A stretch of DNA of 64,000 nt, from contig NZ_QLLN01000005.1 in NCBI RefSeq assembly GCF_003259375.1, positions 124,001 to 188,000 on the forward strand, given 5' to 3'. Source of the DNA: Arenibacter echinorum (GTDB lineage: Bacteria > Bacteroidota > Bacteroidia > Flavobacteriales > Flavobacteriaceae). This document shows, one piece after another, positions 1 through 64,000 of the stretch (position 1 is the stretch's first letter; every line of letters starts with the position of its first letter). The translations under genes and the position numbers were made by a program. The notes beneath the pieces were generated by a model. The model saw nothing but the letters and a program-made list of their open reading frames with translations. It searched no databases and was not told where the DNA came from.

Positions 1-1
1 C

Positions 2-610
2 AGATTGGCGGGAAAAAGTATCGGGATCGTTGCCAATCAGCCCATGAGTCTGGCCGGGGTCTTGGATGTAAACAGTTCCAAAAAAGCGGCGCGATTTACC
101 CGTTTTTGTGATTGTTTCAATATTCCCCTTTTGGTATTGGTAGATGTTCCCGGATTCCTGCCAGGTACCGATCAGGAATGGAACGGCATAATAACCAATG
201 GTGCCAAGCTGCTCTATGCCCTTAGTGAGGCCACGGTTCCCAAAGTAACCGTTATTACCCGAAAGGCCTACGGTGGCGCCTATGATGTTATGAACTCCAA
301 ACATATTGGGGCCGACCTTAACTATGCATGGCCCGGTGCCGAAATTGCGGTAATGGGTGCCAAGGGAGCCAGTGAGATCATCTTTAGGAAAGAAATAGAT
401 TCTGCAGAGTATCCAGAGGCCAAACTAAAGGAAAAAGAGGAGGAATATGCCGATAAGTTTGCCAATCCGTATAGCGCAGCGGAAAGAGGGTTTATAGATG
501 AAGTAATCCTTCCCAAGGATACCCGCAGGAAATTGATAAGAGCCTTTGCGCTGCTGGAAAATAAAGTGGTGCATCTGCCCAAAAAAAAACACGGTAATAT
601 ACCTTTGTAA
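2..610 (+). CDS. acyl-CoA carboxylase carboxyltransferase (beta) subunit, C-terminal part
   Basis: This is the last 202 residues of a biotin-dependent carboxyltransferase of the propionyl-/methylcrotonyl-CoA carboxylase beta class, which moves CO2 from carboxybiotin to an acyl-CoA in the cytoplasm. The gene is cut by the window edge: the reading frame is open from the first base, and the apparent start at base 5 is an internal TTG (Leu). The crotonase-like C-terminal half is clear, with VDVPGFLPG, a Gly-rich AYGGAYDVM oxyanion segment and [12 protein letters not shown]. The C-terminus is basic. Substrate choice (propionyl-CoA most likely) cannot be read from this part. It lies 44 bases upstream of tesB on the same strand. 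Confidence 0.9.
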
Positions 611-639
611 TCTATTGCTGATCACTTAGCGTAATTTTG
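604..639 (+). promoter_or_regulatory. possible promoter of tesB
   Basis: A perfect Bacteroidota -7 element TAATTTTG (632-639) lies 15 bases before the tesB start. A TTTG at 604-607, inside the end of the upstream gene, could be the -33 element, but its 24-base spacing is longer than usual. tesB may therefore be transcribed separately from the carboxylase gene. Confidence 0.35.
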
Positions 640-654
640 AATCGATAACAGAAC

Positions 655-1521
655 ATGAGCAACTTAGAAGAACTTATACAATTATTAACATTGGAAAGAA
701 TCAATGACAATACCTTTGTGGGACAAAACTATCAGGCTCCTTGGGGCAGGGTTTTTGGGGGACAGGTTTTGGGCCAGTCATTGCATGCCGCCTACCAAAC
801 AGTATCCAGTGATAAGATGGCCCACTCCATGCACGGCTATTTTATTCTGGGGGGAGACCTGAGCATTCCCATCACCTATGAAGTAGATTGTCTGAGGGAC
901 GGCCGTAGTTTTACCACACGTAGAGTGGTAGCAAAACAAAACGGCAAGGCCATATTTAATATGGCAGCATCCTTTCAGGTCAAAGAAGATGGTGTGGAGC
1001 ACCAGATTACCATGCCCAATTTAATTACCCCCAAAAAGTTAATGAACAGCTTGGAGCAAATTGAGGAAATGAAAAAAACAGATCCGGATTCCTATAACCT
1101 TATCAAGCTTACCCATCCAAAGGTATTCGAATTTAAACCTGTGGAACGGCTAACCGCCCTGCTTGCCAAAGATGGCCCACCATTTAACCATATGTGGATG
1201 CGGGCTACGGAAAAGGTAAAGGCCGATTTACCCTTGCAGCAACAATTATTGGCCTATGCCTCCGACTACAACATCCTAACCACCGCCTCCCTTCCCCATC
1301 GTGAAGAACTTAGGAAAGGAAAAACTTTTTATGCCAGTATAGACCATGCCATATGGTTCCACAGGAATTTTAAAATAGACGAATGGCTTTTATACACTAT
1401 GGACAGTCCCAGCGCATGTAATTCCAGAGGTTTTTCCAGGGGCAGTATTTTTGACAGAAATGGTGTTCTGGTAGCCTCTGTGGCACAGGAAGGTTTAATG
1501 CGCAACACTCAGCTAGGTTAA
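655..1521 (+). CDS. tesB: acyl-CoA thioesterase II
   Basis: A TesB-type acyl-CoA thioesterase of 288 residues, the usual length for the family. It hydrolyses acyl-CoA to free fatty acid and CoA in the cytoplasm. The double hot-dog architecture shows in an N-terminal half with NTFVGQN and GRVFGGQVLGQ, and a C-terminal half with LASDYN-like, SIDHAIWFHR and SRGFSRGSIF segments; FSRGxxFDRxGxLVAS is characteristic of the second hot-dog. The ATG at 655 gives a family-typical N-terminus. It follows an acyl-CoA carboxylase subunit, consistent with an acyl-CoA metabolism locus. A hairpin terminator follows the stop. Confidence 0.93.
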   Translation: MSNLEELIQLLTLERINDNTFVGQNYQAPWGRVFGGQVLGQSLHAAYQTVSSDKMAHSMHGYFILGGDLSIPITYEVDCLRDGRSFTTRRVVAKQNGKAIFNMAASFQVKEDGVEHQITMPNLITPKKLMNSLEQIEEMKKTDPDSYNLIKLTHPKVFEFKPVERLTALLAKDGPPFNHMWMRATEKVKADLPLQQQLLAYASDYNILTTASLPHREELRKGKTFYASIDHAIWFHRNFKIDEWLLYTMDSPSACNSRGFSRGSIFDRNGVLVASVAQEGLMRNTQLG

Positions 1522-1547
1522 TACTATTAATGGGCTCCTATAATTAC

Positions 1548-1579
1548 AAAGCACTTTTCACCTAATTTAAAAGTGCTTT
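1548..1579 (+). terminator. hairpin terminator after tesB
   Basis: A perfect 11-bp inverted repeat, AAAGCACTTTT and AAAAGTGCTTT, with a 10-base loop, 26 bases after the tesB stop. The A-start and T-end of the stem supply a short T tract. Confidence 0.75.
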
Positions 1580-1904
1580 GTTGTATTAAATTCTTAGGAC
1601 TGCCCAGTACCGGACAAATCAACACCCTTACTTTCTCCATGGGTTAGATCTTGGACCAATCTTGCTTAGGCCAATTATTTTCGGACTAGGATAGACCAAC
1701 TGCAATCTGCCAAACTACCATTAACATCCTTGAAATACTATTTGCGTTTAGGATGCCAACTGCGGTTTATCCCCTGTAAATTACCGTTTGTCCTCGCAAA
1801 AATATTCCTCTCGTTTTTTGACCAATTTTTTTCCCTTTTGACTACTAAATTTCTGTTTAGGGCAAGGCTGGTCGAATTTTGCCCTATAACATTAAATAAA
1901 AGAT
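1580..1904. other. intergenic region, no gene recognised
   Basis: No convincing coding region, RNA gene or repeat was seen between the tesB terminator and the next small gene. The one open frame on the plus strand (1730-1927) has no family resemblance and runs into the following small gene in another frame. The second half is T-rich and presumably holds the promoter of the small genes, but no good TAnnTTTG element was found. Confidence 0.5.
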
Positions 1905-2075
1905 ATGAAGACATTATTACTCGTTAAAGAAATTTATGCCGAAGGATTCAAAAACCTAGGAAGCATTATTGTCAGAAATTATTTCAAAGCTTTCTTATGG
2001 TTCAGTGTAGCTATGTTTGCCGTAGTATTGTACGCTTTCATTTTTAGACTGGTAACCGGATTTGCTTGGGACTAA
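1905..2075 (+). CDS. small membrane protein, 56 residues (resembles DUF6747)
   Basis: A short frame of 56 residues. It begins MKTLLLVKEIYAEGFKNLGS, continues with a basic NYFKAF stretch, has one hydrophobic segment at about residues 31-50, and ends in Trp-Asp. This pattern (KEIY.EGF.NLG, NYFKAF, VLYAFIFR) matches small flavobacterial proteins that I recall as family DUF6747. The name is from memory, but the organisation looks like a real gene and not a chance frame. The function is unknown. A second tiny membrane protein follows after 24 bases. Confidence 0.6.
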   Translation: MKTLLLVKEIYAEGFKNLGSIIVRNYFKAFLWFSVAMFAVVLYAFIFRLVTGFAWD

Positions 2076-2099
2076 TTAAGAAGAAATGCATTAATTAAT

Positions 2100-2246
2100 A
2101 TGAAAGGCATGCAGTATTTAAGGGAATTATTGGTAGGAAAAAGTGATGGAATCGAGGTTCCAATGACACTAAAATTGTTATTGATCTTGGTCTTCCTTTG
2201 CTTTTTCCTTGCCTTGTTCTCGATCCTGCTATATACCTTTGAATAG
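2100..2246 (+). CDS. small single-pass membrane protein, 48 residues
   Basis: An open frame of 48 residues starting MKGMQYLRELLVGKSDG, followed by one strongly hydrophobic helix at about residues 23-45 and a short TFE tail. It sits 24 bases after the previous small membrane gene on the same strand, so the two are probably co-transcribed. No family is recognised. The evidence is a Met start, a clean amphipathic N-terminus plus membrane helix, and tandem placement. It could still be a chance frame. Confidence 0.45.
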   Translation: MKGMQYLRELLVGKSDGIEVPMTLKLLLILVFLCFFLALFSILLYTFE

Positions 2247-2390
2247 TATTATTTTGTTGCAAAAACATTAGGTTCTGCAAACTTTCAATTTTACACTATT
2301 TTTTTTAATGTTATGTAGTTCCCCCACTTGAACAATATAACCTTGACAGATGTTTTTTTGATGTTGATCCAATGATAAGTTGCTTTTAAA

Positions 2391-2436
2391 TAAATTATGG
2401 ATATTATCCAAAATATTGGAAATATTCCATAATTTA
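2391..2436. promoter_or_regulatory. 46-bp dyad, probable operator of dinB
   Basis: Exact 11-bp arms TAAATTATGGA (2391-2401) and TCCATAATTTA (2426-2436) share their centre with inner arms TCCAA (2407-2411) and TTGGA (2416-2420). In all, 18 of 23 base pairs are complementary. No T tract follows, so it is not a normal terminator. It ends 22 bases before the dinB ATG and covers a possible -33 TTG (2416-2418). Confidence 0.6.
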
Positions 2437-2447
2437 GCATACCTTTT
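2416..2447 (+). promoter_or_regulatory. possible dinB promoter overlapping the dyad
   Basis: TTG at 2416-2418 and TACCTTTT at 2440-2447 (one mismatch to TAnnTTTG) are separated by 21 bases. The start point would fall just before the dinB ATG, giving a very short leader. The -33 element is inside the dyad, so a bound protein would block it. Confidence 0.35.
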
Positions 2448-2458
2448 TTTGGTGTGCA

Positions 2459-3673
2459 ATGAACAAGACAATACTTCATTTGGATTTGGATACCTTTTTT
2501 GTATCCGTAGAGCGACTTCAGGACAGTAAATTGGAGCATAGGCCCATACTCGTTGGTGGCGTTAGCGACAGAGGCGTGGTGGCCGCATGTAGCTACGAGA
2601 CCAGAGGTTTTGGAGTGCATTCCGGCATGCCTATGAAAATGGCCAAGGAACTCTGTCCGGAAGCCATTATCATAAAAGGGAACGCAGGAACCTACAGCAA
2701 ACATTCGGATATCGTAACCGATATTATCAAAGAGCAGGTACCGGTCTTCGAAAAATCCAGCATAGATGAATTTTATGCAGATCTTACGGGAATGGACCGT
2801 TTTTATGGTTGTCACCAATTCTCCACCGAACTGCGCCATAAAATTATCAAGGAAACCGGACTTCCCATTTCCTTTGGCATGTCGGTAAACAAGGTAGTAT
2901 CCAAAGTAGCCACCAATGAGGCCAAACCCAACAATGAACTGAAGATAGATATAGGCCACGAGAAACCTTTTTTAGCGCCCTTATCCATAAAAAAAATACC
3001 TATGGTAGGTGACAAGACCTATCAGACCCTAAGAAATTTGGGGTTGCGGCAAATAAAAACCATCCAAGAAATGCCCATGGATATGATGCAGCGGGTATTG
3101 GGTGCCAATGGGGGCGTAATATGGAAACGGGCCAATGGTATAGACAACACCCCTGTTATCCCCTTTTCCGAACGTAAATCCATTTCCACCGAACGTACTT
3201 TTGAGAGGGATACCATAGATGTCATTAAACTAAGGGGGATCCTTATTGCCATGACCGAGAATCTGGCCTATCAGTTGCGGAGGGGGAAAAAACTAACCGC
3301 CTGCATTGCCGTAAAAATTCGCTATTCGGATTTTAATACCTATTCCAAACAATTAAAGATTCCGTATACCAGTGCGGACCATATCCTGATTCCCAAGATT
3401 TTGGACCTCTTCAACACATTGTACAACAAAAGGCTGTTGATTAGGCTTATCGGCATTCGTTTCAGTCATCTGGTTCAGGGCAACTACCAGATAGATCTAT
3501 TTGATGATACCGAGGAAATATTAAACCTATACAACGCCTTGGACAAGATTAGGGAACGCTATGGGGACAAGAGCGTTATAAGGGCCTCCGGCATGGACGC
3601 CAAGACCATTGGCAGAATGCAGAATCCGTTCAACGGACAACCCCCTATTGTATTGGCTCATAGGAAACAGTGA
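2459..3673 (+). CDS. dinB: DNA polymerase IV (Y-family translesion polymerase)
   Basis: A Y-family DNA polymerase of 404 residues that copies past damaged bases, usually as part of a DNA-damage response. The palm motifs are intact: HLDLDTFFVSVE at the N-terminus (first catalytic Asp) and SSIDEFYADLTG (Asp-Glu pair). The YSKHSD and GMSVNKVVSKVATN segments and the helix-hairpin-helix thumb (IPMVGDKTYQTLRNLG) follow. The little-finger domain occupies about residues 240-350, and the C-terminal tail is basic. The ATG start overlaps the last base of the short leader after the 46-bp dyad. It converges with queE across a foldback repeat. Confidence 0.94.
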   Translation: MNKTILHLDLDTFFVSVERLQDSKLEHRPILVGGVSDRGVVAACSYETRGFGVHSGMPMKMAKELCPEAIIIKGNAGTYSKHSDIVTDIIKEQVPVFEKSSIDEFYADLTGMDRFYGCHQFSTELRHKIIKETGLPISFGMSVNKVVSKVATNEAKPNNELKIDIGHEKPFLAPLSIKKIPMVGDKTYQTLRNLGLRQIKTIQEMPMDMMQRVLGANGGVIWKRANGIDNTPVIPFSERKSISTERTFERDTIDVIKLRGILIAMTENLAYQLRRGKKLTACIAVKIRYSDFNTYSKQLKIPYTSADHILIPKILDLFNTLYNKRLLIRLIGIRFSHLVQGNYQIDLFDDTEEILNLYNALDKIRERYGDKSVIRASGMDAKTIGRMQNPFNGQPPIVLAHRKQ

Positions 3674-3686
3674 GGCTGTGCCTAAA

Positions 3687-3873
3687 GTTCAAAGTTGGAA
3701 AGTTCAAGGTTCAAAGTCGTTTCCGTCATTGCGAGATTTGCTAACGACAGCTAGGCAAATTGTGGCAATCTGTTTATTATAGTGGCTCCCGTACACAGTT
3801 ATTGGCAATCAGTATTGAGCAGTTAACATCCAGCATTCAAAGATCTTTAACTTTAAACTTTCCAACTTTGAAC
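3687..3873. repeat. foldback intergenic repeat between dinB and queE
   Basis: An exact 18-bp inverted repeat, GTTCAAAGTTGGAAAGTT (3687-3704) and its complement at 3856-3873, encloses about 150 bases. The left arm continues as imperfect tandem units (AAAGTTC, CAAGGTTC). The enclosed part has CGTCATTGCGAG ... GCAATCTG, a motif pair seen in dispersed bacterial repeat elements. It lies between the convergent stops of dinB and queE and may end both transcripts. Confidence 0.7.
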
Positions 3874-3886
3874 ATTCAACTTACGT

Positions 3887-4519
3887 TTAGGGAATATTCA
3901 AATACTTATGGGTCTGTAGAGACACTTTCCACTTGGGATTTTGCATTACATACTCTACGATCCAGGGAACTACCTTGTCCCTTACGCTCCATTCCGGCTG
4001 CAGGTACAAAATACAATCCTTATTGGTCTTGGCCGCCTGTTCCTCTGCAAAAATAAAGTCGTGCTTATTGTACACGATCATCTTTAGTTCGTGCGCCTTA
4101 TCATAGATAATCCCTTCTGGCAACTTGTTCTTTTTAGGGGAAAGACAGATCCAGTCCCAGGTTCCGGAAAGCGGATAGGCTCCGGAAGTCTCTATATGGG
4201 TCTTTAGGTTCTTGGCCTTTAGGGCTTCCGTTAGGGGCCCCATATCCCAGGTAAGGGGTTCTCCCCCAGTAATGACTATGGTATCGGAATATTTGGCCGC
4301 ATTGGTTACAATATGGTCTATTCCTGTTGGAGGGTGGGTTTCCGCATTCCAACTTTCCTTTACATCGCACCAATGGCAACCCACATCGCAACCACCCACA
4401 CGAATAAAATAAGCCGCGGTCCCCTTATGGAAACCTTCGCCCTGAATAGTGTAAAACTCCTCCATTAAAGGCAGCATAAGGCCTTGATCTACCAACGCTA
4501 AAACATCTTCTTTTACCAT
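3887..4519 (-). CDS. queE: 7-carboxy-7-deazaguanine synthase
   Basis: A radical SAM enzyme of queuosine biosynthesis that converts 6-carboxytetrahydropterin to 7-carboxy-7-deazaguanine. It has 210 residues. The substrate-binding opening FYTIQGEGFHKGTAA is followed by the cluster motif CDVGCHWC, the C-x3-C-x2-C form. GGEPL follows at about residue 85, and HIETSG further on. The frame is open to 4552, but the Met at 4519 gives the family-like N-terminus. A perfect -7 element four bases upstream also supports 4519 and points to a leaderless message. No other queuosine gene is adjacent. Confidence 0.9.
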   Translation of the reverse strand: MVKEDVLALVDQGLMLPLMEEFYTIQGEGFHKGTAAYFIRVGGCDVGCHWCDVKESWNAETHPPTGIDHIVTNAAKYSDTIVITGGEPLTWDMGPLTEALKAKNLKTHIETSGAYPLSGTWDWICLSPKKNKLPEGIIYDKAHELKMIVYNKHDFIFAEEQAAKTNKDCILYLQPEWSVRDKVVPWIVEYVMQNPKWKVSLQTHKYLNIP

Positions 4520-4523
4520 GGCG

Positions 4524-4531
4524 CAAAGATA
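4524..4531 (-). promoter_or_regulatory. -7 element of queE, implying a leaderless transcript
   Basis: On the minus strand TATCTTTG is followed by CGCC and then the ATG. Transcription normally begins about five to seven bases after this element, which would be at or next to the A of the ATG. No clear TTG is seen at -33. Confidence 0.45.
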
Positions 4532-5102
4532 GAAAATACCCCGCTCTGGCACTACTAATTAAGAAAAAGATATTTCGGCAAGCCCTAATCCCTGCTTTTC
4601 CAATAAAATTGTAAATTAAATTTTTATAACTGCCCGAAGAATGAACCTTAGGTTTGCGTTTGTAAAAAGAAGGAGATAATGCTGATGTAATCAACGCAAT
4701 TGTGCTATAGCAAAAGCAATTGAGGGACAAATTAAAGTGAATCCAAAATTTGTTTAAAAAAATAGCGTACTACAATAACAATTAAACCTAATTGCCAGGC
4801 AAGCTTACTTAAGAAAATTCCCTAGTGGCAAAATAGGTGGCAGGACGGATTTTCTATTCGGTTTGTAATTGCTAAATTAGGCGCTTGAATATTGCCATTA
4901 ATCCAAAACAAATAGGTTACCACCAAGTTGAATCCAGTTACACAAACAGCACATTTGGTTTTCTATAACAACAAAATCAGGCGCTGAAAGACCCAAATGT
5001 GCTATTTTTTGCTAAGGCTGAAATCTCAACTCGTTAAAAAAATTGTTAAGAAATTAAACAAAAATTGAACAAAAAAAGCTATATTCTTCGGATATTTGAC
5101 AT
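4532..5102. other. AT-rich intergenic region upstream of the restriction-modification genes
   Basis: No gene was recognised in this divergent region between queE and the methylase. It becomes more AT-rich towards the methylase, and the last 70 bases are nearly A/T only. The only clear structure is the inverted repeat at 4948-5003. No convincing TAnnTTTG element was found for the methylase. Confidence 0.5.
4948..5003. repeat. inverted repeat before the methylase gene
   Basis: Perfect 11-bp arms AGCACATTTGG (4948-4958) and CCAAATGTGCT (4993-5003) with a 34-base loop, followed by ATTTTTTG. It may be a terminator-like hairpin or an edge feature of the transferred island. Confidence 0.5.
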
Positions 5103-6344
5103 ATGAAAATGAGCAAAAATTATTCGGACATAAGAGAAAAATTAAAAATCGTTGTAGACAAGAAAACTACCAACGAAATGGCTCATTTAACACACTATTT
5201 TCAAAATTATAAAAACGGAGTTTCTCAATATTATGGACCAACCGCGAAAGAATATTTAGCGGAATTGCATGAAAATTTGGAAATAGTTCAAGAGCCAGAT
5301 TTTCAATATTATCTACCAATAAAATGGGACGTACCATTTCCACCACTTGAAAATCCTAAATTTAAATTTATTGACTTATTCGCTGGAATTGGTGGAATTC
5401 GACTTGCATTTCAAAACAATGGAGGAAAATGTGTTTTTACAAGCGAATGGGATTCCTTTGCAAAAAAAACCTATGAAGCCAACTTTGGAGAAGTTCCATT
5501 TGGAGATATAACCGAAATATCAGAAAAAGAAATTCCAGACCATGATATTTTGCTTGGTGGTTTTCCTTGCCAACCATTTTCAATTGCTGGAGTTTCAAAG
5601 AAAAATTCATTGGGAAGACAACATGGATTTTTAGACAAAACTCAAGGAACATTATTTTTTGATATTGCAAGAATAATAGAACATAAAAAACCAAAGGTTT
5701 TTATGTTAGAAAATGTAAAAAATCTTGTTTCTCACGATAAGAAAAAAACTTTCAAAGTAATTACCGAAACCTTAACCGAATTAGGTTATTCGCTTCATTA
5801 CAAAGTTTTGGATGCAAAATATTATGTCCCTCAACACAGAGAAAGAATAATAATTGTTGGGTTTAATAAATCTGTTTTCAACGAACAAGAAAATTTTGAG
5901 TTCCCAAAACCACCAGATGTTGAACTTGCATTAAGAGAGATTTTGGAAAAGAAAGTTGATGACAAATACACTTTATCCGATAAGCTTTGGAATTATCTTC
6001 AAGAATACAAGAAAAAACATCAAGCTAAAGGAAACGGATTTGGTTTTGGCTTAACTGACTTAAACGGCGTATCACGTACTTTGAGTGCAAGATATTACAA
6101 AGATGGTGCCGAAATATTAATACCACAAAGAGGAAAAAGCCCAAGAAGACTTACGCCAAGAGAATGTGCAAGAATTCAAGGTTTTCCTGACAATTTCATT
6201 ATTCCTGTTTCTAACAATCAAGCATATAAACAATTTGGCAATTCTGTAGCAATGCCATTAATACAAGCTGTCGGAAAGAACATTGTAAAAGAACTTTTAA
6301 AAATCAATGAACCTAAAAAATCTAAAGACGCTGTTCATCAATAA
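5103..6344 (+). CDS. DNA (cytosine-5-)-methyltransferase of a type II restriction-modification system
   Basis: A 413-residue m5C DNA methyltransferase that uses SAM to methylate cytosine in a short recognition site and protects it from the partner nuclease. The motifs are in canonical order: FIDLFAGIGG (I, about 89-98), GGFPCQPFS with catalytic Cys156 (IV), MLENVKNL (VI), QHRERIIIVGF (VIII), RRLTPRECARIQGFP (IX) and QFGNSVAMP (X). About 85 residues precede motif I with no known domain seen. The target-recognition region between VIII and IX is short, as in single-target enzymes. The gene is more AT-rich than its neighbours, which suggests horizontal gain. It overlaps the nuclease gene by 38 bases. 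The recognition sequence cannot be read. Confidence 0.95.
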   Translation: MKMSKNYSDIREKLKIVVDKKTTNEMAHLTHYFQNYKNGVSQYYGPTAKEYLAELHENLEIVQEPDFQYYLPIKWDVPFPPLENPKFKFIDLFAGIGGIRLAFQNNGGKCVFTSEWDSFAKKTYEANFGEVPFGDITEISEKEIPDHDILLGGFPCQPFSIAGVSKKNSLGRQHGFLDKTQGTLFFDIARIIEHKKPKVFMLENVKNLVSHDKKKTFKVITETLTELGYSLHYKVLDAKYYVPQHRERIIIVGFNKSVFNEQENFEFPKPPDVELALREILEKKVDDKYTLSDKLWNYLQEYKKKHQAKGNGFGFGLTDLNGVSRTLSARYYKDGAEILIPQRGKSPRRLTPRECARIQGFPDNFIIPVSNNQAYKQFGNSVAMPLIQAVGKNIVKELLKINEPKKSKDAVHQ

Positions 6345-7617
6345 TGGTTGTGATGAAATTTATGTAAAAAAACTTTCTCCCAATGATAATTCCAAGAATC
6401 AAGTGTATCTCGCTTATGGAAGTTGGGAATTATTGAATATACTCCCCATTAAAGAAATAACTGTAGACGAAGCTGGAGAATGGGAAAAGGAACGTTTTAA
6501 AGCAAAGATTGATTTTTCTTGGATATCAGATGATGGTAATATTTTTCCCGCTCCTCATTCTCAACTTATACTTTATCCAAAATACCCAGAAATAAGGTTT
6601 TCAGGTTTTTTACTTGGGTCTAAGGGAGCCCCTTCAAAATTAATGACCCAAAGACTCGCAAATAGACTATTATTTATAGGTGTAAGTAAAAGTGGGACCG
6701 TTTTAGGCTATGCTACCCATCCAAATTCTGAAATAGCAAAAGAATTTGCTCAAGAAAAGAACTTGGAAGAATATGGTGTATTTTCTGTTATTGAATTACC
6801 TCAAACAGCTAATAATCGTTTAATATTATTGCAAGAACTAGCACGAATACATAATCTAGGTTGGATAAATTCGAAACGTTTAGATTCAGGCAGTAATATT
6901 TTACCTTGTCGTGCATCAAATTGTGGTGGTTATACACTTGAAGCAGAATTAGGCGTAAAACCAAATGGATATTCCGAACCCGATTTTATGGGTTGGGAAA
7001 TAAAGCAATTTGGTGTGAAAAATTTCGAGAACATAAATTCGTCTGTAATAACACTAATGACACCTGAACCAACAGATGGGCTTTACAAATCTGAAGGAAC
7101 GGAATATTTTATAAAAACTTACGGTTATCCAGACAAATTAGGTCGTCCAGACAGAATGAATTTTGGAGGAGTTCATAAAGCTGGAGAATTACACCCAACA
7201 ACTAAACTGGAAATGAAAATAATCGGTTTTGACCAAGAAAGCGGAAAAATCAGAAATTCAAATGGGAGTATTTCATTAATTGACCAACAAGGAAATGAAG
7301 CTGCTTCTTGGAGTTTTTCATCAATGCTTTTACATTGGAACAGAAAACATGACAAGGCTTGCTACGTTCCGTCATTGTCAGACACGAAAGGAGATAGAAA
7401 ATACAAATATGGGAACAACGTAATTTTAGGTACTGGGACTGACTTTCAGCTTTTTCTCGGACAAATGGCTAATGGAAATATTTATTACGACCCAGGAATT
7501 AAATTAGAAAATATGTCACATAATCCAAAGATCAAAAAAAGAAGTCAGTTTAGAATTAAATCAAAATTCCTATCTAATTTGTACAAAAAGAATGAAATAA
7601 TAAATCTGACTGAATAA
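6307..7617 (+). CDS. type II restriction endonuclease, PD-(D/E)XK fold, MvaI/BcnI-like
   Basis: The probable partner nuclease, 436 residues. The C-terminal half carries GGYTLEAELGVKPNGYSEPDFMGWEIKQF-type spacing: Asp226 in EPDF, then Glu231-Ile-Lys233. This is the PD-x4-E-x-K arrangement of the PD-(D/E)XK nucleases and looks most like the MvaI/BcnI family from memory. It is nearly twice the length of MvaI, so the first 190 or so residues are an extra domain, perhaps for recognition. Its start lies inside the methylase gene (38-base overlap), implying coupled translation with methylase first. It is AT-rich like its partner. Family assignment is moderate; the nuclease role is strong from context. 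Confidence 0.75.
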   Translation: MNLKNLKTLFINNGCDEIYVKKLSPNDNSKNQVYLAYGSWELLNILPIKEITVDEAGEWEKERFKAKIDFSWISDDGNIFPAPHSQLILYPKYPEIRFSGFLLGSKGAPSKLMTQRLANRLLFIGVSKSGTVLGYATHPNSEIAKEFAQEKNLEEYGVFSVIELPQTANNRLILLQELARIHNLGWINSKRLDSGSNILPCRASNCGGYTLEAELGVKPNGYSEPDFMGWEIKQFGVKNFENINSSVITLMTPEPTDGLYKSEGTEYFIKTYGYPDKLGRPDRMNFGGVHKAGELHPTTKLEMKIIGFDQESGKIRNSNGSISLIDQQGNEAASWSFSSMLLHWNRKHDKACYVPSLSDTKGDRKYKYGNNVILGTGTDFQLFLGQMANGNIYYDPGIKLENMSHNPKIKKRSQFRIKSKFLSNLYKKNEIINLTE

Positions 7618-7712
7618 TTTCAAACACATGCTGGCGCCAACCTGCCTTATTCGACAGACAAGCGAGACACTTAGAGTATTGCGTTACCTCCAAAAAAAAG
7701 TAAGCAAACCCA

Positions 7713-8291
7713 ATGATTAAAATAACACAGGCAAATAGGGAGCACTCCCAATTAATTGCCGAATTAGGAAAACAGGCCTTTTGGGAATCTCACGGGCACA
7801 GCGCTTCAAAAGAAGATATTAACAGCTTTATTGCTAAAACCTATAACAAGGCGGCCATTAATAAGGAATTTGAGAATACAAATATCCTATACCATCTGGT
7901 CTCTTTCAATGATAAAATTGCAGGGTTTTCAAAAATAGAATTAAACACTTCCAACATTAATATTAAGGATTCAAACATAACAAAACTGGACAGGCTTTAT
8001 CTTTTAAAAGAATTTTATGGAAAAAATTTAGGTGCAAAGCTAGTCGATCTTATTATCGAATTATCTAAACAAAACCATGAGAACGGTATTTGGTTGGCGG
8101 TTTGGAAAGAGAACCAAAAAGCCATACGTTTTTATACGAAATCAGGGTTTAAGATTGTGGGGGAGTATAATTTTAAAATATCGGAAACTCACTCCAACCC
8201 CAATCACATTATGTACCTAGAATATGGATCCCAAAACTCACAGTTGTCCCAAAAAGGGGAAGGTTACATTCGGATAAATAAAAATTTTTAA
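7713..8291 (+). CDS. GNAT family N-acetyltransferase
   Basis: A 192-residue GNAT-fold acetyltransferase. The acetyl-CoA binding loop is FYGKNLGAKLVD (a Q/R-x-x-G-x-G/A variant) after the strand LDRLYLL. The C-terminal signature NQKAIRFYTKSGFKIVG is typical. The substrate is unknown. About 20 residues after the usual end (from GSQNSQ) look like a non-homologous tail. The gene is AT-rich, like the restriction genes before it, and lies 4 bases before the DUF502 gene, so the two are probably one transcript. Confidence 0.8.
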   Translation: MIKITQANREHSQLIAELGKQAFWESHGHSASKEDINSFIAKTYNKAAINKEFENTNILYHLVSFNDKIAGFSKIELNTSNINIKDSNITKLDRLYLLKEFYGKNLGAKLVDLIIELSKQNHENGIWLAVWKENQKAIRFYTKSGFKIVGEYNFKISETHSNPNHIMYLEYGSQNSQLSQKGEGYIRINKNF

Positions 8292-8295
8292 ATAG

Positions 8296-8895
8296 ATGAA
8301 AAGATTAGTTAATTACTTTCTACAAGGCTTATTATATATAGCCCCCTTGGGAATCACGGCTTACATTGTTTATTTAATATTCAATTTTATAGATAATATA
8401 TTGGCTGATAAACTTGAGAAAATTTTTAATATTGATATTCCTGGATTGGGATTGGCAATAATTTTTATATTTCTCGTTTTAGTTGGGATAATCGGACAAA
8501 GTATATTTGCCCGACCATTTAAAATACTTTTTAAACGAATTATTGAAAAAGCTCCTTTGCTTAAGCTGATATTTTCGGCTTTGAATGACCTTTTTTCAGC
8601 TTTTGTTGGCAAGGAAAAGAAGTTTAACCAACCTGTTATTGTTTTGGTGAACCCTATATCGAATTTAGAGAAGTTAGGTTTCTTGACCGAAGAAGATTTA
8701 AGCATACTTGATGAAAAGGAAAAAGTGGCCGTCTATTTCCCACATTCCTATAATTTTTCCGGAGAGTTGTTCATAGTACCTAAAAACCAAGTAAGGTTAA
8801 TCGATGTAAATCCTTCGGACGTTATGAAATTTATTATATCAGGTGGTGTTTCCGGTATCTATGAAGAAAGAGAAATCGGCAATGATATTGAATAG
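8296..8895 (+). CDS. DUF502 family membrane protein
   Basis: A 199-residue inner-membrane protein of the DUF502 family. There are two hydrophobic segments, about residues 7-32 (FLQGLLYIAPLGITAYIVY) and 48-72, separated by a short acidic loop. A soluble domain with P.VLVNPISNLEKLGFLTE and VYFPHSYNFSGELFIVP follows. The YIAPLGIT and YNFSGELF segments are family hallmarks. The molecular function of DUF502 is not established. It sits 4 bases after the acetyltransferase gene. Confidence 0.85.
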   Translation: MKRLVNYFLQGLLYIAPLGITAYIVYLIFNFIDNILADKLEKIFNIDIPGLGLAIIFIFLVLVGIIGQSIFARPFKILFKRIIEKAPLLKLIFSALNDLFSAFVGKEKKFNQPVIVLVNPISNLEKLGFLTEEDLSILDEKEKVAVYFPHSYNFSGELFIVPKNQVRLIDVNPSDVMKFIISGGVSGIYEEREIGNDIE

Positions 8896-8946
8896 AAAAA
8901 TTTGACGTAAGTCTCCACTTTTTGGAAGGCTACAAAATCATACCTT

Positions 8947-9531
8947 ATGAACCCAAAAGTTGTAGATAGATTTTTAGACAGGGCCAAAAAATGGAACCAG
9001 GAAATGAAATTATTAAGGGAAATCTGTCTGGATTGTGGCCTCACCGAGGAATTTAAATGGATGCACCCTTGTTATACGTTTCAAGGGAAAAATGTTGTTT
9101 TAATTCATGATTTTAAAGAATATTGTGCCCTTCTTTTTCATAAAGGAGTTTTGCTAAAGGACAGTGACAAGATTTTAATCCAACAGACAGAGAACGTACA
9201 ATCCGCTCGTCAAATACGATTTACAGGCTTGCAGGAAATCCTTGATCTAAAATCTACCATTAAAGCCTATATTTTTGAGGCCATTGAAGTAGAAAAAGCG
9301 GGATTGGAAGTGCCCATGAAAAAGACTTCCGAATTTAAAATGCCAGATGAATTTAAAGTGGCCTTGGATAATGACCCCGATTTAAAAGCTGCCTTCCAAG
9401 GCTTAACACCGGGAAGACAAAGGGGGTATTTGCTGTATTTCTCACAAGCCAAGCAATCGGCCACAAGAGCCAACAGAGTTGAAAAATATACCCCTAAAAT
9501 TCTCGAGAGCAAAGGGTTAAATGACCTGTGA
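8947..9531 (+). CDS. YdeI/OmpD-associated family protein (DUF1801 plus YdeI C-terminal domain)
   Basis: A 194-residue cytoplasmic protein. The N-terminal part (residues about 10-110) is DUF1801-like, with W-x-x-E, EFKWMHPCYTFQGKNVVLIHDFKEYCALLFHKG. The C-terminal part carries the YdeI bacteriocin-protection type motif FQGLTPGRQRGYLLYFSQAKQ followed by RVEKYTPKILESKGLN. Members have been linked to envelope stress or peptide resistance, but the mechanism is unclear. It is a single gene ending at a bidirectional terminator shared with the convergent oxidoreductase. Confidence 0.85.
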   Translation: MNPKVVDRFLDRAKKWNQEMKLLREICLDCGLTEEFKWMHPCYTFQGKNVVLIHDFKEYCALLFHKGVLLKDSDKILIQQTENVQSARQIRFTGLQEILDLKSTIKAYIFEAIEVEKAGLEVPMKKTSEFKMPDEFKVALDNDPDLKAAFQGLTPGRQRGYLLYFSQAKQSATRANRVEKYTPKILESKGLNDL

Positions 9532-9582
9532 AAGTGAGGAAAATTAACATATCCCTACAACGTAAAACTTATTATAAATAAA

Positions 9583-9613
9583 CAATGCCCAGAATCCAAG
9601 ACTCTGGGCATTG
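9583..9613. terminator. bidirectional terminator
   Basis: Perfect 11-bp stem CAATGCCCAGA (9583-9593) and TCTGGGCATTG (9603-9613) with a 9-base loop between convergent genes. CTTTTAC follows on the plus strand and TTTATTTAT on the minus strand. Confidence 0.8.
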
Positions 9614-9669
9614 CTTTTACTCCAACGAACCATTTGGTTATAATGGCTATTATCTGGAGCTACCTCCTT

Positions 9670-11007
9670 TTATACATTTTCAGGAACTTCAAATCCTTCA
9701 CGATAATCCCGTCTTAACATTTTATCGGCTTCCGCATCGTTTACGAACGACTCGGATTTAGGATTGAAGGTCAGAACACGATCCAATCTATAGGCTATAT
9801 TGCCCAAATGTGCCAAACCAGAGGAAAGGTGTGCTGTTTCCACTGGGCCGTTCAAAATAGTTTTATCACGCTTGCGCACTGCCTCTATAAAATTGGCAAA
9901 ATGTCCGTCAGTACCACCGTCTCCGCGGTCCATTTCCGACCCTGATTTACCACCATCTTCGCCAGATTTACCTGGGGTCCTATCCTGTCCCAAATATGTT
10001 TTATACTTATCATAACCATCTACGACCAAAATACCCTTATCGCCATAGAAAATATTACCTACAGTGGCACCTTCTTCGGTATTGGTGCACCAAGGTCGCA
10101 CTTCAAACTGTATGATCTTTCTTTCTTCTGGGTAGTTATATACAGAGGTAAGTACTTCTGGTACTTCCTTGCAATCGTCCCAAAGGAACTTACCGCCCAT
10201 GGAGGTAATCTTTGTTGGAAGCCCTACATCCAATCCCCACATACATAGATCGGTTTCATGAATACCTTGGTTGCCCACATCCCCATTGCCATAATCCCAA
10301 TGCCAGTGCCAATTGTAGTGCACTAAATTTCTTGTAAATGGACGCTTAGGAGCTGGTCCTGTCCACATATCATAGTCAATTCCTGCTGGCACTGGAGAGA
10401 AACCTTTGTCCCCGATATCACCTCTCCAACGAAAAACAATACCTCTGGCCATATAAACCCTTCCTATGTATCCATCGCGCATTAAATTGATAGCTTCATT
10501 AACCGCAGGGGAACTTCTTAACTGTACCCCGTGTTGTACAATACGATTGTATTTTTCAGCGGCCTCAACCATTTTACGACCTTCCCAGATATTATGAGAC
10601 CCTGGTTTTTCTACATAGACATCCTTCCCAGCCTGACAGGCCCAAATTACGGAAAGGGCATGCCAATGGTTTGGAGTTGCAATACTAACAACGTCTATAT
10701 CCTTATTATCCATTACCCTACGAAGATCCTGCTCCAAGGCCACATCTTTATTATAGGTTTCCTTAAAGGATTTTTGGCGCTCTCGTAGCAGGTTCATATC
10801 CGGGTCACACAAGGTGGTAACCTGAACATTCTTTTGAACCATTAGGCTTTTAATATGGCTTTTCCCACGTCCATTGACGCCCAAAACTGCCGCATTGATT
10901 CGGTCGTTGGCCCCAAAGACGGTAGAAGATATAATGGTCGGTGCCGCAATAACAGCGGAACTGGCCAAACCCGTTCTTTTAATAAAAGATCTTCTCGTTG
11001 ATTTCAT
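9670..11007 (-). CDS. Gfo/Idh/MocA family oxidoreductase, Tat-exported
   Basis: A 445-residue NAD(P)-dependent dehydrogenase of the Gfo/Idh/MocA family, usually acting on sugars, inositols or 3-keto-glycosides. The N-terminus has a twin-arginine signal (RRSFIKR, then a hydrophobic stretch to about residue 33), so export to the periplasm is expected. The Rossmann motif VLGVNGRGKSH, the conserved VYVEKPGSHNIWEG, and a later WHWHWDYGNGDVGNQGIHETD segment (catalytic region) are present. It is monocistronic, between a downstream terminator and a 416-base upstream region with a LacI-type palindrome. The substrate is unknown. Confidence 0.9.
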   Translation of the reverse strand: MKSTRRSFIKRTGLASSAVIAAPTIISSTVFGANDRINAAVLGVNGRGKSHIKSLMVQKNVQVTTLCDPDMNLLRERQKSFKETYNKDVALEQDLRRVMDNKDIDVVSIATPNHWHALSVIWACQAGKDVYVEKPGSHNIWEGRKMVEAAEKYNRIVQHGVQLRSSPAVNEAINLMRDGYIGRVYMARGIVFRWRGDIGDKGFSPVPAGIDYDMWTGPAPKRPFTRNLVHYNWHWHWDYGNGDVGNQGIHETDLCMWGLDVGLPTKITSMGGKFLWDDCKEVPEVLTSVYNYPEERKIIQFEVRPWCTNTEEGATVGNIFYGDKGILVVDGYDKYKTYLGQDRTPGKSGEDGGKSGSEMDRGDGGTDGHFANFIEAVRKRDKTILNGPVETAHLSSGLAHLGNIAYRLDRVLTFNPKSESFVNDAEADKMLRRDYREGFEVPENV

Positions 11008-11423
11008 TTTGACTTTATATTTACATTAACTATAATTATACGCTAGTTTTACTAAAACTCCATTTTCTCTATTTAATCCTTTAAGCAACCAACTGCCTAC
11101 TGGTCATTTTTGCGTTGGGGACCAACCTTTACAATTCATGTAAAAGACACCTTATCCACTTTTGCAATGAAAGTTAGCATTATTTTTTTATTCGTTAACG
11201 TTAACAGCGGTAGTTTTTTGTTAATTTTTCAACTTTAGTTGTTGTTTACAACATATATCATACTTTTTTTGGATTAATTTCATTTATCCATTACTTGTCC
11301 CTATTCAAATTGTAGGTCCCGACAAGTTTGCGGCTAAAGACCGATCACAAGGTCAATTGATTATTTGCACAACTCAAAATTAGCAAAGCTCACACTTAAA
11401 AAATTATTGTAATTTAATCCCGC
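11008..11423. other. divergent intergenic region with one regulatory palindrome
   Basis: No gene was recognised in these 416 bases between the oxidoreductase and an acetyltransferase. The only clear signal is the GTTAACGTTAAC palindrome at 11194-11205, with a near -7 element 17 bases further towards the oxidoreductase. The rest is AT-rich without obvious repeats. Confidence 0.5.
11169..11205 (-). promoter_or_regulatory. LacI-type operator and possible promoter of the oxidoreductase gene
   Basis: GTTAACGTTAAC (11194-11205) is a perfect 12-bp palindrome centred on CG, the pattern used by LacI/GalR regulators. Seventeen bases later on the minus strand comes TAACTTTC (11176-11169), one mismatch from TAnnTTTG, so the palindrome would cover the -33 area. 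The leader would be about 155 bases. Confidence 0.4.
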
Positions 11424-11903
11424 ATGAAAAACAAGATTGAAATAAAACTGGCCCAAACAACGACCGACTATTTAGCGGCAAAAGAGTTGATTTTGGAATA
11501 TGTAGCCTGGTTGGGCATTGATCTGTCCTTTCAAAATTTTGATAAGGAAATGGCGGGTCTGCCCCAAATGTACAATCCTGAGGATGGGGGATTATATATT
11601 GCCTATATAAACGGGGAGGCTGTTGGCATCGCTGGGATACGTAGATTCAACCAGCAGGATTGCGAAGTTAAAAGAATGTATGTAAAACCCAATAGCAGAG
11701 GCTTGGGCATAGGGCAACTGTTATTGAAGCAATGCCTGGATACCGCCAGAAAACTACAATACGACAGTGTAAAATTGGACACGGCCGACTTTATGAAATC
11801 GGCCATAAAATTATATACTGATCATGGTTTTAAAGAAATTTCTGCCTATCGCCATAATCCCCACGAATCGGCCAAGTATTTTGAATTAAACCTTAAAGAG
11901 TAA
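11424..11903 (+). CDS. GNAT family N-acetyltransferase
   Basis: A 159-residue GNAT acetyltransferase. The signature strand and loop CEVKRMYVKPNSRGLGIGQLLL contain the R-G-x-G-x-G acetyl-CoA binding motif. A later SAIKLYTDHGFKEI segment gives the family's C-terminal Y-x-x-x-G-F motif. It resembles small flavobacterial GNATs acting on amino acids or amines; the substrate is not known. It is a single gene with a weak hairpin after the stop. Confidence 0.88.
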   Translation: MKNKIEIKLAQTTTDYLAAKELILEYVAWLGIDLSFQNFDKEMAGLPQMYNPEDGGLYIAYINGEAVGIAGIRRFNQQDCEVKRMYVKPNSRGLGIGQLLLKQCLDTARKLQYDSVKLDTADFMKSAIKLYTDHGFKEISAYRHNPHESAKYFELNLKE

Positions 11904-11913
11904 TCGTTTTAAG

Positions 11914-11931
11914 AAACCGGAAGCCCGGTTT
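11914..11931 (+). terminator. possible terminator of the acetyltransferase gene
   Basis: A 7-bp perfect stem AAACCGG and CCGGTTT with a 4-base loop, 11 bases after the stop. The following T tract is short. Confidence 0.4.
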
Positions 11932-12032
11932 TACAGGTGCATTCAGGAACAGCTCTCAAGAAAAATCTAATCCAACTAGAACCAATACCCCTTTCAAATT
12001 AGGTCTATTTCATATTAAAATATTCATAATAA

Positions 12033-12063
12033 TTTGTTTAGTTAGGATTCCTTACTATATTTG
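12033..12063 (+). promoter_or_regulatory. promoter of the thioredoxin-like gene
   Basis: TTTG (12033-12036), 19 bases, then TATATTTG (12056-12063): a textbook Bacteroidota housekeeping promoter. The dyad at 12042-12054 fills the spacer between the two elements, so a bound repressor would block polymerase. Confidence 0.7.
12042..12054. promoter_or_regulatory. operator copy 1 of the CxxC/MarR module
   Basis: TTAGGATTCCTTA, a nearly perfect dyad (TTAGGA-T-TCCTAA form with one changed base), located between the -33 and -7 elements of the thioredoxin-like gene. Confidence 0.6.
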
Positions 12064-12098
12064 TATGGCAATAGTGCTATAACCTAAATTTTAGAACA

Positions 12099-12332
12099 AT
12101 GAAAAAATCTGTTTTTTATCACGCAGGATGTCCCGTATGCCTTAGCGCGGAACATGAGATCTTAGAACTAGTAGGAAAGGACAATGTGGAAATTGTACAT
12201 TTCGGAACCAGCAAATCGCGCATTCCCGAGGCCGAAAAAGCCGGCGTTAAATCGGTTCCAGCTTTGGTTACCCCTACTGGAAATGTACTGCACATTAACT
12301 TTGGCGCCTCCATGGCAGATGTAAAGGGTTAA
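12099..12332 (+). CDS. thioredoxin/glutaredoxin-like small protein
   Basis: A 77-residue thioredoxin-fold protein with the redox motif Cys11-Pro-Val-Cys14 after the first strand (SVFYHAGCPVC). A conserved cis-Pro segment, GVKSVPALVTPTGNVLHINFG, follows. It is shorter than thioredoxin (about 105 residues) and lacks its N-terminal helix, closer in size to glutaredoxin or NrdH. It probably handles cytoplasmic dithiol exchange for an unknown partner. It is the first gene of a three-gene module sharing an operator-like dyad, with DUF2024 and MarR genes following. Confidence 0.8.
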   Translation: MKKSVFYHAGCPVCLSAEHEILELVGKDNVEIVHFGTSKSRIPEAEKAGVKSVPALVTPTGNVLHINFGASMADVKG

Positions 12333-12350
12333 AAAATTCAACCCTAAAAG

Positions 12351-12363
12351 TTAGGATTCCTAA
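12351..12363. promoter_or_regulatory. operator copy 2 of the CxxC/MarR module
   Basis: TTAGGATTCCTAA, a perfect dyad with 6-bp arms around a central T, 27 bases before the DUF2024 start. The first eleven bases match copy 1. Confidence 0.65.
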
Positions 12364-12390
12364 TATTTTATAATTTCAACAGTGAACGCC

Positions 12391-12654
12391 ATGAAAATAT
12401 CGGTTTGGGACACCTATGTGGCCCGTGAAGACGGCAAGACCATGCATTTCGATATACTGGTACCCAATAACTTGAAGGTTATAGACACCATTTTTGGCTA
12501 TGGTCGTGAATTTCTATCCACAAAACCGTTCCAAACAGATGAGCTATCTTCCAAGGAATGCAAGTTCTGCCATATGGAACAGGCTCCGGATGCCGTAGCG
12601 GACATTATCAGTAAAAAAGGGTATTACATCATAGAAATGGAAAATTGCGAATAA
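12391..12654 (+). CDS. DUF2024 family protein
   Basis: An 87-residue protein of the DUF2024 family, with MKISVWDTYVAREDGKTMHFDILVP at the N-terminus (conserved V-x-D-T-Y-V and MHFDILVP) and a central CKFCHMEQA CxxC motif. The function is unknown. An in-frame GTG nine bases upstream would add three residues, but the ATG gives the family-standard N-terminus. It is preceded by dyad copy 2 and followed by dyad copy 3 and a strong terminator. The CxxC motif fits the thiol or metal theme of its neighbours. Confidence 0.85.
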   Translation: MKISVWDTYVAREDGKTMHFDILVPNNLKVIDTIFGYGREFLSTKPFQTDELSSKECKFCHMEQAPDAVADIISKKGYYIIEMENCE

Positions 12655-12677
12655 TTTAATTAGGATAACTAACTTTG
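12645..12677 (+). promoter_or_regulatory. promoter of the MarR gene with operator copy 3
   Basis: TTG (12645-12647), 22 bases, then a perfect -7 element TAACTTTG (12670-12677). Operator copy 3, TTAGGATAACTAA (12660-12672), overlaps the -7 element. The predicted start is near 12683, inside the hairpin that follows, about 26 bases before the ATG. Confidence 0.55.
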
Positions 12678-12706
12678 CCTGTCGGGCAATTCCCGGCAGG
12701 CTTTTT
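12677..12706 (+). terminator. terminator between DUF2024 and the MarR gene
   Basis: Stem GCCTGTCGGG (12677-12686) and CCCGGCAGGC (12692-12701), ten pairs with one G-T, 5-base loop, then TTTTT. It ends three bases before the MarR ATG. It can stop transcripts arriving from DUF2024. A transcript starting at the MarR promoter begins inside the stem and should escape. Confidence 0.75.
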
Positions 12707-12708
12707 AT

Positions 12709-13317
12709 ATGGACAAGAGTATTTTTAACCCGGACCATCAAGAAAAAGATGTTACCAGCAAAATTATAGCCGGACTTGAGCGCGTTTCCGAAGCCTTCAA
12801 GGTCCTGCTTTGGGATAAGGCCAAATTGTTGGGTTTAAGTCCCATCCAAATCCAAATCCTAATATTCATTGCTTACCATAAAAATGAAATTTGCAATGTT
12901 AGCCACTTGGCCAAAGAATTCAATATAACCAAGCCCACCATAAGCGATGCTATCAGGGTCTTGGACAAAAAAGGGCTGATCACCAAGGAATATTCTTCCA
13001 GCGATAGTAGAAGCTATTCCATTGGCCTCTCGGAAACTGGAACAGAGACCATAGGACAAATTTCAGATTTTGCCAACCCCTTAAAGATGCAGCTTAATAC
13101 CGTTGGGGATTCCGAATTGGAATCGCTTTTTGGTACTTTGAGCAAACTCATCTATCAACTGAACACAAGTGGGATCCTTAGTGTACAAAGAACCTGCTAT
13201 GGCTGTAAATTCTACAGCAAAGAAAGTAACCAGGATTATTGCAACTTGCTCAACAAAGAATTGCTGAATAAGGACATCCGTTTGGACTGTCCAGAATTTG
13301 AAGTAAAGCACACCTAA
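12709..13317 (+). CDS. MarR-family transcriptional regulator with C-terminal four-cysteine segment
   Basis: A 202-residue winged-helix regulator. Residues about 15-145 form the MarR domain: LGLSPIQIQILIFI, the recognition helix region FNITKPTISDAIRVLDKKGLI, and wing SSSDSRSYSIGLSETG. Unlike plain MarR proteins (about 145 residues) it has an extra 50 residues with Cys163-x2-Cys166-x11-Cys178-x15-Cys194. This is suited to binding a metal ion or Fe-S cluster, or to thiol sensing; that is inference. It is the likely reader of the three dyads in front of this module, including its own promoter. Confidence 0.85.
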   Translation: MDKSIFNPDHQEKDVTSKIIAGLERVSEAFKVLLWDKAKLLGLSPIQIQILIFIAYHKNEICNVSHLAKEFNITKPTISDAIRVLDKKGLITKEYSSSDSRSYSIGLSETGTETIGQISDFANPLKMQLNTVGDSELESLFGTLSKLIYQLNTSGILSVQRTCYGCKFYSKESNQDYCNLLNKELLNKDIRLDCPEFEVKHT

Positions 13318-13504
13318 TGAGTTCCTTAGGACAACACAACTGTCCATATGCGAGAACAGTCTTTCCATAAAAATACATGCACATTACATCTTTTACCCTC
13401 AATCTTGGGAGAGTTATTAAGTTTTTGGATATTTACCACTTCAATATTTGGAGAACACAGGCAAACCAAAACTAAGATCGCTTAGTGCATATAAAAAATA
13501 GAAC

Positions 13505-15877
13505 ATGAAAAACAATTGGCTTCTCTATGGTGCATTTCTATTGTCCCTTTCCATTAGCTCTGCCCAGCAAGGGAATAAATCCAGCTTATCTATCAAAGAA
13601 ATTATGCAGGGCGATGACTTTGTGGGCCATCTTCCTTCCAATCCCCAATGGTCCTTGGACAGCCAGACCCTGTATTTTGATTGGAATCCGGAACAAGCCC
13701 AAAACGATTCCCTGTATGCCTACCATTTAAAATCGGCCAAAACTATCAAAACCGATTTTGAAACCTCCTACTCCCTTCCCAGTAACAGAGGAGTTTTTAA
13801 CCAGGATAGAACCTTAAAATTATATTCCAAACGGGGCGACATATTTCTATTAAACCTTAAGACCCAAGCCTTAATTCAAATAACCAGGACAGAAGAATAC
13901 GAAAGTGCTCCCCATTTTACCGATAATGGCACCAAGGTAGCCTACAGGCAGGGCAACAATCTTTTTAGCTGGGATATAGCCACCGGGAGTACGGTACAGC
14001 TAACCAAAATTAAGTCTGCTAAAAAAGATGATGAAAAAAGCAAGAAAGACCAATGGCTATTCGAAGATCAATTGGGACTATTTGAGGTACTTCGCGAACG
14101 TAAGGACAAAAAGGACAAAACAGAGCAAGCCAAAAAACTATTTGAGGCCATGGGACCCCTCCCTATTGACCCTGAAGGCAAATCAATATACAATCCAAGG
14201 ATAAATCCCATTGGAAATTACATTACTTACTTAGCTACAGAATCGCCTACCAATAAGGCCACTATTGTTCCCCATTATGTTACAGAGTCCGGGTATACCG
14301 AAGATGAAGATACAAGATCCAAGGTAGGCAACGAACCTTACGAATATGAATTGTTCGTTTACGACATTGCCAACAAAAAGGCCTATCCAGTGGTTTTGGA
14401 CAGTCTGGAGGGGTTGGATTACGTACCTGAGTACACCAAGGACTATCCGGATAAGACTTATGAAAATAAAAACAGGCTAGGCTATATTGATGGGCCACTT
14501 TGGAGCGAGGATGGTAAATATGCGGTGCTGGACATATATAGCAACGACTATAAGGACCGGTGGATTGTACTCCTTGATCCCAAAGACGGCAGTGTTTCGC
14601 TTTTGGACCATCAGCATGACGAAGCTTGGATAGCCGGCCCAGGCATTGGAGAGTACGATGGTGGCGAAAAGGGCTGGATGCCCGATGGAAAAAGTATCTG
14701 GTTCCAATCCGAAAAAACAGGCTATTCACATCTCTATCTCATTGATGTAACTACCAAAAAAACAAAGACACTGACTTCGGGCGAATTTGAAATTTACGAC
14801 CCACAAATTTCAAAGGATAAAAAACGCTGGTATTTCACGGCCAACAAAAACCATCCTGGGGACCGACAGTTCTTTAGCATGCCCATTGGCGGTGGGCAAC
14901 TACAGCAACTTACCCAGATGACCGGAGCCAATGAGGTTACCCTGTCCCCTGATGAGCGCAAAATGGCCATTTTGCATTCGTACACCAACAAGCCTACGGA
15001 ACTTTACCTACAGGACAATCCTATTTGGGGAAAATCCAAGGCCGATGCAAAACGCATAACCTTTTCCACCACCAAAGATTTTGATGGGTACCAGTGGCGC
15101 GATCCTCAAATAATTACTTTCAAGGCCGAAGATGGCGAGGCAGTACACGCTCGGCTATACAAACCCAATTCCGACATAAAAAATAAGGCTGCCGTTATTT
15201 TTGTACATGGAGCGGGATATTTGCAAAACGCACATAAATGGTGGAGTACCTATTTTAGAGAGTATATGTTCCACAATCTCTTAGTGGACAATGGTTTCAC
15301 CGTATTGGACATAGATTATAGGGGCAGTGCCGGTTACGGCAGGGACTGGAGAACCGGAATATACCGACACATGGGTGGAAAGGACTTGTCCGACCAAGTG
15401 GACGGGGCTAATTATCTTATAAATGAACTTGGCATAGATCAGGATAAAATTGGCATCTATGGTGGCTCCTATGGTGGATTTATAACCCTAATGGCAATGT
15501 TCAACGCCCCTGACATCTTTAAGGCGGGTGCCGCCATCAGATCTGTGGGCGATTGGGCCGCTTACAGCCATGGTTATACGGCCCGTATACTAAACACCCC
15601 GGTTACCGATAGCTTGGCCTACCGAAGAAGCTCCCCCATTTATTTTGCCGAAGGCTTAAAGGGCGACCTGTTGATATTGCACGGGATGATAGACGACAAT
15701 GTGCATTTTCAGGATATGGTGCGATTATCCCAACGCTTGATAGAATTGGAGAAACACAATTGGGAAATGGCAGTCTACCCCTTAGAACGGCACAGCTTTG
15801 AGGAACCCAGTAGTTGGACAGATGAATACACCCGGATCTTTAAGTTGTTCCAAAAAAGTTTGTTGGATAAGAAGTAG
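13505..15877 (+). CDS. S9 family peptidase (prolyl oligopeptidase / dipeptidyl peptidase type), secreted
   Basis: A 790-residue serine peptidase exported by an N-terminal signal peptide (about residues 1-20, SLSISSAQ cut site). The long middle part has beta-propeller character. The C-terminal alpha/beta hydrolase domain starts near residue 550 with AAVIFVHGAGYLQ. It holds the nucleophile in GIYGGSYGGF (Ser655), the Asp in LHGMIDDNVHF and the His in LERHSFEEP. This is the S9 catalytic triad, specific for peptides with proline or Ala near the N-terminus in DPP-like members. It is a single gene and probably acts in the periplasm on peptides. Confidence 0.92.
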   Translation: MKNNWLLYGAFLLSLSISSAQQGNKSSLSIKEIMQGDDFVGHLPSNPQWSLDSQTLYFDWNPEQAQNDSLYAYHLKSAKTIKTDFETSYSLPSNRGVFNQDRTLKLYSKRGDIFLLNLKTQALIQITRTEEYESAPHFTDNGTKVAYRQGNNLFSWDIATGSTVQLTKIKSAKKDDEKSKKDQWLFEDQLGLFEVLRERKDKKDKTEQAKKLFEAMGPLPIDPEGKSIYNPRINPIGNYITYLATESPTNKATIVPHYVTESGYTEDEDTRSKVGNEPYEYELFVYDIANKKAYPVVLDSLEGLDYVPEYTKDYPDKTYENKNRLGYIDGPLWSEDGKYAVLDIYSNDYKDRWIVLLDPKDGSVSLLDHQHDEAWIAGPGIGEYDGGEKGWMPDGKSIWFQSEKTGYSHLYLIDVTTKKTKTLTSGEFEIYDPQISKDKKRWYFTANKNHPGDRQFFSMPIGGGQLQQLTQMTGANEVTLSPDERKMAILHSYTNKPTELYLQDNPIWGKSKADAKRITFSTTKDFDGYQWRDPQIITFKAEDGEAVHARLYKPNSDIKNKAAVIFVHGAGYLQNAHKWWSTYFREYMFHNLLVDNGFTVLDIDYRGSAGYGRDWRTGIYRHMGGKDLSDQVDGANYLINELGIDQDKIGIYGGSYGGFITLMAMFNAPDIFKAGAAIRSVGDWAAYSHGYTARILNTPVTDSLAYRRSSPIYFAEGLKGDLLILHGMIDDNVHFQDMVRLSQRLIELEKHNWEMAVYPLERHSFEEPSSWTDEYTRIFKLFQKSLLDKK

Positions 15878-16120
15878 CTCCAGAGGACTTTCACTTTAAG
15901 AGAGTTATCCCTATAAATAGGCTAGCTTATAAAGGACATGTAAAATAATTATACCATACGGCTGCCTAATCATAGACCCTTTTATAACTTACTTCCATTC
16001 AAAACGACATGAAGTTTCATTTGAAATAAGCAGATAGGTTTTAGGTTTTAATGAATAACTTAAAAATCAACAACTTTTCTTTTGACTAAAATTAGCCTAT
16101 TTTTATCAAAAATTAGCCCA

Positions 16121-17635
16121 ATGGACATCAAAGACAAATTCTTTGCACATATAGAGGAAGGATATACCACAAAAGGGGACTTTATCACTATGGGAGCAGC
16201 CATGCTAAATGGGGAGACCATAACCAATGCGCTCGTAAAAATCCCATTAAAGACCCTTAACAGACATGGTTTGATCGCCGGGGCCACCGGTACAGGTAAA
16301 ACCAAAACGCTACAGATAATAGCCGAAAATTTATCGGACAAAGGTATTCCTGTTTTGCTGATGGACCTTAAAGGTGACCTCAGTGGTTTGGCACAACCCA
16401 GTCCTGGGCATCCAAAAATTGATGAACGGCACGCCAAAATAGGTATACCATTTGCACCTAGCGCTTTTCCGGTGGAAATACTTTCGCTCTCCGAGCAGGA
16501 TGGTGTAAAATTGAGGGCTACGGTTTCAGAATTTGGACCGGTTCTTTTAAGCCGGATCTTAGACCTTTCCGTAACCCAAGAGGGCATTGTAGCGGTAGTT
16601 TTCAAATATTGTGATGACAATAAGCTTCCGTTGTTAGATCTTAAAGATTTTAAAAAAGTACTACAATACGCTACGGAAGAGGGCAAAAAAGAATTTTCCG
16701 ATTCCTATGGCCGTATCTCGACCAGTTCTACCGGGACCATTCTTAGAAAAATAATAGAACTTGAACAGCAAGGTGCCGAACTGTTTTTCGGGGAAAAATC
16801 TTTTGATGTGGAGGACCTTACCCGTATCGATGAAAATGGCAGGGGTTATATCAATATTCTTCGCTTAACGGATATACAGGACAGACCTAAATTGTTTTCA
16901 ACCTTTATGCTGAGCCTATTGGCAGAAATTTACGATACTTTTCCTGAGCAAGGTGATACCGGGAGACCGGAATTAGTTCTTTTTATAGACGAGGCACACC
17001 TTATTTTCAACGAGGCTTCAAAAGCACTATTGAATCAGATTGAGAATATCGTAAAGTTGATACGTTCCAAAGGAATTGGGGTGTATTTTGTAACCCAAAA
17101 TCCTACCGACGTGCCAGATGCCGTCCTTTCCCAATTGGGTCTGAAAGTGCAACATGCTTTACGTGCATTTACGGCAAAAGACAGGAAGGCGATAAAACTT
17201 ACTGCGGAAAACTACCCCATTTCAGAATTTTATGATACCAAGGAAGTTTTAACTTCCCTGGGAATAGGGGAAGCATTGATCAGCGCCCTTGATGAAAAAG
17301 GAAGACCAACCCCCCTTGCGGCCACTATGTTAAGGGCTCCTATGAGCCGGATGGATATACTTACCGATAGTGAACTTAAGGAGGTAATAGACAAATCCAA
17401 ATTGGTTGGAAAATACAACGAAACCATAGATAGGGAAAGCGCCTATGAACTTCTGAACGATAAGATTGAACGGGCGGAAAAACTGGCTGAAGAGGAAAAG
17501 GCCTCTTCCAGCAGCAGATCAACCCGATCTAGCTCCAGAAGGACCAGTACACGCCAAAATCCTGTAATAAAAGTATTGACCAGTGCAACTTTTATAAGGG
17601 GAGTCCTGGGCGTATTGAAGAAAGTTATGAGATAG
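16121..17635 (+). CDS. HerA-like helicase domain ATPase (DUF853 / YjgR type)
   Basis: A 504-residue cytoplasmic ATPase of the DUF853 group. Walker A is GLIAGATGTGKTKT and Walker B ELVLFIDEAHLIF; LIRSKGIGVYFVTQNPTDVPDAVLSQLGLKVQHALRAFT resembles the sensor and arginine-finger region of FtsK/HerA-like pumps. The C-terminus has a Ser/Arg-rich low-complexity stretch (about 470-490) before a basic tail. The frame could open with a TTG at 16082, but the ATG at 16121 (MDIKDKFFAHIEEGY) matches the family start. The biological role of YjgR-like proteins is not settled; no HerA partner NurA is adjacent. Confidence 0.88.
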   Translation: MDIKDKFFAHIEEGYTTKGDFITMGAAMLNGETITNALVKIPLKTLNRHGLIAGATGTGKTKTLQIIAENLSDKGIPVLLMDLKGDLSGLAQPSPGHPKIDERHAKIGIPFAPSAFPVEILSLSEQDGVKLRATVSEFGPVLLSRILDLSVTQEGIVAVVFKYCDDNKLPLLDLKDFKKVLQYATEEGKKEFSDSYGRISTSSTGTILRKIIELEQQGAELFFGEKSFDVEDLTRIDENGRGYINILRLTDIQDRPKLFSTFMLSLLAEIYDTFPEQGDTGRPELVLFIDEAHLIFNEASKALLNQIENIVKLIRSKGIGVYFVTQNPTDVPDAVLSQLGLKVQHALRAFTAKDRKAIKLTAENYPISEFYDTKEVLTSLGIGEALISALDEKGRPTPLAATMLRAPMSRMDILTDSELKEVIDKSKLVGKYNETIDRESAYELLNDKIERAEKLAEEEKASSSSRSTRSSSRRTSTRQNPVIKVLTSATFIRGVLGVLKKVMR

Positions 17636-17700
17636 TCCTTTGGATTATTACAAAACAGGACCAAAAAAATTAATTTTTAAAAATAACTTTTACTTTTAAA

Positions 17701-18249
17701 ATGATAAGAAAATCGATTTTTGCCGTAGTATTAAGCGCGCTACTCTTTATACAATGTAACACCAATACAGATTTTGTAATTGCCAAGGACCAAGTAGGCA
17801 AATTGATGAAATCCAACACCATTGATGACATTGAAACTGTGTTTGCCAGTGATTCCATAGTTAGGGATACGGCAATTACCAGAATTGGTGCAGCAGTAAA
17901 AAAAATCAACATTTATGAAAAGGGAGGCAAGCATTTACTTACCCTCACCCCTAATATGGACAGTATTCCCAAAATAGAAATTATCCGTATTTACGATCCA
18001 AGATATGCAACTGAAAAAGGCGTTGGACTCAATAGTACCTTTAAGGATATCAAGGACAAACACAGTATTAAAAAAATTATAACCGCTCTCAACAATGTGG
18101 TGATCTTCCTAAAGGACTCCGACGCCTATTTCACCATTGCCAAGACCGAACTTCCCAGCAACCTTCAATATGGCAACAACAGTGATATTGAAGCTGTTCA
18201 GATACCGGACAAGGCAAAGATTAAATACATGATGGTGGGCTGGGAATAA
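17701..18249 (+). CDS. hypothetical lipoprotein, 182 residues
   Basis: A predicted lipoprotein: charged MIRKS, a hydrophobic stretch, then lipobox FIQC with Cys19. The mature part is a mixed alpha/beta domain with KINIYEKGGKHLLTLTP and a run ending YMMVGWE. It resembles small conserved flavobacterial lipoproteins with no assigned function; I do not recognise a named family. It ends 13 bases before the alpha/beta hydrolase gene, so the two are likely co-transcribed. A near -7 sequence TAACTTTT lies just upstream. Confidence 0.65.
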   Translation: MIRKSIFAVVLSALLFIQCNTNTDFVIAKDQVGKLMKSNTIDDIETVFASDSIVRDTAITRIGAAVKKINIYEKGGKHLLTLTPNMDSIPKIEIIRIYDPRYATEKGVGLNSTFKDIKDKHSIKKIITALNNVVIFLKDSDAYFTIAKTELPSNLQYGNNSDIEAVQIPDKAKIKYMMVGWE

Positions 18250-18262
18250 CAGCAACGATTCT

Positions 18263-19102
18263 ATGCGAAAACTATTATACCGCACTTTAGCACTATCCTA
18301 CGGTGCCTACTTTAATTCCACCGCTCTTTTCTCTGAAAAGGAAGCGGGAAAAAAGGCGTTCAAAACCTTTACTACCCCAAGAAAGGGCAGGATATTACCG
18401 GTTCAACAAGAATATCTACAAGAGTATTTGGGCAAAAGGATTACAGTGAACAACACTGGGCTGCAGACCTATGAATGGCCTGGAACTGGGGAAACCGTTC
18501 TTTTGATGCACGGTTGGGAAAGTAATGCTTTTAGGTGGCGATATCTCATTGAAAAATTACAGGAAAAGGAATTCAATATCATTGCCTTTGATGCGCCGGG
18601 CCATGGACATTCAGAAGGAAATAGGTTAAATGTGGTCACCTATGCGGACAGTGCTCGGCAGCTCATAGACCTATACCGACCCAAACATATTATTGGGCAT
18701 TCCATGGGGGGACTCGCTACCCTTCATAATCAATATCAAAATCCAAACACTTCCATTGAAAAAATAGTGACTTTGGGAGCTCCGGCCGAACTCTCCGAGC
18801 TAATGGCACATTACCAAAACCTGGTAAGGTTCAACAAGAAGGTACTTGAGGCCTTGGATAGGCACGTGTATGAAAATTTCAACTTTCGAATTCACGACAT
18901 CTCTACCCCTAAGTTTGCCAAAAATATTACCCAGAAAGGGCTGATCATACATGACGAATGGGATACAATAACCCCGTTCAACGCTTCCGAACGTCTTCAC
19001 CAAAACTGGAAAAACAGCAGCTTAATAAAAACCACCGGACTTGGCCACTCCCTTCACCAAGAAGAGATCAACTTGCAGATAGTGGACTTTCTATTGTCTT
19101 AA
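18263..19102 (+). CDS. alpha/beta hydrolase
   Basis: A 279-residue alpha/beta hydrolase. It has LLMHGWESNAFRWR (oxyanion region), FDAPGHGHSEGNR, and the nucleophile elbow GHSMGGLAT. The acid falls in LIIHDEWDTITPF and the histidine in GLGHSLHQEEI, completing the Ser-Asp-His triad. There is no signal peptide, so it is cytoplasmic or loosely membrane-bound. The substrate is unknown; esterase or thioesterase activity is likely. It lies 13 bases after the lipoprotein gene. Confidence 0.88.
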   Translation: MRKLLYRTLALSYGAYFNSTALFSEKEAGKKAFKTFTTPRKGRILPVQQEYLQEYLGKRITVNNTGLQTYEWPGTGETVLLMHGWESNAFRWRYLIEKLQEKEFNIIAFDAPGHGHSEGNRLNVVTYADSARQLIDLYRPKHIIGHSMGGLATLHNQYQNPNTSIEKIVTLGAPAELSELMAHYQNLVRFNKKVLEALDRHVYENFNFRIHDISTPKFAKNITQKGLIIHDEWDTITPFNASERLHQNWKNSSLIKTTGLGHSLHQEEINLQIVDFLLS

Positions 19103-19204
19103 ATTTTTAGCGCTATTTTATACCCCAACCTATTTCCTTTTTAAAATATGCTTATTTTTAGAAAGTTTTCTGTCCTGTATTCCGTAAATTAAAAATTTAG
19201 AACT

Positions 19205-19630
19205 ATGCCTGAAATTACCCCCTTCCATATTGCCATTCCTGTCCATAATTTGGCTGAATGCCGTACTTTTTACGGAGAGATATTAAATTGTGAAGAAGGA
19301 AGAAGCAGTGATCATTGGGTAGACTTTAATCTGTTCGGTCACCAATTGGTAATCCATTACAAACCCAAGGCCAAGGACGAAGAATTGCACGTTAACCCAG
19401 TAGATGGCAAGGATGTTCCAGTACCTCATTACGGTGTTGTGCTCCCTTGGGACACCTTTAAATCCTTTTCCGAAGAACTTATTGCAAAAGGGGTACGCTT
19501 TGTTATTGAGCCCTATATCCGTTTTAAGGGAGAGGTTGGCGAACAGGCCACCATGTTCTTTCTGGACCCTGCAGGGAATGCCCTAGAATTCAAGGCCTTT
19601 AAGGATATGGGACAATTGTTTGCCAAATAA
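19205..19630 (+). CDS. VOC family protein (glyoxalase/dioxygenase fold)
   Basis: A 141-residue vicinal-oxygen-chelate protein. The opening [28 protein letters not shown] gives the first metal His. [12 protein letters not shown]-like sequence ([10 protein letters not shown]) gives the second, and [14 protein letters not shown] holds the C-terminal Glu. Members range from glyoxalases to dioxygenases; this one resembles uncharacterised glyoxalase-like enzymes. It is a single gene that converges with the sugar isomerase gene. Confidence 0.88.
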
Positions 19631-19670
19631 CCAATCCAATACCTAAACTTCAACCAACCCTTAACTTTAG

Positions 19671-19704
19671 GTTCATGAAAACCTTTATAGGTTTTTCATG
19701 AACT
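19671..19704. terminator. hairpin between convergent genes
   Basis: GTTCATGAAAACC and GGTTTTTCATGAAC form a 13-bp stem with one bulged T and a short loop. It overlaps the last 20 bases of the minus-strand isomerase gene. T tracts are poor on both sides, so its terminator role is likely from position, not proven. Confidence 0.4.
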
Positions 19705-20521
19705 TCATATTGTGCGTCATACTCTCAAAAGGGGTACTGGCATACTCCTCTTGTTCTATAAATATATACTTAAGTCCGGATTCTTTTTTATATTTCAGCA
19801 TTTGGGCTATGTCCAAACCTCCTTTTCCAAACTCGGTGCTTTCCTTTTTCGCCATGTCCATATCCTTCAAATGCCATAATGGAAACCTTCCTTCATATTT
19901 TCTAAAATAATCCAAAGGATCCTTCCCGGCAACCACTACCCAACCCAGATCAAGTTCCATATGCACCAGGTCCGCTTGGGTATTTTTCAATAGGGTATCA
20001 TAAAACACCTCCCCGTTTTCGGATTCAAATTCATATTCGTGATTATGGTATCCGAATTTTATATTTCTAGCCTTACATTCTTCCCCCGCCTTATTAAAGG
20101 CCTCGGCTACGGCCTTATAGTTGTCCGCTGTTTGTCCTTCCGTAGGCATGGAGGAACAAATTAGATATTCCTGTCCGGCCTCGGCCGCCTGATCCATAGT
20201 CTCTTTCCAATGTTCGTCCAGGGCTACATGTCCGCTCCTGAGGGTCATCCCAAGATCTTCACAAACATCTTTCATTTCTTTCGGCTTCAGACCGTAATAT
20301 AGTCCCTTGGTACTTCTTGCCGATTCAATTTGTTTAATTCCCAAGGCCGCTATTCTCTTTAAAGTACCAACAGCATCTTCCAACATCTCCTTGCGAAAGG
20401 TATACAATTGAACCCCTAAATTCTTTTTTGGATTCTTATAGGGCAAAGTAAAGGATGGCAATAAAACCACTCCTGCTGCCAACATTCCTGACTGCATTAA
20501 AAATTCTTTTCTCGTTGTCAT
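19685..20521 (-). CDS. sugar phosphate isomerase/epimerase-like TIM barrel protein, exported
   Basis: A 278-residue xylose-isomerase-like TIM barrel. The N-terminus (MTTRKEFLMQSGMLAAGVVLLPSF) is an export signal, probably Tat-like in a weakened form (one Arg-Lys). The metal-binding barrel strands are GYHNHEYEFE, MELDLGWV, LWHLKDMD and YIFIEQEE. It belongs to the family of sugar epimerases, isomerases and 3-keto-glycoside lyase-like enzymes common near Gfo/Idh oxidoreductases. It is 15 bases downstream of the aldo/keto reductase gene in a minus-strand carbohydrate operon. The exact substrate is unknown. Confidence 0.87.
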   Translation of the reverse strand: MTTRKEFLMQSGMLAAGVVLLPSFTLPYKNPKKNLGVQLYTFRKEMLEDAVGTLKRIAALGIKQIESARSTKGLYYGLKPKEMKDVCEDLGMTLRSGHVALDEHWKETMDQAAEAGQEYLICSSMPTEGQTADNYKAVAEAFNKAGEECKARNIKFGYHNHEYEFESENGEVFYDTLLKNTQADLVHMELDLGWVVVAGKDPLDYFRKYEGRFPLWHLKDMDMAKKESTEFGKGGLDIAQMLKYKKESGLKYIFIEQEEYASTPFESMTHNMKFMKNL

Positions 20522-20536
20522 TTTCTATCCTTTAGA

Positions 20537-21508
20537 TTATTGTGACCATGAGGTTGGTTTTCTATCCCATCTATGGCCTTTTAATTCTTGATATAACTCC
20601 ATTGGCAAGCCTTTGCCATCACTTAAGGCCGTATTCATTAAAACGTTCCTTTCCTTGCGCATTCCAGGAATTATGGTACTTACCGTTTTGTTCATAGTAA
20701 TAAAGCGCAAAGCCATTTCCGCCATGGTCATACCTTCCGGAACCACTGGTCTCAATAGGTCTGCCCTTTCCGCACTGGCAATTAAATTCTCGGGCACAAA
20801 ATACGTCCCCCTCCAATCCCCTTCCGGAAACTTGGTCTCTTTGGTTATATTCCCGGTCAAGGTGCCTTCGTCAAAAGGCACCCTTGCAATGACAGCAATA
20901 TCCAACTCTTCACATAATGGAAAAAGGACATCCTCCGGAGCTTGGTCAAAAATATTGTAAATAACCTGTACCGCATCGAACGCTCCTGTCTTAAGGGCCT
21001 TAATACCATTTTCTGGCTCCCAACGGTTTACACTGATACCCATGGCCGCTACCTTCCCTGACTTTTTTAAATCTTCAACCGCCCTTTGCCACTCCTCACG
21101 ATCGGACCAACTGTCGTCCCAAGTATGGAACTGCATTAAATCCAATTGCTCCGAGCGTAAATTCTTCAGGGTCTTTTCCGTATAATCCACAATATGGGAC
21201 ATAGGATAGGATTCCTCTAAACTATATTCCGGTTTTGCCGGCCATTTAAAATTTTTAGCTGGGATCTTGCTGGCGGTAAATAGCTTTTTATTGGGAAACC
21301 TTCGCAATAGATCGCCCAGTAATTTTTCACTGTGCCCATGACCATAGGCCCAAGCGGTATCGAAAAAATTAACTCCATTTTCCACAGCCAGATCCAGTGA
21401 CTTGGCAGACAATAGGTCGTCGGACTCGGTCCATCCTCCCATGCCCCACATTCCGTATCCTATTTCACTAACATCCCACTGGGTTCTACCAAATTTTCTT
21501 ATAACCAT
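20537..21508 (-). CDS. aldo/keto reductase
   Basis: A 323-residue NADPH-dependent aldo/keto reductase. The catalytic tetrad is visible: Asp and Tyr in FFDTAWAYGHGHSE, Lys in FTASKIPAKNF and His in LMQFHTWDDSW. The cofactor region includes GISVNRWEPENG, and SAERADLLRP and IPGMRKERN lie near the C-terminus. It is cytoplasmic, unlike the exported isomerase downstream, 15 bases apart. The two probably act on related sugar-derived aldehydes or ketones. Confidence 0.92.
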   Translation of the reverse strand: MVIRKFGRTQWDVSEIGYGMWGMGGWTESDDLLSAKSLDLAVENGVNFFDTAWAYGHGHSEKLLGDLLRRFPNKKLFTASKIPAKNFKWPAKPEYSLEESYPMSHIVDYTEKTLKNLRSEQLDLMQFHTWDDSWSDREEWQRAVEDLKKSGKVAAMGISVNRWEPENGIKALKTGAFDAVQVIYNIFDQAPEDVLFPLCEELDIAVIARVPFDEGTLTGNITKETKFPEGDWRGTYFVPENLIASAERADLLRPVVPEGMTMAEMALRFITMNKTVSTIIPGMRKERNVLMNTALSDGKGLPMELYQELKGHRWDRKPTSWSQ

Positions 21509-21560
21509 AACTCTAACCTAATACTTTTCACTCTTAAAAATCCCGGACCCTATTTATTGA

Positions 21561-22421
21561 TCAATACTGATGGAAAGCATCGGAAACAAACTCCAATACC
21601 ACGGGCAGGGATTCCCGCCAATAGGTCCAGCTATGGCGACCTTCCCTTACCCTATATTCATGGGGCACCTCTTTCTTTTTCATGGCAATATGCACTAAAC
21701 TATTTCCTTCATAAAGAAAATCATCGTCCCCACAGTCTATGAACCATCTAACCGATTTCATATCTTCAAGGGATGAAGCCTGGATAAGGGATAGGGCATT
21801 GTGCTTTTCATAATAGGCACTTACAAGGCTATCTTCATAGCTCTCATTATTACCTTTTAGTCTTTGTTTAAAATCGTCCAAACTTAGGGCTCCTATATAG
21901 GCACTTAAAGGACAGGCCGATGAAAACAGCTCAGGGTGGCGTAAGGCATACATGAACGTTCCACCGCCACCCATGGAAAGTCCAGCTATGGCCCTGTAGC
22001 GCTTCTCTCCCTTAATGCGATACTTCTTCTCTACATAGGGCATTAATTCCTGAAAAAAGAAATCCTCATACCTCCAGTCCCCTTTTACGGAATTAAAATA
22101 ACCCCTAGTTCCCGTATTGGCATCTGGCATAACAATAATCATTGGAGTAGCCTTACCTTCTTTAATAGCATTATCCGTAATACGCAACACCTCACCAAAT
22201 TGCACCCAACCCGTTTGATCGTCACCAGCGCCATGAAGCAAATACAACACTGGGTAACTCCTATTGGAAGTTTCATAATCCGGCGGAAGGTATACCGCAA
22301 ATTTCCTTTCACTCTTTAGGATTTCACTCTTCATGCTGAGTGCGTCAAATACCTTTCCGGTCTGCGCATTAGCAGTTGCCAGACACACTAGCGCGCATAG
22401 TAACAATAGATTGATTCGCAT
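21561..22421 (-). CDS. secreted esterase, CE1/esterase-D-like alpha/beta hydrolase
   Basis: A 286-residue esterase with a signal peptide (LVCLATANAQ). It has the CE1 layout: PVLYLLHGAGDDQTGWV, then the nucleophile AGLSMGGGGTF. The acid lies in DCGDDDFLYEGN and the histidine in REGRHSWTYWRE. Family members are feruloyl and acetyl esterases, or esterase D. In the periplasm it could deacylate plant or algal polysaccharides, fitting the neighbouring sugar enzymes. It is 52 bases upstream of the aldo/keto reductase gene in the same direction. Confidence 0.88.
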   Translation of the reverse strand: MRINLLLLCALVCLATANAQTGKVFDALSMKSEILKSERKFAVYLPPDYETSNRSYPVLYLLHGAGDDQTGWVQFGEVLRITDNAIKEGKATPMIIVMPDANTGTRGYFNSVKGDWRYEDFFFQELMPYVEKKYRIKGEKRYRAIAGLSMGGGGTFMYALRHPELFSSACPLSAYIGALSLDDFKQRLKGNNESYEDSLVSAYYEKHNALSLIQASSLEDMKSVRWFIDCGDDDFLYEGNSLVHIAMKKKEVPHEYRVREGRHSWTYWRESLPVVLEFVSDAFHQY

Positions 22422-22480
22422 ATATATGAGGTTTTACCGATGGCGGCATAAATTTTTGATTCGGAATGGGCTGACTTTAT

Positions 22481-23668
22481 TTATTGTAGCCCAGGAATTT
22501 CCACTATTTCGTTAACGTCCTTATCATAGTCCACCCCTTCTACCATAAAGCCGAACAGATTGAAGAAATCTTTCTCATAGCCCTTAAGATCTCCAATCTT
22601 TGGCAAAGTTTCCGTAGTGGCCTCCTTCCAAAGTTCCGCTACCCTGGCCTGCACATCGGCGCGCATTTCCCAATCATCTATACGTATTCTCCCTTTATCA
22701 TCTATAGGTGTCTTAGCTGAATACAAACGATCTTGGAACAAGCGTTGAATTTGCTCTATACACCCTTCGTGTATTCCTTCCGCTTTCATTACCTTGTACA
22801 ATAGGGATATATATAGTGGAATTACCGGTATTGCAGAGCTTGCCTGGGTTACCAATGCCTTATTAACCGAAACATAAGCCTTTCCTTTTAATGCTTTTAA
22901 ACTGTCCGATATAGTAAAAGCAGTAGCTTCCAAATCATCCTTGGCACGACCAATGGTTCCTTTTCTATAAACTGCTTCTGTAAGTGACGGGCCAATATAG
23001 GAGTAGGCTATAGTAGTAAATCCTTCTGAAAGCAATCCTTCACTTTTCAAATCATCTATCCACATTTTCCAATCTTCACCTCCCATGACGGCCACTGTAT
23101 TCTCAATATCATCACCTTCGGCCGGTTCTATGGATACTTCGGATACTACCCCGGTATGAAAGTCCACTGTTTTGTTTTGAAATTTGGCTCCTATTGGTTT
23201 TAATACCGATTTATATTTTACCCCAGTATCCGGATGCGTCCTTACTGGTGAAGCCAAACTGTAAATAACCATATCTATTTGGGCCAAATCGGCTTTGATC
23301 AAGTCTAAGGTTTGTTTTTTAATTTCATTGGAAAAGGCGTCCCCGTTGATGCTTTTAGCGTACAATCCTGCCTTATGCGCCTCTTTTTCAAAGGCCGCAC
23401 TGTTGTACCAGCCCGGTGAGGCCGGTCGTCCCTCGGAAGGTGGTTTTTCAAAAAACACCCCTATTGTAGAAGCTCCTGAACCAAAGGCACTGGTAATTCT
23501 GGAAGCCAAACCAAATCCAGTAGAAGCTCCTATTACGAGCACTTTTTTTGCTCCATCGATGGCTCCCTTGGACTTTATATATTCAATTTGATCAATAACA
23601 TTTTGTTCACATCCTTTAGGATGGGAGGTAAGGCATATAAATCCGCGTGTTCTAGGCTCTATTATCAT
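22481..23668 (-). CDS. fabV: enoyl-[ACP]/trans-2-enoyl-CoA reductase, FabV type
   Basis: A 395-residue FabV, the NADH-dependent enoyl reductase completing fatty-acid elongation. It has the hallmark N-terminus IIEPRTRGFICLTSHPKGCEQNV and Rossmann motif VLVIGASTGFGLASR. Further marks are SGASTIGVFFEKPPSEGRPASPGWYNS and the catalytic Tyr-x8-Lys in VYRKGTIGRAK, diagnostic for FabV over FabI. The length is normal. It is a single minus-strand gene in a carbohydrate region with no other fab gene adjacent. FabV is known to be insensitive to triclosan in several species. Confidence 0.95.
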   Translation of the reverse strand: MIIEPRTRGFICLTSHPKGCEQNVIDQIEYIKSKGAIDGAKKVLVIGASTGFGLASRITSAFGSGASTIGVFFEKPPSEGRPASPGWYNSAAFEKEAHKAGLYAKSINGDAFSNEIKKQTLDLIKADLAQIDMVIYSLASPVRTHPDTGVKYKSVLKPIGAKFQNKTVDFHTGVVSEVSIEPAEGDDIENTVAVMGGEDWKMWIDDLKSEGLLSEGFTTIAYSYIGPSLTEAVYRKGTIGRAKDDLEATAFTISDSLKALKGKAYVSVNKALVTQASSAIPVIPLYISLLYKVMKAEGIHEGCIEQIQRLFQDRLYSAKTPIDDKGRIRIDDWEMRADVQARVAELWKEATTETLPKIGDLKGYEKDFFNLFGFMVEGVDYDKDVNEIVEIPGLQ

Positions 23669-23830
23669 TTCTTAATTTATTTTCTGCACTTTCCCAATAT
23701 GGGTTGTATAACGGTGCATTTTATTTATAATTTTCCCAATTATCGAAGATATATAAAAGATTCAAAAGATAAAGTTGAAGTGGACAAAATTGCACCCTAT
23801 AATCCGGATTTAGATAAAACTATCCCAATG

Positions 23831-24994
23831 CTAAGGCAATTGTTCCATTAAAAACCGCTTGACATTCTCGCCCATAACGGCTCTGATCTCCATTTCCGAA
23901 AATCCTTGGTTCATTAATTCCTGAACAATAAAGGGCAGGCCTGTTACATCTATAGGAGTCGTGGCCGCCCCATCAAAATCGGAGCCTAGCGCCACATGCT
24001 CAATGCCGACCAAATCACGGACATACTTCATAGCTTCCACAATGTGCTTGATCTCCCCTTTAATGGCTCCCCTAAAAAACCCTATACCAATTAGTCCGCC
24101 CGATGCTGCAATTCTGTTTATATGACGATCCGATATGTTCCGGGGGCTATCCTTGGTCCCCTTGACCCCAGTGTGCGAAACCAGGACTGGGCGGGTGGTT
24201 TGGTCAAGAATTTCATCTATCATTTTTGGGGAGACATGTGCCAAATCGATTATGATTCCCAAACGGTTCATCTCATGGATTACCTCCCTACCGAAATCGG
24301 TAAGCCCTGCCCCCGAAATACCATGTGCAGACCCACCAAGTTCATTATCGAAAAAATGCGTGGGGGCCATCATTCTAACCCCTTCGTAATAAAGATTCTG
24401 CACATTATCCAAATTCCCCTCCAAGCAATGTGCACCTTCAATTCCCAAGAAACCACCAATTACCTCTGGGTCTGTTTTCTTTAATTTTATCAAATTTTTT
24501 AAATCTTGGCGCGATTTCACCAATAAGAATTTACCGGCAAACTTCTTTTGGTAGTCCTGTAAAGCTCTTGCCTGGTACTCGGCCCGTTTATACAAACCAA
24601 ACCACTTATCCGGTAGTCGGCCTTGTACGAAATTCAACATGGTAATTTTATCGAAGGCGTCCGCACTATTCTGCTTAAAATTCTGTCCTTTGGGAGATTT
24701 GGTTACAATGGTAAAAGCCTGCAAGCTCATATTTGCCTGCTGCATTCGCGGAAAATCCAAATGTGCATAATCCAGTTTTTTTGTCAAGTCCCTATCCCAT
24801 AACAAGGCGTCGCAGTGCAAATCAGCAATAAACTCCAGTGACCTATACAATTCTTTTGCTTCGGCTCCCAGTTGCCTGGGATCGCTATATTCAACAAGGT
24901 TCATCTGCTTATCCAAGATGGGAGACACAATAAACGTTGCCAAGAAATATAGTAGGAGGACAATGGCCAAAGCGTACCTAAGAAATTTTTTCAT
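23831..24994 (-). CDS. membrane dipeptidase (M19 family)
   Basis: A 387-residue zinc dipeptidase of the renal dipeptidase family, cleaving dipeptides including ones with D-amino acids. A hydrophobic N-terminal segment (about residues 5-27) anchors or exports it. Zinc ligands lie in FIADLHCDALLWD, GIEGAHCLEGN, IDLAHVSPKM and VSHTG, and the active-site SDFDGA follows. The length is typical. It is a single gene; its 206-base upstream region is shared with the divergent small lipoprotein. It possibly takes part in peptide or peptidoglycan turnover. Confidence 0.92.
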   Translation of the reverse strand: MKKFLRYALAIVLLLYFLATFIVSPILDKQMNLVEYSDPRQLGAEAKELYRSLEFIADLHCDALLWDRDLTKKLDYAHLDFPRMQQANMSLQAFTIVTKSPKGQNFKQNSADAFDKITMLNFVQGRLPDKWFGLYKRAEYQARALQDYQKKFAGKFLLVKSRQDLKNLIKLKKTDPEVIGGFLGIEGAHCLEGNLDNVQNLYYEGVRMMAPTHFFDNELGGSAHGISGAGLTDFGREVIHEMNRLGIIIDLAHVSPKMIDEILDQTTRPVLVSHTGVKGTKDSPRNISDRHINRIAASGGLIGIGFFRGAIKGEIKHIVEAMKYVRDLVGIEHVALGSDFDGAATTPIDVTGLPFIVQELMNQGFSEMEIRAVMGENVKRFLMEQLP

Positions 24995-25200
24995 GCAATT
25001 TCGCCTGTTTAACGAGCTAAAAATTAATCAAAATAAATTAAAAACCGCTATAAAGTATATTGATTTATAAATTTTAAAACCCCAATTGAGCAGGTATCTT
25101 TTTGGTGTTCCCCAAAAACATAAAGGTCACAAAACAAAAATGAAAATTAAACGTTATTACATTAAATTGAATTTGGACAAACCTACTAAAATCTGAACTC

Positions 25201-25350
25201 ATGAAAAAAATAATCTACTTAGCCACATTCCTATTTTGCTCGCTAACCATCAGCAGTTGTACCAACGACGAAGATGAGGAAAAAATTGATGTTCTAACGC
25301 CTACCGACAGTACCCAAAAATCTCTAGAGATTTTTGAACCAACGGAATAG
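25201..25350 (+). CDS. small lipoprotein, 49 residues
   Basis: A 49-residue frame with a complete lipoprotein signal: MKKIIYLATFLFC, lipobox SISSC with Cys20. The mature part is very short and acidic (TNDEDEEK), ending IFEPTE. A bidirectional terminator follows. The signal peptide makes it a credible gene; no family was recognised. It could be a small outer-membrane or periplasmic lipoprotein, or a shortened remnant of a longer one. Confidence 0.6.
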   Translation: MKKIIYLATFLFCSLTISSCTNDEDEEKIDVLTPTDSTQKSLEIFEPTE

Positions 25351-25358
25351 GCATAAAA

Positions 25359-25399
25359 AAAGGTCGGTTTGGAGAATATCATGCTCTAAACCGACCTTT
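25359..25399. terminator. bidirectional terminator
   Basis: AAAGGTCGGTTT and AAACCGACCTTT form a 12-bp perfect stem with a 17-base loop, between the small lipoprotein and the convergent histidine kinase gene. A/T tracts lie on both sides. Confidence 0.75.
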
Positions 25400-25448
25400 A
25401 TATTATCATTTTACTTCCTTAACAAGCCCTTTCAAAGTTGCCTCCCAA

Positions 25449-26516
25449 TCATTTAAAGGTAATGGTAAAGGTTGCCCCTTTATTAACTTCACTTTCCACC
25501 GCAATAGTACCCCCTAGACTATTAATATGATTATATACCAGGTAAAGTCCAACCCCTTTACTATCTCCCTTAATATGGAATTTTTGATTGAGTCCAAAAA
25601 TTTTACTCCCAAATTTTTCCATGTCAAAACCAAGACCATTATCTGAATATATCAGCTGTTTTTTTTCCCCTTCAACTTGTGATTTTATAGAAATTACAGG
25701 TGGAACATCTGGCCTGGCGTATTTAATGGAATTGGTCAACAGGTTCAGAAAAATACTTTCCATATTATTGGTATTATGCCTTACACCCCTTAAGGCGGAA
25801 AAATCGATCTTAAAAGTAACATTGGCATTACCTAAAAGAGAACTGATAGATGACTTGACCAGTTTAAGTGTTATTTCAAAATCTACTTCTTCCAACTCAA
25901 TGTTCAATTGGTCTTTCTTGCTTAAAAGGTCCACATAGTTGTTTAGGGATTTATTGAGCCCCTCGGTGGCCAACTTCATATAATCCAAGGTTTCCAATAC
26001 TTCATCGTCATCAATTTTACTAAAATCCAAAAACCCGAATATGGACAGTAAATTGTTTACTGGAGATCTTAAATCATGGGATGTGGTATAATTGAGCTGT
26101 TTTAATTCTTGGTTTTTATCCACTAAGTTTATCAGATGTTCTATCCGCTCTTTTTCCAATTTCTTTTTGTGGGTAATATTTTTGGCAATAGCATATACTA
26201 ATTTCTCATCTTCCAAGGGTATGGAAGTCCAGTGCAACCAAATAATCTCTCCTGATTTACAGACGTATCTGTTTTCATAATTCACCAAAGGAACATTATT
26301 CTTCAAATTTTCCCTGTATCTAGCCGTTAGATCCCTGTCTTCCACATGGATAAATTCTCTAATTGGCTTGGAAAATAATTCTTCTTCCGAGTAGCCCAAA
26401 AGTTTCACCACAGCGGGATTTACTTTTTTGAAATAGCCATCATAACCGGCTATACATAATAAATCCATAGAAAGATTAAAAAAGGGTTCCAGGCTAAGGT
26501 TTTTTGTTTTTTGCAT
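25449..26516 (-). CDS. PAS-domain sensor histidine kinase (soluble)
   Basis: A 355-residue histidine kinase without membrane segments. Residues about 10-125 form a PAS domain with a PAC part (MDLLCIAGYDGYFKKVNPAVVKLLGY, then YVCKSGEIIWLHW). The dimerisation H-box TTSHDLRSPVNNL (phosphoacceptor His) follows, then HATPase motifs: N box FLNLLTNSIKYA, G1 YSDNGLGFD and G2 KGVGLYLVYNHI. The ATP lid is short. No response regulator is next to it, so it is an orphan kinase. The PAS ligand is unknown. Confidence 0.92.
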   Translation of the reverse strand: MQKTKNLSLEPFFNLSMDLLCIAGYDGYFKKVNPAVVKLLGYSEEELFSKPIREFIHVEDRDLTARYRENLKNNVPLVNYENRYVCKSGEIIWLHWTSIPLEDEKLVYAIAKNITHKKKLEKERIEHLINLVDKNQELKQLNYTTSHDLRSPVNNLLSIFGFLDFSKIDDDEVLETLDYMKLATEGLNKSLNNYVDLLSKKDQLNIELEEVDFEITLKLVKSSISSLLGNANVTFKIDFSALRGVRHNTNNMESIFLNLLTNSIKYARPDVPPVISIKSQVEGEKKQLIYSDNGLGFDMEKFGSKIFGLNQKFHIKGDSKGVGLYLVYNHINSLGGTIAVESEVNKGATFTITFK

Positions 26517-26662
26517 ACTGCTGATAAGATAAGGGTAATATACGGTTTTTAATCAAAAAGCTGTTTACGATCAACCTAAACCTCCCAAAACCGGACACAA
26601 ATGTATTTAAAGTTAAACATAAATTTATACAGTATATATCATATCAAAACTTAGAAAAAATA

Positions 26663-26691
26663 AAAAAACCGCAAATCGTTTAATCTGCGGT
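26663..26691 (-). terminator. terminator of folD
   Basis: On the minus strand ACCGCA pairs with TGCGGT, followed by TTTTTTTATT. It lies 9 bases after the folD stop. Confidence 0.7.
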
Positions 26692-26700
26692 CTTTCAATA

Positions 26701-27585
26701 TTATTTTTGGCTTCTATGCCTTTCCCTTGCCAACAAGGTATTTTTTAGCAACATGGCAATAGTCATTGGTCCCACACCTCCAGGAACCGGAGTAATATAA
26801 GAGGCCTTCTTGCTCACATTTTCAAAATCCACATCCCCGGTGATATAATAACCCTTTTCCTTGGTGTCATCCGGCACTCTGGTAATGCCCACATCGATGA
26901 TTACGGCATCATCCTTCACCATTTCGGCTTTTAAAAAGTTGGGTACCCCTAATGCAGAAATAACTATATCGGCCTGTGAAATTATCTGGGTAATGTTTTT
27001 GGTATGGCTATGGGTAAGGGTTACCGTGGAATTTCCAGGCCAACCTTTTCTTCCCATGAGTATGCTCATAGGCCTACCCACTATATGGCTACGACCTATA
27101 ACAACAGTATGTTTCCCTTTGGTCTCTACCTTATACCTTTCCAGAAGCTCCAATATACCAAAAGGTGTGGCAGGAATAAAAGTACTCATATCCAAGGCCA
27201 TTTTTCCAAAATTGGTAGGATGAAATCCGTCCACATCCTTATCGGGATCCACCGCCAACAGAACACGTTGTGTATTGATCTGCTCAGGCAAAGGCAATTG
27301 AACAATAAATCCGTCTATATCATCATTTTGGTTAAGCTCTTCTATCTTGTTCAACAACTCCTGTTCCGAGGTAGTACTCGGCAACTGTACCAAGGTAGAC
27401 TCGAATCCTACTTTCTCACAAGATCTTACCTTGCTGCCTACATAGGTAAGACTGGCACCGTCGTTCCCAACGATAACCGCTGCCAAATGTGGCACTTTTT
27501 CTCCACGCTCCCTCATTTTAGCCACCTCAGCGGCTATTTCCTCCTTAATTTGATTCGATACTTTTTTACCGTCCAGTAATTCCAT
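26701..27585 (-). CDS. folD: methylenetetrahydrofolate dehydrogenase / methenyltetrahydrofolate cyclohydrolase
   Basis: A 294-residue bifunctional FolD that oxidises methylene-THF with NADP and hydrolyses methenyl-THF to formyl-THF. It has the catalytic Lys in TYVGSKVRSC and the QLPLPEQIN substrate loop. The Rossmann NADP motif is VVIGRSHIVGRPMSILM, and the C-terminal signature is PVPGGVGPMTIAMLL. It is a single gene with its own terminator. A four-helix-bundle cassette separates it from ffh. Confidence 0.96.
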   Translation of the reverse strand: MELLDGKKVSNQIKEEIAAEVAKMRERGEKVPHLAAVIVGNDGASLTYVGSKVRSCEKVGFESTLVQLPSTTSEQELLNKIEELNQNDDIDGFIVQLPLPEQINTQRVLLAVDPDKDVDGFHPTNFGKMALDMSTFIPATPFGILELLERYKVETKGKHTVVIGRSHIVGRPMSILMGRKGWPGNSTVTLTHSHTKNITQIISQADIVISALGVPNFLKAEMVKDDAVIIDVGITRVPDDTKEKGYYITGDVDFENVSKKASYITPVPGGVGPMTIAMLLKNTLLARERHRSQK

Positions 27586-27605
27586 TTTTTAGTATTCAGT
27601 TCCCT

Positions 27606-28034
27606 GTGGCAGTTGGCAGTCCCTTACACACCAAACTTGCCCGGGTTGTTAATCATGTATTGTAATAATCTTCCTATTTCCAAACTTCCTTCAATAAGGT
27701 CCCGTTTGTCATCCGCTGATATGTATTGACAAGATTCGGCAAATTCCAACCAAACCTGAGTTTCCGAGTTTTCACTATCAGCATCTGTCAACTTGCTAAT
27801 AAAATGTTTTTCATATCTCCTTTTTCTGTAGGCCTCCCCAATATTGGCACATACAGAACGGGATGATCTTCTAATTTGGTCGGTCAAAGCATAGGTTTCT
27901 TCTTTAGGAAAGGATTTTGACACTTCAAAAATATCCATTGCCAAATGAAATCCTTTTTGATAGGCCAACAATTTTTTGTATCCCATGCCCTATAATTTGC
28001 AATCCTGCTTCTTAAATTAACTGCCAACTGTCAC
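27606..28034. repeat. inverted repeat enclosing the four-helix-bundle gene
   Basis: GTGGCAGTTGGCAGT (27606-27620) matches the complement of ACTGCCAACTGTCAC (28020-28034) in 14 of 15 positions. Both ends run on into short units of CAGT/ACTG type. The unit carries exactly one gene and looks like an inserted cassette. Confidence 0.55.
27624..27986 (-). CDS. four-helix-bundle protein (23S rRNA intervening-sequence type)
   Basis: A 120-residue protein of the four-helix-bundle family first found in rRNA intervening sequences. Marks are LLAYQKGFHLAMDIFEVSKSFP, TYALTDQIRRSSRSVCANIGEAYRKRR and ADSENSETQVWLEFA. These match the classic helix 1, helix 2 and S-E-T-x-x-W features. The function is unknown. 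Here it is not in rRNA but between folD and ffh, inside an inverted repeat, which suggests a mobile or repeat-borne element. Confidence 0.92.
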   Translation of the reverse strand: MGYKKLLAYQKGFHLAMDIFEVSKSFPKEETYALTDQIRRSSRSVCANIGEAYRKRRYEKHFISKLTDADSENSETQVWLEFAESCQYISADDKRDLIEGSLEIGRLLQYMINNPGKFGV

Positions 28035-28063
28035 TGAAAACTGTCAACCATTTAAGGATAATA

Positions 28064-29401
28064 TTATTTCATCCCCTTCATGGCCCCCATCATTTGCATC
28101 ATCTTTTTACCGCCACCGCCTTGCATCATTTTCATCATTTTGCTCATTTGATCAAACTGCTTTAACAATTGGTTTATTTCCTGAATGCTGGTACCACTGC
28201 CTTTGGCTATTCGTTTTTTACGGCTAGCATTTAATTTGGCCGGGGTAGAACGTTCATCAGGGGTCATGGAATGTATTATGGCCTCTATATGTTTAAAGGC
28301 GTCATCATCTATATCCAATCCCTTTAAAGCCTTTCCTGCTCCTGGAATCATTCCCATAAGGTCTTTAAGGCTACCCATTTTTTTAATCTGCTGGATCTGG
28401 CTTAAGAAGTCATCGAAACCAAATTTGTTCTTGGCTATCTTCTTCTGGATTTTCCTGGCCTCTTCCTCATCAAACTGTTCCTGGGCCCTTTCCACCAAAG
28501 AAACCACATCACCCATACCAAGAATTCTCTCGGCCATGCGCGAAGGATAAAAGACATCTATGGCATCCATCTTTTCTCCGGTTCCTATAAACTTAATGGG
28601 TTTGTTTACGACCGACTTAATGGAAATAGCTGCACCACCACGGGTATCCCCATCCAATTTTGTGAGTATAACCCCGTCAAAATTAAGAATGTCGTTAAAT
28701 GATTTGGCAGTATTAACAGCATCCTGCCCAGTCATGGAATCGACCACAAACAGGGTTTCCTGAGGCTGAATAGCTTTATGGATATTGGCAATTTCTTTCA
28801 TCATTTGCTCATCCACAGCCAAACGACCTGCCGTATCTATAATAACTACATTAAAACCATTGGCCTTTGCATGGGCAATACCCGCTTTTGAGATGGCAAC
28901 GGGATCATTATTTCCCCGGTCCGAAAAAACCTCAACCCCGATCTGTTCCCCTACAACATGAAGTTGGTCTATTGCCGCAGGTCTATATACATCACAAGCC
29001 ACCAACAATGGCTTCTTTGTCTTTTTGGTTTTAAGATAATTGGCTAATTTTCCTGAAAAGGTAGTTTTACCGGAACCTTGTAAACCGGACATTAGGATTA
29101 TGGAAGGCGCACCGGACAAATTGATGCCCTCTGCGTCTCCGCCCATAAGCTCCGTAAGCTCGTCCTTCACCAATTTTACCATTAACTGGCCAGGTTGAAG
29201 GGAGGTCAACACATCCTGTCCCATTGCCTTTTCCTTAACCTTATTGGTAAACTCCTTGGCAATTTTAAAGTTGACATCCGCATCCAAAAGTGCCCTTCGC
29301 ACTTCCTTTAAGGTTTCCGCAACATTGATCTCTGTAATTTGCCCATGTCCTTTTAGAACATGTAACGCCTTATCCAACTTTTCACTTAAATTATCAAACA
29401 T
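28064..29401 (-). CDS. ffh: signal recognition particle protein Ffh (SRP54)
   Basis: A 445-residue SRP GTPase that binds 4.5S RNA and signal sequences of nascent membrane proteins. It has N domain, then G domain: G1 GLQGSGKTTFSGKLA, DVYRPAAIDQL, G3 DTAGR, G4 TKLDGDTRGGAA. The methionine-rich M domain ends in MMKMMQGGGGKKMMQMMGAMKG. The length is normal. The upstream TAAATTTG at 29428-29435 is a good -7 element. It is the head of a minus-strand group with the four-helix-bundle gene and folD. Confidence 0.97.
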   Translation of the reverse strand: MFDNLSEKLDKALHVLKGHGQITEINVAETLKEVRRALLDADVNFKIAKEFTNKVKEKAMGQDVLTSLQPGQLMVKLVKDELTELMGGDAEGINLSGAPSIILMSGLQGSGKTTFSGKLANYLKTKKTKKPLLVACDVYRPAAIDQLHVVGEQIGVEVFSDRGNNDPVAISKAGIAHAKANGFNVVIIDTAGRLAVDEQMMKEIANIHKAIQPQETLFVVDSMTGQDAVNTAKSFNDILNFDGVILTKLDGDTRGGAAISIKSVVNKPIKFIGTGEKMDAIDVFYPSRMAERILGMGDVVSLVERAQEQFDEEEARKIQKKIAKNKFGFDDFLSQIQQIKKMGSLKDLMGMIPGAGKALKGLDIDDDAFKHIEAIIHSMTPDERSTPAKLNASRKKRIAKGSGTSIQEINQLLKQFDQMSKMMKMMQGGGGKKMMQMMGAMKGMK

Positions 29402-29427
29402 AGTCTTACTGTATTATCAGGAAAGCG

Positions 29428-29435
29428 CAAATTTA
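29428..29435 (-). promoter_or_regulatory. -7 element of ffh
   Basis: TAAATTTG on the minus strand, 26 bases before the ffh ATG, a perfect TAnnTTTG. No TTG is seen at the -33 distance. Confidence 0.45.
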
Positions 29436-29488
29436 AGAATAACTGCCGTAAGTGTGAAGCTTGGGATGAAAAATATAAATGTAAAAAA

Positions 29489-29516
29489 AGGGCAGCTTCC
29501 GTAAGAAGCCACCCTT
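29489..29516 (-). terminator. terminator of the repeat lipoprotein gene
   Basis: On the minus strand AAGGG-GCTTC pairs with GAAGC-CCCTT around a 2-base internal mismatch, followed by TTTTTTT. It lies 23 bases after the lipoprotein stop. Confidence 0.7.
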
Positions 29517-29539
29517 TTCCAAAAATTGGGGCAAAATTT

Positions 29540-31294
29540 TTATTTCTTTTCGAAGACCAAAACCTCTAGGCTGTTCTCATTAATCATCTTCAACTCTATA
29601 CGTTCATTGGTAATGGAGACAATTTTCCAGTCATCCATTAAAACTTGCATAGCAGTCGCCAAGCCAAAATTAAGATAACATTTCAATTCCCCTTCGCTAT
29701 CCCTGATTATTCTCCAAAGTCCTGGGTAGGTAGGTCCGGTTTCCCCTGTTGTAACATTAACGGCAAGTTCGGCCTGAAAGGCAAAGGTAAATGCGGCATA
29801 ATTTTGGGTTTCATCATTATCACCCTCCATATATTTTGCAATCATCCATTCGCCACCCATCATAATATTTCTAATCTCGGCAACATCGTCATCATCGGAA
29901 TTATTATCACAAACCCTTTCCAAAATAAGCTCATAGTTGGAATCCTCAATACTAAACCCTAAGCGTTTGTCCCTAAGGTCGGACAACAACCATTCAAAGC
30001 TAACCCCTGGCTCGTCTCCCATGGTAATGGCCATTACCAAACGTCCTTGGGCATTGGTAGTAATGGCCCATGTTCCTTCGGAAATAGTGGACTCGTTACT
30101 TAAAGTTACCACTCCTTCAGCTTGAAAACTAAACTCGTATCCCAACAGCCTATCAACATCTTCGTTGTTCAACTTCACTTTTTTTATGACCCAGCTACAT
30201 TCCTTCAAAATTTCCCTCAAGGTATCTGGTGTATTATCTACGATACCACATGCCTTTTTCATTATTATCCTCTCTCCTTCACCGGCATACAATTTAATTT
30301 TACCATCTTCCAGATCATAAACAAACCACTCCAGATCAAAATCGGCCAAGGCTTCAAACTCTAACTTCAACAACACCCTGTTCTCTCCAATTCTGGTGCT
30401 CCAAGTACCCATTAAACTGTTACCTACCCTATCTTTCATTACTACGTTTCCGTCTTCGGTAAAATTCATTACGTAGTCAAAATACTGACCTGTATTGTCT
30501 ACATTGGCCCTTATTACTTCATTTACCAACCAAGGACAGGCAACAAGATATTCTTCCAAACGCTCTTGTGTAAAGTCATCGTCATAATCGTCATCATCAT
30601 CGTCATCACATTTACTTTTGGCAGTTTCAATAGCATTGGCCAATTCGGCATTATTACTTACGCTAACCGTGGTATCATCATATAGCTCCAATGTAATGGG
30701 GAAATCAAAACTCAGTAGGTCATCATCACCACGTTCCGCAAAATAGCGTCTTAGCTGCATATCATTTTCTACGGTTACATTACCGGTTTGCTGCAGATTA
30801 ATATCAAAGGAATATACCACTATTGGATACACAAAATCTATACATTCTATATCATCGTCATCCCCACCTTCAATACATTGCTCGACCTTTTCACGAAGTT
30901 GTTCCTTGTTGCTTATAGTTATTTCCGTATAATCCGACAAGGTTATCTGTATGGGAAAAATAATTTCCAAAATATCATCATCTACTTCTACCTCATTAAA
31001 AAGTTGCTTAATCAACTTTAAATCTTCAACAGCATCTATATTAATATCTAGGCCATTTACGTTTACCACATAAGGAAAGTTGATTGCAAAACAACTTGCC
31101 CCATCCACAATATTGTCATAGGAACCATCTTTAGAGGAAGTTCTTTTTATTAATTGTGCCGTACTGGAACTTGCCAATATGGCTTCCTGACTATCCTCAC
31201 CAGGCAATTCTTCAAATTCTTCCTGGCAGGAAGTAAAACTTAATGCCACAAGAAGTAGGCTCGAGAACATTAAATATGACATAAACTTTTTCAT
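29540..31294 (-). CDS. large acidic repeat lipoprotein (four FPI repeats plus three lipocalin-like repeats)
   Basis: A 584-residue lipoprotein with signal MKKFMSYLMF... and lipobox SFTSC (Cys23). The frame opens 15 codons earlier, but this Met gives the proper signal. Residues about 68-225 hold four copies of a unit of F-P-I-x-L/V ... V-S-N-x-x-x-L (starts near 73, 113, 156, 198). A run of Asp follows (229-240). Then three copies of a lipocalin-like unit appear (about 245-348, 358-462, 470-584), each with W near the start, F-x-F-x-x-x-G, G-x-W-x-I and an end like I-x-L-E-R-V-C. No named family is recognised. It diverges from an ECF sigma gene and shares its regulon promoter, so it is probably a cell-surface partner of the TonB receptor. 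Confidence 0.75.
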   Translation of the reverse strand: MKKFMSYLMFSSLLLVALSFTSCQEEFEELPGEDSQEAILASSSTAQLIKRTSSKDGSYDNIVDGASCFAINFPYVVNVNGLDINIDAVEDLKLIKQLFNEVEVDDDILEIIFPIQITLSDYTEITISNKEQLREKVEQCIEGGDDDDIECIDFVYPIVVYSFDINLQQTGNVTVENDMQLRRYFAERGDDDLLSFDFPITLELYDDTTVSVSNNAELANAIETAKSKCDDDDDDDYDDDFTQERLEEYLVACPWLVNEVIRANVDNTGQYFDYVMNFTEDGNVVMKDRVGNSLMGTWSTRIGENRVLLKLEFEALADFDLEWFVYDLEDGKIKLYAGEGERIIMKKACGIVDNTPDTLREILKECSWVIKKVKLNNEDVDRLLGYEFSFQAEGVVTLSNESTISEGTWAITTNAQGRLVMAITMGDEPGVSFEWLLSDLRDKRLGFSIEDSNYELILERVCDNNSDDDDVAEIRNIMMGGEWMIAKYMEGDNDETQNYAAFTFAFQAELAVNVTTGETGPTYPGLWRIIRDSEGELKCYLNFGLATAMQVLMDDWKIVSITNERIELKMINENSLEVLVFEKK

Positions 31295-31326
31295 AACGAT
31301 TTGGTTTTTATTTGTTCGTATATCTC

Positions 31327-31355
31327 TAAAACAACTCACTTTTAAAATACCCTAC
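31327..31355 (-). promoter_or_regulatory. ECF-type promoter of the repeat lipoprotein gene
   Basis: On the minus strand GTAGGGTATTTT (31355-31344), nine bases, then TTGTTTTA (31334-31327). Sequence and spacing match the fecR promoter, with the -35-like and -10-like blocks 33 bases upstream of the lipoprotein start. Confidence 0.65.
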
Positions 31356-31378
31356 CCAATTTTTCGTTTTTTTTAAAA

Positions 31379-31386
31379 TATCTTTG
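31379..31386 (+). promoter_or_regulatory. housekeeping -7 element of the ECF sigma gene
   Basis: TATCTTTG is a perfect TAnnTTTG lying 22 bases before the TTG start of the sigma gene. The sigma gene itself is thus not in its own ECF regulon by this reading. Confidence 0.5.
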
Positions 31387-31408
31387 AAAAAATTAAAAAC
31401 GACCAGGG

Positions 31409-31921
31409 TTGAAAGCTATCAAAGAAGAACATGTATGCAAGGATGACGTTTACGCCACAATCTTCAGCACTTATTCCAAAACGGTCTTTAACTATATATA
31501 TTATAAGTTTGGCAACGAGGAAAAAGCGTATGACGTTGTACAGGAAGCATTTATAAAATTATGGGAAAATTGTTCCAAGGTTGCTCCGGATAAAGCAAAG
31601 TCATATGTATATACCATTGCCAACAATTTATACCTGAATGTTTTAAAGGCGGAAAAAGTAAGATTAAAATACGCGCCGGAGACCAATACTGTTGTAAATG
31701 AGTCACCGGACTTTTTATTGGAAGAACAGGAATATAAAGAAAAATTGGAACGGGCGTTGGCGGCTTTACCCGAAAACCAACGTACTACCTTTTTATTGAA
31801 TAGGATCGATGGAAAGAAATATGCAGAAATAGCGGAGATGGAAGGTGTAAGTGTAAAAGCCATTGAAAAAAGAATGCATCTGGCCCTAAAAACACTTAGG
31901 GAACAGATTGAAGGTATATAA
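31409..31921 (+). CDS. ECF-type RNA polymerase sigma factor
   Basis: A 170-residue sigma-70 family ECF factor, FecI-like. Region 2 has YDVVQEAFIKLWENC and region 4 has LPENQRTTFLLNRIDGKKYAEIAEMEGVSVKAIEKRMHLALKTLRE. No in-frame ATG exists, so translation must begin at the TTG at 31409 (or another non-ATG codon). FecR and a TonB receptor with an STN signalling domain follow. This makes a classic transport-sensing chain: receptor, then FecR, then sigma. Confidence 0.93.
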   Translation: MKAIKEEHVCKDDVYATIFSTYSKTVFNYIYYKFGNEEKAYDVVQEAFIKLWENCSKVAPDKAKSYVYTIANNLYLNVLKAEKVRLKYAPETNTVVNESPDFLLEEQEYKEKLERALAALPENQRTTFLLNRIDGKKYAEIAEMEGVSVKAIEKRMHLALKTLREQIEGI

Positions 31922-31929
31922 GACAAAGA

Positions 31930-32041
31930 ATTGAGTATATAGTAATGAGTAAATGAGCTATTGGATTGTTTTATGCTGTTTAAGGTTATAAAATTTTCAT
32001 TTTATTCTGCTTATTCGGCAGTCCCAATCCCAATACTCAAT
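31930..32041. repeat. inverted short-unit repeat between sigma and fecR
   Basis: ATTGAGTAT (31930-31938) and ATACTCAAT (32033-32041) are exact complements, both extended by imperfect TGAGTA or AATACT units. It is similar in style to the repeats at 3687-3873 and 27606-28034. Confidence 0.45.
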
Positions 32042-32081
32042 ACTAGGATCTCAGTACCAATATTAAATATTTAATTAAAAA

Positions 32082-32110
32082 GTAGGGTATTTTCTTTTTT
32101 GATTGTTATA
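32082..32110 (+). promoter_or_regulatory. ECF-type promoter of the fecR - TonB receptor operon
   Basis: GTAGGGTATTTT (32082-32093), nine bases, TTGTTATA (32103-32110), 20 bases before the fecR ATG. It is identical in its first 12 bases, in TTGTT and in spacing to the promoter of the divergent lipoprotein. Confidence 0.65.
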
Positions 32111-32130
32111 CCTATATAAAGCTAGAAACC

Positions 32131-33039
32131 ATGCAAGAAAATTATTTGGCAAAATGGCTCAATAACGAACTCACGAAAGAGGAGTTGGTTAAATTTAAGG
32201 AGACCAAAGAGTATGCCTCGTATTTAAAACTACGGGAAGCCACCAATAATTTGGCAGCGCCAGACTTTGACATGGCCAAGGCTTTTGAAGACCTCAACAA
32301 ACACAAGGCTTCCACTAAGAGCAAAGTAATTAAACTTAATCCCTATAAAAAATACATGGGCATCGCTGCTGCTATAGCCTTGATTTTTGTTGCCTCCTTT
32401 TTGTACTATGGCAATTTAAACGAAGAAATAAGTACGCAATATGCCGAAAGGGCCCAAATAGTGCTCCCGGATGCATCGGAGGTTCAACTAAATGCCGATT
32501 CCCAAATTTCGTACAGCAAAAAAAATTGGGCAAAAAAAAGAGATATAGCACTGAACGGAGAAGCTTTTTTTAAGGTTGCCAAGGGCAAGCGTTTTACCGT
32601 AACAACAGAAAATGGAACCGTAACCGTTCTGGGTACTCAATTTAATGTAGAAAATAGAAAAGGCTATTTCGAAGTAGCCTGTTACGAGGGTTTAGTAAGT
32701 GTCATCTACAACAAGGAGGAGGTTAAACTTCCCGCTGGTAATTCTTTGGTGGTTATAAATGGTGAATTACAGGCCTTGAAAATACCAAATACCAAGGAAC
32801 CATCCTGGATTAGGAATGAAAGTAGCTTTAAGAGTATTCCATTGAAATTTGTTTTGGATGAATTTCAAAGACAATTTAATATTGAGGTCGCTACCGAAAA
32901 TATAGATACCAATCAATTATTTACAGGATCCTTTAGCAATACCAACAAGGAATTAGCGTTGCAAAGTATAAGTACTCCTTCTCAGATCAAGTTTAAATTA
33001 GAGGGGAATAAAGTGCTATTCTATGCTGAAACACCATAA
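32131..33039 (+). CDS. FecR family anti-sigma regulator
   Basis: A 302-residue membrane regulator. The cytoplasmic N-terminus (residues 1-70) carries the sigma-binding part. A TM helix is at about 75-92 (MGIAAAIALIFVASFLYY). The periplasmic FecR domain has IVLPDASEVQLNADSQISYSK, GEAFFKVAKGKRFTVTTENGTVTVLGTQFNV and a C-terminal STN-like part (FQRQFNIEVATENI...FTGSFSN). It conveys the state of the TonB receptor to the sigma factor. Its last 17 bases overlap the receptor gene. Confidence 0.93.
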   Translation: MQENYLAKWLNNELTKEELVKFKETKEYASYLKLREATNNLAAPDFDMAKAFEDLNKHKASTKSKVIKLNPYKKYMGIAAAIALIFVASFLYYGNLNEEISTQYAERAQIVLPDASEVQLNADSQISYSKKNWAKKRDIALNGEAFFKVAKGKRFTVTTENGTVTVLGTQFNVENRKGYFEVACYEGLVSVIYNKEEVKLPAGNSLVVINGELQALKIPNTKEPSWIRNESSFKSIPLKFVLDEFQRQFNIEVATENIDTNQLFTGSFSNTNKELALQSISTPSQIKFKLEGNKVLFYAETP

Positions 33040-35587
33040 ATACATTGTATTTCTTATTGCCCTATATGTATTTCTACTAGTTCCTTATTCCAATTGGGCA
33101 CAAGAAAATGGTGCTCAAAAAGTAAATTTAATTAGCTATTTGGAAGAACTGGAACGGGAGCATAACATTAAGTTCTCATATGTGGATGAGGACTTGGGGC
33201 AGTTACAGTTTTCTATTCCGGATACCGATTCACTACCCCAAATACTGGAAGAGCTCCACAAACAGACCCTATTGGACATTACTAAACTCAATGACCGCTA
33301 TTTTGCCATATCCAAAAGCAAGTATGTGGATATCTGCGCCAATGTGGTAGACAACTTTGAGAACAGTACCATCATGAATGCAACTGTGGAGGTTTTGGGC
33401 AGCAATATATCCCAGATTACCGATTTGGAAGGACAGTTCTCCTTAAAGGAAGTGCCAAGAAATGCCAATATCGCGATCAAACACCTGGGCTTTAAGACCA
33501 AATATTTTAGCGCGGAAGAACTAACTGGCAACAATCCCTGCAAGACTATTTTATTATCTCCAAATTACCAGGAACTGGAAGAAGTTGTTGTATATCAATT
33601 TCTTACCACTGGTATTACCAAAGAACCAGATGCCAGCATTGAGCTCAATACGGACAAATTCGGGATTTTGCCCGGACTTATAGAACCCGATGTTCTACAG
33701 ACCATACAGGCATTGCCTGGAATTAAGAGTGTAGATGAGACCGTGTCCGATATTAATGTCAGGGGTGGCACCAACGATCAAAATTTAGTCTTATGGGATG
33801 GTATAAAAATGTATCATTCCGGACATTTTTTTGGTTTGATTTCCGCCTTTAATCCCTATTTAATCGAAAATGTGAACATTATAAAAAATGGGACCAGCGT
33901 ACAATATGGCGATGGAGTGAGCAGTGTAATAAATATAAATACCAGAAACAAGATCAGCGATTCATTTGCGGGAGGGGCAGGATTTAATTTATTAAGTGGC
34001 GATGTTTTTGGACAGCTACCTCTCTCGGAGAAAGTTTCCGTTCAGTTTTCAGGAAGGCGATCCACCACGGATTTTATAAATACCCCAACTTACAATCGGT
34101 ATTTTGATAAAGTGTTTCAGGACAGTGAGGTAAAGGAAAATGGTAACTCCTCCAATCCCGAAAACACAGTTAGGGACGAAAATTTTTATTTTTATGACTT
34201 TACGGGCAAACTGCTTTACGACATCAATAAAAACCAAAAGGCCCGATTAAGTTTTATCAATACCAACAACCACCTTAAATACACTGAAAAAACAGAGGAT
34301 GGCACTGCCAACAGTTTATTGGACCAGACCAATCTTTCCTTCGGCGGGAGCTTGGAAAGTAAATGGACCCGCAAATGGAGCACCCATTTAAACCTGTATT
34401 ACACCCGTTATAATTTGGATTCCCAAAACATCCCATCCCAATCCCAACAGCTTTTTCAAAGCAACCAGGTACTGGAAAAGGCAATAAAGCTGAACACCAA
34501 TTACAATTTGGGACAGCACCTTAATTGGTTGAATGGATATCAACTTAATGAGGTAGGCATTACCAACTTTACACAAGTTACCCAACCCGCCTATAAAAGC
34601 AATATAAAAGGGGTAATAATGACCCATTCCCTATTTTCCGAATTGGATTACAGCTCGAAAAATGAAAAATTCAATGCCAGAGGCGGACTTAGACTGAATT
34701 ACATCAAAAACTTAAAGACCTTTAAAACTTTTGATGAGGTTATTCTAGAACCTAGATTAAACTTAAATTATACTTTGACAGACGGACTTAAGACCGAATT
34801 ACTGGGAGAATTTAAAAGTCAGACCACCAATCAAATCATCGATCTGGAACAAAATTTTCTGGGGATTGAGAAAAGGCGATGGATACTTTCGGACAACGAT
34901 TTATTGCCCATTACAAAAAGTAAACAAATTTCCCTTGGGCTAAACTATGATAAAAATACGCTTTATGTAGGTGTGGAAGGGTTCTATAAAAAAGTGGACG
35001 GTATAAGTACAGCTACACAGGGATTCCAAAACCAAGATCAATTTAGCGGCGAAATAGGTAAGTACGATGTATCGGGAATAGAATTCTTGATCAACAAAAA
35101 AACAGCAACCTATAGCACATGGTTCAGTTATGCTTATAACACCAATAATTACACTTTTGAGAATATAACACCCAACCAATTCCCCAACAATTTGGACATT
35201 AGGCACACTATAACCTTTGCAGGCACCTATACTTATAAGAGTTTTAGAATGGGACTTGGCGCCAATTATCATACGGGAAGACCATACACCAAGCCACAGG
35301 AGGGCAACAATTCTATAATCCTGAATGTTTTCCCCAACCAAATCAATTACGAGGAACCCAACAGCAGTAGACTCCCGGCATACTTAAGGGCAGATGCCTC
35401 GTTTATCTATAACTTCAAGATTGGCCAAGGTATAAAATCCTCGTTAGGGGCTTCCGTTTTGAACCTATTGAACAAAAAAAATATCCTGAACATATATTAC
35501 AGGATAAATGAACAGAACGAAATTGAAACCATAGAAAGGGTTTCCCTAGGCATTACCCCCAACTTTAGTTTCCGAATGAGCTTCTAG
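33023..35587 (+). CDS. TonB-dependent receptor with STN and carboxypeptidase-like domains
   Basis: An 854-residue outer-membrane receptor. The signal peptide ends near residue 26 (NWAQ). An STN signalling domain follows (about 35-95, ISYLEELEREHNIKFSYVD, then LLDITKLNDRYFAISK). Next is a carboxypeptidase-D-like regulatory domain (105-185, ATVEVLGSNISQITDLEGQFSLKEV). Then comes the plug (ALPGIKSVDETVSDINVRGGTNDQNLVLWDGI) and a beta-barrel ending in the C-terminal Phe of SFRMSF. There is no SusD partner next to it. It is the second gene of the fecR operon, 17-base overlap. Likely ligands are iron complexes, peptides or glycans, but none can be inferred. Confidence 0.92.
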   Translation: MLKHHKYIVFLIALYVFLLVPYSNWAQENGAQKVNLISYLEELEREHNIKFSYVDEDLGQLQFSIPDTDSLPQILEELHKQTLLDITKLNDRYFAISKSKYVDICANVVDNFENSTIMNATVEVLGSNISQITDLEGQFSLKEVPRNANIAIKHLGFKTKYFSAEELTGNNPCKTILLSPNYQELEEVVVYQFLTTGITKEPDASIELNTDKFGILPGLIEPDVLQTIQALPGIKSVDETVSDINVRGGTNDQNLVLWDGIKMYHSGHFFGLISAFNPYLIENVNIIKNGTSVQYGDGVSSVININTRNKISDSFAGGAGFNLLSGDVFGQLPLSEKVSVQFSGRRSTTDFINTPTYNRYFDKVFQDSEVKENGNSSNPENTVRDENFYFYDFTGKLLYDINKNQKARLSFINTNNHLKYTEKTEDGTANSLLDQTNLSFGGSLESKWTRKWSTHLNLYYTRYNLDSQNIPSQSQQLFQSNQVLEKAIKLNTNYNLGQHLNWLNGYQLNEVGITNFTQVTQPAYKSNIKGVIMTHSLFSELDYSSKNEKFNARGGLRLNYIKNLKTFKTFDEVILEPRLNLNYTLTDGLKTELLGEFKSQTTNQIIDLEQNFLGIEKRRWILSDNDLLPITKSKQISLGLNYDKNTLYVGVEGFYKKVDGISTATQGFQNQDQFSGEIGKYDVSGIEFLINKKTATYSTWFSYAYNTNNYTFENITPNQFPNNLDIRHTITFAGTYTYKSFRMGLGANYHTGRPYTKPQEGNNSIILNVFPNQINYEEPNSSRLPAYLRADASFIYNFKIGQGIKSSLGASVLNLLNKKNILNIYYRINEQNEIETIERVSLGITPNFSFRMSF

Positions 35588-35660
35588 TGGATCTCAAGCT
35601 ATTTTCACTATTATCACCAACCAACTTACCTAAAAATAATGGCCTTGGATATATGTCATA

Positions 35661-35703
35661 AAAAACCGGAAGCTTTATGATAGAACCTATCCAAAACTCC
35701 CGG
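35661..35703 (-). terminator. terminator of the DUF1080 operon
   Basis: On the minus strand CCGGGAGTTTT pairs with AAAGCTTCCGG (one G-T in each half), then TTTTT. It ends the operon beginning at 40418, 25 bases after its last stop. Confidence 0.6.
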
Positions 35704-35727
35704 CATATAAATAAATAATCAATCAAA

Positions 35728-38700
35728 TTAGTTGCTCAAATCCTTAATCCTAATATTCCTAAAGGCCAGTTCGGCACCATGTCCCAAGAAACCAATATGA
35801 CCTGTATTCCTTTCCAATCCTGGGTGTTCCTTATGGTCCGCCGTCCCGTTCTTGGATGCTTCTTTCCAATCTCCATCCACAATGACGGTGCCATTCAAGG
35901 TAATTTTAACGTGATTCCCCTTAACGATTACCTCTTGTGAATTCCACTCCCCTACCGGGTTCAGAGCCCCTCTTTTGGCAGCAATAATTCCGTATACGGA
36001 CCCATGGTACTGGTAAGGTTGTAAATTGGCATAAATCTCGGCCGTATCGTCCAAAATCTGCAATTCCTTACCCTCATAGGCAGCATCCCCTTCCAATGGT
36101 GCATGGATACCCAAACCATTATTGGCGCCAGGTGTCAATTTAAAATCGAACCTAAAAATGAAATCCGAATATTCCTCAGCTGTAAACAAGTTGCCATGTC
36201 CACCTCTTTTAGGTCGTACCAAAAGCTCATTATTTTCCATGATATAGTCGGTCTTATTTCCTACCCAATGGTCAAGATCCTTTCCATTCAACAAGGATTT
36301 AAAACCCTCCTTTTTTTCTTCTTCCGTCAACTGGTCATCACCAGAACCAATTTCCCTCACATAAATATTCCTAAAGCCCAAATCTTCCCCATGGGCCTGC
36401 AGCTCAATAGCCTCTTTGGCAAAAATAGCCTGTTTGCGATCCCAATAGTTCTCCAGGACCACATTGTCTGTAACCAAAACTCCATTTAAGTGTACGGTAA
36501 CACGTTCACCCACCATTTTTATTCTAAAGGTATTCCATTCATCAATAGGGTTATCCGCCACTTGTAACGGCTTGCTCTCATGCTTCTGATTGTTGTACAA
36601 TCCGCCTGAACCCACTTGGGCACCAGCATCTACCCGGGCAATGTCCCAAATTTGAACCTGAGGTGTGCCCCTCAAATAAATACCACTGTCACCACCATTG
36701 GTAATCTTCCAATCCACTAACATTTCAAAATCGCCATAATCCTTAACGGTACAGATATTATTATAACCTTCTCCTTTAAAACCGATAACACCGTTTTCAA
36801 TATACCAATCCTTCATCATTTGCTCATTGGCTTTGGCCTGTTCGGCCGCCAATTTTCTTGCGGACATTTTGGAACGTGCAATTGGGTTTTGCACCAATCC
36901 TTCCCATCCTGTGAAGTCCTTGCCATTAAAGATCGATTCAAAGCCTTTATCTGTGGGCATTTTATCTAAAAACTCCTTTACATCAATTTTAATATACTGA
37001 CTATCCGGCCCTGTAAGATTATCGATACTTCTAGAGACTATATCCCTGACCAATTCACCACTTAGACCATCCTGCTTACCTGGAGTTGGCAAGGCAATGG
37101 CAATTGCTACATTTGAAGCTGTTGTCAAAAGGTCCTTGTCATTTAAATATTCGGAAACAAAAATTAAGGAAAGAAAGGTTTTTACATTCCTTGTTGCAGA
37201 AAGCACCTGCTTCTTTTCAGCTAGGGTTTTGGCCTCCGGCATTAATTTCCTGACTAGTAACAACTTCTGATCATCTGGATAATCCGATCCTCTTACCTTG
37301 GAAAGATAGTTATCAAAAGCATTTTTTCTTATGGCATCATCAGAGCTAGTTGTTGCCGTTTTAAAAAGAGATGGCAAAGCATCATTGTTTTTCCAACTGG
37401 ACAAGGCATCCAAGGCAATCATTTTCTCTTTATCATTACCTGTAGAAAGTATTTGGGATACCAATTCCAACGCTTCTTGGTTACTTAATGAAGCTAACAC
37501 CGGCAATAATTTTGACTTATCCGCAGCCTCCTTATATTCCTTTAACACCGCGTCCGCAAATGTGCCATTACTTTCGTCAAGAATGTTTAAAATGGCCAGC
37601 TGTGCATTTTTCATGTTGTCCGACTTATCGGTCTTGTTCAATAGATTTATTAATGTTGAAAAATCCTTGTCCAATGAAATAGACGGCAAAGCCTTGTAGA
37701 CCACAGCAGTAACATTTTCACTTCCTGAACCAATATAGCCCACTAGGGTATCAAATTGATCCGTAGCATTCCTGGCCGCCAAGACATTTACCAACACTTC
37801 CTTGCCCGCCTCATTTACATTGGGGAGCTGGCCAGCTAATAACCCACTATCCTTGGCATCGCACAATCTCAACAAGGTTTCCTCAATGGCACTATATTCC
37901 TCAGGGGTAGTAGCCAATTTTAAATTGTTGAACAATACCGGCAAGGCCTTGTTCTTATCTTGATAAGACAAAGATTTTATTCCGGCTTCACGCACAGAAA
38001 CATCCTTGTCTTCCACCGCGTTCAAAATAACCTTATCAAAAACAACCGTTTCATCGCTTTTGCCAAGCATTCGAATTATAAGTGGCTTAATTTCAGAAGA
38101 TGACTTCTTATACTGTTTTGCCCAAAGCGCAACCTCAGTGGACGAAAGGTCGGAACCGGCTGCATCCAATACGGCTCCAACATAATTCTTATTGCTGTTC
38201 TTGGATTCCTTTAACAAAGTCTTGGTAAAGGCAGTGCCTTCATTGGCACTCAATATATGTATTCCTGCAGAGCGATAATGCAATTGGTCGTCCATCCTGC
38301 AATTCTTAAGCAAAGCGTTGGCCACAGTGTTACTCAAGCCTTTATTGCCTTTCTTTTGCAGTTTATTGCCATAGTGGATAAAGGCTATAATACTTTTAGT
38401 ATCATCCATTTGATAATTGGAGCTCTCAACTGCCTTTTCCAATACCTCATAAGAAGTTGGACTCCCTATTTCGGCCAACGCCATCAAGGCTCTTTGTTGA
38501 ACGATTTTTGAGGATGAATTTACCCTAGCTTTCAAAACTTCTTCTGCAGGAATAAATTGTAAGGCTCCCAAAGCCTCTATAAAAGCAGCTTGTTTATTTA
38601 CGTCCCCTACCTCTGTAGCCTCTAGAATAGCCAATGAAGCATCAGTTGTACCTATGGCCGTTAAAGCGGCCAATGCAGGCTTAAACAGGTCGTTATTGGA

Positions 38701-39129
38701 AAGATACTTGCTTAATGCCGGAACGCTTACATCTGTTCCAACATAAATTAGTCGATCCATTAAAAAGGTCTTTACCTCATTGTTGGAGGCCGACCCCAGT
38801 GCATTTAACAGGGCATTTTCAACTACACCGTTCTGTATTTTGGATTCTTCCCCTCCACTATAGATAGCCACACTCTGTATGGCATACCTTGCCTTGGTAT
38901 CATCCCCAGTTCCTAGAGGAACTAGCTTATCAGTAATTTTTAGGATCCCATCCTCACCCAAGTCGATTATTTCCTGCATTAAGCGATCTGAATGACCCAG
39001 GTCTTCCGTTGGCAATTGCATCAAAATATCGGCTACCTTGGTGTCCAAGGTTCTATTGTCCTGTGCGCTAATGGCAAGTGTGCCCACAAATAGCATTAGC
39101 ACACCTATGTTTTTATATAATGTATTCAT
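35728..39129 (-). CDS. secreted HEAT-repeat protein with two C-terminal DUF1080 (3-keto-disaccharide hydrolase) domains
   Basis: A 1133-residue protein with a signal peptide (FVGTLAISAQ). Residues about 40-690 are HEAT-type helical repeats, with repeating A-x-x-A-L-x-x-I-G and ALxxLxx units. Two DUF1080 domains follow. The first starts near 725 (FESIFNGKDFTGWEG, then GDSGIYLRGTPQVQIWD). The second starts near 920 (FKSLLNGKDLDHWVGN, then NNGLGIHAPLEGDAAYEGKELQILDD, ending FRNIRIKDL). Members of DUF1080 act on 3-keto-glycosides after oxidation by Gfo/Idh enzymes. The upstream gene (20 bases away) is such an oxidoreductase, so the pair probably forms one pathway. Fusion to a long HEAT scaffold is unusual and suggests a large complex. 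Confidence 0.88.
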   Translation of the reverse strand: MNTLYKNIGVLMLFVGTLAISAQDNRTLDTKVADILMQLPTEDLGHSDRLMQEIIDLGEDGILKITDKLVPLGTGDDTKARYAIQSVAIYSGGEESKIQNGVVENALLNALGSASNNEVKTFLMDRLIYVGTDVSVPALSKYLSNNDLFKPALAALTAIGTTDASLAILEATEVGDVNKQAAFIEALGALQFIPAEEVLKARVNSSSKIVQQRALMALAEIGSPTSYEVLEKAVESSNYQMDDTKSIIAFIHYGNKLQKKGNKGLSNTVANALLKNCRMDDQLHYRSAGIHILSANEGTAFTKTLLKESKNSNKNYVGAVLDAAGSDLSSTEVALWAKQYKKSSSEIKPLIIRMLGKSDETVVFDKVILNAVEDKDVSVREAGIKSLSYQDKNKALPVLFNNLKLATTPEEYSAIEETLLRLCDAKDSGLLAGQLPNVNEAGKEVLVNVLAARNATDQFDTLVGYIGSGSENVTAVVYKALPSISLDKDFSTLINLLNKTDKSDNMKNAQLAILNILDESNGTFADAVLKEYKEAADKSKLLPVLASLSNQEALELVSQILSTGNDKEKMIALDALSSWKNNDALPSLFKTATTSSDDAIRKNAFDNYLSKVRGSDYPDDQKLLLVRKLMPEAKTLAEKKQVLSATRNVKTFLSLIFVSEYLNDKDLLTTASNVAIAIALPTPGKQDGLSGELVRDIVSRSIDNLTGPDSQYIKIDVKEFLDKMPTDKGFESIFNGKDFTGWEGLVQNPIARSKMSARKLAAEQAKANEQMMKDWYIENGVIGFKGEGYNNICTVKDYGDFEMLVDWKITNGGDSGIYLRGTPQVQIWDIARVDAGAQVGSGGLYNNQKHESKPLQVADNPIDEWNTFRIKMVGERVTVHLNGVLVTDNVVLENYWDRKQAIFAKEAIELQAHGEDLGFRNIYVREIGSGDDQLTEEEKKEGFKSLLNGKDLDHWVGNKTDYIMENNELLVRPKRGGHGNLFTAEEYSDFIFRFDFKLTPGANNGLGIHAPLEGDAAYEGKELQILDDTAEIYANLQPYQYHGSVYGIIAAKRGALNPVGEWNSQEVIVKGNHVKITLNGTVIVDGDWKEASKNGTADHKEHPGLERNTGHIGFLGHGAELAFRNIRIKDLSN

Positions 39130-39149
39130 TTTATAATTCTAGTATTTGG

Positions 39150-40418
39150 TTAATAAGCCCAAGAGGACCTCATTGGTTGATCTATTAATCTATTGGCTTC
39201 CTCATCATTGATAAACTCCTGTTTTACCGGATCAAACTCCAATGTACGCCCCAATCTCAAAGCGATAATGCCCATGTTCACAACGGTGGCGGAACGGTGA
39301 CCGTTCTCCTCGTTAAGGGCAAATTTCTGTCTGGTTTTTACCGATTCCGAGAATACGGTAATCTGCTCCTCGGGATCTGGTATACTATTGATTAAGCCCT
39401 CTATATTGGGGATGGTAGATTTAAATCCGTTATATATTTTCCCATTAGGCCCTTCAATATAAGCAGCATCCTTATCCCTGTTTTCGCCATCCAAGATAAT
39501 TTGACAACCATCTGCATAGGTATAGGTAATTCTTCTCCAGGTACCTATGGCATCATAGTGTTGCTCTGGTGCATCCACCTCAACCTTAACTGGACTGGTG
39601 TTATCCTTTCCTAAAAAGTATTGTACAGGATCAATATAGTGCTGGCCCATATCACCCAATCCACCGCCATCGTAATCCCAATATCCCCTAAAGGTACCGT
39701 GAACCCTATGTGGATGATAAGGCTTTTCCGGGGCTGGCCCTAGCCACATATTATAATCCAACTCTCCTGGTACAGGTTGTGGCGCAAGATTTTCCTTGCC
39801 CACCCAGTAAAATTTCCAGTTAAATCCAGTAACCCCACTAATGGTGACCTTTAACGGCCATCCCAGAGCACCACTATCCACTACCTTTTTCAACTTCTTT
39901 ACCGGAGTACCCATCCCGTAAAAATTATCCTTAAAACGGAACCATGTATTTAAGCGGAACATTTTCCCGTGCTGCTGCATAGCCTCCACTACTTTTTTAC
40001 CTTCACCTATTGTCCTTGTCATTGGCTTTTCGCACCAAACATCCTTACCTGCTTCCGCAGCCATAATAGACATAAGACCATGCCAATGTGGTGGAGTGGC
40101 TATATGCACAATATCCACATCAGGTCTCTGCAAAACTTCCCTAAAGTCACGGTATCCCTTTACACCACTTCCCACTTTTTGAAGGGTGCTGGACAGATGA
40201 TTGGCATCAGCGTCACAAATAGCTAAAAGTCTAGTTCCTTCATAATCCAAATGTCCTTGGCCCATGCCCCCAACACCAATTACGGCCTTGGTCAATTGAT
40301 CACTTGGCGGAATAAAATTCGTCCCTCCCATGACATGTCTTGGAATTATACTGATTCCTGCAGCTGCCACTAGTGACTTTCTAACAAAATCCCTACGGCT
40401 GGTTGATTTTTTCTCCAT
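39150..40418 (-). CDS. Gfo/Idh/MocA family oxidoreductase, Tat-exported
   Basis: A 422-residue oxidoreductase with a twin-arginine signal (STSRRDFVRKSL then AAAGISIIP). The NAD-binding VIGVGGMGQGHL, CEKPMTRTIGEGKKVV, WLGPAPEKPYHPHRVHGTFRGYWDYDGGGLGDMGQHYIDP and FINDEEAN are typical. It likely oxidises a sugar C3-hydroxyl. The DUF1080 protein follows by 20 bases, and a membrane-bound regulator precedes it. The leader of about 145 bases holds two TTACCCC repeats. Confidence 0.92.
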   Translation of the reverse strand: MEKKSTSRRDFVRKSLVAAAGISIIPRHVMGGTNFIPPSDQLTKAVIGVGGMGQGHLDYEGTRLLAICDADANHLSSTLQKVGSGVKGYRDFREVLQRPDVDIVHIATPPHWHGLMSIMAAEAGKDVWCEKPMTRTIGEGKKVVEAMQQHGKMFRLNTWFRFKDNFYGMGTPVKKLKKVVDSGALGWPLKVTISGVTGFNWKFYWVGKENLAPQPVPGELDYNMWLGPAPEKPYHPHRVHGTFRGYWDYDGGGLGDMGQHYIDPVQYFLGKDNTSPVKVEVDAPEQHYDAIGTWRRITYTYADGCQIILDGENRDKDAAYIEGPNGKIYNGFKSTIPNIEGLINSIPDPEEQITVFSESVKTRQKFALNEENGHRSATVVNMGIIALRLGRTLEFDPVKQEFINDEEANRLIDQPMRSSWAY

Positions 40419-40464
40419 CTATACTTATTCTATTAATTAATTGAAGTTTCAATATTTAAACCCA

Positions 40465-40511
40465 CAAAGTAAAACTGTAATGCGTAAAAAAAGGGGTAAT
40501 ATTTGGGGTAA
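40465..40511 (-). promoter_or_regulatory. direct heptamer repeat and promoter region of the oxidoreductase operon
   Basis: On the minus strand TTACCCC occurs twice (40511-40505 and 40499-40493), 12 bases apart, overlapping where a -33 element should be. TACTTTG (40471-40465), a -7 element lacking one base, lies 21 bases later. Direct repeats at a helical step are the binding style of OmpR and SARP regulators. Confidence 0.5.
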
Positions 40512-40562
40512 CAATATTGAAAAAAAGTGTTTTGCATAAATTTTTTCAAATATTGATGGCTA

Positions 40563-42884
40563 CTATAGGGGATTACTTACCGCCATATCCTCAAATTTAA
40601 CGGTATACATCTCACCATAAATTTTTTCATAAAGCTTGGCAAAATTGTCGTAGGCCGTATGCGCCAAACTTAATTTTCCCTGCCTTATAAGAATTTGCAA
40701 TTTGATCTGTAGCGCATGTTCATTTAAATCATCGTAGATATTCATGACGGATGCCAAGTCGTACATTAAAACGCTATGCTTATCCATGTCCAGTATTTTT
40801 GAAATATCATAACAGAATTCTATAATCCTATTGCTCATATTTTCAACAATGGGATCCAACCATGAATCGCTCATATTCACAAAAAACCGATCTGCCTTTA
40901 AAATAGAGAACAGTTGGGGCAATTGTTCTTCCAAATAAGCGACCGTTACACCACTTCTGCCCAAATCATTCAAATAATTTAAAACCTCCTGATAATCACA
41001 AAAACAATTATTTCCGATTTCCAGAAACCAACTTTTGTCCAGAAAAATCAAATTCATTTCCTTGGCTTCGGACAAAATAGCCCTAAGGTTCTGTATATTG
41101 GTCCCTCTCGTATTCTTTGCATTCTTTGGGCTCATCCCAGGCCAAAGTGCCTCGGTAAGTTTTTTGGTGCTAATCCCATCCTTATCACCAATGCTGTGCA
41201 ACAAGACAATAACAAATAGCTGTTTTAACTTGGGGGACAATTTTTTGGCAATATCAAAACCTTCAGAATTTATGATTCGCAGAGACCCAAAACAAAGTAT
41301 TTTTTCAGCTGCATTGATTAAACTCTTTTGGTCCCTGCTGGGATACTTCTTTACCGGTCTTTCTGGTGCCGGCGACAACTTTGCCCTGATTGTTCCTTTC
41401 TTCCAAAACTTAAACGCCAAGAAAATAAGCAAAAATGCAGCAATGGCTATTCCTATTTTTATATAAAGGGATGATACGTCCGCATCGTTCACTTCTATTT
41501 TTTGGTATTCCTTGGCAATTTCATTAGCATTAAGTTCACGTTTCCATATTTTAATATTTGTCAAGTATCCGATAAAAAATTCTTGCCACAAATTACTTCC
41601 TATTACAATATTATAGTCGGAGGTATCATAGTTCTCAATGAGTTTAATCTTATCCGTCTGTACCCCATTCACAAAAAATAACAGTTCGTTGTTCACCTTG
41701 GAATGTACTAAAGCCACATGGGTCCATTCATTTAATGGCACTGGGGACGTCTGTGATATGTAGTCCTTAATATCGGCCATGGTAAAGGTCAGTAATCCTT
41801 CGTGCAACTTTAGGACAAAATTATCCCCTTTTCCCAGTATACTGTTGTTACTGGTTAGGACGGTAGGCCTAACCCATGACGAGATGGTAAAACTTCCCTC
41901 CAAGGCCGTTCTACTATCCAATCCGGCATCTACATAAGCCCCCTTATCAAAATGGCCCACCTTTCCATGCACCTCATCTTGTTGAATCTTTACGCTATTA
42001 ACGATAAGCTCCTTATCGTTTTTTCTAATAGCATTTTTAATGGTAGGGCCAAAAGTAAAATGATCTGTTAGACCGTATTCAAAATCTAAGGGAAAGCCAA
42101 TAAACTCTTTAAGATTACCTCTATTTTCCGGGGTTGTATAGATAATATCGGGAGAGAAATAATAACCGGCCTTGTGCGGAATAAATACCGGTAAGCTTTC
42201 CATTGGATCTATTGGAAGACTAAAATGTCCGTTTACAATAAGGTTCCGATGGTTTTTGAAGCTTACCCCGTTCAACAATCCAGATTTGGACCTTACTGTT
42301 CCAAATACCCTGCTCTCCATATTTAGGTCGAAGACAAGGCTATCTGCTTTAGGGAACAACTCGGGATCAATTTGAATGAAATTGGGCATTTTCCCAGAAC
42401 GCCTCCAAATATCTACAAAAACACTATCATTAAGAAATTCCTTATCCAACACACGAACTACGCCGAATTCCCTGACAGTATCAAATTCGAGGGCATCCTC
42501 ACCATTGGGCAAGGCATCCAATGTAATAGCCTCTATCTTTTGCATAGATATCTGTGGAACCCAGGATTGGGACAAAAGATCTTTGCTAAAAATGTTTTCG
42601 GTCACCAGGATGAGCGAATCATTTTTTACCATTAATTGCTCCAAAATAGTATCGTAATTTTCCTGATAGTCTAAAATATAGAGGGCTATTGAAGTTCTAC
42701 CATTAAGAAGAACAGGTAAATTACTACTTGTTATTTGATCAATATCTATTAAAACATGGGACTGTAGACGTATATCCCATTTATCCTCTTCAGAAAGAAG
42801 TCGAAATTCCTGTGCGGTTCCTACTTTCAACAATAGAAGCAAAAACAACAAACAAAATTTAGAAAATGGAATTCTTCTTAGCAA
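40563..42884 (-). CDS. membrane-anchored regulator: periplasmic LamG domain, one TM helix, cytoplasmic SARP-like DNA-binding domain
   Basis: A 773-residue protein with a signal peptide (residues 1-24, VGTAQ). The periplasmic part runs to about 470. Residues 310-455 are a LamG/concanavalin-like jelly roll (GAYVDAGLDSRTALEGSFTISSWVRP, NEWTHVALVHS, LTNIKIWKRELNANEI). A TM helix is at 472-493. The cytoplasmic end has a winged helix (about 530-630) with SARP marks: FGSLRIIN, LSPKLKQLFVIVLLHS, LTEALWPGMSPKNAKN, GTNIQNLRAIL. A bacterial transcriptional activation-like helical region follows (about 640-760). This is an inside-out one-component activator that could sense glycans. It starts at TTG; no in-frame ATG is nearby. 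It precedes a sugar-oxidation operon. Confidence 0.8.
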   Translation of the reverse strand: MLRRIPFSKFCLLFLLLLLKVGTAQEFRLLSEEDKWDIRLQSHVLIDIDQITSSNLPVLLNGRTSIALYILDYQENYDTILEQLMVKNDSLILVTENIFSKDLLSQSWVPQISMQKIEAITLDALPNGEDALEFDTVREFGVVRVLDKEFLNDSVFVDIWRRSGKMPNFIQIDPELFPKADSLVFDLNMESRVFGTVRSKSGLLNGVSFKNHRNLIVNGHFSLPIDPMESLPVFIPHKAGYYFSPDIIYTTPENRGNLKEFIGFPLDFEYGLTDHFTFGPTIKNAIRKNDKELIVNSVKIQQDEVHGKVGHFDKGAYVDAGLDSRTALEGSFTISSWVRPTVLTSNNSILGKGDNFVLKLHEGLLTFTMADIKDYISQTSPVPLNEWTHVALVHSKVNNELLFFVNGVQTDKIKLIENYDTSDYNIVIGSNLWQEFFIGYLTNIKIWKRELNANEIAKEYQKIEVNDADVSSLYIKIGIAIAAFLLIFLAFKFWKKGTIRAKLSPAPERPVKKYPSRDQKSLINAAEKILCFGSLRIINSEGFDIAKKLSPKLKQLFVIVLLHSIGDKDGISTKKLTEALWPGMSPKNAKNTRGTNIQNLRAILSEAKEMNLIFLDKSWFLEIGNNCFCDYQEVLNYLNDLGRSGVTVAYLEEQLPQLFSILKADRFFVNMSDSWLDPIVENMSNRIIEFCYDISKILDMDKHSVLMYDLASVMNIYDDLNEHALQIKLQILIRQGKLSLAHTAYDNFAKLYEKIYGEMYTVKFEDMAVSNPL

Positions 42885-43042
42885 TATATACTTAATAATC
42901 CCGCATAGGGCATTTCTATTAACTACGCAATTTACTAAGAATAAATAAAATTTCGCAGGCGGATATTACCTGAAGTATATCTGTACCAAACAATTGAATT
43001 TAACGCCTGGAAATGCTATCCCTGAGAAAGGCTAAGATTTGC

Positions 43043-44827
43043 CTACATCCTATCTGGCACCTGTATCCCCAAAAGTTCAAAGGCCGACTTTATAACCTCG
43101 CTAACCTTTTTTGCCAATTGCACCCTGAATATTTTTTTGTTCTGATCCTGCTCCCCTAATATGGAAACATTTTGATAAAAGGAATTGAATTCCTTAACCA
43201 AATCATACGTGTAATTGGCAATTAATGCCGGACTATAGTTTTCGGCCGCCAATTGGATAGTTTCTGGAAACAACTGCAATTGTTTTAGCAACTCTTTCTC
43301 CTTCTCATGTAAATCCGTCAACTTTTGAGAACTGTTCAGGTTCTGCTCCAATTCTTCCGCCTTTCTCAAAATAGATTGGATCCTGGCATAAGTATACTGA
43401 ATAAAAGGCCCGGTATTTCCTTGAAAATCTACGGACTCCTCCGGATTGAACAGGATTCTCTTTTTTGGATCCACCTTAAGGATGTAATACTTTAGGGCTC
43501 CCAGTCCTATAATCTTATACAGCTCTTGTTTCTCTTCTTGAGAGTAATCTTCCAGCTTGCCCAATTCCTCGGAAATATCAGCAGCAGTTTGGGTCATATC
43601 ATCCATTAATTCATCGGCATCCACTACGGTACCTTCCCTACTCTTCATTTTCCCACTGGGCAGGTCCACCATTCCATAACTTAAGTGATACAGTCTTTCT
43701 GCCCAGGCAAAGCCCAACTTTTGCAATATGAGGAACAATACCTTAAAGTGATAATCCTGTTCATTGCCAACTGTATAGACCATGCCTTTAACATCAGGAT
43801 TATCTTTTACCCTTTGTATGGCCGTGCCAATATCTTGGGTCATATACACTGCAGTACCATCTGAACGGAGAACAATTTTCTCATCCAGACCATCGTCCGT
43901 TAGGTCTATCCACACACTACCATCTTCCTTTTTATAAAAGACCCCCCTTTGCAATCCGTCCTCTACAAAATCCTTTCCCAACAAATAGGTATTGCTTTCG
44001 TAATAGAGTTGATCAAAGTCGACCCCCATGTTTTTGTAGGTTATCTCAAAACCATCATAAACCCATTGGTTCATGGTCTTCCAAAGACCTACCACCTCTT
44101 CATCGCCGGCCTCCCATTTTCTAAGCATTTCCTGAGCTTCCAATAGGATTGGCGCCTCTTTTTCTGCTACTTTTTCATCTATCCCATTAGAAACCAAAGT
44201 AGCAATTTCGGCCTTATATGCCTTATCAAAAGCTACGTAATAATTCCCCACTAATTTATCACCCTTAAGCCCTGTACTCTCTGGTGTTTCCCCATTACCA
44301 AAACGTTGCCAAGCAAGCATGCTTTTACAAATGTGTATCCCCCTGTCGTTAATAATCTGGGTCTTATAGACCTTCTTCCCGGAAGCCTTTAGTATTTCTG
44401 CTACTGAATAGCCCAACAAATTGTTTCGGACATGGCCCAAATGCAGAGGTTTATTGGTATTAGGTGACGAATATTCCACCATTATGGCATCCTTAGAACT
44501 TTGGGAAACAAAACCAAAATCTTGCAGATTCCTTATTCCTTCAAAAAAATCGAGGTAATATTCATTGCTAATGGTAATATTCAAAAATCCTTTGACCACA
44601 TTGAAATCGGTCACATCATCTACTTCCTCTTTTAGGAACTGCCCTATTTGCCCACCTATTTGTACCGGATTTCCCTTTACATATCGCAACATAGGAAAGA
44701 TAACCGCAGTAATATCGCCCGCAAAATCTTTTCGTGTAGGTTGAAATTCTACCGTTGGCAATTCAACTTTAAAAATAGAGGTAACGGCTTCTTTTACCTT
44801 TTGCGCGAGGACTTCTTGAATGTTCAT
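43043..44827 (-). CDS. argS: arginyl-tRNA synthetase
   Basis: A 594-residue class I aminoacyl-tRNA synthetase that charges tRNA(Arg). The N-terminal ArgS-specific domain is followed by the HIGH-type motif NKPLHLGHVRNN and the KMSKS-type region LPSGKMKSREGTVVDADEL. The C-terminal DALR anticodon domain ends in QVPDRM. The length is normal. A -7 element TAATTTTG lies 21 bases upstream of the ATG. Confidence 0.97.
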   Translation of the reverse strand: MNIQEVLAQKVKEAVTSIFKVELPTVEFQPTRKDFAGDITAVIFPMLRYVKGNPVQIGGQIGQFLKEEVDDVTDFNVVKGFLNITISNEYYLDFFEGIRNLQDFGFVSQSSKDAIMVEYSSPNTNKPLHLGHVRNNLLGYSVAEILKASGKKVYKTQIINDRGIHICKSMLAWQRFGNGETPESTGLKGDKLVGNYYVAFDKAYKAEIATLVSNGIDEKVAEKEAPILLEAQEMLRKWEAGDEEVVGLWKTMNQWVYDGFEITYKNMGVDFDQLYYESNTYLLGKDFVEDGLQRGVFYKKEDGSVWIDLTDDGLDEKIVLRSDGTAVYMTQDIGTAIQRVKDNPDVKGMVYTVGNEQDYHFKVLFLILQKLGFAWAERLYHLSYGMVDLPSGKMKSREGTVVDADELMDDMTQTAADISEELGKLEDYSQEEKQELYKIIGLGALKYYILKVDPKKRILFNPEESVDFQGNTGPFIQYTYARIQSILRKAEELEQNLNSSQKLTDLHEKEKELLKQLQLFPETIQLAAENYSPALIANYTYDLVKEFNSFYQNVSILGEQDQNKKIFRVQLAKKVSEVIKSAFELLGIQVPDRM

Positions 44828-44848
44828 TAATTTCGGTGTTTACGGCTG

Positions 44849-44856
44849 CAAAATTA
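44849..44856 (-). promoter_or_regulatory. -7 element of argS
   Basis: TAATTTTG on the minus strand, 21 bases before the argS start, a perfect TAnnTTTG. No TTG at -33 was found. Confidence 0.45.
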
Positions 44857-44989
44857 AGCATTTTTTATTCTTTCCCCTTATTGTTAGGGATAAGTAGACC
44901 ACAAAGAAGGAAGATTTTTTTAACTTTATAATCCAATGTGGTACGAAGTGCCCTAGTATGATGATTTAATCTGGATATCCATAAAAATT

Positions 44990-45415
44990 ATGTTGCTGAA
45001 CGTTTCCTATAACAATAAAGAAATTACAAGAAAAATAGATGAAGAAGTTGGCAAGCCTTTTACCTTAAAGGAACGCTTTGCCTTGGACGGAATTGGATCT
45101 CCAAAATTATTCATTGTTGACAGTAGTGTAGAAATTAAAAATTTATTGATCTTGGACAATAATACCAACACTTGTAATATTGAATTACGGCCAAAAGGCA
45201 TCATAATTCGTTTTAGATCCCTACTGGAAACCTTTGGACTTATTATTCCATACTACAAGTTTACCCTATACAAGACCGATCTAGGCCTATATACTATATA
45301 CAGGGACCAGTATTTTATCAAAATAAAATCGGACACCAAGGCCATTCAGAAATTTTTCACAAAATTATTGGGGTATAGGGCAGACAATGCCCCTACCAAT
45401 ATAGAGGACCTATAA
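44990..45415 (+). CDS. hypothetical protein, 141 residues
   Basis: An open frame of 141 residues with ATG start (MLLNVSYNNKEITRKIDEEVG) and no signal or membrane segment. It reads as a mixed strand-helix domain with an Arg-Arg/Lys-rich middle (IRFRSLLETFGLIIPYYKFTLYK) and a basic end. The middle part could be a PH-like or membrane-apposed fold, but this is a guess. No family was recognised. The frame is long and uninterrupted, with a sensible amino-acid mix. It is divergent from argS and 110 bases before the transporter gene. Confidence 0.65.
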   Translation: MLLNVSYNNKEITRKIDEEVGKPFTLKERFALDGIGSPKLFIVDSSVEIKNLLILDNNTNTCNIELRPKGIIIRFRSLLETFGLIIPYYKFTLYKTDLGLYTIYRDQYFIKIKSDTKAIQKFFTKLLGYRADNAPTNIEDL

Positions 45416-45524
45416 TAGGTTACGGTATAATTACCCACCGGCACCCATAAAACTATGAAGCTTTTCGTTACCTTGTTTTAAAATCGGTATTATCAAAATA
45501 TTTAATTCTTATCGTAAAAATCCA

Positions 45525-47009
45525 TTGCTTTCCGTTTCTATCGGAATCCTTTTGATATCCACATTGATTGTTTTTTTCGCTACAGAGGAAACCTATGACG
45601 CTATTGAAATGGCCTCCATTTGGGTAAGGAACTATTTTGGATATTTCTATTTGTATCTTGGACTGGGATGTGTTCTTTTTTTGTTGGCCATTGCATTATC
45701 CCCTTTAGGAAAAATAAAGCTGGGCACAAAAAATGAAAAACCCGAATTTACAATTTGGGCATGGACAGCCATGCTCTATAGTGCAGGAATGGGAGCAGGA
45801 ATTTTACTCCGAGCAGTACAGGAACCCGTTTTTATGCAGCAAAATCCTCCCTACTTTTCAGATTTACCTTCAGATATCCTTGCCTTGGAATTTACCTTTT
45901 ATCAATGGGGGTTTACGGCTTGGGCTTTTTATGGACTTTTTGCCATGACCATAGGTTATTATCTTTTTATTAGAAAGAAAAAAGTATTGATCAGCTCAAC
46001 TATTGAAAATATATTGCACAATAAAGCAGCTAGAACAGGTATTGATGTGCTTACTATTATGACCACGGTTTTTGGCTTGGTTGCGGCAATTGGCCTAGGG
46101 ACAACCCAAATTAACGGCGGCCTTATCCACATTACTTCCTCCAATTTTGGCCTGGCCACTACTTTATTTCTAACTACCCTTATTTCGGCATTGGCATTTT
46201 ATTCTGCATGGAAAGGAGTTGACAAAGGTATTCAGGTACTTTCAAAAATCAATATCCTTATTACCCTGGCCGTATTATTTTTTACTTTTTTCCAAAGTGA
46301 TATTCTTAAGGTAGTCGGTAATTTTCTATATGCCACCCTTCATTATATAGTGGACTTCATACCCATGAGCCTGGCCTATGGCAGTTACGACCCGGGAATA
46401 ACTTTTCTTACCGATTGGACTTTCTACTATTGGGCCTTTTGGTTGGCATGGGCTCCCTTTACCGGGATTTTTATTGCAAGGATTTCCAAAGGGCGTAGCC
46501 TAAGGCAGTTACTATTGGGAGTACTTATCATCCCCAGTTTGGGCACCTTTTTTTGGTTTTCAGTATTTGGCACCTCGGCCTTCCAACTTATTGAGGGATG
46601 GGGAAGCTATAACAACGAATTTAACGGAGTGTTTTCCTCCATCTTTGTGTTTTTTGGAAACTACCCCTTCGCCACTTTCCTAAATATAACTACCATACTA
46701 TTGCTTATAGGGTTTTTGGTAACCTCCGTGGACTCGGCTGTTTTTGTACTGAGCATGTTCTCTGACAGAGGCAAAAAAGACCCCAGCAAAAAGCATCGCT
46801 TAATTTGGTCCCTGTTTATCTTTCTGGCCACAATTGCCCTAATTCTATTGGGCAATGCCAAACCAGAGGTAGATATATTGGTTGCCGCCCAAAAGTTATT
46901 GATTATTACATCGCTGCCCTTTGCCTTTTTCATGGTATTTATGGCCATAGTATTTCTCAAGGAGCTATTGAGGTACAATAAGAGTTATCCTGAGATCGAC
47001 AAAAAATAA
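45525..47009 (+). CDS. BCCT family transporter (betaine/carnitine/choline type)
   Basis: At least 494 residues, a 12-TM sodium- or proton-coupled carrier of osmolytes such as glycine betaine. Marks are MLYSAGMGAGILLRAVQEP near TM3, the signature FYYWAFWLAWAPFTGIFIARISKGRS (TM8), and SVDSAVFVLSMFSDRGK near TM10. Only a TTG at 45525 gives a recognisable start. The frame is open back to 45459, however, and the extra residues (IIKIFNSYRKNPLL) look like a true family N-terminus. The real start may be an ATT at 45489. It ends 7 bases from the convergent deiminase gene, with no terminator seen. Confidence 0.9.
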   Translation: MLSVSIGILLISTLIVFFATEETYDAIEMASIWVRNYFGYFYLYLGLGCVLFLLAIALSPLGKIKLGTKNEKPEFTIWAWTAMLYSAGMGAGILLRAVQEPVFMQQNPPYFSDLPSDILALEFTFYQWGFTAWAFYGLFAMTIGYYLFIRKKKVLISSTIENILHNKAARTGIDVLTIMTTVFGLVAAIGLGTTQINGGLIHITSSNFGLATTLFLTTLISALAFYSAWKGVDKGIQVLSKINILITLAVLFFTFFQSDILKVVGNFLYATLHYIVDFIPMSLAYGSYDPGITFLTDWTFYYWAFWLAWAPFTGIFIARISKGRSLRQLLLGVLIIPSLGTFFWFSVFGTSAFQLIEGWGSYNNEFNGVFSSIFVFFGNYPFATFLNITTILLLIGFLVTSVDSAVFVLSMFSDRGKKDPSKKHRLIWSLFIFLATIALILLGNAKPEVDILVAAQKLLIITSLPFAFFMVFMAIVFLKELLRYNKSYPEIDKK

Positions 47010-47016
47010 AAAACTA

Positions 47017-47946
47017 TTAGTTTTTAGGCAGAAATACCTCGGCCATCATGCAACGTGCACTTCCACCACCACAGGTTTCAATGGTATCCAAAGAACTATG
47101 GATAATGGCACAATGCTTCTCTATAGTTTGAATCTGTTGTGGTTTTAAACTATTGTATGCCGCTGTACTCATTACCAAATATCGTTTTTCACCCATTCCC
47201 AAGACTTGTAGCATATTCCCGGCAAAATGGTGCATTTGCTTTTCAGAAATAGCTATAATCTCCTTACCATCCTGTTTTAAGTGGTTCACTACATTCTTTT
47301 TTTCCTTTTTATCGTCGATCGAATCCAAACAGATTACTACAAAAGTTTCTGCCAAGCACATCATTACATTGGTATGATAAATAGGTTTTCGGGTGCCTGC
47401 CACGGATTGATTGGCCGTGAATACAATAGGAGTATATTCAAAATCTTCACAAAATTCTATAAACAAATCCTCATCCGCCCTATCCGAAAGGGCACAATAG
47501 GCTTTCTCATTTACCCTATCCAACACAACACTACCTGTGCCTTCCAAAAAAAAGCCCTCTTCCTCTGCCGAGGTATAATCCATTACATTTTCTATAACAA
47601 ACCCCCTCTGCTCCAACAGGGCAAGAATGTCTTCTCTTCGTTCATTTCGTCTATTCTCGGCGAACATAGGATAAAGCCCCACTGTTCCATCGGCATGGAA
47701 GGAAACCCAATTATTGGGGAAAATGGAATCTGGGGTATCCAAATCCTTCTTGTCATCAACAACGATAACATTTATACCCTTTTCCCTTAATACCAGTACA
47801 AAAGCATCAAACTCCTCCTGTGCCTTCACATTAATTACCTGGTTTTTTAGATCAAGGTCCTCCTGAAAATAGTTATTTACTGCGGTTTGCTCGTTCATTC
47901 GAAAATTCACTGGGCGCACCATCAAAATTGTATTGGTAATTTGCAT
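47017..47946 (-). CDS. deiminase-fold hydrolase, CtlX (citrulline utilisation) type
   Basis: A 309-residue enzyme of the arginine deiminase/amidinotransferase superfamily. The opening MQITNTILMVRPVNF (ATG at 47946, preferred to a GTG four codons earlier) is family-standard. DTPDSIFPNNWVSFH and EGFFLEGTGSVVLDR hold the acidic residues, HHFAGNMLQVLG the His, and CGGGSARCMMAEVF the catalytic Cys. CtlX members hydrolyse citrulline or related ureido/guanidino compounds. It is 110 bases downstream of another enzyme of the same fold. Confidence 0.88.
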   Translation of the reverse strand: MQITNTILMVRPVNFRMNEQTAVNNYFQEDLDLKNQVINVKAQEEFDAFVLVLREKGINVIVVDDKKDLDTPDSIFPNNWVSFHADGTVGLYPMFAENRRNERREDILALLEQRGFVIENVMDYTSAEEEGFFLEGTGSVVLDRVNEKAYCALSDRADEDLFIEFCEDFEYTPIVFTANQSVAGTRKPIYHTNVMMCLAETFVVICLDSIDDKKEKKNVVNHLKQDGKEIIAISEKQMHHFAGNMLQVLGMGEKRYLVMSTAAYNSLKPQQIQTIEKHCAIIHSSLDTIETCGGGSARCMMAEVFLPKN

Positions 47947-48056
47947 CTTATTAGTCACTTTTCAAATTGTGTATTACAAAGCGTTCCCGCTTTAAATTTG
48001 AGCAAAATTAGTTCATTTATTTCTTGGTACAGACAAATGGAAAAATTAGAAATACA

Positions 48057-48971
48057 TTAGTCCCTTACCAAGGGCAAGGTACTACACCTTAAAAGACCTT
48101 CTTGTTTAGCTATCTCGGCATAGGCTATTTCCTCTACCGTAAAACCGTGTTCCCGCAACCAGTTGTTCAATCTGGTAAAATTACGCTCGGAGACCACTAC
48201 ATTGGGGGATATGGAAAAAACATTGCTCACCATATTATACATCTCTTCCTTGCTGATCTCAAAAACATTGTCGCTCCCAAAATAATCCAAAAACCATTGA
48301 TACTCCTCTTCCCTTAAGAATCCATTCTTATGCAAAATGGCTTTATTTGTCCCAACTGGCTGAAAACAACAATCCAAATGCAAGGCATTTTCCTTGGCAT
48401 TGGTATTCGACTTTCTAAGCTCAAAAGCCTTAACCTTTTTATTTGGGAATTGATCAGCAATAAAATCTACTGCCTCCTGATTGGTACGGGCCGTAATATA
48501 ATCGGCGTAGTCCGCCCCCGTATAAGTTCCCATAAAAATATACTCTCCCCAAGGCATAACATCTCCCCCTTCTATATGAACCTCTTTTGGAGGGTAAATT
48601 ATCTGATCTTCATCTATTTTACTAAGGACATATTTAATAGCCTGAAATTCCTTTTCTCTATCCGGAAGAATATTCGCTTTCACGAGTTTATCCCCTATGA
48701 CAAAAGCAATATCCCTAGAAAATATTTGATTACAATCCTTTAAGACCCTTGGTCTGAAGACTTGAACATCGTATTTGGCAAATACTTTGGCAAACCCGTC
48801 CATTTCCCTTACCATATCCGCCTCGATTGGATAGGTACCGGCCAATATATGTTCCAATGATTTGGGATCATAGGCCTCTTCAGGTTTTGGAATAGGTCCA
48901 CAGCTTTTGGCTGTTCCCAGAACCACCGATCTTAACCTTGAAGTTTCATCCTGTACATTCAACTTTAGCAT
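48057..48971 (-). CDS. arginine deiminase/dimethylargininase-like amidinohydrolase
   Basis: A 304-residue deiminase-fold enzyme. The ATG at 48971 (MLKLNVQDETSRLRSVVLG) is taken because the 24 residues before it read as non-coding. Catalytic features are CNQIFSRDIAFVIGD, HIEGGDVMPWGEYIF (Glu), ALHLDCCFQPVG (His) and the near-terminal LLRCSTLPLVRD (Cys). It probably hydrolyses arginine or a methylarginine/citrulline-type substrate. It is in tandem with the CtlX-like gene, both on the minus strand. Confidence 0.87.
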   Translation of the reverse strand: MLKLNVQDETSRLRSVVLGTAKSCGPIPKPEEAYDPKSLEHILAGTYPIEADMVREMDGFAKVFAKYDVQVFRPRVLKDCNQIFSRDIAFVIGDKLVKANILPDREKEFQAIKYVLSKIDEDQIIYPPKEVHIEGGDVMPWGEYIFMGTYTGADYADYITARTNQEAVDFIADQFPNKKVKAFELRKSNTNAKENALHLDCCFQPVGTNKAILHKNGFLREEEYQWFLDYFGSDNVFEISKEEMYNMVSNVFSISPNVVVSERNFTRLNNWLREHGFTVEEIAYAEIAKQEGLLRCSTLPLVRD

Positions 48972-49018
48972 GGCTGCTTTTTGGGTAAAGATAGAAATAC
49001 TTATTTTGATAAATAAAA

Positions 49019-49051
49019 ACTGCCCTTTGTATATTAAATACAAAGGGCAGT
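49019..49051 (-). terminator. terminator of gltA
   Basis: Perfect stem CTGCCCTTTGTA and TACAAAGGGCAG (49020-49031, 49039-49050), extended by one pair, then TTTTTATTT on the minus strand, 22 bases after the gltA stop. Confidence 0.85.
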
Positions 49052-49072
49052 CAAAAATTATTCATTTTATAT

Positions 49073-50356
49073 CTATCTCTTGTCCAAAGGAACAAAAGAT
49101 CTACTAGTTTCCCCTATATATACCTGTCTTGGTCTACCGATAGGCTCATTTTTCAATCTCATTTCCCTCCATTGGGCAATCCAGCCCGGTAGGCGTCCCA
49201 AAGCAAACATAACGGTGAACATTTCGGTAGGTATACCCAATGCCCTATATATTATTCCTGAGTAAAAATCTACGTTGGGATATAATTTTCTGTCTACAAA
49301 ATATTTATCCTCCAAGGCCTCCTTAGCCAAGCCCTTTGCTATATCCAAAATTGGATCATCTATACCCAGATCTCCCAAAACTTCCTCTGCCGCCTGCTTA
49401 ATAATCTTTGCCCTGGGATCAAAATTCTTGTACACCCTGTGCCCAAAGCCCATTAAGCGAAAAGGATCACTCTTGTCTTTGGCCTTGGCCATGTATTTTT
49501 TGGTATCCCCACCATCGGCCTCAATAGCCTCCAGCATTTCCAAAACGGCCTGATTGGCTCCTCCATGTAGAGGTCCCCAAAGCGCACAGATACCTGCAGA
49601 AATAGATGCAAATAAACCAGCATGCGAAGAACCTACAATACGAACGGTAGAAGTAGAACAGTTTTGTTCATGATCTGCATGCAAGATCAATAATTTATCC
49701 AAGGCCTCTATAACGATCTTATTCTTTTTGTATTCCTGGTTGGGCTTTTTGAACATCATTTTATGAATATTCTCAACATAACCTAAAGAGTCGTCACCAT
49801 AATCCAAGGGCAATCCCTTTTTCTTTCTTAAGGTCCATGCCACTAAAACAGGAAATTTAGCCAAGATCCTAACAATGGCCCAATACATTTCCTTTTCTGA
49901 GGACACGTTTACAGAAGTTGGATTAAAGGCTATAAGTGCACTGGTTAAACTTGACAGTACACCCATTGGATGTGCTGATTTTGGAAAACCATCCAAAATC
50001 TTCTTCATCTCCTCATCTACATGGGACTCAGCTTTTATATCCTGATGGAATTTATCCAATTGCCCTTTATTTGGCAAGGCTCCAAAAATCAACAAATAGG
50101 CAACTTCCAAGAATTCGGCCTTTTCTGCCAATTCCTCAATAGAATATCCTCGATACCTTAAAACTCCTTTTTCACCATCCAAAAAAGTAATGGCACTCTC
50201 GCAGGAGCCGGTATTCTTAAACCCAGGGTCTATCGTTATCATTCCTGAATCGGCCCTCATAGTTTTAATATCTATAGCCAATTCATTTTCGGTACCTTCT
50301 ATAACTGGAAATTCAAATTTCTTTCCGTTGTATTCTATTGTTGCCTTATTCGCCAT
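49073..50356 (-). CDS. gltA: citrate synthase
   Basis: A 427-residue citrate synthase, the entry of the TCA cycle (acetyl-CoA plus oxaloacetate). Active-site segments are ILHADHEQNCSTSTVRIVGSSHA (His), GPLHGGANQAV (His), MGFGHRVYKNFDPRA and the C-terminal FALGRLPGWIAQWREM. The N-terminal domain has GDPGFKNTGSCESAI-type hexameric enzyme features. The length is that of the type II (NADH-sensitive-like) class. It is a single transcript, with a weak -7 (TATTTTTA) upstream. Confidence 0.97.
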   Translation of the reverse strand: MANKATIEYNGKKFEFPVIEGTENELAIDIKTMRADSGMITIDPGFKNTGSCESAITFLDGEKGVLRYRGYSIEELAEKAEFLEVAYLLIFGALPNKGQLDKFHQDIKAESHVDEEMKKILDGFPKSAHPMGVLSSLTSALIAFNPTSVNVSSEKEMYWAIVRILAKFPVLVAWTLRKKKGLPLDYGDDSLGYVENIHKMMFKKPNQEYKKNKIVIEALDKLLILHADHEQNCSTSTVRIVGSSHAGLFASISAGICALWGPLHGGANQAVLEMLEAIEADGGDTKKYMAKAKDKSDPFRLMGFGHRVYKNFDPRAKIIKQAAEEVLGDLGIDDPILDIAKGLAKEALEDKYFVDRKLYPNVDFYSGIIYRALGIPTEMFTVMFALGRLPGWIAQWREMRLKNEPIGRPRQVYIGETSRSFVPLDKR

Positions 50357-50482
50357 TTCTTAAATTCCTGTTTTATTCGATTGTTCGTAAAAATACTAAA
50401 AACACCTAAGGTTAACAATTGAAGATTTTGTTATTTATAGAATAATTATGAAATATTTTGAAAACCTGAAATAAATATATTT

Positions 50483-52024
50483 CTACTGGTTAATGGAATA
50501 TAGATATTTGTAGTAATCATCTACCGATTTTTCCCAAGTGAACCTCATCTTTTTGGCATTATCCTGAATTTCCTTCCACTTTGGCTTGTCATTTACAAAA
50601 ACATCCAAAGCTTGGTCAAGTACCAGGATCATATTTTTAATTTTATCGTCATAGGTCTTGCCATCAAAACTGAATCCAGTTTTCATATGCTCCACAGTAT
50701 CTCTTAAGCCTCCCGTATTGTGCACCAGACATGGGTTGCCGTTTCGCATGGCCAACATTTGGCTAATGCCACAGGGTTCAAATAAACTGGGCATAAAATA
50801 CAGGTCGGTCTCCAAATATATGGAATCGATCAAATCCTCAGATTGACCGTTGGTGAAAATAAAGTTTTTATGCTCATAGCTCAATTGACGAAAAAGTTCC
50901 TCGTACTCAGGTGCACCCGTGCCCAAGAGCATAAAAATTCCATCGACTTTCTTAAGTCGGTTCAATATTTCTACAAATGCTTCCGGTGATCGTTTAAAGA
51001 AATAGAACTTTTGCTCCGTTAAACGGGCCACACTGGAAACTATGAATTTAGGTCTATCGGTAACATATTCCATCACCTTTTCCCCGGTATGCGCCAGAAA
51101 ATCGGCCTTATATTTCTTGGATTCCTCTTGTAACCATCTGAATAAGGCCTTTACGGTATTACGATACAATAGGCCTTTTTCTGCAACTCTAATATTCTTA
51201 TAATTGGAGCCATTAAGTATCCCAAACAATCGCCCTTGATTATTGGCTTCCTGCAGGTCCAATTCCAAACTCTCCCCGCCTATGAATTCAGGTGGAGTAC
51301 TGGGCCTTAAAACATCTTCCTTATAGGAAGGGGAAACTGTATGAACGGCATCTGCTAACCTTATACCAACGGCCATAAGGTTAATACAATCCTGATACCT
51401 CTTGTCCATTAACCTCTGCGTATCTATAGGCACAGTGGGAAACCAATTCCCAATTGATGAGTAATTATTGTAAAACGGACGTATCCCTTGAATGGCCAGA
51501 TTATGGATGGTATATACAAAGCGCATTTTCTTTAAAGACTGGTACTCTGGATGGTACGTCTTTAAAAACAACAATAGGCTGGAATGCCAATCGTGCATAT
51601 GTACAATATCCAAATCGCCGAAAGCCCCAACTTTAATAGCCTCAGCTACACCGGTACAAAAAATGGTAAACTTAATGTTATCCGTATAAAAAGCTTCTTC
51701 AGGATCGTCGTGGTATATATGTCCTATTTCCCCAGCTGTAATCTCCGGATGATGTATTACATAATGATGTAAATTTGCAAACTCCTTTTTGGGAGCCACT
51801 TCATACAGCTCGGCAACATAGACCGTTCCCCTTAGGTTAAGATTAAGATTGGTAATGAAGGTTCCATTTTGATGTAATCTTGAATAGGAGGGCACTACTA
51901 CGTGCGCCATGTCCCCCCTCTCGGAAATCTGCCGAGGAACATCCCTAACCACATCACCCATCCCGCCGGCCTTACACTTTGGAATACCGTCATTCTCAGC
52001 AGCAACAAATAGAAAGTTATTCAT
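50483..52024 (-). CDS. glycogen/starch synthase (GT5)
   Basis: A 513-residue GT5 glycosyltransferase that elongates alpha-1,4-glucan from ADP-glucose. It has the N-terminal KCKAGGMGDVVRDVPRQISE loop (the K-x-G-G-L-like sugar-nucleotide site). Then come DIVHMHDWHSSLLLFLKTY, the C-terminal SSVARLTEQKF, and EPCGISQMLAMRNGNPCLVHNTGGLRDTVEH. This matches GlgA, though slightly longer. No glgB or glgC is adjacent, so glycogen genes are dispersed. It may have a more specialised role. Confidence 0.88.
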   Translation of the reverse strand: MNNFLFVAAENDGIPKCKAGGMGDVVRDVPRQISERGDMAHVVVPSYSRLHQNGTFITNLNLNLRGTVYVAELYEVAPKKEFANLHHYVIHHPEITAGEIGHIYHDDPEEAFYTDNIKFTIFCTGVAEAIKVGAFGDLDIVHMHDWHSSLLLFLKTYHPEYQSLKKMRFVYTIHNLAIQGIRPFYNNYSSIGNWFPTVPIDTQRLMDKRYQDCINLMAVGIRLADAVHTVSPSYKEDVLRPSTPPEFIGGESLELDLQEANNQGRLFGILNGSNYKNIRVAEKGLLYRNTVKALFRWLQEESKKYKADFLAHTGEKVMEYVTDRPKFIVSSVARLTEQKFYFFKRSPEAFVEILNRLKKVDGIFMLLGTGAPEYEELFRQLSYEHKNFIFTNGQSEDLIDSIYLETDLYFMPSLFEPCGISQMLAMRNGNPCLVHNTGGLRDTVEHMKTGFSFDGKTYDDKIKNMILVLDQALDVFVNDKPKWKEIQDNAKKMRFTWEKSVDDYYKYLYSINQ

Positions 52025-52122
52025 TTAATCTAGAATTTTATTATATATATTGGTATATTGATAAAAGTAGGATAATATAATTATTTATTTCTGATAAGTA
52101 AACAAACCTCCATGATATTTAA

Positions 52123-52157
52123 AAAAAAAAGCCATTCTACATAGAATGGCTTTTTTT
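52123..52157 (-). terminator. terminator of eno
   Basis: Stem GCCATTCTA and TAGAATGGC (52131-52139, 52142-52150), flanked by A runs and T runs. On the minus strand it is followed by more than seven T, 18 bases after the eno stop. Confidence 0.85.
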
Positions 52158-52174
52158 AGGACTGTAATTTTGTA

Positions 52175-53485
<1,311 letters not shown>

Positions 53486-53502
53486 TTAGTTAATTTATTA
53501 TG

Positions 53503-53529
53503 CAAATATAGCAAAGGAAGCGCTTTCAA
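53503..53529 (-). promoter_or_regulatory. promoter of eno
   Basis: On the minus strand TTG (53529-53527), 16 bases, TATATTTG (53510-53503). The -7 element is perfect; the spacing is at the short end. Confidence 0.45.
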
Positions 53530-53587
53530 CCCCACTATTATTGGCTTTAATGACCCTTTGATAACAATAAAATAAAACTATAACGTT

Positions 53588-54700
53588 TTAGTTTACCGTG
53601 GATTGGATCATTTCGAAAAATTGGTCGAACAGATACTCTGCATCATGTGGTCCCGGACTTGCTTCTGGATGGTATTGAACAGAAAACACATTCTTATCCT
53701 TCATTCTAATTCCGGCCACCGTATTGTCATTAAGATGAAGATGGGTTATCTCCAAATCGGGATTAGCTTCGGTCTCTTCCCTATTAATGGCAAAACCGTG
53801 ATTTTGGGAAGTGATCTCACCTTTTCCCGTAATTAAATTCATTACAGGGTGATTTATACCCCTATGCCCATTGTGCATTTTATAGGTAGAAACCCCGTTG
53901 GCCAAAGCCAACACCTGATGCCCTAGACATATACCGAACAATGGTTTGTCCGATTTTATCATTTCCTTGGCAGATGCTATTGCCTCATGCAATGGGTCCG
54001 GATCCCCTGGGCCATTGGAAATAAAATATCCATCAGGATTCCAAGAGCTCATTTCCTCAAAAGTCGCATTGTACGGAAATACCTTTATGTAGGCACCCCT
54101 TTTGGCCAAGTTTCGAAGAATATTTTTCTTGATTCCTATATCCAGGGCAGATACTTTATATTTTGCATCCTTATCCCCATAGTAATAGGCTTCTTTTGTA
54201 GAAACTTTGGAAGAAAGCTCCAAGCCTTCCATGCTTGGCACTTCTGCCAATTTCTTTTTTAATTCCTCAATATTATCCACATCTGTAGATATTACAGCAT
54301 TCATGGCCCCATTATCCCGGATGTACCCCACCAAGGCCCTAGTATCCACGTCGGAAATGGCCAACAGATTATTTTTATCCAAAAATTCCTGTAAACTTAA
54401 GTCGGCATTGGGCCTGGAATAATGGTAACTAAAATTTTTACAAACCAAGCCTGATATCTTCACAGAATCAGATTCAACTTCTTCATCATTTGCCCCATAA
54501 TTCCCAATATGGGCATTTGTGGTTACCATGATTTGTCCAAAATAGGACGGATCTGTAAATATCTCCTGATAACCGGTCATTCCGGTGTTAAAACAAGCCT
54601 CTCCAAAGGCAGTTCCTTCTTTGTCCCCTACAGCCTTACCGTGAAAAATAGTCCCATCGGCAAGCAGCAATATTGCTTTTTTTCTTGTTTGATACTTCAT
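53588..54700 (-). CDS. carA: carbamoyl-phosphate synthase small subunit
   Basis: A 370-residue glutaminase subunit of carbamoyl-phosphate synthetase, supplying ammonia for arginine and pyrimidine synthesis. The N-terminal CarA domain has ATGMTGYQEIFTDPSYFGQ-type sequence. The class I amidotransferase has GPGDPDPL, the nucleophile loop PLFGICLGHQVLALA, and YHPEASPGPHD (His). The large subunit gene is not in this window. It lies just downstream of the rplQ terminator. Confidence 0.97.
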   Translation of the reverse strand: MKYQTRKKAILLLADGTIFHGKAVGDKEGTAFGEACFNTGMTGYQEIFTDPSYFGQIMVTTNAHIGNYGANDEEVESDSVKISGLVCKNFSYHYSRPNADLSLQEFLDKNNLLAISDVDTRALVGYIRDNGAMNAVISTDVDNIEELKKKLAEVPSMEGLELSSKVSTKEAYYYGDKDAKYKVSALDIGIKKNILRNLAKRGAYIKVFPYNATFEEMSSWNPDGYFISNGPGDPDPLHEAIASAKEMIKSDKPLFGICLGHQVLALANGVSTYKMHNGHRGINHPVMNLITGKGEITSQNHGFAINREETEANPDLEITHLHLNDNTVAGIRMKDKNVFSVQYHPEASPGPHDAEYLFDQFFEMIQSTVN

Positions 54701-54741
54701 TTTTTGGCGTTACAATTTTTCGTTTTGCAAAATAACATAAA

Positions 54742-54771
54742 AAAAGGATAAGCTTTTAGGCTTATCCTTTT
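54742..54771 (-). terminator. terminator of the ribosomal protein operon
   Basis: Perfect stem GGATAAGC and GCTTATCC (54746-54753, 54760-54767), flanked by A/T runs, followed on the minus strand by TTTTTTTATG. It ends rplQ, 26 bases after its stop. Confidence 0.85.
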
Positions 54772-54797
54772 ACAATTATTAATATTTAATAACAATT

Positions 54798-55355
54798 TTA
54801 CTCTTGAGCATCATCTGCTTTTTTTTCTGCCTTTGGCTCTTCTACTTTCGGTTCTTCGGCCTTTGCACTTTCTGCTTTTGGTGTTTCTTCAACAACCGCG
54901 GTAGCATCATCTGCTTTTTTGGTTCTACCCCTTCTTGTAGTCTTTTGCTTCTTAGGCTTGCCAGCATTGTAAATTTCATTGAAATCTACTAGCTCTATCA
55001 TTGCCATGTCAGCATTATCCCCAAGACGATTACCTAATTTGATAATTCTGGTATATCCTCCTGGTCTGTCAGCTACCTTTTCAGCAACACTGCTGAAAAG
55101 CTCGGTAACCGCATACTTGTCTCGAAGGCTTTTAAAAACAATACGTCTGTTATGAGTACCCTTCTCAACTGTTTGATTATTCTCAGTTTTTGATTTGGTA
55201 ATCAAAGGCTCTACAAACTGCTTTAAAGCTTTTGCTTTTGCAACAGTTGTATTAATTCTCTTGTGCTCTATTAATGAACAGGCCATGTTTGCCAACATAG
55301 ATTTTCTATGGGCCGCCTTTCTTCCTAAATGATTAACTTTCTTACCGTGTCTCAT
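54798..55355 (-). CDS. rplQ: 50S ribosomal protein L17, with acidic tail
   Basis: A 185-residue L17. The core is clear ([25 protein letters not shown], then [18 protein letters not shown]). About 45 residues beyond the core form a tail rich in Ala, Glu and Lys ([18 protein letters not shown]...), as in many Bacteroidota L17 proteins. It is the last gene of the alpha operon, 57 bases after rpoA. Confidence 0.98.
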
Positions 55356-55412
55356 TGTTCTTTTCTATAGTCTTTCCTGGTTTTGGTATTCCCAATTCCC
55401 ATGAAAGTTCAA

Positions 55413-56405
55413 TTAATCTTTATCCAATTTATATTTTGACAAATCCATTCCAAAGCTCAAACCTTTGTTGATGACCAATTCTTCCAATTCGGTCAAGGAT
55501 TTTTTACCAAAGTTTCTAAACTTCATCAAATCGTTCTTGTTAAAAGAAACCAGATCTCCAAGTGTATCAACTTCCGCAGCTTTCAAACAGTTCAATGCTC
55601 TTACAGAAAGATCCATATCGACCAATTTGGTCTTCAATAGCTGACGCATATGTAATGATTCCTCATCATAGGTCTCTGTCTGTGCAATCTCGTCCGCCTC
55701 TAAGGTAATACGCTCATCGGAGAACAACATAAAGTGGTGTATTAGAACCTTTGCACCTTCGGTCAATGCCTCTTTTGGATGAATTGAACCATCGGTTGCG
55801 ATTTCAAAAACCAATTTTTCATAATCGGTCTTTTGCTCTACACGAAAGTTTTCTATACTGTACTTTACATTTTTAATAGGAGTAAAGATAGAATCTACGG
55901 CTATGGTACCTAGTGGTGCATTGGATTTTTTATTCTCCTCAGCAGGCACATATCCCCTACCTTTATCTATGGTAATCTCCATATTAATGCTAACCTTGGG
56001 ATCCATGTTACAAATAACTAAATCTGGGTTCAATACTTGGTAACCAGAAATAAATTTTTGAAAATCACCTGCAGTCAATTGTTCCTTTCCGCTAACAGAG
56101 ATAGATACTGTCTCACTATCAACATCGTCTATCTGTCTTTTGAATCGAACTTGTTTAAGATTTAGAATGATTTCGGTAACATCTTCCACAACACCGGAAA
56201 TTACAGAGAACTCATGTTCCACCTTATCAATTCTAACAGAAGTGATAGCAAAACCTTCCAAGGACGAAAGCAAAACTCTTCTTAATGCGTTCCCAACAGT
56301 TAAGCCATAACCTGGTTCCAACGGACGAAATTCGAATTTGCCTTCGAAATCGGAGGAATCAATCATTATAACTTTATCGGGCTTCTGAAAATTTAATAAT
56401 GCCAT
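55413..56405 (-). CDS. rpoA: RNA polymerase alpha subunit
   Basis: A 330-residue alpha subunit. The N-terminal dimerisation domain has [27 protein letters not shown]. The C-terminal domain has [21 protein letters not shown] and [19 protein letters not shown] for upstream DNA and activator contacts. It is between rpsD and rplQ. Confidence 0.98.
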
Positions 56406-56423
56406 AATTGGATCAGTGTTGTT

Positions 56424-57029
56424 TTATTTAGAGTATAACTCGACTATTAATTGTTCTTTGATATTCTCTGGAATTTGCATTCTTTCTGGAACGGAAACAA
56501 AATTCCCTTCCATTTTTTCTGAATTCCAAGTGATCCACTCGTACACACTGCTATTTGCAGAAAGAGCGTCATCGATCGCTTTTAAAGACTTTGATTTTTC
56601 CCTTACGCCAACAACATCACCAGCTTTCAAGGAATAGGATGGAATGTTAACCAACTCTCCGTTTACCGTAATATGTCTATGTGAAACCAATTGTCTTGCT
56701 CCACTTCTAGAAGGGGAAATACCCATTCTGTAAACAACGTTGTCTAGACGCGATTCACACAATTGAAGTAATACCTCACCGGTTACTCCTTTACTTCTAT
56801 TTGCTTTTGCAAATATGTTTCGGAATTGTTTTTCCAAAATACCGTATGTGTATTTCGCTTTTTGCTTTTCCATTAACTGGATAGCATATTCAGACTTTTT
56901 ACCACGACGTCTGTTATTACCGTGTTGTCCTGGAGGATAATTTCTTTTCTCAAAAGATTTATCATCTCCGAAAATCGCTTCACCGAATTTACGGGCGATC
57001 TTTGTTTTTGGTCCTGTATATCTTGCCAT
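56424..57029 (-). CDS. rpsD: 30S ribosomal protein S4
   Basis: A 201-residue S4 that nucleates 30S assembly and can regulate its own operon. It begins [17 protein letters not shown] and carries the S4 RNA-binding domain ([26 protein letters not shown]). There is no zinc-cysteine motif at the N-terminus, so it is the C-minus form. The 103-base gap to rpsK is the largest within this part of the block. Confidence 0.98.
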
Positions 57030-57132
57030 TTTCTTTTAGTTTGGAAACGTGATCATGAATTAAGGCTTATCCTTCGATAATCGTAACTACATTTCCTTGA
57101 AACACCCCATTGGGGCAATTGATTACTATTAA

Positions 57133-57525
57133 TTATACTCTTCTTCTTTTTGGTGGTCTACAACCATTGTGCGGCATTGGAGTTACATCGATAATCTCTG
57201 TAACCTCAATTCCTGAGTTATGTATAGAACGGATAGCAGATTCCCTACCATTTCCCGGTCCTTTTACATAAACCTTTACTTTTCTTAAACCAGCTTCATG
57301 AGCAACTTTAGCACAATCCTCAGAAGCTATTTGAGCTGCATAAGGAGTGTTCTTTTTAGAACCTCTGAAACCCATTTTACCCGCTGAAGACCAAGAAATT
57401 ACATCACCCTTCTTGTTGGTTAAAGAAATAATAATATTATTAAAAGAAGCAGTAACATGGGCTTCGCCCACAGACTCTACTATAACTTTACGCTTCTTTG
57501 CCGCTTTTGCATTTGCCTTTGCCAT
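57133..57525 (-). CDS. rpsK: 30S ribosomal protein S11
   Basis: A 130-residue S11 of the 30S platform. It has [42 protein letters not shown] and the conserved end [13 protein letters not shown]. It is 13 bases downstream of rpsM. Confidence 0.98.
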
Positions 57526-57538
57526 AATATCCTAATTA

Positions 57539-57913
57539 TTATTTAGTTGCCTTCTTCTTGTTAGCAACTGTTTTCCTCTTACCTTTTCTTGTCCTAGAGT
57601 TGTTTTTGGTACGCTGACCTCTTAAAGGCAGACCAGATCTATGGCGAATACCTCTATAACAACCTATATCCATTAAACGCTTAATGTTCAATTGGTTTTC
57701 AGAACGCAATTCCCCTTCAATAGTCAAAGAAGAAACTGCCTCACGAATACGACCAATCTCATCATCGTTCCATTCAGATACTTTGGTATCCTCACTTACT
57801 TGGGCCGTAGATAAAATCTCCTTTGCCCTACTTTTACCTATACCAAAGATATAGGTCAGGGCTATTACCCCTCTTTTCTGTTTTGGTATGTCTACACCTG
57901 CAATTCTTGCCAT
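57539..57913 (-). CDS. rpsM: 30S ribosomal protein S13
   Basis: A 124-residue S13 of the 30S head. It starts [26 protein letters not shown] and ends [18 protein letters not shown] plus a basic tail. It overlaps nothing and lies 2 bases after rpmJ. Confidence 0.98.
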
Positions 57914-57915
57914 AA

Positions 57916-58032
57916 TTACCCTTGTCTTTGTTTAAATCTAGGATTCTTTTTATTAATTACGTACAATCTGCCTTTTCTACGCACAATCTTGCACTCGGCA
58001 CTTCTTTTCTTAATTGATGCTCTAACTTTCAT
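57916..58032 (-). CDS. rpmJ: 50S ribosomal protein L36
   Basis: A 38-residue L36: [21 protein letters not shown], then [15 protein letters not shown]. Of the usual zinc ligands (three Cys and one His), only one Cys remains, so this is the zinc-independent form. It lies between infA and rpsM. Confidence 0.95.
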
Positions 58033-58041
58033 CCTATTTAC

Positions 58042-58257
58042 TTAATATCTATATGTAATTCTTGCTTTACTTAAATCGTAAGGGCTCATTTCGAGCTTAA
58101 CCTTATCCCCTGGAAGTAACTTAATATAATGCATACGCATTTTTCCAGAGATATGCGCCGTTACCACGTGACCGTTTTCCAACTCCACGCGAAACATGGC
58201 ATTTGACAATGCCTCAATTATGCTTCCATCTTGCTCTATTGCTGATTGTTTAGCCAT
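58042..58257 (-). CDS. infA: translation initiation factor IF-1
   Basis: A 71-residue IF-1, OB fold. It starts [29 protein letters not shown] and includes [28 protein letters not shown]. It sits 3 bases after secY, before rpmJ, a normal order. Confidence 0.98.
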
Positions 58258-58260
58258 AAT

Positions 58261-59604
58261 CTATGCTACCTTTCTATTTTTTCCTGATTTCATCAAACCG
58301 TCATAATGTCTGTTCAACAAATAAGAATTTACTTGTTGCACTGTATCGATCGCTACACCTACCATGATCAACAATGATGTTCCTCCGTAAAATAATGCCC
58401 AACCAGCCTGTACATCCATAATCTTCACAATAACTGCCGGCAATACCGCCAATAAAGCAAGGAAAACAGATCCAGGTAATGTAATCAATGACATTATTTT
58501 ATCCAAAAAATCCCCAGTTTCCTTTCCAGGTCTAATTCCAGGAATAAAACCACCACTTCTTTTCAGATCATCGGCCATTTTATTGGTAGGTACTGTAATC
58601 GCCGTATAAAAATAGGTGAAAACAATAATCAAGAACCCGAACAAAAGATTATAGGCCAATCCAAATATATCTTGGAATTGAACTTCCATCCACTGTCCTA
58701 CCGCGGTATTGTTAAAGGTTTTGCCCAACAATCCAGGTGCAAACATAATGGCCTGTGCAAATATAATAGGCATTACTCCAGAAGCATTCAACTTTAAGGG
58801 AATATACTGTCTAGATCCCATGATATTCTTTTCATATCCACCGGAAGCAGTCCTTCTAGCATATTGAACCGGTATCTGGCGAGTAGCCATTACCAACAAT
58901 ACACATAGCAAAATCACAATAAACCAAATAATAACTTCAATAAGCATGAACATAAGTCCACCATTATTATTTGCTGTCCTCGATATAAATTCCTGTACAA
59001 AATTCTGAGGCATCGTAGCTATAATCCCGATCATGATCAGAAGGGATATACCATTTCCGATACCTTTATCGGTAATTTTTTCTCCCAACCACATTGCAAA
59101 AATAGTTCCTGCAACCAAAATTATTACCGATGGGATCACAAAATCAAGTCCCTTACCAAAAACGAAGGCACTGTCAGGAACTCCCAAAGCTCCCAAACTG
59201 TACAAATAAGCAGGAGCCTGAACAATACAAATACCGATAGTAAGCCATCTGGTAATTTGATTGATTGTTTTTCTTCCGCTTTCTCCTTCCTTTTGTAATT
59301 TTTGAAGATAAGGAATGGCTATACCCATTAACTGCACTACAATAGAAGCAGAAATATAGGGCATAATTCCCAACGCAAAAACCGAGGCATTGGACAATGC
59401 TCCTCCGGTAAAGGCATTCAATATACCCAAAATACCACTATCAGTACTGGAGGCCAAACCAGCTAACTGGGTAGAATCAATACCTGGAAGAACTACCTGC
59501 GCACCAAAACGATACACCAAAAGCAAACCAAGGGTAACGATTATCCTACCCTTTAGTTCTTCAATCTTCCAAATATTTGATAATGTCTCGAAAAATTTCT
59601 TCAT
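58261..59604 (-). CDS. secY: preprotein translocase subunit SecY
   Basis: A 447-residue ten-TM channel of the Sec translocase in the inner membrane. It has RIIVTLGLLLVYRFGAQVVLPGID in TM1, the plug region, GIGNGISLLIMIGI, and QQVNSYLLNRHYDGLMKSG at the cytoplasmic C-terminus. It is 12 bases after rplO. Confidence 0.97.
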   Translation of the reverse strand: MKKFFETLSNIWKIEELKGRIIVTLGLLLVYRFGAQVVLPGIDSTQLAGLASSTDSGILGILNAFTGGALSNASVFALGIMPYISASIVVQLMGIAIPYLQKLQKEGESGRKTINQITRWLTIGICIVQAPAYLYSLGALGVPDSAFVFGKGLDFVIPSVIILVAGTIFAMWLGEKITDKGIGNGISLLIMIGIIATMPQNFVQEFISRTANNNGGLMFMLIEVIIWFIVILLCVLLVMATRQIPVQYARRTASGGYEKNIMGSRQYIPLKLNASGVMPIIFAQAIMFAPGLLGKTFNNTAVGQWMEVQFQDIFGLAYNLLFGFLIIVFTYFYTAITVPTNKMADDLKRSGGFIPGIRPGKETGDFLDKIMSLITLPGSVFLALLAVLPAVIVKIMDVQAGWALFYGGTSLLIMVGVAIDTVQQVNSYLLNRHYDGLMKSGKNRKVA

Positions 59605-59616
59605 AGTATTCTTTGC

Positions 59617-60069
59617 TTATAAACTTATAGCTTCACCACCTGCAGCCTCAATTGCGGCCTTTGCGGTAGCTGTAAATTTATGTACAGAAACTTTAAGGGA
59701 GGCTTTTAGCTCTCCATTACCAAGAATCTTAACCAAATCGTTTTTACCAACCAATCCGTTTTCTACAAGCATATCCAAAGTAACCGTATCCTTAACGGCT
59801 CCTTTATCTACCAATTCCTGCAATTTTTCTAGATTGATCCCAGCGTAATCCTTTCTATTGATATTCGTGAAACCAAATTTTGGCACACGTCTCTGCAATG
59901 GCATTTGTCCACCTTCGAAACCAATTTTCTTAGAATAACCAGATCTGGATTTAGCACCTTTATGCCCTCTGGTAGCAGTACCTCCCTTACCGGAACCCTG
60001 ACCTCTACCTATGACTTTACCGGCTTTTTGGACAGCACCTTCCGCTGGTTTTAAATTACTTAAATTCAT
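59617..60069 (-). CDS. rplO: 50S ribosomal protein L15
   Basis: A 150-residue L15. It begins MNLSNLKPAEGAVQKAGKVIGRGQGSG and has GHKGAKSRSGY and GFEGGQMPLQRRVPKFGF. It is 15 bases after rpmD. Confidence 0.98.
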   Translation of the reverse strand: MNLSNLKPAEGAVQKAGKVIGRGQGSGKGGTATRGHKGAKSRSGYSKKIGFEGGQMPLQRRVPKFGFTNINRKDYAGINLEKLQELVDKGAVKDTVTLDMLVENGLVGKNDLVKILGNGELKASLKVSVHKFTATAKAAIEAAGGEAISL

Positions 60070-60084
60070 AACACTAAAATTATA

Positions 60085-60264
60085 TTAAGCCTCCTCTGTG
60101 GAAACTAAGTGTTTAACTTTATTTATCATTCCAAGAATACTTGAGGTAGCATCATGTTCTACAACCTGTCCTATTCTTCGTAAACCAAGAGCCTCTAATG
60201 TTCTCTTTTGATTTTGAGCTCTTTTAATACTGCTCTTTACCTGTTTAACTTTAATCTTTCCCAT
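60085..60264 (-). CDS. rpmD: 50S ribosomal protein L30
   Basis: A 59-residue L30: MGKIKVKQVKSSIKRAQNQK, then LEALGLRRIGQVVEHDAT and NKVKHLVSTEE. The length is standard. It lies 13 bases after rpsE and before rplO. Confidence 0.97.
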   Translation of the reverse strand: MGKIKVKQVKSSIKRAQNQKRTLEALGLRRIGQVVEHDATSSILGMINKVKHLVSTEEA

Positions 60265-60277
60265 TATATTCTTGGTT

Positions 60278-60802
60278 TTATCCTTTAAAAACTTTTTCTA
60301 AAGAAATACCTCTTTGGTTTGCAACTGTCTTTGCACCTCTAAGTTGTAAAAGCGCATCAAAAGTAGCTTTTACTACGTTGTGAGGGTTGGAAGAACCTTG
60401 TGATTTGGATAATACATCATGAACACCTACTGCTTCCAATACCGCTCTAACCGCACCTCCTGCAATTACTCCGGTACCGTGTGATGCTGGCTGGATATAA
60501 ACTCTAGCTCCACCGAATTTACCTTTTTGTTCATGAGGCAAAGTACCTTTGTTCAAAGGAATTCTAATAAGATTCTTTTTAGCATCTTCTATAGCCTTGG
60601 CAATTGCCGTAGCAACTTCCTTAGACTTACCTAGACCATGACCTACAACACCATTTTCATCACCTACCACAACGATAGCAGAGAAACCGAACGCTCTACC
60701 ACCTTTCGTAACTTTGGTAACACGTTGTACCCCAACCAATCTATCTTTTAATTCTAAACCTCCCGGCTTAACAGTCTCTACGTTTTTGTATTTCTGATAC
60801 AT
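60278..60802 (-). CDS. rpsE: 30S ribosomal protein S5
   Basis: A 174-residue S5. It has [34 protein letters not shown] and [20 protein letters not shown]. It is 7 bases downstream of rplR. Changes in the KGGR/AFGF loop are known to affect accuracy and spectinomycin response; nothing unusual was noticed here. Confidence 0.98.
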
Positions 60803-60809
60803 AATATTC

Positions 60810-61166
60810 TTAGAATTTTAATCCTGCTTCCCTAGCGCCCTCGGCTAATGATTTAACTCTTCCATGGTATAAATTACCACCTCTATCAAAAGCAACAGCT
60901 TCTATTCCAGCTTCCTTTGCCTTTTCGGCAATAGCCTTCCCTACTAGGTTAGCCACTTCTGTTTTAGTCCCTTTAGCCTTAGCCAACGCCTTATCCCTTG
61001 AGGAAGCGGACACTAAAGTTGTTCCGGCCACATCATCAATAATTTGAGCGTATATCCCAGTATTGCTTCTAAAAACAGCAAGCCTTGGCCTTTCTGCAGT
61101 ACCTGAGGATATTTTTCTAATCCTCCTTCTGATACGTAGTCTTCTTTCAGTCTTCGTTAATCCCAT
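60810..61166 (-). CDS. rplR: 50S ribosomal protein L18
   Basis: A 118-residue L18 that binds 5S rRNA. It has [28 protein letters not shown] and [25 protein letters not shown]. It is 11 bases after rplF. Confidence 0.98.
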
Positions 61167-61177
61167 AATGCTAATTA

Positions 61178-61720
61178 TTAAGCCGATTTACCAGCTTTTC
61201 TTCTTAATTGTTCACCAACGAACTTAATTCCTTTTCCTTTGTAAGGCTCTGGCTTACGGAAAGATCTAATCTTAGCAGCAATCTGCCCCACTAATTGCTT
61301 ATCATGCGAACTTAGCTTTATAATTGGATTCTTTCCTTTTTCGGATACAGTCTCCACTTTTACCTCTGAAGCCACATCCAAAACGATGTTGTGTGAAAAC
61401 CCTAAAGCTAGGTCCAATGTTTGTCCTTGGTTGCTGGCACGATATCCTACCCCTACCAATTCCAATTCCTTTACCCATCCTTTAGAAACTCCTTCGATCA
61501 TATTAAAGAACAATGATCTATAAAGACCATGTTTCGCTTTATGCTCCTTGGAATCTGAAGGTCTTGTAACAAAAACTTGACCATCCTCAACCTTAACAGC
61601 AGCACCAGAAAATTCTTGGGAGAGTTCTCCCAACTTACCTTTTACGGTAATAACATCTTCCTTAACCTCTACGGTTACTCCTTCTGGAATTGCTATTGGA
61701 TTATTACCTGTTCTAGACAT
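61178..61720 (-). CDS. rplF: 50S ribosomal protein L6
   Basis: A 180-residue L6. It begins [19 protein letters not shown] and ends with [20 protein letters not shown] followed by RRKAGKSA. It is 20 bases after rpsH. Confidence 0.98.
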
Positions 61721-61740
61721 TATTCTAAATCTTTATAGTA

Positions 61741-62139
61741 TTAATAAACATAACATAATACTTCCCCACCTGCATTTTCAAGCTTTGCTTGCTTACTGGT
61801 CATTACACCATGGGAAGTAGAAATAATAGCAATACCAAGACCGTTTAATACTCTTGGCAACTCCTCTGAGTTAGCATATTTTCTAAGTCCTGGTGTACTA
61901 ACTCTTTTAATTTTCTTTATAACCGGCTCTTTTGTGAATTTGTCATATTTCAAGGCTATTTTAATAGTCCCTTGAACCGCGTTATCTTCAAATTTGTAGC
62001 TTAAAATATATCCTTGATCGAATAATATTTTAGTAATTTCTTTCTTTAAATTAGAGGCAGGAATCTCAACCACCCTGTGGCCGGCGCTACTTGCATTTCT
62101 AATTCTCGTTAAATAATCCGCAATTGGATCTGTAAACAT
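61741..62139 (-). CDS. rpsH: 30S ribosomal protein S8
   Basis: A 132-residue S8. It begins with DPIADYLTRIRNA and ends RVLNGLGIAIISTSHGVMTSKQAKLENAGGEVLCYVY. S8 also represses the spc operon in other bacteria. It is 67 bases from rpsN. Confidence 0.98.
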   Translation of the reverse strand: MFTDPIADYLTRIRNASSAGHRVVEIPASNLKKEITKILFDQGYILSYKFEDNAVQGTIKIALKYDKFTKEPVIKKIKRVSTPGLRKYANSEELPRVLNGLGIAIISTSHGVMTSKQAKLENAGGEVLCYVY

Positions 62140-62206
62140 AATTATTGATTTACGGTAACGGTTTTTAACACAATTGTTAAACCTGAAACCAGTTTATACT
62201 CTTTTA

Positions 62207-62476
62207 TTACCAGCTAGCTTTTCTTACTCCAGGTATAAGACCATTATTGGCCATTTCCCTAAAGGTAACCCTAGATATACCGAAAGTTCTCATGTAACCC
62301 TTTGGTCTACCAGTTAGCTTGCAACGGTTGTGCAAACGAACAGGAGAAGCATTTTTAGGTAATTTCTGTAACGCCTCATAATCACCAGCCTCTTTCAAGG
62401 CCTTTCTCTTCTCAGCATATTTAGCTACAGTCTTTTCTCTTTTGACCTCACGGGCCTTCATGGATTCTTTAGCCAT
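62207..62476 (-). CDS. rpsN: 30S ribosomal protein S14
   Basis: An 89-residue S14 with [29 protein letters not shown]-type sequence ([16 protein letters not shown]) and the ending [11 protein letters not shown]. Lack of the two CxxC pairs marks it as the zinc-independent long form. It is 1 base after rplE. Confidence 0.98.
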
Positions 62477-62477
62477 A

Positions 62478-63029
62478 CTAATTCTTTTTAAAAGGTAGTC
62501 CTAATTCGGTTAATAATGATTGAGCTTCTTTATCTGTCTCCGCAGAGGTTACAAATGTAATATCCATCCCATTGATTCTGTTAATTTTATCAATGTTTAT
62601 TTCCGGAAATATGATTTGTTCCGTAATACCAAGATTATAATTCCCTCTTCCATCAAAACCAGTGGCCTTAATTCCTTGGAAATCCCTTACCCTAGGTAAT
62701 GCAGTTGTCACCAATCTATCCAAGAATTCGTACATTCTCTCTCCACGTAAGGTTACTTTTGCCCCAATTGGCATTCCTTTACGTAATTTAAATGCAGCAA
62801 CATCCTTTTTAGACATCGTTGAAATTGCTCTTTGGCCAGTGATATTGGTCAACTCATCTACCGCATGGTCTATAAGTTTCTTATCCGCTACAGCGGCACC
62901 AACACCTCTACTAACAACAATTTTTTCTAATTTAGGAACCTGCATTACATTTTTGTAACCAAACTCCTCCTTAAGAGCCTTAACAACTCTTTCTTTATAT
63001 TCCTGTTTTAATCTTGGAACGTAAGCCAT
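62478..63029 (-). CDS. rplE: 50S ribosomal protein L5
   Basis: A 183-residue L5 that contacts 5S rRNA. It has [35 protein letters not shown] and [20 protein letters not shown]. It is 2 bases after rplX. Confidence 0.98.
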
Positions 63030-63031
63030 AA

Positions 63032-63346
63032 CTAAATTACTTCTTTAGATTTCTTAGAAAATCTTACTTTCTTACCATCTCTTACCTCAAATCCAACTCT
63101 AGTGGTCTCTCCAGATTTTGGATCGATCAAAGACAGATTGGATATCTGTAAGGGAGCCTCTTTCTTAACAATCCCTCCTTGAGGATTGCTAGCACTTGGC
63201 TTTTCGTGTTTGGACACCATATTGGCTCCTTCAACGATCGCCTTGTTTTTTTCACGGTCTACAGTTACAACCTTACCCTCTACCCCTTTGTGGTCTCCGG
63301 CAATAATTCTAACAGTATCCCCTGTTTTGATTTTTAATTTTCCCAT
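63032..63346 (-). CDS. rplX: 50S ribosomal protein L24
   Basis: A 104-residue L24 with a KOW motif: [21 protein letters not shown] and [20 protein letters not shown]. The frame is open 14 codons further, but the Met at 63346 gives the normal N-terminus. It is 13 bases after rplN. Confidence 0.97.
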
Positions 63347-63359
63347 TTTGCTATTTTTA

Positions 63360-63728
63360 TTAAAGCACCTCTGGAGCCAATGATACAATTTTCATGAACT
63401 GCTTATCACGAAGTTCCCTGGCCACCGGTCCAAAAACACGTGTACCTCTCATTTCCCCGGTTGGGTTCAAAAGTACACAGGCATTATCATCGAAACGAAT
63501 ATAAGAACCATCAGGTCTTCTAACTTCTTTCTTTGTTCTTACAACAACTGCTGTGGAAACCGCACCTTTTTTAATAGCTCCGTTTGGAGTAGCTTCCTTA
63601 ACGGCAACTACAATTTTATCCCCAACAGAAGCATATCTTCTTTTTGTACCTCCCAACACACGAATGGTCAAAACTTCTTTTGCCCCCGTATTGTCCGCTA
63701 CTTTTAGTCTAGATTCTTGCTGTAACAT
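63360..63728 (-). CDS. rplN: 50S ribosomal protein L14
   Basis: A 122-residue L14: [37 protein letters not shown] and [29 protein letters not shown]. The length is standard. It is 2 bases after rpsQ. Confidence 0.98.
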
Positions 63729-63730
63729 AA

Positions 63731-63988
63731 TTATTTAGCTCTTTCAATGATTTCCACTAATCTCCAACATTTGGTCTTACTCAATGGACGAGTCTCCATT
63801 ATCTTAACCGTATCGCCAATATTGCAATCGTTCTTTTCATCGTGCGCAACATATTTCTTAGTCTTCAACACGAACTTACCGTACATAGGGTGCTTAACAC
63901 GTTTAACTTCTGAAACCACTACTGATTTCTCCATTTTGTTGCTAGTGACAACTCCTATTCTCTCTTTTCTTAAATTCCTTTTTTCCAT
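63731..63988 (-). CDS. rpsQ: 30S ribosomal protein S17
   Basis: An 85-residue S17: [20 protein letters not shown] and [25 protein letters not shown]-type end. It is the last full gene in the window. rpmC should follow upstream (higher coordinates), but its stop is not within the 12 remaining bases. Confidence 0.97.
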
Positions 63989-64000
63989 AAAGCAGAACCA

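Follow-up and report, generated by a model that had tools for sequence, protein, structure and literature searches.

REG locus and domain architecture

The window (the whole 64,000-nucleotide stretch of Arenibacter echinorum DNA analyzed here) carries on its minus strand, in reading order, a gene for a putative membrane regulator (REG), a gene for a Gfo/Idh/MocA oxidoreductase (GFO), and a gene for a HEAT-repeat protein, with a tandem heptamer repeat between REG and GFO (Table 1). The 773-residue open reading frame proposed for REG in the initial annotation was confirmed, and a search of its own genome returned a single REG match.

Table 1. Features of the REG-GFO region, in window positions
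Feature	Position	Strand	Basis
REG (LamG-TM-SARP regulator gene, putative)	40563..42884	-	ORF, 773 aa, TTG start as called
Signal peptide-like stretch, REG residues 1-24	42813..42884	-	Sequence reading and hydropathy
Extracytoplasmic REG residues 25-300 (fold unassigned)	41985..42812	-	Alignment; conserved block at ~200-300; structure model weak from position 225
LamG domain, REG residues 315-457	41514..41942	-	Pfam Laminin_G_3, E = 1.3e-21
TM helix, REG residues 471-492	41409..41474	-	Structure model and hydropathy
Winged helix (predicted), REG residues 527-629	40998..41306	-	Structure models; Foldseek AfsR/EmbR
BTAD-like helical domain (predicted), REG residues 630-768	40581..40997	-	Structure models; BTAD in some family members
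Putative operator repeat R1, TTACCCC	40505..40511	-	Comparison of REG-GFO intergenic regions
Putative operator repeat R2, TTACCCC	40493..40499	-	Comparison of REG-GFO intergenic regions
Putative operator repeat R3, TTACGCA	40481..40487	-	Comparison of loci
TACTTTG, resembling the flavobacterial -7 box TAnnTTTG	40465..40471	-	TTT[GA] offset conserved
GFO (Gfo/Idh/MocA oxidoreductase), presumed first target	39150..40418	-	GFO_IDH_MocA_C2, E = 2.4e-147
HEAT-repeat protein with two 3-keto-disaccharide hydrolase (3keto-disac_hyd, DUF1080) stretches, presumed second target	35728..39129	-	Pfam

A signal peptide, a LamG domain, and one TM helix had been predicted to occur in one chain, and this anatomy is borne out by sequence reading, Pfam, and hydropathy. 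The sole TM peak of REG (residues 473-491) reaches a hydropathy of 2.51, and the net charges of its flanks, -2 over the 15 residues ahead and +4 over the 15 behind, indicate that the N terminus is outside and the C terminus inside. Behind the helix comes a linker of ∼30 residues with positive charge and low pLDDT. Histidine kinase and receiver domains gave no Pfam or NCBIfam match in REG at an E value of ≤1, and no sigma or anti-sigma domain was found with either library. The full-length model is poor across most of residues 196 to 474, including the LamG part, and no ligand site was therefore read from it.

The initial annotation also proposed a winged helix and activation-type helices at the C terminus, to be checked by domain search and structure prediction, and for the window protein itself only the second was positive. 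The model of residues 527 to 773 alone (a 247-residue part, built from 14 sequences) has a mean pLDDT of 83.8 and a pTM of 0.77. Its three Foldseek matches in the PDB at an E value of ≤0.001 are all SARPs, i.e., AfsR (8hvr_I; E = 3.7e-4, TM 0.60/0.59, with a high rmsd of 7.2 over 255 columns), EmbR (2fez; E = 7.8e-4), and AfsR (8k60_I; E = 9.1e-4), and ranks 4 to 6 are again EmbR and AfsR. At the same threshold the full-length model matched eight PDB chains, six of AfsR/EmbR and two of jelly-roll domains. Pfam gave no winged-helix (HTH) or BTAD hit in the window protein, although 4 of the 12 family members tested had a BTAD match at an E value of ≤1 (best, 1.1e-4). Among the relatives, BTAD scored 19.3 bits in L067, against a cut-off of 22.1, and 14.7 bits in L081. 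When the C-terminal family profile was searched against PDB sequences, no SARP was found (best E value, 0.31); the fold emerged by structure only. On the strength of the models, the C-terminal part is rightly regarded as a SARP-like domain.

Family distribution and pairing with the GFO cassette

REG matches were present in all 17 of the other Arenibacter genomes searched (split over two contigs in G012), and the named relatives comprise 12 Arenibacter loci and one from Maribacter. In a set of 199 Flavobacteriaceae genomes, each from a different genus, the C-terminal profile retrieved 20 loci in 16 genomes. According to Pfam, the sensor is of the LamG type in 15 of these loci (the window, L064 to L067, L071, L072, and L074 to L081) and of the Kelch type in 4 (L068, L069, L070, and L073); L055 (G210), which ends at a contig edge, was left without a sensor type. 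Of the 20 extended regions L064 to L083, 16 were listed by a simple hydropathy rule (L070, L071, L077, and L079 were left out), and 15 of these 16 show a peak ahead of the C-terminal part, the exception being L081, whose listed peaks fall inside it. A broader profile, run on 395 genomes of the phylum, had matches in 28; on reading, several strong matches resemble long membrane proteins of the Kelch kind, and the weak ones resemble other BTAD/TPR regulators.

All 13 named relatives retain the gene order REG-GFO-HEAT. Among the 199 genomes, GFO occurs at an E value of ≤1e-100 in seven, and REG sits immediately upstream of it in six of them; G169, the remaining one, is without a REG match and carries SusC/SusD genes in that position. 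More generally, a Gfo/Idh gene lies directly downstream on the same strand in 12 of the 15 LamG-type loci of this set. The cassette of GFO_C2 and HEAT/3-keto hydrolase genes adjoins REG in the window, L064, L066, L067, L071, and L077. In L072 and L079, the genes after REG are one Gfo/Idh gene and a pair of 3-keto-disaccharide hydrolases (assigned by Pfam in L072 and by tblastn and reading in L079), and in L074, L075, L076, and L078 the next gene is of the GH109 type. L065 has a Gfo/Idh gene just upstream of REG and a 3-keto hydrolase 1.3 kb downstream, L080 has an adjoining TonB-receptor gene and, by reading, a SusD-like gene, and L081 has, again by reading, sulfatase-like genes. Several Kelch-type loci, which share the SARP-like output, adjoin SusC/SusD-like genes on reading.

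We rejected the possibility that REG is a mere part of conserved Arenibacter synteny: outside the genus the GFO cassette persists with REG (L041, L064, L066, L067, L071, and L077), while argS, gltA, and the TonB genes were not found in the stretches fetched. The initial annotation had taken placement upstream of a sugar-oxidation operon as support for a regulatory role. That placement holds, and the pairing outside the genus, together with a conserved SARP-style repeat before the operon and a further, unlinked copy of it in G160, makes the link firmer than placement alone.

By sequence, GFO is related to the BT_2158 family, although its score against BT_2158_fam (NCBIfam NF058561), 155.7 bits against a cut-off of 750, falls short of membership. 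Its N terminus is Tat-like (TAT_signal_seq, 14.1 bits, below the cut-off of 16.7). A periplasmic site for both the GFO enzyme and the REG sensor is likely but has not been demonstrated.

Two further arrangements were observed around the cassette. Convergent with the target operon, positions 31409 to 35587 of the window encode an ECF-like sigma factor, a FecR-like protein, and a TonB-dependent receptor; the FecR-like and TonB genes are retained in the 12 Arenibacter loci and were not found in L041 or the stretches from other genera. In G169 (L091, positions 6330 to 13500), the same cassette, with a GFO 93% identical, follows SusC/SusD genes instead of REG, hinting that its substrate is imported there by the SusCD pair.

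Heptamer repeat between REG and GFO

The three repeats have the layout TTACCCC-N5-TTACCCC-N5-TTACGCA, with a period of 12 bp. TTACCC(C/T)-N5-TTACCCC is conserved in all 19 REG-GFO intergenic regions examined (the window, L031 to L043, L064, L066, L067, L071, and L077), most of which have a weaker third repeat 12 bp further on, and the heptamer repeat is present in 18 of 18 Arenibacter genomes. To assess the period, 13 divergent REG-Gfo/Idh loci were drawn from 10 genomes. The 12 remaining Arenibacter loci, being almost identical, were excluded, and any pair containing less than 5 G/C in 14 was passed over. A perfect (7/7) repeat occurred at period 12 in 12 of the 13 loci and at no other period from 8 to 30, except for one locus at period 13. 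At ≥6/7 identity, period 12 was found in 13/13 loci, period 13 in 4/13, and each remaining period in 0 to 2. Dinucleotide shuffles gave a mean of 0.03 and a maximum of 1/13 in 400 trials. The distance to the -7 box is fixed as well: among 28 elements, 26 have TTT[GA] 43 to 44 bases away from where R1 begins (exceptions, L075 and L080).

The letters of the repeat vary among loci. The GH109-linked REG group has TTCACCC or TTCCCCC at the 12-bp period, and the second repeat of L065 is GTACCCC. No clear heptamer repeat was seen in L081, and the Kelch-type loci L068, L069, L070, L073, L082, and L083 have no triple repeat with a 10- to 13-bp period within 2 kb. Before positions 4762 to 7881 of L080, where a TonB-receptor gene accompanies a LamG-type regulator, ATACCCC-N5-ATACCCT-N5-CTACCCG was read, with the same 12-bp period. 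No Rfam family reached its threshold at positions 39000 to 43100 of the window.

Within its own genome, the exact pattern occurs once, at REG-GFO, and a reversed control also occurs once; the full triple with ≤3 mismatches also occurs once, and its control does not occur. Across the 199 genomes the exact pattern was hit 21 times, with 18 genomes represented. Eight of the hits fall in the gap separating REG from a Gfo/Idh gene, and these 8 are every TTACCCC-kind REG locus except L065. Hits of the reversed control outnumber those of the pattern, so that the count is uninformative and it is the position of the hits that tells. Ten of the 13 exact hits away from REG fall within ORFs of at least 260 aa, L096, L097, and L102 lying outside such ORFs, and on reading none of the 13 has a third repeat of the operator kind beside it. 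When ≤2 mismatches were allowed in G160 (∼4.5 Mb), where the regulator is not beside the GFO_C2/HEAT cassette, two places with one mismatch each were found (control, also two). Both precede 3-keto-disaccharide hydrolase genes; the second, on a different contig, is then also followed by a Gfo/Idh gene. Nine other genomes scanned likewise gave, beyond the expected places, 11 additional ones (one overlapping the element itself) versus 12 for the control.

R1 to R3 are probably the REG operator, for which there are no binding or expression data, and the comparison of loci strongly supports the GFO promoter as the putative cognate promoter of REG.

Proposed mechanism and relation to known regulators

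We consider it probable, with good confidence, that REG is a one-component activator of the SARP type, anchored in the membrane, for genes of oxidative glycoside cleavage; binding, activation, ligand, and transmembrane signaling are all inferred. In the periplasm, the LamG region would detect either a saccharide or an intermediate of the keto-sugar kind. Because contacts with proteins are a frequent role of LamG domains, a sugar ligand for REG is a guess and glycan binding by its LamG region an inference. The compartment sensed would be that reported, in the part of the source available, for BT2158 (PMC11300592) and probably also that of the target dehydrogenase GFO. The cytoplasmic SARP domain would bind the three tandem heptamers upstream of the target genes, Gfo/Idh and 3-keto-disaccharide hydrolase, and from there would recruit RNA polymerase in a manner much like that of AfsR. 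The flavobacterial -7 box lies at positions -12 to -5 (PMC9723704, available in part). If it sets the start site, which is itself inferred, the first bases of R1, R2, and R3 would be at about -51, -39, and -27. By analogy, the placement of R2 and R3 would be close to that of the afs box repeats, which span -40 to -30 and -29 to -19 and from which AfsR activates, according to the accessible portion of PMC10936776.

It remains possible, though we give it limited weight, that a ligand or envelope signal instead triggers intramembrane cleavage and that the freed SARP domain binds R1 to R3, a version of the proposed mechanism that departs from it only at the end. The single TM helix and the charged, low-pLDDT linker would permit such release, but activators of the ToxR/CadC kind, which are tethered, are presumed to act without it, and nothing in the present data separates release from tethered action. 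ToxR/CadC-type regulators have a sensor outside, a winged helix inside, one TM helix, and no kinase, an arrangement that REG resembles. Unlike them, REG has the reverse domain order and an extra BTAD-like domain, and it does not conform to their pattern of an N-terminal cytoplasmic winged helix and a C-terminal periplasmic sensor.

Repression by REG, with the SARP domain on R2/R3 blocking RNA polymerase until a ligand lifts it, is unlikely. A protein sitting on R2 and R3, presumed to occupy -39 to -21, could indeed obstruct the polymerase, but the predicted fold is one found in BTAD-containing activators, and the repeats would be placed like the afs box, the site from which AfsR activates (PMC10936776). 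Equally doubtful is that a different regulator binds the repeats and that REG is a neighbor with another target. Binding data are lacking and neighboring genes may be kept for other reasons, but the repeat is absent before the 93%-identical GFO of G169, a genome without a REG match (in L091 only places with three mismatches were found, 2 versus 2.39 expected), it is present before a different Gfo/Idh gene beside REG (L072 and L079), and its letters differ with the GH109-linked REG group. That REG is an ordinary envelope LamG protein without a regulatory role, as might be supposed from LamG being its only above-cut-off Pfam domain, is very improbable given a conserved cytoplasmic part with a predicted SARP fold and a putative operator linked to REG.

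The reading of REG as a tethered activator invites comparison with the SARPs, which are known chiefly from Actinobacteria, where they activate antibiotic genes (PMC10936776). REG is like AfsR, EmbR, and PimR in that an OmpR-type winged helix is directly followed by an all-helical BTAD-like domain (on prediction only) and in that tandem heptamer direct repeats lie at or near the promoter, as a triple in PimR, before GFO with a 12-bp period in R1 to R3. The published operator has, as far as the accessible part of PMC5930380 goes, three heptamers with 4-bp spacers and hence a unit of 11 bp, compared with 12 bp here. REG differs further in lacking both a Pfam BTAD match at cut-off and the N-terminal position of the SARP domain, which in REG (527-773) comes last in the chain, after the extracytoplasmic LamG region and the TM helix, and in occurring in Bacteroidota with Gfo/Idh and 3-keto hydrolase genes in place of antibiotic genes.

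In Bacteroidota glycan loci, saccharides are sensed by hybrid two-component systems and ECF sigma/anti-sigma pairs, which then turn on neighboring catabolic genes. REG presumably shares this task, but no kinase, receiver, sigma, or anti-sigma domain was found in it. For the target genes, the closest known pathway is that of BT2158 in Bacteroides thetaiotaomicron, a dehydrogenase to which GFO is related: the accessible part of PMC11300592 describes BT2158 as a periplasmic glycoside 3-dehydrogenase needed for disaccharides, a mutant failing on trehalose, leucrose, and palatinose. GFO is far under the 750-bit family cut-off, and no regulator of the REG kind is mentioned in that part of the paper. 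SARPs and one-component regulators are already known; for the combination in REG, no description was found in searches of an open-licence paper library, and the initial annotation likewise knew of no described system with its exact domain order.

We further postulate, with somewhat less assurance than for REG itself but as more likely than not, a Bacteroidota class of membrane-tethered SARPs that have exchangeable lectin-like sensors (LamG and Kelch) and one SARP output. The LamG branch would be dedicated to redox glycoside cleavage (3-keto-sugar hydrolases and GH109) and would have an operator code of heptamers at a 12-bp period with letters tracking the regulator subtype. A membrane-tethered SARP with an outer sensor would be a further saccharide-sensing route for glycan degraders of the Bacteroidota. 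Through the operator, members of the regulon could be recognized from sequence, as is suggested by the unlinked operon of G160, and the operator offers a direct handle on the control of oxidative (3-keto) glycoside cleavage. Elsewhere in the window, positions 19685 to 22421 encode, by reading, proteins of the TIM-barrel sugar isomerase type, the aldo/keto-reductase-like type, and the esterase-like type in a row, possibly another keto-sugar set.
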